Shown here piece by piece: positions 1-20,157 of a stretch of DNA of 20,157 nucleotides. Where the stretch lies: positions 1-20,157 of IMG/VR virus record IMGVR_UViG_3300025168_000904; one strand, 5' to 3'. The first letter of the stretch is position 1. Each line of letters begins with the position of its first letter. This DNA comes from a virus. The notes under the pieces were generated by a model, which saw nothing but the letters and a program-made list of their open reading frames with translations, was not told the origin of the DNA and searched no databases. The translations under genes were made by a program, and so were the position numbers.

Positions 1-182
1 GACCATTCTTACACGTTAGATACAGAGCTTCTGAAACTGAAGATAGACGTTACAAAACTTGGATCACTGGTTCTGCTGGTGGAGCAAGAACATCTTCTTT
101 AGATGCGATGACAGTTAACTTCTTATCGGAAAGAGCTGTATGTACTTTAGGTGCAAACAACTTCTTCTTATTTAGAGACTAA
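1..182 (+). CDS. Probable major capsid protein, C-terminal 59 residues (5' end outside window)
   Basis: An open frame enters from the left edge (first full codon at position 3) and ends with TAA at 180-182, encoding 59 residues that finish in NNFFLFRD. The fragment has the look of a capsid-fold C-terminus: mixed short polar and aromatic stretches (YKTWITGSAGG, then MTVNFLSERAV) and no low-complexity tail. The call as major capsid protein is inference from context: it is immediately followed by a strong terminator, as is common for very highly expressed capsid genes, and then by head-vicinity and connector proteins in the usual head-to-tail order of podovirus late regions. It could be another head protein. 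That it is coding is very likely; the identity is moderate because only a short piece is visible. Confidence 0.55.
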   Translation, partial: PFLHVRYRASETEDRRYKTWITGSAGGARTSSLDAMTVNFLSERAVCTLGANNFFLFRD

Positions 183-197
183 TAACTAACAATCATT

Positions 198-228
198 AGG
201 GGAGGATTAACCTCCTCCCCTTTTTTTT
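198..228 (+). terminator. Rho-independent terminator after the capsid gene
   Basis: An 8-bp perfect stem, AGGGGAGG (198-205) with CCTCCCCT (214-221), closes an 8-base loop and runs into a tract of eight T (221-228). It starts 15 bases after the capsid stop codon. It is the most GC-rich element in this AT-rich neighbourhood. No clear promoter of the TAnnTTTG type is seen between it and the gene at 252, so that gene is probably expressed by readthrough, which would set it well below the capsid protein. Confidence 0.9.
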
Positions 229-251
229 AACTTTAATTAAATTATAATAAA

Positions 252-1007
252 ATGAAAAAGACAACAACATCAGTTACAAAACAGTACAGATTAAAGAGAG
301 ACGTAGCACCATTGTGCTTTATGTTAAACTCTCACCACAACAAAAGATCCCCATTACTTTATTTTGATGAAGAAACAGGTATTAATAAACCACTTCGTTA
401 TGCAAGAAACCAAAAGACACCTTTTGAGGAAGAGCAAGATGGTAATGCTATTATGGAGCCTATTGTTTTTGAAGATGGATTTTTAACTGTAGACAGAACC
501 AATCAAGTTTTACAACACTTTTTATCTTTACATCCTGGTAACGGGATGATATATGAGCAAATAGATGATGCTAAAGATGCAGCTGAAGAATTAGAAATCG
601 AAGAATTAATCTTAGACGCTCAAATTTTAGCAAGAGACTTAGATATTGCTATGCTTGAGACAGTTGGTAGAGTTCTATTAGGAGGAGGGGCAGATAAATT
701 AAGCACTGCTGAATTAAAAAGAGACATTCTTGTATTCTCAAGAAACTATCCAGAAGACTTTATTGACATTCTTAATGATCCCGCATTACAAGTTGCAGAT
801 GATGTAGTTAAGTTCTTCAGTGCTAACTTATTAGGATTAAGAAATAATGGAAGAGATGTTTATTTTAATCTTGCTAAAAATAAAAGTAAAATGTTAACTG
901 TTCCTTATGGAGAAGATGCTAATGATATAGTAGGATCTTACTTACAAACTGATGAGGGAGTAGAGACATATAAGTTACTTAAAAATATGTTAAAGAAAAA
1001 TAAATAA
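252..1007 (+). CDS. Conserved head-vicinity phage protein of unknown function, 251 aa
   Basis: I cannot name a function. The protein is soluble, without signal peptide or membrane segment. Its N-terminal part (residues 10-100) contains a conserved-looking block, with YFDEETGINKPLRYARNQ at residues 37-54, a Glu-rich turn (FEEEQDG, 58-64) and FLSLHPGNG at 90-98. Residues 103-142 are an acidic, strongly helical segment rich in D, E, A and L; 150-240 is mostly helical and ends in a Lys-rich tail. This overall pattern resembles proteins I recall next to capsid genes in uncultured marine phages, so a head-completion or capsid-associated role is plausible but is inference. The start is the ATG at 252, preceded by an A-rich leader with no Shine-Dalgarno. 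It is bracketed by terminators at 198-228 and 1030-1056, and no obvious promoter of its own is visible. Confidence 0.85.
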   Translation: MKKTTTSVTKQYRLKRDVAPLCFMLNSHHNKRSPLLYFDEETGINKPLRYARNQKTPFEEEQDGNAIMEPIVFEDGFLTVDRTNQVLQHFLSLHPGNGMIYEQIDDAKDAAEELEIEELILDAQILARDLDIAMLETVGRVLLGGGADKLSTAELKRDILVFSRNYPEDFIDILNDPALQVADDVVKFFSANLLGLRNNGRDVYFNLAKNKSKMLTVPYGEDANDIVGSYLQTDEGVETYKLLKNMLKKNK

Positions 1008-1029
1008 TTTCTAATCATACAACAGAAAG

Positions 1030-1056
1030 AGCACCTTAAAAGGGTGCTTTTTTTTT
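1030..1056 (+). terminator. Rho-independent terminator after the 251-aa gene
   Basis: AGCACC (1030-1035) pairs with GGTGCT (1043-1048) around a 7-base loop, followed by a run of nine T (1048-1056, the first T shared with the stem). It lies 22 bases after the stop codon at 1007. The T-tract is followed within four bases by a promoter-type TAnnTTTG element, so terminator and next promoter form one compact unit. Confidence 0.85.
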
Positions 1057-1059
1057 ATG

Positions 1060-1067
1060 TATATTTG
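1060..1067 (+). promoter_or_regulatory. Bacteroidetes-type -7 promoter element (TATATTTG)
   Basis: TATATTTG fits the TAnnTTTG -7 consensus used by the Bacteroidetes primary sigma factor. It lies in the only non-coding gap available, directly after a terminator and 33 bases before the ATG at 1101. A -33 TTG box is not evident; that region is taken up by the terminator hairpin. The motif is short and occurs by chance inside genes of this AT-rich sequence (for example in coding DNA near 4553 and 8056), so the support is its position rather than its sequence alone. Confidence 0.6.
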
Positions 1068-1100
1068 CACTTTATTAACCCATTAAAACCTTTTTATAAA

Positions 1101-1382
1101 ATGGCAAAATTTCTTAAAATTACGAATGCTCCTATCAGTGGTCAGTTGATCAGCCTTGATGGAGTTAAAGCAATCGGTACAAATGTATCTGGTGTAGCAG
1201 CAACTGTTACAATCGACTATGTTGATGGTACAACTACTACAGTAACAACTGCAGTACAAGTTGCTCATGATGTTTACACAGCTATCTTAGACGGACAGGA
1301 AATAGCTTTAGCTACTTCTTGGCAGAACGCTTATTATGAGATGAATCTACCGAAAGCTGTAACGAGTATTCTAAATGCTTAA
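1101..1382 (+). CDS. Small beta-rich structural protein, candidate capsid decoration protein, 93 aa
   Basis: Starts MAKFLKITNAP and is a compact protein of alternating Val/Thr-rich strands (AATVTIDYVDGTTTTVTT at about residues 32-49), followed by a short helix with WQNAYYEMNLP near residue 75. No membrane segment or signal. I do not recognise a named family. The frame stays open upstream to a GTG at 1044, but that codon lies inside the terminator hairpin and would add a T-tract-encoded Phe stretch; the ATG at 1101, downstream of the promoter element, has the same ATGGC start as four other genes in this window and is preferred. It is a single-gene transcription unit with its own promoter (1060) and terminator (1410-1444), next to the capsid gene, which suggests a protein needed in high copy, such as a decoration protein. 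That role is inference. Confidence 0.82.
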   Translation: MAKFLKITNAPISGQLISLDGVKAIGTNVSGVAATVTIDYVDGTTTTVTTAVQVAHDVYTAILDGQEIALATSWQNAYYEMNLPKAVTSILNA

Positions 1383-1409
1383 TTAGATTAAGTATATCAG
1401 TAAGTAAAG

Positions 1410-1444
1410 AGAGGTCTACAAAAAAAGTGGGCCTCTTTTTTTTT
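1410..1444 (+). terminator. Strong rho-independent terminator after the 93-aa gene
   Basis: AGAGGTCTAC (1410-1419) pairs along all ten positions with GTGGGCCTCT (1427-1436), counting two G-T wobbles, around a loop of seven A, followed by eight T (1437-1444). It begins 27 bases after the stop codon. As with the preceding terminator, a TAnnTTTG element follows almost at once (1447). Confidence 0.9.
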
Positions 1445-1446
1445 AC

Positions 1447-1454
1447 TATCTTTG
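1447..1454 (+). promoter_or_regulatory. Bacteroidetes-type -7 promoter element (TATCTTTG) for the connector/tail unit
   Basis: TATCTTTG lies two bases after the T-tract of the terminator and is identical in all eight bases to the element at 10549-10556. In both places an ATG follows exactly five bases after the G of the motif. In this family the transcription start lies only a few bases beyond the -7 element, so the mRNA would begin at or next to that ATG. No -33 TTG box is visible upstream. It would drive the genes from 1473 to 10541, in which I see no further terminator. Confidence 0.65.
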
Positions 1455-1459
1455 TAAAA

Positions 1460-1471
1460 ATGTTTATATAA
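1460..1471 (+). other. Possible leaderless mini-cistron (Met-Phe-Ile-stop) ahead of the connector gene
   Basis: ATG TTT ATA TAA begins five bases after the promoter element and stops one base before the ATG of the 317-aa gene, forming the junction TAATATG. The same TAATATG stop-start junction joins real genes at 3347-3353 and 10970-10976. This suggests the 3-codon frame could load ribosomes on a leaderless mRNA and hand them to the next gene by termination-reinitiation. It may equally be chance; it is too short to judge by coding content. Confidence 0.3.
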
Positions 1472-1472
1472 T

Positions 1473-2426
1473 ATGGCGGCATCAATAAATGAAGTAAGGA
1501 ATACTGTATTAGCTATAGCAAATAAAAATAACTACGGGTATATTACTCCACAAGATTTTAATTTATATGCTAAGCAGGCACAGCTGGATATGTTTGAGGA
1601 TTACTTTTATTCCTATAATAATTGGATTCAAAGACAGAATGCAAGATCATCAGGTACAGGTTATGCAGACATTACAAAAGGTTTAGTAGAGGTAATGGAT
1701 AGTTTTTCTAATACTGTATTTTTACCTCAAGTAAATGCTAATGTTTATTCTTTACCATTAGATTATTATTTAATTAATAAAATATTTTATTATAACACTC
1801 CTTTATTCACAGGGACCGCTACTGCTACAGTAGCAAATCAGTTAGTAGATGGAGCTGTAGTTGGATGGACTACTATACCTACAAGCTCTCCTACTCCAGC
1901 TATAGGAAGTATCGTTGTAAATACAACAACATTTCAACAAGCATATGTTACGGGAGTAGTAAATACTACGACTATAACATTAAGTGCAAATATATTTACA
2001 GTTATAGGTAATAGCTATGTTATATATTCTAATACAAAAATTAGAGAAGTAGAAAGGGTAAGTCAAAATAAAATATTTTACTTAACCAACTCTATGTTAA
2101 CTGCTCCGAATCAAACATACCCTGCGTACACTTTAGAAAATAATAATATAACAGTATACCCTACTACTATATTACAACCAGGTGCTATACAGACTCAGTA
2201 TATAAGGTATCCGTTAGCACCAAAATGGACTTTCTTAAATATAGGATTAGGAGAACCTCAATTTGATCCTACTCAACCAGACTTTCAAGAATTTGAATTA
2301 CCTGATTCTGATGAGCCAACTTTAATAGCAAAGATTTGTCAGTATGTAGGAATAGAAATTAGAGAGGCGGAGGTATATAACTTTGGAAAAACAGAAGAGG
2401 GTAACGAAATACAAGAAAGCAGTTAA
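1473..2426 (+). CDS. Probable head-tail connector (ring/adaptor) protein, 317 aa
   Basis: Likely a structural protein joining portal to tail. Residues 1-55 are a helical domain (NEVRNTVLAIANKN, then FNLYAKQAQLDMFEDYF, then NNW at 49-51) of the sort seen in head-tail adaptors of Bacteroidetes phages. Residues 88-108 contain YSLPLDYYLINKIFYY, the turn common in adaptor/tail-tube-A-like proteins. Residues 119-187 are a Thr/Val-rich beta module that looks inserted: the sequence on either side (lipophilic strands ending IFYY, then IREVERVSQNKIFYL) would join naturally without it. The C-terminus (274-310) has LPDSDEPTLIAKICQYVGI followed by an acidic helix, again adaptor-like. The start at 1473 follows a TAA by one base. 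Function is inferred from position and fold-like pattern; no catalytic motif is present. Confidence 0.7.
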   Translation: MAASINEVRNTVLAIANKNNYGYITPQDFNLYAKQAQLDMFEDYFYSYNNWIQRQNARSSGTGYADITKGLVEVMDSFSNTVFLPQVNANVYSLPLDYYLINKIFYYNTPLFTGTATATVANQLVDGAVVGWTTIPTSSPTPAIGSIVVNTTTFQQAYVTGVVNTTTITLSANIFTVIGNSYVIYSNTKIREVERVSQNKIFYLTNSMLTAPNQTYPAYTLENNNITVYPTTILQPGAIQTQYIRYPLAPKWTFLNIGLGEPQFDPTQPDFQEFELPDSDEPTLIAKICQYVGIEIREAEVYNFGKTEEGNEIQESS

Positions 2427-2428
2427 TT

Positions 2429-3349
2429 ATGTCATATATAACAGATTATCAATATTACGAGAATAGTCAGAATGTACCTACAGATGCAAACTGGGGATCT
2501 TATCAATACATATCTTTAGAAGATATTGTAAATAATTTTATGTTAATGTTTCAAGGTAATAATGAAATAGTAAATAATGTAAACAGATATCAAGTTTTAT
2601 TTCACGCAAAGAGAGGAATTCAAGAGTTGAATTACGATGCAATGAAAGAAATTAAAATATTAGAATTACAAATTTGTGATCAACTTAGATTTGTTTTACC
2701 ACAAGATTATGTAAACTGGGTAAGAATATCTTTAGAGCAAGATGGTATGCTTTACCCTATGACAGAAAATATACAGACTAATTGGAGTGGAGCTTACTTG
2801 CAAGATCATGAGTGTAGAATATTATTTGATATTGATGGTAATGTTTTAAAACCTCATAATTCTTTTTGGGACAAACAAAGATTAGATAGTCAGCAAAAAA
2901 CAATGTATCTTGGGGACGGTCCTTATAGTGGGCAGCAAGGATATTTAGTAGACGGTGCTTGGTACTTTGATTATCAAGTAGGTGCAAGATTTGGTTTAAA
3001 TACAGAAACAGCAAATGTAAACCCTACTTTTAGTATAAATAGAAAAGGTGGTGTAATAAACTTTAATTCAGGAATGGCTGGAAAGTTAGTGGTTTTAGAA
3101 TATGTTTCAGATGGAATGGAAAATGGTGATGACTCCAGCGTTAGTGTAAATAAATTATTTGAAGACTTTATATATGCTTATATAAAGTATGCTATTTTGA
3201 ATGGCCGACATGGAGCACAGGAATATTTAGTTAATAGAGCAAGAAAAGATAAATCTTCTTTACTCCGTAATGCTAAACTAAGATTAAGTAATATACACCC
3301 TGGCAGACTCTTGCAAAACTTAAGAGGTCAGGATAAATGGATAAAATAA
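2429..3349 (+). CDS. Probable second head-tail connector / structural protein, 306 aa
   Basis: The N-terminal half carries a pattern I recall from virion clusters of marine Bacteroidetes phages: ISLEDIVNNFM (28-38), FHAKRGIQELNYD (58-70) and LPQDYVNWVRIS (90-101). This is followed by a beta-rich middle containing Gly-rich turns (residues 140-230), and a basic, helical C-terminus (240-306) with KLFEDFIYAYIKYAIL, NAKLRLSNIHPGRL and a final KWIK. No membrane segment. It begins two bases after the stop of the 317-aa gene and its own stop is one base before the 1764-aa gene, so all three are translationally coupled. A connector or ring protein between portal and tail hub is the best guess from order and pattern; the precise position in the virion is not shown by the sequence. 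Confidence 0.7.
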   Translation: MSYITDYQYYENSQNVPTDANWGSYQYISLEDIVNNFMLMFQGNNEIVNNVNRYQVLFHAKRGIQELNYDAMKEIKILELQICDQLRFVLPQDYVNWVRISLEQDGMLYPMTENIQTNWSGAYLQDHECRILFDIDGNVLKPHNSFWDKQRLDSQQKTMYLGDGPYSGQQGYLVDGAWYFDYQVGARFGLNTETANVNPTFSINRKGGVINFNSGMAGKLVVLEYVSDGMENGDDSSVSVNKLFEDFIYAYIKYAILNGRHGAQEYLVNRARKDKSSLLRNAKLRLSNIHPGRLLQNLRGQDKWIK

Positions 3350-3350
3350 T

Positions 3351-6300
3351 ATGCCTTTAACTTCAACAAATTTTATAGCTGGTAAAATGAATAAGTCTGT
3401 AGATGAAAGACTTATTCCACCAGGAGAGTATATTGATGCTTTAAATGTGCGTTTAGGATCTACTGAAAACACTGAGATTGGAGCGGTAGAAAATTCTTTA
3501 GGTAATACTATTTTAACTCAATTAGAGTTTCAAGGAGTACCTTTAATAGGAAATGTAAGAACTATTGGAGTATATGAAGATGGTATAAACGAAACTCTTT
3601 ATTGGTTTGTTCATAATGAAAATAATCCCAACTCCGTAACTACAGGTGTTGTAGATTTAATTGTTTCTTATAATACTAATTTAGGATCTTTAATTTATCA
3701 TGTAGTTAGCACCTCGGTTTTAAATTTTGATAAAAAATATTTAATAACAGGAGTAAATAAGATTGAAAATTTATTATTTTTTACTGATGATTTAAACCCT
3801 CCAAGAGTTATAAATATAAAATCAGATTATGCATATCCAGGCCCTGGTGCTGTGGATGATGTGTTAGAAGAGGAGGATGTAAGCGTTATTGTTAAGCCTC
3901 CAGGTTATGAAGATTTTGATACTACTGCAGGTCAGGTAGCTCCTTTGGGAGCTCCTTATGTAAAGCCTCGAGTTATTATAGGCCAGGAAAATTATATGGA
4001 AACTCGTTTTCTGTCTTTTGGTTATAGATATAGATATGAGGATGGACAATACAGTGCTACTTCTTTATTTTCTAACCCAGCCTTTCAGCCTTCTCCTTTC
4101 TCTTTAAGTATTCAAAACTATTGGAATCAAGGAATGAAAAACAGATTTAATGGTGCTGATATTTGGTTTTCTACGGGAAGTAAACGAGTAAAGGAAATAG
4201 ATTTATTATATAAACAAAGCACATCTACTGTTATATATGTAATTAAGAGATATAACAAAGAAGAGTTAACATGGGGAGATAATGAATTTCAAACAGTTCT
4301 GTTTGGGAATAGTGAAATTTATACTACATTAGGTTCTGATGAGTTATTAAGATTATACGACAATGTTCCTCGTACTGCTAAAGCACAAACAATAAAAGGT
4401 AATCGTTTGATGTATGGTAATTATGTTGACGGATATGATATTAGATATACTGAAGGTGGGGCAAAGATTCCTATTTCTTATAATGTAACTGCAACAAGCG
4501 GAGAGATAGCAGGTGTAGATTTACCAGATCCTGTTACTTCTAATGGAGTGTATAATTTTGACGGTGTTCATAATGAGCCTGATTCGGTTATCACTTTTGA
4601 TTTATCAGATATTAATCCTGCGGGGGGTGGTCCTATTGAACAAGATACCATTATAAATTTTGGATTTTCTTTACAACAAACTACTGCTACGGTATGTACG
4701 AATGGGACTGGAGGTTTTTGTCCTGGTGGGCCTGCTTTACAAAGTTCTCCTTTTGTTATTCCTATGAATTTTACAGTTCCAGCTGGAGGTTATGCAGATG
4801 TAAATACAATGTTAAATTCTCAAGAATTTAAAGATAGAATAGGAGGAAGTCTTGCTCAAGGTTATACTGGTAATAATGTTGTAAAACCTTTATATCCTTG
4901 TGCTGACAGTTCAACAGGAGGAACCTTAAGTGATAAATTTTACGCTTCTTCTGAGAACCCTATAGCAACTACAGGTCTTGTAATGGTGAGTGGAGGTATA
5001 GGTGGTATCCCTAACGCTCCAGCTACACTTTGTAGTCTTACAGCTTTAGATACAAATCCTTTCCCAACTCCTTGTGCTTCAGTGCCTATAACAAGTGGAA
5101 CTACATTATGTAATCCACAAATTCCTCCATTAGTTCCTCCTGCAACTCTTTGTGTGGCAGGACAATTAACACAAACTGGATTTGATTTTAGTACAGTAGC
5201 AGGTTTAGGGGTGAGTGGTACAGAGATTGTAATAGACACTTTAACAGGATTGACAGCAACTGTTCCTGTTCAAGCAATTGCAGTAGGACAAGATTTTATA
5301 TTAATAACAGATGCAACTGGAGGGGCGGCTACTCTATCAACAAGTGGTGTAGCCTATACAATAGTAAGTGGAGGACCACCTACAACCCCTATATGTTTAA
5401 ATGATGGGTTTGCATACTCTGTTTCAGGTGACACTTTTTCTCTTCAAGCTCCTTGTATTCAGTATTATCAAGCAGACTCAACAGCAACAGGAGTATATTC
5501 TTATGCAATTAGATATTATAACTTTTTAGGGTTTTCTTCTACAGCAACATTTTTAAAAGATGCTGATGCAGCCAGCTTACATTCTAATAGAGATTATGAA
5601 GTAGGAATTGTATATATGGATGGAGAAGGTAGAGCATCTACAGTTCTCACAAGTCAAGATTGTACTGTGTTCTTTGAACCATCTTCTTGTGTTTTAAAAA
5701 ATCAAATACGAGTAACCTTATCAAACCTTGCTCCTTACTGGGCTAAAAAATATAAGTTTGTGGTAAAACCAAGTCAGGGGACTTACGAGACTATTTACTC
5801 TAATTTATTTTATGCTCAAGATGGGACTGCAAAAAATCCTGGAGGGGGACTTCCCGTAGCCGATGTGGAAGATCCAAGTCAAGTGTGGTTTAAGTTAGAT
5901 GGGCAAAATCAAAATATATTAAAAGTAGGAGATGAGTTAATAGTAAAACAAGATACACAAGGTGCTGTTTTTGGAGCACCTAAATCGGTGGTGTTAGCTA
6001 TACAGTCTTATTCAGGTAAGGGTATTACAGATGTATCTTTACCAGGGCTATATATGTTGCTTAAACCTTCAGGATGGACTACAGAAACTATAGCAAACTC
6101 TACTTATTTTAGAGGTCAAAAAAGCGTAAAAAATACGAGTGGGGGTAGTATAGGTGGCTCTTGTATTGATAATTACAATTTAAATGATTCTGCAGGAACA
6201 CCTTATGATCTCCCTGCTGGTTCTTCTGTTAGAATAAAAGCTGCTGCATATAGAGGGGGTAATAATTGTAGAAGAAATATAAGCTACGATAGAACATTTA

Positions 6301-8645
6301 CAGTATCTCAAGATTACAATACTTTCCATCAGTGGGCAGTAGGAGATGATTTAGCAAGTAAGATGGGTACTAATACCTCTGGAACTTCTGGTGTAGAGGG
6401 AATGTCTTTATCATTTGACAATACTTTATATACGAGTGCAAGTTCTGCTTGCTCAAGTAGTGAGTATAATGTAAAGGCAAGTATAAGACAAAATGCAGCG
6501 GGTGGTCAATTTTTTGTATGGCAAGGAGCTATAACTGAATGTTTTGAAGCGAATTATAGTGATTCGGGGTGGTTCCCAGGAAGAGCTCGTTTAGAGATTG
6601 AGGTAACACGAGCAGGTGGAGTTTTTGTTTTTGAAACTGTACCAGGAGATGCTGATCCAAATTTATTTTATGATGCTTCTGAACTTTTAGATATAGAGCC
6701 TGACTTTGTTGGGGGCCCAGGATATCACATGGCTAAAAGAGATTTTGATCCAAGTGGTGGTGCTGGCTCTTATAGTTTATCAGCTGGTAGTCAAGACCAA
6801 ACATCAGGAGGTGCTTCAATGGTAACAGTGTTGGATGCCTATAATTGTTATGTTTTTGGTAATGGAGTAGAAAGTTATAGAGTATATGACAGTCCAGCAG
6901 GTAAATCTTTTAATTTAGGAGAAAGAACTTTAGCAGTATCTAACCAAGACTTTCAAGAGGCAGATAGATTTGCAGGAATGACATATAGTGGGGTTTATAG
7001 TAGTTCAGCTAACAGTAATAACTTAAATGAATTTAATTTAGGTTTATTAAACTTTAAAGATTTAGAGACATCGTTTGGTCCTATTCAAGTTTTATATTCT
7101 CGTGAGACAGATATATTATGTTTACAAGAAGATAGAATATCTTATGTGTTAAATCAAAAAAATGTTATTACAGACTCAACTGGTGGGGGAGCAATAGCTT
7201 CAGTGCCTCAAGTTTTAGGAAGTCAAATAGCAAGAATAGAAGAATATGGTATAAGTTTTAATCCTGAGAGTTTTACTGCTTGGGGGTATGATATGTTTTT
7301 TACAGACACTAAAAGAGGTGCAGTAATAAACTTAAGAGGAGCATCTCAGGGTAGTGATCAACTACAAGTTGTTTCAACTTATGGAATGAATAGTTGGTTT
7401 AGAGATTGTTTTAATGCTCAATTAACTACTCAAAAATTAGGTGCTTATGATCCTTATATGAAAGAGTATGTATTAGGAACTAACTTACAACAAGTTCCTA
7501 CACCTTTAAACGAAGTTCCTTGTGATACTACTATTAGTCAATTTAATAGTACGCAATCAATTACCTATGATGTAGATTTAGGGTTGGTTATTGGTGATGT
7601 TGTTACAGGTATTAATATAAGTTCAGGTACTGTAAGTATATCTATAGAGTGGAATGGTGCTATAGTTGCAAGTGCATCAACTTCAAGTAATACATTATTA
7701 ACCTTTACAAAAACATCTAATACTCCTCAATCGTGTACAGTAACATTAACACCAACAGGACCTTCTCCTATTGTGCCTGCTACATATGATGTTACAGTGA
7801 AGTGCCCTAAAGGACTGCCATTAACGGTTAGACAAATAGTTGTAAACTCTAATAATTATAATGGACAAACTATCCATACTAATTATAACTGGTTTAACGC
7901 AACTAATATTAGTCCTTTTACAGGATTTAATCCAGCAACATTATCTACACCTGATCCAGCTGAATATGCGACTGCTACAGGCACACAGTCATTATTAGCG
8001 TTTCCATATTCTGGATCTTCTGTTACAATGAGAACTCAAAAGTTTGGAACTGATAATTTTGATTTTGATCCTTCTATGCATAAATTTAGAATACTCGCCT
8101 CACCTACTGAGTATTTTGCAAATCCTAATAATCCAACTTCAGCTGAAATAGCAACAGTAGTGGCTGCCGCTCCTATCGTGAGTGGGGCTGTCACGTCTCC
8201 ATCGGCAGGAGAATATCAAGCAATTCAAGTTGGTGTAAATGTATCGGTAACAAATAGTTATTTATATTTAATTTGGGATTTCAGATTAGTTAGTTCAGGA
8301 CAGTTATGCTATTGCTCTAATCCATCAAGTGCTGATGAGGTTTGTTGTAATTGTCAGGTTCCTTGTGATAAAGTATACTTTGGTCCTGTTACTTCAACTT
8401 TTTCACAAGTATGTCAGACAGAGGTTAATTCACCTGGAGCTAACAGTACGTGGGGCTTCCAAGGTAGTGGAGGATTACCAGTTGTAGGAAATGTAATATT
8501 TACAAGTACATCATGTAATCCTGCAAATGGATATCCGCCAACAGGTTTTTATATAATAGATCCTAATGTAACACCAACTTTATCTCCAAAACAATGGGTA
8601 GAAATTGGACCTAACGGAGTAGTATTACAAGCAGGAACGTGTTAA
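3351..8645 (+). CDS. Giant tail hub/stabilisation-type protein, 1764 aa
   Basis: N-terminal residues 1-60 (FIAGKMNKSVDERLIPPGEY, then DALNVRLGSTE, then GAVENSLGNT) resemble the opening of podovirus tail hub/stabilisation proteins (P22 gp10 / T7 gp12 role: closing the connector and forming the nozzle). Core landmarks follow: FGYRYRYEDGQYSATS near 222-237, a segment beginning VKEIDLLYKQS near 280, MYGNYVDGY at 354-362, and YMDGEGRASTVLTS at 755-768. Residues 601-673 hold a beta module similar to that inserted in the 317-aa connector. A jelly-roll-like stretch lies near 1405-1490. The C-terminus is cysteine-rich (C1653, C1655, C1665, C1666, C1668, C1672, C1688) and ends in a module with NGVV and a terminal Cys that recurs in the next gene. 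It is far longer than P22 gp10 or T7 gp12, so hub and receptor-proximal functions may be fused. Start ATG follows a TAA by one base. Confidence 0.72.
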   Translation: MPLTSTNFIAGKMNKSVDERLIPPGEYIDALNVRLGSTENTEIGAVENSLGNTILTQLEFQGVPLIGNVRTIGVYEDGINETLYWFVHNENNPNSVTTGVVDLIVSYNTNLGSLIYHVVSTSVLNFDKKYLITGVNKIENLLFFTDDLNPPRVINIKSDYAYPGPGAVDDVLEEEDVSVIVKPPGYEDFDTTAGQVAPLGAPYVKPRVIIGQENYMETRFLSFGYRYRYEDGQYSATSLFSNPAFQPSPFSLSIQNYWNQGMKNRFNGADIWFSTGSKRVKEIDLLYKQSTSTVIYVIKRYNKEELTWGDNEFQTVLFGNSEIYTTLGSDELLRLYDNVPRTAKAQTIKGNRLMYGNYVDGYDIRYTEGGAKIPISYNVTATSGEIAGVDLPDPVTSNGVYNFDGVHNEPDSVITFDLSDINPAGGGPIEQDTIINFGFSLQQTTATVCTNGTGGFCPGGPALQSSPFVIPMNFTVPAGGYADVNTMLNSQEFKDRIGGSLAQGYTGNNVVKPLYPCADSSTGGTLSDKFYASSENPIATTGLVMVSGGIGGIPNAPATLCSLTALDTNPFPTPCASVPITSGTTLCNPQIPPLVPPATLCVAGQLTQTGFDFSTVAGLGVSGTEIVIDTLTGLTATVPVQAIAVGQDFILITDATGGAATLSTSGVAYTIVSGGPPTTPICLNDGFAYSVSGDTFSLQAPCIQYYQADSTATGVYSYAIRYYNFLGFSSTATFLKDADAASLHSNRDYEVGIVYMDGEGRASTVLTSQDCTVFFEPSSCVLKNQIRVTLSNLAPYWAKKYKFVVKPSQGTYETIYSNLFYAQDGTAKNPGGGLPVADVEDPSQVWFKLDGQNQNILKVGDELIVKQDTQGAVFGAPKSVVLAIQSYSGKGITDVSLPGLYMLLKPSGWTTETIANSTYFRGQKSVKNTSGGSIGGSCIDNYNLNDSAGTPYDLPAGSSVRIKAAAYRGGNNCRRNISYDRTFTVSQDYNTFHQWAVGDDLASKMGTNTSGTSGVEGMSLSFDNTLYTSASSACSSSEYNVKASIRQNAAGGQFFVWQGAITECFEANYSDSGWFPGRARLEIEVTRAGGVFVFETVPGDADPNLFYDASELLDIEPDFVGGPGYHMAKRDFDPSGGAGSYSLSAGSQDQTSGGASMVTVLDAYNCYVFGNGVESYRVYDSPAGKSFNLGERTLAVSNQDFQEADRFAGMTYSGVYSSSANSNNLNEFNLGLLNFKDLETSFGPIQVLYSRETDILCLQEDRISYVLNQKNVITDSTGGGAIASVPQVLGSQIARIEEYGISFNPESFTAWGYDMFFTDTKRGAVINLRGASQGSDQLQVVSTYGMNSWFRDCFNAQLTTQKLGAYDPYMKEYVLGTNLQQVPTPLNEVPCDTTISQFNSTQSITYDVDLGLVIGDVVTGINISSGTVSISIEWNGAIVASASTSSNTLLTFTKTSNTPQSCTVTLTPTGPSPIVPATYDVTVKCPKGLPLTVRQIVVNSNNYNGQTIHTNYNWFNATNISPFTGFNPATLSTPDPAEYATATGTQSLLAFPYSGSSVTMRTQKFGTDNFDFDPSMHKFRILASPTEYFANPNNPTSAEIATVVAAAPIVSGAVTSPSAGEYQAIQVGVNVSVTNSYLYLIWDFRLVSSGQLCYCSNPSSADEVCCNCQVPCDKVYFGPVTSTFSQVCQTEVNSPGANSTWGFQGSGGLPVVGNVIFTSTSCNPANGYPPTGFYIIDPNVTPTLSPKQWVEIGPNGVVLQAGTC

Positions 8646-8666
8646 ATAATAAAATAAAATAAAGAT

Positions 8667-9662
8667 ATGGCATGTATTAATTCAACAACTTTCTATTGGC
8701 CAGGAGCAAGTTTTGCTTCTACACCAACTATATACTCAGATCCAGGCTTTACTACAATAGCCCCTGATGGTTGGTATCAGCAAGGGGGAATATTTAGACA
8801 GATGTCAGGAGGAGTTTTAGGTGCAGCAACGACTTGTCCTGCCTGCGTGATTCCTTGTGATAGCACAGTGACTGGGAGCGGTGGAACTGGTAAATATTTA
8901 GCTACGGCCAGCATTGGAAGTTCAGTGGGAGTGGTGCTTATTAGATTTAACGCTTTTAGCGTTCCTGATCGATGTACATGGTCTTATGACTATGATAATT
9001 CAGGAACTCCTACAGTAGCTTCAGAATATTCTTCAAATACTTATGGGTATATGTCTGGACTTATAGGTACAGGTGGTGGTATAGGTAGTTATTCTTGTGT
9101 AACTATGGACGGAAGTACTATTAATGTAAGTAATGCTGCAGGAAGTGGAGGAACTTCATTCGCAGGAAATATATATAATTATGACTTTGCTACTAATTCT
9201 TTTGTGAATAGTGGGACTGCCACTACTGTTGGTCCTTATACAGACCAAGCTTCGGGTGGGGTGACGCTGGTGAATGGCATGACAGGTTGGTGTATGATGG
9301 TAGTTCCTAAACCTTTAGGGCTCCCTGCTACTTTAGATGTAGTAGTAGACGGTCCCTGTCAATCGACACAGTGGCAGATTTTTATCTCTTGTCCTACGCA
9401 ATTAAATAACTTTAAATGTAGTCCCTCACCCACTCCTGCATGTACGGGAACTTCAAATCCATTTTTTACAGCTCATCCAGGGAATACAGCTGGAACAGCA
9501 GCTGCAGTCTTTGTCGGTGATTGGGCATTTGAAGATGAGTTTGGAGTAACAAAAAAAGCAGCTGGAACTTATTTAGTAGAAACTGGTGGTGCTCCACAAT
9601 GCGTTGTAGTAAGTAGTAATGGGGTTGTAACCACTGCTAATAATTGTGTAGGAAATTGTTAA
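8667..9662 (+). CDS. Cysteine-rich tail protein, receptor-binding candidate, 331 aa
   Basis: Contains 14 cysteines, far above its neighbours. Residues 8-65 form a module with YSDPGFTTIAPDGWYQQGG and a C57-x-x-C60-x-x-P-C64-D motif; the same CxxxPCD pattern occurs at 1668-1673 of the preceding giant protein. Residues 75-245 are a Gly/Ser/Thr-rich, all-beta globular domain with VPDRCTWSYD (99-108), GYMSGLIGTG (127-136) and MMVVPKPLGLP (210-220). Residues 280-331 repeat the C-terminal module of the giant protein (VGDWAF, then GTYL, then SSNGVV, ending in Cys). The repeat sharing, beta composition and place just after the hub suggest a surface-exposed fibre tip or host-recognition protein; cysteines could form disulfides outside the cell or bind metal. 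This is inference. The 21-base gap upstream is an A-rich leader without Shine-Dalgarno. Confidence 0.7.
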   Translation: MACINSTTFYWPGASFASTPTIYSDPGFTTIAPDGWYQQGGIFRQMSGGVLGAATTCPACVIPCDSTVTGSGGTGKYLATASIGSSVGVVLIRFNAFSVPDRCTWSYDYDNSGTPTVASEYSSNTYGYMSGLIGTGGGIGSYSCVTMDGSTINVSNAAGSGGTSFAGNIYNYDFATNSFVNSGTATTVGPYTDQASGGVTLVNGMTGWCMMVVPKPLGLPATLDVVVDGPCQSTQWQIFISCPTQLNNFKCSPSPTPACTGTSNPFFTAHPGNTAGTAAAVFVGDWAFEDEFGVTKKAAGTYLVETGGAPQCVVVSSNGVVTTANNCVGNC

Positions 9663-9680
9663 TTATAAAAATATAAAACT

Positions 9681-10541
9681 ATGTCAAATCCATTAAATCC
9701 AAATACTTTATCTTACAGTGAAGATGTAAAAGGATGGCCATCTTTTTATTCTTTTTTACCTGATTACATGATGGGGATGAATGGATTTTTTTATTCTTGG
9801 AATGGAGGGAATTTATACAGACACAATACTAATCCTTTAAGAAATAATTATTATGGTGTTCAGTATAGTTCTACTATTCAGTCTGTATTTAATATGGAAC
9901 CTATGACAATTAAGTTATTTAAAACAATGTCATATGAAAGTAATGATGCTTGGAATTGCACATCCTTATTTACTGATTTAAGCACAGGATCTATTCCTGG
10001 ATCTGGAGTTCCTTTACAAACATGGTTTGTACAAAAAGAAGGAGAATGGTTTTCGTTCCTAAGAGAAAACGCTACAACCACTAATTTTAAAGATAGATCT
10101 TCTAATGGTATAGGAGCCTCTACTAATTTAACAGGGCCTGTAGCCGCAGTAGTAATTGAATTTGGATTACAAGATATTGGAAGTATTGTTACTGTTGGAG
10201 ATAGAGTTTTTTCAACTAACCCTCCTAATGCCCCTGTTTTTGTAGGAGCAGTAATTAATATAGTGAGACAATCTACTACAGATATTGCAACAGGAGTAGT
10301 AACACCAGCGTCAATTACAGTAGATACTGTAGGGCCTTATCCTAATGCAGTTAATCCTTTACCTTATCCTTTCCCTGGTACAGTTCCTCCTGTAGGAGAC
10401 TTTATTTCAATTATAAAAGATGCAATTGCAGGATCAAATGGAGCACGTGGTTACTTTATGAATTTTACGCTAAAAAATGACAATACAAGTACAGTAGAAT
10501 TATTTTCTGTAGGTAGTAGTGTGATGAAATCATATCCATAG
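9681..10541 (+). CDS. Conserved phage virion-cluster protein of unknown function, 286 aa
   Basis: Its N-terminus has a block rich in aromatics (YSEDVKGWPSFYSFLPDYM at residues 12-30, then GFFYSWNGGNLYRHN at 35-49) that I recall as a recurrent pattern in structural clusters of marine phages, without a known function. Residues 75-135 contain KLFKTMSYE and WFVQKEGEWFSFLREN. The second half (155-245) is beta-rich with VTVGDRVF, a Pro-rich loop (NPLPYPFPGTVPPVGDF at 224-240) and a return to strands ending in FSVGSSVMKSYP. No membrane segment, one cysteine only, so it is unlike the preceding cysteine-rich protein. Its place after the hub suggests a tail component. It is probably the last gene of the unit begun at 1447, since a new promoter follows its TAG stop within eight bases; no terminator is seen there. 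Confidence 0.72.
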   Translation: MSNPLNPNTLSYSEDVKGWPSFYSFLPDYMMGMNGFFYSWNGGNLYRHNTNPLRNNYYGVQYSSTIQSVFNMEPMTIKLFKTMSYESNDAWNCTSLFTDLSTGSIPGSGVPLQTWFVQKEGEWFSFLRENATTTNFKDRSSNGIGASTNLTGPVAAVVIEFGLQDIGSIVTVGDRVFSTNPPNAPVFVGAVINIVRQSTTDIATGVVTPASITVDTVGPYPNAVNPLPYPFPGTVPPVGDFISIIKDAIAGSNGARGYFMNFTLKNDNTSTVELFSVGSSVMKSYP

Positions 10542-10548
10542 ATTTTAT

Positions 10549-10556
10549 TATCTTTG
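10549..10556 (+). promoter_or_regulatory. Bacteroidetes-type -7 promoter element (TATCTTTG) for the acetyltransferase/ejection-protein unit
   Basis: TATCTTTG lies in the 20-base gap between genes and is identical to the element at 1447-1454. The ATG at 10562 begins five bases after it, leaving essentially no room for a 5' untranslated leader, so the transcript for the acetyltransferase gene is probably leaderless or nearly so. No -33 TTG box is clear. It would allow the four genes from 10562 onward to be expressed separately from the tail genes. Confidence 0.6.
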
Positions 10557-10561
10557 CATAA

Positions 10562-10972
10562 ATGAAATTAAATATAAGACCACTAAAAGAAAAAGATTAT
10601 GAAGACATTCTTTCTGGATGGTGGAAAGATTGGAGATGGACTCCTCCTTCAAAAGATTTTTTACCTGAAGACGGTATGGGTGGTTTTATTGTTTATGATG
10701 GAGATACACCAGTTTGTGCAGGGTTTATGTATATAACTAATTCAAAAGCAACGTGGTGTGATTGGATTATCTCTAACTTAAAATATAAAGATAGACAAAA
10801 AAGAAAAGAAGCTTTAGAATTATTAGTAAAAACCATAAGTAACAAGGCGGAAGATTTAGGTAAAAAATATGTATACGCATTAATTAAAAATAAACCATTG
10901 ATTAACGTATATAAAAAAATAGGTTTTGTGGAGGGAAGTACCTACACACATGAAATGATTAAAACAATATAA
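10562..10972 (+). CDS. GNAT-family N-acetyltransferase of the phage virion cluster, 136 aa
   Basis: A single compact GNAT fold: strand-helix opening (LNIRPLKEKDYEDIL, 3-17), a Trp-rich helix (WWKDWRW, 20-26), central strands (GGFIVYDGDTPVCAGFMYIT, 40-59), the WCDWIISN strand (65-72) and the closing motif NVYKKIGFVEG (115-125), where the Tyr and the GF pair are typical of the acetyl-CoA end of the fold. The expected pyrophosphate-binding motif A, Q/R-x-x-G-x-G/A, is degenerate here: the place after the central strand reads D-R-Q-K-R-K-E-A (77-84), with no glycine. The fold call is good; whether it acetylates anything, and the substrate, cannot be told. The gene opens the third transcription unit and is followed one base later by the first ejection-protein candidate, suggesting a role linked to virion proteins. 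Confidence 0.82.
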   Translation: MKLNIRPLKEKDYEDILSGWWKDWRWTPPSKDFLPEDGMGGFIVYDGDTPVCAGFMYITNSKATWCDWIISNLKYKDRQKRKEALELLVKTISNKAEDLGKKYVYALIKNKPLINVYKKIGFVEGSTYTHEMIKTI

Positions 10973-10973
10973 T

Positions 10974-11759
10974 ATGGCAGTAGTAACAGCAGCAGTAGTA
11001 GGTATAGCAGCAGCAGGAGCTTCAGCGGTGCAAGGATTTAAGGCAGCAGCTGATGCAAAAAATGCAGCAGAAAAGGCAGATAAAGCAGCAGCAAAAGCAA
11101 TGAGTGAAGCTAAGGCTAAGGCACAAGTAGATATGTATGCTGGTCTTAATGTTCCTTTAGATGCATATGAAGCAGAATTTGAGAATCAAATAGCTGGTCA
11201 AAAACAAGCAGTAGAGGCACTACAAGAAGGAGACTCAAGAGCTTTAGCGGCAGGAGTAGGAAGAGTAGGTGCAGCACAAACTGCGGCAGGAGAACAAACT
11301 CGTATTGCTATGGGTGAAGAGATATCTGACCTTAATAAAATGAAGGCTGATTCTAAAGATGCTATAAACCAGCAGCTTATAACTATGGATGTATCTGCAG
11401 CAAAAGAGCAGAACCAAAGGATGAGAGATGCTGAAGCGGCCAGAGCTCAAGGTATTTCTCAAGGTATTCAAGGTGTAGCGGGAGTAGTTCAAGGTGTAGG
11501 AGATTTAGCCCCTTTGTATGGACAGAGCGGTGCAGATAGAAGAGGTTCTAAATTAGCTAAACAATATGCCGATCAAAAACCTGCAGGCATGACTGATGCT
11601 CAATGGGCGGCTAAATTAGGGGAGCAAGGTTATAGTAGAGAAGAATATATGTCCATTAAGAATCAAGGAAATAAAGATGCTTTCTGGACAGGAGATGGAT
11701 TTGGATGGGGAGAACTGGAAAGTGCAACTGATGTTTACGATCCTAATAAACAATATTAA
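10974..11759 (+). CDS. Probable internal virion/ejection protein, Ala/Gly-rich, 261 aa
   Basis: The protein opens with a small-residue hydrophobic stretch (residues 4-22, VTAAVVGIAAAGASAVQGF) long enough to cross or insert into a membrane, followed by an Ala/Lys-rich helix (25-52) and a long Ala/Glu/Gln helical region (63-160) with coiled-coil character. A second Gly/Val-rich amphipathic segment (161-178) follows, then a polar C-terminal region. This make-up, a glycine/alanine membrane-active N-terminus plus helical body, is that of T7 gp14-like internal core proteins that form part of the DNA-ejection channel. Position agrees: it precedes two larger candidates in the order small, medium, very large, as gp14, gp15 and gp16 do. 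No enzymatic motif. The TAATATG junction couples it to the acetyltransferase gene. Function is inferred from composition and order. Confidence 0.7.
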   Translation: MAVVTAAVVGIAAAGASAVQGFKAAADAKNAAEKADKAAAKAMSEAKAKAQVDMYAGLNVPLDAYEAEFENQIAGQKQAVEALQEGDSRALAAGVGRVGAAQTAAGEQTRIAMGEEISDLNKMKADSKDAINQQLITMDVSAAKEQNQRMRDAEAARAQGISQGIQGVAGVVQGVGDLAPLYGQSGADRRGSKLAKQYADQKPAGMTDAQWAAKLGEQGYSREEYMSIKNQGNKDAFWTGDGFGWGELESATDVYDPNKQY

Positions 11760-11761
11760 AC

Positions 11762-13795
11762 ATGGCAAACCAATTTACTAAAGCAAAAATAGACTTTGAT
11801 GTTTATCAAAAAGCGGATCCATCTTCACAGATTAATTTTGGAGAAGAGGCAAAGGTTATATCTGATGCTTTTAAAAATGTAGCAACAGAGAGAGAAGGAA
11901 AGAAAGCTGCACTGGAAAAAGCTTTCAAAGACCAACAGGCTGCGTTAAATGATTTAGGAGAATATGATAACCCTACCGCACAACAGGTAGTTATGAATGC
12001 AGGACAGGATGGAGCTAACAAGTTGTTAGACATGAAGAACATGATGAAGAGAGGTTTAGTAAAACCTGCTGATGTTACTATGTTTCAACAAAACCAATTA
12101 AATGGTTTTAATTTATTGAAGAAAAACATGGGTAACTTTGATAAAACTTTTCAAGAGTATACCACAAGATTACAAGAAAATATGGAAGGGAGTGACTTAT
12201 CTCAAGGTGCTCCAGCAGAACAATGGTTAGCAAAACAATTAGAAGGGTTTGCTAATATGAATAATATCTCAGTACAGACAGATCCTGAAACAGGTAATGT
12301 TTCTATGTTAAGATTAAATGAGGACGGAACAGTTGATAAAAATTCAAGTGCTACACTGAATAGACTTACTCTTTTAATGAAGCAAAAAGTAAATAACTTC
12401 GATCCTAACAAAGGATTAGAAAGAGCAAAGGCAATATCAGGAAAGGTTGTACAACAACGAATAGATTCTAAGCATGGTTTAAATGCTAAAATTACAACAG
12501 AGGAAAGAAGCAGAATGGAAACAGAATACTATAATGGTACAGAGGGGCAAAAATATTTAGATGCGGAGGCTCAGTCAATGTTAGCCGATCCGTATGATAT
12601 GCAGTCGTTTATGTTAAACTCATCCTTAACAACTGAGGATGGAACTGCATTTGAAATAGGAGACCAGCAGGCATTTGATAAGTGGAATGCAGAGCATCAA
12701 GGTAATGAAGAGAACAACCCTTATCTTGTAATGGAGTTTGGAGCAGACAATCAATATAACGCTCAGTTTACTGATGCCCAAAAAGAGATTGCTTTAGATG
12801 CTATGAAGACTAAGATAACAGGAACTTTAGATTATACTAAAGAAGAAGACGTAAAAGGTTTAGTTCAAAAAAGAGCTGAGACATCTGCAGAGACAAAATC
12901 AAAAGGAGATAAAGAAAATGCTGGAGTATATCTTAAAAATGTAGACATGGTTGTGTCAGGAACTGCTGCTGAATCTGATGCTGGTGCTCAAAACTTAATT
13001 GACGATATTAATAAAAATAATCCTAATGCTCCACGATTAACAAATATTGATAGAAACGTAGAGCTGTTAAATGAAGAACAACAAGAAGTAGAGTTAAATA
13101 CATTTAAAGATGCTAACCCTAATGCTACCGCTCAAGAATTAGAAGCAGAGAAAAACAGATTAGCTACTGAGGGTAAAATCACAGACTTTACTATTAAAGT
13201 AGACGGGCAACAAGATAGAGTTATAGATGCTTATAATGATGATGGTACTCTAAAAAGTGGTCAGCAACTTAAGAGAGAAATCTATGAGAAGATTACTCCA
13301 AAGGGAGCTACTAAGTATGATATTGCAGAGAAAAATTATGATGGCGATCTATCAAGAGGTGCGGGTAATACATCAGCTGGAGGTGAAGGAGTGAAAGATA
13401 AGATTGTTTATAAGAGAATGAATATAACTAATACCAATGGTGACGAGGTTACTCCTGGTGATTATTTATATACAGAATTAGGTGGCTCTTTAAATTCTTA
13501 TGCAGATGAGCCTGCACAAGTAGAAGAAGAGTTTAATAAACTTATGGATATGGATGAGATAATGCCACGTGGTCTTGAAGGTGGTGGTAGTTTAAAGATT
13601 AATGCGGCAGGTGACGGTGTCTTTACTATTGGAGGACAAGAGTTTATATGGTCGGATATTTATGGAGATGGGGATAATGTACAAGATATTGTGGTCTTTA
13701 TGCAAGACTCTATTGAGACAGCTGTAAATAATCAAAACTCAGGAACTACAGGTAGTGGTGGATCATCTAAAGGAGCTGGGAGTAAATACAACTAA
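11762..13795 (+). CDS. Probable internal virion protein, helical, 677 aa
   Basis: Not recognised as a named family. Residues 1-170 are almost wholly helical, with charged heptad-like stretches (KNVATEREGKKAALEKAFKD near 37-56). The middle (170-500) alternates helices with Asp/Asn/Gly-rich turns, and the C-terminal 150 residues are more beta-like, ending in a Gly/Ser-rich flexible tail (about 660-677). It has no membrane segment, very few hydrophobic runs and is acidic. Its size and place between the 261-aa membrane-active protein and the giant multidomain protein match the gp15 position in T7-like ejection cassettes, which is the basis for the role; sequence similarity to gp15 is not apparent to me. 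Start ATGGC at 11762 is two bases after the previous stop. A DGD triplet in IYGDGDNVQD near the C-terminus lies in no polymerase-like context. Confidence 0.65.
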   Translation: MANQFTKAKIDFDVYQKADPSSQINFGEEAKVISDAFKNVATEREGKKAALEKAFKDQQAALNDLGEYDNPTAQQVVMNAGQDGANKLLDMKNMMKRGLVKPADVTMFQQNQLNGFNLLKKNMGNFDKTFQEYTTRLQENMEGSDLSQGAPAEQWLAKQLEGFANMNNISVQTDPETGNVSMLRLNEDGTVDKNSSATLNRLTLLMKQKVNNFDPNKGLERAKAISGKVVQQRIDSKHGLNAKITTEERSRMETEYYNGTEGQKYLDAEAQSMLADPYDMQSFMLNSSLTTEDGTAFEIGDQQAFDKWNAEHQGNEENNPYLVMEFGADNQYNAQFTDAQKEIALDAMKTKITGTLDYTKEEDVKGLVQKRAETSAETKSKGDKENAGVYLKNVDMVVSGTAAESDAGAQNLIDDINKNNPNAPRLTNIDRNVELLNEEQQEVELNTFKDANPNATAQELEAEKNRLATEGKITDFTIKVDGQQDRVIDAYNDDGTLKSGQQLKREIYEKITPKGATKYDIAEKNYDGDLSRGAGNTSAGGEGVKDKIVYKRMNITNTNGDEVTPGDYLYTELGGSLNSYADEPAQVEEEFNKLMDMDEIMPRGLEGGGSLKINAAGDGVFTIGGQEFIWSDIYGDGDNVQDIVVFMQDSIETAVNNQNSGTTGSGGSSKGAGSKYN

Positions 13796-13802
13796 ATAAT
13801 AT

Positions 13803-16800
13803 ATGAACGAAAAAGCAATCAATGACGGGTACAAATATTTTGTAGAGACAGGATACCAAGGTACTATAGATGATTATAAAACACTCCTTAATACTAATGG
13901 AGATGCTGTTAATGATACATATAAATACTTTGTCAATACAGGTTATAAAGGAACTGTTAATGACTTTGTAACTTTATTTGGTATTGGTGAAAAAAAAAAT
14001 CCCGTTGGCAATGGTACTGGAGAAGAGGAAGTTATGGTATCAAGTATCGAGGACATTCAAGAACCTGGCTCATCGGAGCCTTCTCTTCAGCCAAGTAATG
14101 AACAAGTTGATAGTGCGATAACTGAAGGTGCCCCTGAATTTGGTGTTGAAGAAACTGAAGAAGAAACCATAAATATAGGACAGGGCAACCAAGTAAATCC
14201 TGAAGATTTAATAAAGCCACGATCAGTTAAAGGTTATGAGCCTGAAAGTTGGGGTGGATTAAAAAGCCTTATAACTCAGTCTACACAAGAGGAGCGTAGC
14301 GATCCTAATTACAAAGGATTATTTAAAGTAGATACCACTGAAGAGGTTGTTGAGCAGCCAAGTGATTTCTTTGATGAGTCTCTGCAACAGATTACACCAG
14401 ACCTTATTTCTAAGACAGAAGAGAATGTAGTTCCTTTAATGAACTATCATTTTAATGACTATGGGTTTACTTTTACTGAAGCAGATTTTACAGGTGATGA
14501 GATGACAGTGTCTGCCGCTAATGGAGAAACATTAAAAGTAGAATTAGATGCTTTGTTTTTTACGGGCAAATATTCTGATGAGTTAAAACAATTTTTACAA
14601 GATAATAAAGAAGAGAGCACTAAGTTACACCAATTAGAAGCTGGCTATGTAAAGAAACAACAAAAGATTCAAGGAGAGAAAGATGTAGAGAATATGGTTA
14701 AGGATTTAACTACTGAAACCAACGTTCTTAGAGATGAGTACAGTGAATACTTAATGGCTAAAAACTTTTATGATAAAAATAATTTATCTGACATGGATCC
14801 TAACGAGGTGGTATATGTAGAAGGTCCTGACGGGCAGCAAATGGCTACAACTCCTAAAGTTCTTGCAGAAAAAATAGCTTTAGCCTCTCAAAATATTGCA
14901 ATATCTAAAAAGAATTTAGCAGTAAAAGGAAAAGAATTAGATGAGGTTGTAGGCGGATGGTACGAGATGCGTAGTGAGCAAAGTAGTATAGGGGGTTTTG
15001 CTTATAATGCTTTATTAGATGGTTCCGCTCGTATAGGAACTCAAGTGATGAATAGGATGATTGATGTGGGTACTTATATGGCACCTGCAGAAGGAGGCTT
15101 AATGTCTCAGAATGAGTATAGAACCAAAGTGTTAACTAAAGCAAAAGAAGCTGGGTTATTAGGAGACACTTATACGGAAGAAAGAATACAAGAAATTATT
15201 TCTAATGATGAAGAGTATGAAAGATTTTTAGAGTTAATAGAAAAAACTCCAGGAACTACTACAGAAATTAAATCAGCAGGATCTATAAAAGACGGTACAT
15301 CTGCTTCTACTCGAAAAGTAACTACAACTTTATTAGAAGATATAGAATCTAAAATATTAGACGAGTTAAGAAAAGAAATAAAGTACGATGTAAAGCCTGG
15401 AGAAAATGTGTACGCTAATCCGTTCTCTCAATTTGCTAACGATCCAAAGTATGATGGTAAAGATGGCATGTTAGAAATGTCACGTAGAGGATTGAGGTAC
15501 GGGTTAGGTATGGAGGAGACTACTGAGGAGGCTACTCAAGAAGCTAAAAAAGGTTTTTGGGGAGGTGCTCTAATAGGAGTAACTGAGTCTATCCCAGCTA
15601 TGTTAGGCCCTGCTCCTGTTAGGATATTTAATATGATAAGTCAAGTAGAAGACCATATTAATGAGGAGATGGAAAATGATCCTGACTTTGCAGATATAAG
15701 TGAAGCTGAGAAGACTATGTTTACTGTGCCTTTAGGTATAGTGGTAGGGGTATTAGAAAACCTTGGGTTTAGAAATGCTATTGCTCAGAAAGGTTTAGCA
15801 AGTAAAATATTATTACTGGCACTAAAGAAAAGTGGTAAAGATATTACAGGGCAAAGCTTTAGACAAGTAGTAAAGAAAGAGGTTAACAACCTTATGGGAC
15901 AAGGACTTCTGTTAGTTACAGCTTCTGGATTAGCGGAGTTTGAGACGGGGCTTGCACAAGAGATTGCAGATATAGGTTTTAAAGAAGCTTATAATTATAA
16001 TAAAGAAAAAGAAATGTTTAGAACTCCAGAGTCTTTTGGTGATGGGGTAAAGCAAGTAATCAGAGCAGGACTACAGGAAGCAGTGGGAGGATTTGTAATT
16101 GGTACACCATCAGCTATAATACAGACAGCAACAGCTGGAGATTTCACTGGTTTAGGAGATGGTGTTTTTGAGATGTATGAGCAGGTTCATAAGGAGCCTG
16201 TAGTAAGAGACGCATTTATTCAAAGAACTAAAGAGCGTATTTTAAATGGTGATATAACTAAGAAAGAGGGACAGCTTGAAATTGATATGTATGACCAAGT
16301 AAATGGGGTGATGGATCAAATACCTTCGGATCTTCCTACTAATCAAAAGAAAGAACTACTTGGTAATCTTTTAAGACAACAAGAACTACAGGATGATATA
16401 GATAAATATAATAAGCTACTAACTAAAAGACAACAACAAGAGTTATTAGATTTAGAGAATGATGTAGAAAGAATAGTTCGATCTGGTAATACACAAAACC
16501 AACAAGAAGCACAAGAGACTGAGTTAAATACACAGGCAATAAACGAATTAAAAGAGGAGGGAGTAGAGAACCCAACTCCTGAACAAATTAAAACTAAAAG
16601 AGATGCCATTCAAAAGTCAAGCCCAGAGAAAGTGGATGTACAAGAATCTACCGAAAGTAGCCAAGAAGTGGGAGATGGAAACACCCAAGGGCAGTCTACC
16701 CAAGAGAGCCAGGACAGTCAAACAGATCTTGACACGCAGACGCAAGAGGAAGTAGATGATTTAACATCTATATTTAATGAGCAAACAGGTATGCAGGAGC

Positions 16801-19800
16801 AAGAAGGAACTCCTGAACAACCAACTCGTAGAGCTGTAGTACAAAACGAAGAAGATGGAACTATAGATGTTATAGTTACTGACGGTAAAAATGAAGTGTA
16901 TGAGGGAACAAGTGTTTCAGATAATGTTCATGTGACACAACCTAAAAATGCTAAGCCTGAAAATAGTGTTGATATTTCTTTTGATAGTTTATTAAATAAA
17001 GCTAAGAATGCAGGTAAGGCTATAGTTAAATTAATTCCTGACTTAGACATTGTAGTACACGCATCAGAAAATAATTATAATAAAGCAGTAAGCAGTGAGA
17101 ACGCAGGAACACGTGGTACTTTTAATCTTAATACTAATACCATTCATATTAATTCTTCTAAAGCTAATACACGAACAGTAGCTCATGAGGTTATGCATGC
17201 TGTACTATTAAAGAAGTTAGGAGTCAATGCAGACTTTAGTAAAGTTACAAAGCGAATGTTAGATGCTGTAGCAAAAGCAATGCCTAAAGATTCTAATTTG
17301 AAAGAAGTTATAGAAGACTTTGCAAAAGATTATAAGATTAATGACCAGAATGAAGAGCAAGTGTCAGAGTTGTTTGGATATCTTTCAGCTGCATATACGC
17401 AGTTAGATGGGCCTACTAAAAATATAGTAAAGAGGTGGTTACAGAAAGCAGCTAAAGCTGTTGGTTTACCTGTTAACATAACAGAGTTCACTAAGGAAGA
17501 GGCTGATATGATTGAGTTCTTTAATACAGTATCAGGCAAAGTAAGAGAGGGAGTTGAAGTTACAGAAGGAGATATAGAAGTTATTCCTGGAGAGGTAGTA
17601 GAAGATGCTGAAGGTCCTGTGCCTGAAAATATTCCTGATGATGGTCCGTCTATTGACTTAGAGGTAACAGAAAAAAACCAAAAAGATAGGGGTGGTATTG
17701 ATATGAGTAAAATAAAACGTGGTTCTATTAACGATCTTAGTGGAGTGAATGCTTTTGTTTTTGCTGCAGACCAAGCTACTTATGGTAATATAGAAAGCCC
17801 ATCAGGCTTAGAGTTTATGTTTAACGGAGGATACCTATATCCTTATGGCTCGGAGTCTCAAGGAAGTAATGCTGTTTGGGTATTTTCTGCTGAATCAGCA
17901 GCTAATAAAGTTTTAAATAAAGCTAAAGAAAGTGATGGTGTGGGACTTGTTATGTCTCAGGCTTCAGATGGTATTACAGGTAATCTACAATTTTATGATT
18001 TCTTAAATGCAGAGATTGAAAATGCAATAGAAAAGGGTGCATCACCAAAAGAAATGGTAGATTATATAAATAAAAAACTTGCTGATAAAACTAAAGATGG
18101 AGGAGATGGTAAAATTACTACATATTTAAAAAAGAATGGATTACCAACACAAATTAAAAATTACCAAGAGATACAAGATTTATTTAAAACTACAAATTTT
18201 GAAGTAAGAGGTCAGTTTGCAAGAAAATTTATGAGTGCAGAGTCATATAATAAGTTTGGCATCTATCCTTTTGAAGCGAAAAAAACTATTGATGGGGATA
18301 TAGAGAGTGTAGTTAATGATCCATCTCTTAAGAAAATTCAATATGGAGATATAATTTCAGCCATAGAGTTTGACCAAGATGGTAAACCTTTTAAATTAAA
18401 TGAAGGTGATCCTGGATATCATCCAGCATACCCATGGGCATTGCCTGGTAAACCTATGATGGTATTTAATAATGCAGTAGATGTTAGAAAGGTTTATCCA
18501 AAAGCAAAACCAGTTTCTGGTAATCAAACTCTTTTAGGTAAAAGAACGAAACCTGTAGCTGCTCGTTCTGCAATGGGTGGACAGTATGTTGCTAAGGTTC
18601 CTAAAGATATTAATGTAGAGGGTGCACCAATAAAAGAAAAAGCACAGAAGGTTACATTTAAAATAGAGAAGCAAAGAGTATATAAAGACGATGCCTCTGG
18701 AGTTACATTCTTAACTAAAGGATATGGTGGTAGGTTTATTAATATACCAAGGAAAGCAATTACTATAAAAGATATTGATGGTGTAAGCCAATACCAGAAA
18801 CCTTTAGTTGAGGTTACTATGGATAAAAAGGTTTACGATAAGCAAGATGAAACAAGACAATACAAAGATGGAAAAGAATCATTTGTAAATGAATTAGAGA
18901 CTATCAGAGGTTTTGAAACGGTAAGTCCTAATGAAAAAGCACAAGTAATTACAGAGCAAGATATGGAAATATTATACCCAGAGAAAGCTCAGAAAAGAAG
19001 TTTTGATTTTACTCAAGCCGAAGTAGACGCAGCCTTAAATAGTGATACAAAATCAGTAGAAGTTATAGCTAAAGGATTACAACCGAAGAAAGGTGAAAAG
19101 GTTGGAGTTAGGTTAAATCTAAATGTATTAAAAAATAAAGGGATTCCTATTCAAACTGTACATCAAGGACAGGTTAGCGATAAATATAAAAGAGTAGATG
19201 GTATATCAGGATTCTTTAAGGGTACCGCAATAAACTATGCTCCAGCTGTAACATTAAAAGATGTGTACCTCAATGTTCATCAAGAAGGTGTATATAAGAT
19301 AAAGGAGGGTTACACTCATAAAACTCCTATAGCTTCAGTTGATGGACTTTACCAAGACGTGTCTCTTGCTGACACTAACTTTGATGGTGTAGAAATTAGG
19401 TTTAATCCTATGAGAGGTGGTTTGTTTGTGACAGCTGAGGGCAACCGTCCAGTTAGATCTGTAAAAGAGGCTACTATTGTTGGACACAGAGTGTATGGAA
19501 GAGGTAAGATTGAATACTTTACAGAAGCAAATAAACCAAAGAAATTTGTTCCTGATGCAAAATGGTTAAGTAAAAATAAAAAGATAAAGAAAAGTGAGAA
19601 AGCACAACTCCCTGATGGTTATTTTATAAAGGAAACAGGTAGAGGAGAATTTAAATTAATGAAGGGAATTAGAAGTGCGGGAGATATGTCTATTGCTGAA
19701 TTGCAAACATCTACACCAAGTGTATCTCAAGTTTTTATTAGACAATTTGATCAAGGAAAAGGTTTAGCTCCTGATATGTATAGAGAGATAGCTAAAGCAA

Positions 19801-20157
19801 TGGAGGCTAAAGGCAAGACCTTAGTGTCCTCTAAGTATACTAACGATGCTTCACAAGGGGTATGGAAAAGATTAGTTAAAGATGGTGATGCAATAGTTAT
19901 AGGTGGTCGTATTGATGCCGAAGGTGTGTTTCGCCCACAATACTCTATGCGTAATGAGGCTTCTGAAAAAGCACAGAAAGCTTCAGTAGATAAACTGGCT
20001 AAGATGTATGAGATGAAAAAGAATGGTGTTATCTTTAATAAGCCAGGAGTTAATAGAGTAGCTTTAGAAGACTGGGCAAACTCATTAGGGTTCACAGTAA
20101 AGCCAACAAGAGGAGATATAGGTGAGCTTACTGGATTTAAATTAATAAAACCAGATG
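13803..20157 (+). CDS. Giant multidomain (polyvalent-type) virion protein with metallopeptidase domain, at least 2118 aa, 3' end outside window
   Basis: One uninterrupted frame from ATG 13803 to the right edge. Domains in order: two tandem repeats (residues 10-29 and 40-59); acidic Glu/Ser/Pro linker (63-130); helical region (180-560); hydrophobic or amphipathic segments near 584-603, 640-652, 700-711 and 760-774, two of them next to EETTEEATQEA- and EFETGLAQE-type helices; Gln/Glu/Lys-rich coiled coil and linker (845-985); a zincin-like metallopeptidase (1056-1239) with H1128-E-V-M-H1132 and a downstream E1185-Q-V-S-E1189 as possible third ligand; a globular domain with FNGGYLYPYG (1340-1349); another with VGVRLNLNVLKN (1767-1778) and FNPMRGGLFV (1867-1876); and a GNAT-like domain (1949-2050) with Q1984-G-K-G-L-A1989 fitting acetyl-CoA motif Q/R-x-x-G-x-G/A. 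It is probably packaged in the capsid and ejected with the DNA (T7 gp16 position), delivering enzymes to the host. Role is inference. Confidence 0.8.
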   Translation, partial: MNEKAINDGYKYFVETGYQGTIDDYKTLLNTNGDAVNDTYKYFVNTGYKGTVNDFVTLFGIGEKKNPVGNGTGEEEVMVSSIEDIQEPGSSEPSLQPSNEQVDSAITEGAPEFGVEETEEETINIGQGNQVNPEDLIKPRSVKGYEPESWGGLKSLITQSTQEERSDPNYKGLFKVDTTEEVVEQPSDFFDESLQQITPDLISKTEENVVPLMNYHFNDYGFTFTEADFTGDEMTVSAANGETLKVELDALFFTGKYSDELKQFLQDNKEESTKLHQLEAGYVKKQQKIQGEKDVENMVKDLTTETNVLRDEYSEYLMAKNFYDKNNLSDMDPNEVVYVEGPDGQQMATTPKVLAEKIALASQNIAISKKNLAVKGKELDEVVGGWYEMRSEQSSIGGFAYNALLDGSARIGTQVMNRMIDVGTYMAPAEGGLMSQNEYRTKVLTKAKEAGLLGDTYTEERIQEIISNDEEYERFLELIEKTPGTTTEIKSAGSIKDGTSASTRKVTTTLLEDIESKILDELRKEIKYDVKPGENVYANPFSQFANDPKYDGKDGMLEMSRRGLRYGLGMEETTEEATQEAKKGFWGGALIGVTESIPAMLGPAPVRIFNMISQVEDHINEEMENDPDFADISEAEKTMFTVPLGIVVGVLENLGFRNAIAQKGLASKILLLALKKSGKDITGQSFRQVVKKEVNNLMGQGLLLVTASGLAEFETGLAQEIADIGFKEAYNYNKEKEMFRTPESFGDGVKQVIRAGLQEAVGGFVIGTPSAIIQTATAGDFTGLGDGVFEMYEQVHKEPVVRDAFIQRTKERILNGDITKKEGQLEIDMYDQVNGVMDQIPSDLPTNQKKELLGNLLRQQELQDDIDKYNKLLTKRQQQELLDLENDVERIVRSGNTQNQQEAQETELNTQAINELKEEGVENPTPEQIKTKRDAIQKSSPEKVDVQESTESSQEVGDGNTQGQSTQESQDSQTDLDTQTQEEVDDLTSIFNEQTGMQEQEGTPEQPTRRAVVQNEEDGTIDVIVTDGKNEVYEGTSVSDNVHVTQPKNAKPENSVDISFDSLLNKAKNAGKAIVKLIPDLDIVVHASENNYNKAVSSENAGTRGTFNLNTNTIHINSSKANTRTVAHEVMHAVLLKKLGVNADFSKVTKRMLDAVAKAMPKDSNLKEVIEDFAKDYKINDQNEEQVSELFGYLSAAYTQLDGPTKNIVKRWLQKAAKAVGLPVNITEFTKEEADMIEFFNTVSGKVREGVEVTEGDIEVIPGEVVEDAEGPVPENIPDDGPSIDLEVTEKNQKDRGGIDMSKIKRGSINDLSGVNAFVFAADQATYGNIESPSGLEFMFNGGYLYPYGSESQGSNAVWVFSAESAANKVLNKAKESDGVGLVMSQASDGITGNLQFYDFLNAEIENAIEKGASPKEMVDYINKKLADKTKDGGDGKITTYLKKNGLPTQIKNYQEIQDLFKTTNFEVRGQFARKFMSAESYNKFGIYPFEAKKTIDGDIESVVNDPSLKKIQYGDIISAIEFDQDGKPFKLNEGDPGYHPAYPWALPGKPMMVFNNAVDVRKVYPKAKPVSGNQTLLGKRTKPVAARSAMGGQYVAKVPKDINVEGAPIKEKAQKVTFKIEKQRVYKDDASGVTFLTKGYGGRFINIPRKAITIKDIDGVSQYQKPLVEVTMDKKVYDKQDETRQYKDGKESFVNELETIRGFETVSPNEKAQVITEQDMEILYPEKAQKRSFDFTQAEVDAALNSDTKSVEVIAKGLQPKKGEKVGVRLNLNVLKNKGIPIQTVHQGQVSDKYKRVDGISGFFKGTAINYAPAVTLKDVYLNVHQEGVYKIKEGYTHKTPIASVDGLYQDVSLADTNFDGVEIRFNPMRGGLFVTAEGNRPVRSVKEATIVGHRVYGRGKIEYFTEANKPKKFVPDAKWLSKNKKIKKSEKAQLPDGYFIKETGRGEFKLMKGIRSAGDMSIAELQTSTPSVSQVFIRQFDQGKGLAPDMYREIAKAMEAKGKTLVSSKYTNDASQGVWKRLVKDGDAIVIGGRIDAEGVFRPQYSMRNEASEKAQKASVDKLAKMYEMKKNGVIFNKPGVNRVALEDWANSLGFTVKPTRGDIGELTGFKLIKPD
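13830..13979 (+). repeat. Tandem 30-codon repeat at the N-terminus of the giant protein
   Basis: Residues 10-29 and 40-59 align without gaps, 13 of 20 positions identical: Y-K-Y-F-V-x-T-G-Y-x-G-T-x-x-D-[YF]-x-T-L-x. The period is 30 residues (90 bases) and the second copy is followed directly by an acidic linker. The codons differ at many third positions, so the duplication is old and kept at protein level. Confidence 0.8.

Follow-up and report, generated by a model that had tools for sequence, protein, structure and literature searches.

Repeated separator peptides at the module junctions of a giant protein from a predicted crAss-like podovirus

We analyzed a window of 20,157 nucleotides (IMG/VR virus record IMGVR_UViG_3300025168_000904) that ends inside a giant gene. 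Judged from alignments, the encoded protein has two conserved ends, an N part that includes a predicted metallopeptidase (MP) and a C part that is helical, which flank a variable string of modules. At the module junctions we found a repeated EKxQ peptide, which the preliminary description had not noticed. On balance, we believe that this is a virion polyprotein of a crAss-like podovirus, whose metallopeptidase would cut lineage-specific separators and so free exchangeable modules. What is new here is the architecture of modules joined by repeated separator peptides; self-processing was already predicted in 2017 (PMC5512222). We found no report of such separators in the literature, including the available sections of PMC5512222, PMC7886860 and PMC12633501.

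The giant gene and its neighborhood

The gene starts with an ATG at 13803 and stays open for 2118 codons through the right edge of the window (13803-20157, plus strand), so the open frame described earlier is real. Relatives of the protein are encoded at seven IMG/VR loci, and the nearest full-length one, L003, is a single ORF of 3224 residues whose best segment is 93% identical, which argues that the frame is not a chance ORF. Intact single ORFs also occur in L016 (3210 aa), L009 (2843 aa) and L007 (2816 aa). Residue 2118 of the window aligns with residue 2020 of L003, which leaves approximately 1,200 residues beyond the edge and would put the full length at about 3,320. One set contained 120 confirmed relatives and another 142, with 80 kept from each; a scan of genome contigs gave two Chitinimonas matches, both weak.

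The features of the gene are as follows, all on the plus strand.

13803..20157, plus, candidate giant cargo polyprotein gene, 5' part, 2118 codons; whole in four relatives
13803..16994, plus, conserved N part, residues 1-1064, tandem repeat near the start; aligned in relatives
16995..17579, plus, predicted zincin-like metallopeptidase MP, residues 1065-1259; profile, motif and fold matches
17670..17681, plus, separator 0, EKNQ; EKxQ in 7/7 proteins compared
17688..18602, plus, module M-A, residues 1296-1600; slot 1, with other slot-1 modules in relatives
18636..18647, plus, separator EKAQ, residue 1612; sequence
18648..18932, plus, module M-D, residues 1616-1710; profiles and alignment
18933..18944, plus, separator EKAQ, residue 1711; sequence
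18981..18992, plus, separator EKAQ, residue 1727; sequence
18993..19595, plus, module M-E, residues 1731-1931; Pfam Phage_L5_gp82 at 1798-1898
19596..19607, plus, separator EKAQ, residue 1932; sequence
19608..19964, plus, module M-F, GNAT-like, residues 1936-2054; weak FR47 (GNAT) matches
19965..19976, plus, separator EKAQ, residue 2055; sequence
19977..20156, plus, module M-G, small domain up to the window edge; profile in 28 proteins

By its protein families, the neighborhood is a crAss-like podovirus tail module.

1473..2426, plus, virion structural protein, ring-like by position only; PHROG 14543, 8e-37
2429..3349, plus, virion structural protein, ring-like by position only; PHROG 13977, 4e-53
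3351..8645, plus, crAss-like muzzle protein; Pfam crAss_MUZ 6e-10 (38.3 bits, cut-off 27), PHROG 14478, 1e-204
9681..10541, plus, separate ORF with the muzzle C-terminal domain; Pfam crAss_MUZ_C 1.5e-12
10974..11759, plus, small virion or cargo protein, hydrophobic N terminus; PHROG 13764, 4e-6, and hydropathy
11762..13795, plus, 677-residue cargo protein directly upstream of the giant gene; conserved position in relatives

Both crAss_MUZ and crAss_MUZ_C score above their cut-offs, as in a Crassvirales-like muzzle. The genes upstream had been called T7-like ejection genes; we found no T7-like sequence among them, and the muzzle families make the tail crAss-like instead. The size order of the last three genes (261 residues, 677 residues, giant) is like that of T7-type core or ejection genes. 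The 677-residue neighbor has relatives at the same place in L003, L007, L009 and L016 (28-65% identical) and has no Pfam match above cut-off, no PHROG and no firm relative among PDB sequences.

The giant protein itself is probably packaged in the virion, given its relatives, the place of its gene and a positional counterpart, phi18:3 gp123, that is annotated "experimental MS/MS proteomics". This agrees with the earlier placement of a large multi-module protein at a virion or ejection-protein locus. BLAST via Gundel and elemo links the N part to phi18:3, which was missed by an N-part profile built without it. For elemo and Gundel, the available sections of PMC7077304 and PMC8776804 report no proteomics of virions.

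Metallopeptidase, modules and C part

The HExxH motif reported earlier is HEVMH at residue 1128 (17184-17198). The MP profile matches at least 80 proteins, and the HExxH and a downstream Glu are at least 90% conserved over 62 rows, as in the zincin-MPTases of polyvalent proteins. A search with the MP sequence against PDB sequences gave nothing firm. The preliminary description had proposed fold searches on predicted structures; these put zinc-peptidase folds among the VIA rows for MP (Z 5-6.8). Foldseek of the predicted module model against PDB gave no match at E<=0.001.

Profiles and the exchange pattern place several disparate domains in one chain: MP, M-A, M-D, M-E, M-F and M-G. Where at least two unnamed domains were counted before, we find at least four (M-A, M-D, M-E, and M-G from residue 2059), with the GNAT-like M-F additional to them. 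The VIA rows for M-A include several YTH folds and PH1033 at Z 4.4-5.5 from a middling model, and its sequence had no firm match in PDB; profile comparison could not show that M-B is homologous to M-A. M-E matches Phage_L5_gp82 (PF25735) at 31.9 bits, above the cut-off of 27. For M-F, FR47 (GNAT) matches weakly in 3/5 homologues (best E 0.0022; window copy 16.3 bits against a cut-off of 22.1), PDB 1tiq appears at 0.064, and the segment gave nothing firm against PDB sequences. The Q-x-x-G-x-A motif seen earlier is there as QGKGLA, residues 1984-1989. Neither the metallopeptidase nor the GNAT assignment made earlier reaches a Pfam cut-off.

M-D was not found in L003, L007, L008, L009 or L016. 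Its copy in L044 is 77% identical at the protein level, compared with 47% for MP and 40% for the C part, so M-D has moved between lineages. In each phage its left separator is of that phage's own type, EKAQ in the window and RQQK in L044.

Related payloads have Pfam matches to ART-PolyVal, Kinase-PolyVal, methyltransferase and SAM-lyase, which is consistent with the earlier proposal of host-modifying cargo. Among 28 related payloads, LPD23 occurs in 7, ART-PolyVal in 3 and Kinase-PolyVal in 1; the window protein has no PolyVal or LPD domain in Pfam at E<=1. We infer that the modules act on the host.

Of the "membrane-active segments" in the preliminary description, one candidate is left: a 19-residue stretch, residues 638-656, is the single one above a mean hydropathy of 1.4. 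The C part, conserved and mostly helical, lies beyond the window edge. It gave nothing firm against PDB sequences and no Foldseek match in PDB at E<=0.001. Its VIA fold matches include phage E1004 (Z 7.2), PhiM1 (6.5) and T7 core proteins (6.0), none of them at or above 8, and the same list has unrelated helical proteins at Z 6.1-6.5, so the likeness to core proteins may be only a common arrangement. What stands of the T7-type resemblance is therefore a weak fold match (Z 6-7) in a part outside the window.

Separators

EKAQ occurs five times in the window protein against 0.06 expected, and 3-6 times per protein against 0.06-0.09 expected across its relatives. In several pairs that differ by gain or loss of a module, the aligned segment begins about one residue from an EKAQ (L003/window 1613/1711, L003/L008 1957/1558, L016/L007 1937/1525); in pairs with L009 it begins 13-15 residues earlier. 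All five separators of the modelled stretch fall in segments with pLDDT<50, which make up 247 of 896 residues.

Other lineages have different peptides, mostly [KR]xQ, that are usually uniform along one protein and vary from lineage to lineage. This agreement mostly holds despite different codons. We examined 4-mers in 56 payloads, 56 N parts and 24 C parts, with motif types assigned by eye. At p<1e-5 the top over-represented 4-mer was of [KR]xQ type in 21/27 payloads, 1/27 N parts and 0/12 C parts, and 7 of the 21 payload winners are one clade. The threshold alone is poorly discriminating, because 27/56 N parts also had winners and only the motif type differed. On previously unused contigs with MP, the [KR]xQ type was found at p<1e-4 in 16/32 payloads, 0/39 N parts and 1/40 C parts. 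Plain [KR]xQ density is a poor statistic, with just a 1.5-fold excess in payloads (9.7 vs 6.4 per 1000). The EKAQ counts, the internal N and C controls and the new contigs speak against a chance origin of the separators.

The flanks of M-G match best within their own protein (0/200,000 permutations with 12 representatives, 26/200,000 with 9). L003 stood in for the window here, as the right flank of the window copy ends at the edge. L044 and L081 are exceptions, and in L084 and L088 other peptides are repeated. For the other modules this test was weak: p=0.016 for M-B (own flank best in 3/13), p=0.044 for the L040 type (3/9) and p=0.17 for M-A/C (2/5). With these exceptions, the proteins have what is expected of a polyprotein, namely repeated like sites at module borders.

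The separators accompany the HEVMHA-type MP and not relatives with other HExxH types. On contigs outside the discovery set, [KR]xQ at the C-part border was present in 37/42 proteins with MP and 1/7 without (Fisher 2e-4; background 265/1529 windows), leaving 5/42 new MP proteins where it is missing; in the discovery set the counts were 28/30 and 0/2. The proteins in all of these counts are related, so the p-values are too small.

Alternative explanations

The preliminary description took the protein to act as a single chain, whereas the peptides at the junctions suggest one destined for cutting. We considered it unlikely that the separators serve as joints at the DNA level, with modules recombining at short repeats, in a protein that acts uncut and in which the peptide has no role. 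Several gains and losses do fall on EKAQ, there are direct repeats of 11-12 bp (GARAAAGCWCAR), and synonymous codon identity among the separators of one protein is 0.68 against 0.54 expected, so some DNA-level copying is likely. However, at four orthologous junctions (72 pairs per position) the nonsynonymous/synonymous counts are 0/39 for E, 0/6 for K and 0/6 for Q (0/51 in total), while the x position (23/0) and the flanks (259/38 of 576) vary freely. Joints in DNA would also not account for a lineage-specific peptide that is mostly uniform within proteins despite differing codons, or for its association with one MP type.

Cutting by another protease, either a phage head-maturation or a host enzyme, would likewise keep the sites within one phage alike, and the activity of the same-chain MP is only predicted. 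We consider this quite improbable, since the separators track the HEVMHA-type MP and EKAQ is nearly confined to the giant protein, unlike general head-protease sites: among ORFs of at least 100 residues from large portions of 4 phage contigs, the copies outside the giant gene are one in each of two contigs, within an 811-residue ORF. Signals for docking or unfolding, read by the packaging or ejection apparatus and left uncut, would also need a uniform, phage-specific peptide at accessible linkers, but would leave the association with one metallopeptidase type unexplained, and we give this reading little credence.

Comparison with known systems

The earlier comparison with polyvalent proteins was right. 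Like those of Iyer et al. 2017, the giant protein is large, probably virion-linked and multidomain with an HExxH zincin, and its relatives carry ART-PolyVal, Kinase-PolyVal and LPD23. Iyer et al. predict that the MPTase processes polyvalent proteins into units, and the available sections name no cleavage motif or site (PMC5512222); here, in contrast, probable cut sites are visible, lineage-specific and tied to the MP type. N4 vRNAP has a domain of this kind as well and, by the same paper, goes into the virion unprocessed, which counts against the polyprotein reading. N4 gp50, this vRNAP, is an ejected giant with a likely membrane-spanning N part, an HExxH subdomain and a helical C part of ~1,100 residues (PMC12633501); the two are alike in the HExxH subdomain, the helical C part and, by prediction, ejection. 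Foldseek lists 9pnr for our C part without significance (E 0.34), and unlike N4 vRNAP, three full-length relatives have no RNAP family in Pfam or PHROG scans.

CrAss001, also muzzle-tailed, has large virion cargo proteins (gp45-gp47, gp49 and gp50, with gp47 at 262 kDa and gp50 at 277 kDa; Bayfield et al. 2023, PMC10172136); compared by families alone, they have no Pfam or PHROG family in common with the giant protein. The C part resembles T7-type core proteins weakly in fold (T7 Z 6.0), and we found no sequence similarity to gp15 or gp16. Flavobacterium elemo phage (gp18), Tenacibaculum phage Gundel (gp74), Cellulophaga phi18:3 (gp123) and ctfjg026 have counterparts at the same place in the structural block. 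The giant protein shares MP with elemo gp18 (E 2e-29) and its C part with Gundel (2e-76) and ctfjg026 (1e-86). The MP profile has no match in Gundel, ctfjg026 or phi18:3, and [KR]xQ is not among the two top repeated 4-mers in these or in elemo, where gp18 nevertheless carries one candidate RQQK and one RMQK site downstream of MP, near residues 2079 and 2302.

Proposed mechanism and significance

In our polyprotein reading, the giant protein would be packed in the particle and exit ahead of or with the DNA. We infer that MP cuts at the separators, either inside the particle or after entry; the freed N and C parts would then do ejection work and the freed modules would act on the host. Since separators differ from phage to phage, an incoming module would function only with the resident peptide at its borders. 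More tentatively, protease and separator may co-evolve as a private cleavage code, with modules being traded and each copy bordered in the phage's own code. If so, the border peptide would work like a plug standard for module trade between phages, and the system would parallel viral polyprotein processing in a DNA phage, delivering changing anti-host tools from one gene.

The separators are candidate cut sites at residue level in dozens of phages, so the 2017 prediction of self-processing becomes testable by ordinary biochemistry. A match of separator and protease type would offer a natural series for following how a protease and its site change together. The separators also allow giant proteins to be divided in silico into modules, and the stretches in between are candidates for effector or anti-defence domains, many of them without a family.

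Architecture of the giant protein

The window is a virus record of 20,157 bases. The preliminary description noted an open frame that starts at 13803 and runs for 2118 codons to the window edge without a stop, and this observation was right. One scan with the window protein found seven related IMG/VR loci, and L016 was located later. In L003 the gene is whole (3224 residues, with the best segment 93% identical to the window); roughly its leading two thirds are present in the window. It is likewise whole in L007 (2816 residues), L009 (2843) and L016 (3210). In the contig of a close relative, the giant frame is interrupted (L004:17901-17923), leaving pieces of 2640 and 449 residues in overlapping frames. 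The C termini carry lineage-specific short repeats, NPM-type in L003 and L034 and RIF/AIF-type in L007 and L009, which are perhaps a binding tail.

Pairwise alignment gave a conserved N part with a zincin-like metallopeptidase, MP (residues 1065-1259; HEVMH at 1128), and a conserved helical C part that begins downstream of the window end. The payload between them, a string of modules that we named M-A to M-G, varies among relatives. Window residues 1400-2042 are almost wholly absent from L007 and L009, M-D (1616-1710) is missing from L003, L004 is without the GNAT-like module M-F, and in L008 M-A abuts M-G directly. Slot 1 after MP holds M-A, M-B or M-C depending on the phage; M-A and M-C are remotely alike (hhalign probability 94%), and the same comparison established no link of M-B to either. 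In L038 a relative of M-F (residues 792-896) lies upstream of the metallopeptidase, not downstream.

Judged by sequence identity, M-D has moved between lineages, because it is 77% identical in protein between L044 and the window (83% in DNA over 267 bases), compared with 47% for MP of the same pair and 40% for the C parts of L003 and L044. Homology dwindles at the left border of M-D, which has RQQK in L044 and EKAQ in the window; the right border in L044 is without a separator.

Separators at module borders

The module borders are marked by a short repeated peptide, the separator. EKAQ occurs at borders five times in the window, six times each in L003, L004 and L016 and three times each in L007, L008 and L009, where 0.06-0.09 per protein are expected. 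At border 1, after MP, all seven proteins have EKxQ (EKNQ in the window). A scan with the MP profile confirmed 120 relatives, and we kept 80, a set that includes 8 known before. The payloads of these relatives follow the same plan with other separator peptides, most of which have [KR]xQ in common.

Separator peptides of relatives, by locus
EKNQ: L033, L034
RQQK: L053, L070, L076, L092
RKQ or RRQ: L040, L049, L055, L061, L090
KTQA: L035, L066, L095
KTE: L084
PEPRRE: L088

Two separator pairs in L003 (within 1613-1632 and 2029-2040) are 16 and 8 residues apart, and the spacers between them, too short for a fold, are possibly scars of lost modules. The payload at L104:10601-13345 has repeats of about twenty residues and, by eye, an NlpC/P60-like segment downstream of an RQQK separator.

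Chance, peptide or DNA. We looked for the top over-represented 4-mer in 56 payloads, 56 N parts and 24 C parts, with types assigned by eye. Winners below 1e-5 were of the [KR]xQ type in 21/27 payloads (7 of the 21 being the EKAQ clade), 1/27 N parts and 0/12 C parts; the plain p-value failed to tell the regions apart, but the motif type did. A C-part scan then confirmed 142 relatives, and the 80 we kept included 72 new loci, 57 of them on contigs unused before and 49 of those usable (42 with MP, 7 without). On these contigs, which belong to the same family as the discovery set and are in some cases closely related to earlier ones, winners below 1e-4 were [KR]xQ in 16/32 payloads, 0/39 N parts and 1/40 C parts with MP, and in 0/7, 0/6 and 0/6 without MP.

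Peptides flanking M-G are more alike within than between proteins, both for 12 representatives (0 of 200,000 permutations) and for nine, one per separator lineage (26 of 200,000), with L081 and L044 as exceptions. Flank tests on other modules were weaker or unsupportive (p 0.016, 0.044 and 0.17; own flank best in 3/13, 3/9 and 2/5). We compared four orthologous junctions within the EKAQ clade. Pair differences at E, K and Q are all synonymous (51, with 0 nonsynonymous), those at the x position are all nonsynonymous (23, with 0 synonymous), and the flanks have 259 nonsynonymous and 38 synonymous of 576. Synonymous identity among separators within one protein is 0.68 versus 0.54 expected, which argues for some DNA copying, yet these codon comparisons indicate that the peptide is what is conserved.

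Link to the metallopeptidase. The C-part border has [KR]xQ in 37/42 new proteins with MP versus 1/7 without (Fisher 2e-4; background 265/1529 C-part windows), the seven being partly non-independent (L138/L167 and L146/L151 are near pairs). In the discovery set the counts are 28/30 versus 0/2 (Fisher 0.012; background 222/937). Of the seven new proteins that lack MP, six have another HExxH (HEFGH, HEYGH, HEMGH or HELQH) about 160-240 residues upstream of the C part; L153 has no HExxH in that stretch. Outside the giant gene, we searched ORFs of at least 100 residues in parts of four phage contigs (G001-G004). EKAQ occurs once in G002 and once in G004, at the identical residue of an 811-residue ORF (a candidate portal by size and place), and not in the scanned parts of G001 and G003, two G003 matches being the giant gene's own 3' piece. 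This rarity in the scanned parts speaks against a general head protease.

Payload contents and structure models

A Pfam scan of 24 payloads (E<=0.01) found a methyltransferase in four and L5_gp82 in three; SAM lyase, NlpC/P60, FtsK gamma and DUF3293 were each seen once, and other families also occur. In a second group, 28 stretches downstream of MP in proteins without a match to this C part, we found LPD23 in seven, DUF7178 in four, ART-PolyVal in three, DUF6782 in two, and a kinase and a GNAT in one each. By family name only, the payload families would fit counter-defence and host takeover cargo.

With a mean pLDDT of 62 (mostly 70-88 in MP), the model covering residues 1040-1935 is of middling quality, and its five separators all lie in stretches below 50. 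In structural-similarity (VIA) comparisons MP matched anthrax lethal factor over two stretches of the chain, residues 42-258 (Z 6.3-6.8) and residues 581-778 (Z 4.7-5.8), as well as peptidase domains of clostridial collagenases (Z 5.0-6.2). The matches of M-A, which we take as a lead only, are to YTH domains and to PH1033 (Z 4.4-5.5). Foldseek with this model against PDB gave nothing at E<=0.001. A model of the C part (L003 residues 2042-3178, pLDDT 69) matched 74 phage proteins in BFVD at E<=0.001, several titled ART-PolyVal or large polyvalent protein. The C part also weakly matched the E1004, PhiM1 and T7 phage core proteins (Z 7.2, 6.5 and 6.0), but unrelated helical proteins interleave with these (Z 6.5 and 6.1).

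Neighbourhood and packaging

Among the ORFs upstream of the giant gene are matches to the crAss muzzle family (PF25731, 6e-10; PF25729, 1.5e-12) and to PHROG virion structural families. The muzzle is seemingly split (3351-10541); its pieces, and the separate ORF that comes after them, are as follows.

3351-8645: main muzzle
between these two: orphan of 331 residues
9681-10541: muzzle C-terminal domain on its own ORF
10562-10972: stand-alone GNAT-like ORF before the cargo genes (PHROG 17252, 8.5e-42; Acetyltransf_3 0.0005, under the cut-off)

In ctfjg026, the ORF in the place matching 10562-10972 is annotated as an acetyltransferase subunit. Muzzle gene relatives occur in 87 phage records, including phages of Flavobacterium, Cellulophaga, Tenacibaculum and Maribacter.

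The block has broadly the layout seen in Cellulophaga phage phi18:3, in the elemo phages, in Gundel and in ctfjg026. Its last gene in phi18:3, gp123, is annotated as 'based on experimental MS/MS proteomics analysis'. The giant protein shares its metallopeptidase region with elemo gp18 (2e-29) and its C part with Gundel gp74 and ctfjg026 (2e-76 and 1e-86; the profile's training set contained neither). A direct profile test of the giant gene against gp123 gave no link; gp123 is reached only via Gundel and elemo (7e-14 and 4e-10). By this evidence from relatives, the window protein is likely packaged in the virion.

Proposed mechanism

The preliminary interpretation, that one virion protein delivers several host-modifying activities at infection, was half right. 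We propose that the giant gene would be translated into one chain, packed along with other cargo and ejected before the DNA, as has been put forward for crAss001 cargo (PMC10172136). MP would cut at the separators, in cis or between neighbouring chains, the freed N and C parts would take up ejection work, and the modules would act. The cutting, the enzyme and the timing are what we infer for the giant protein. From P1 DdrB, Iyer et al. (PMC5512222) predicted that the MPTase processes polyvalent proteins, with no cleavage site given where this is treated, and they noted that N4 vRNAP remains whole. The lineage-specific separator is the point worth pursuing, a ready-made way to test whether phage cargo proteins process themselves.
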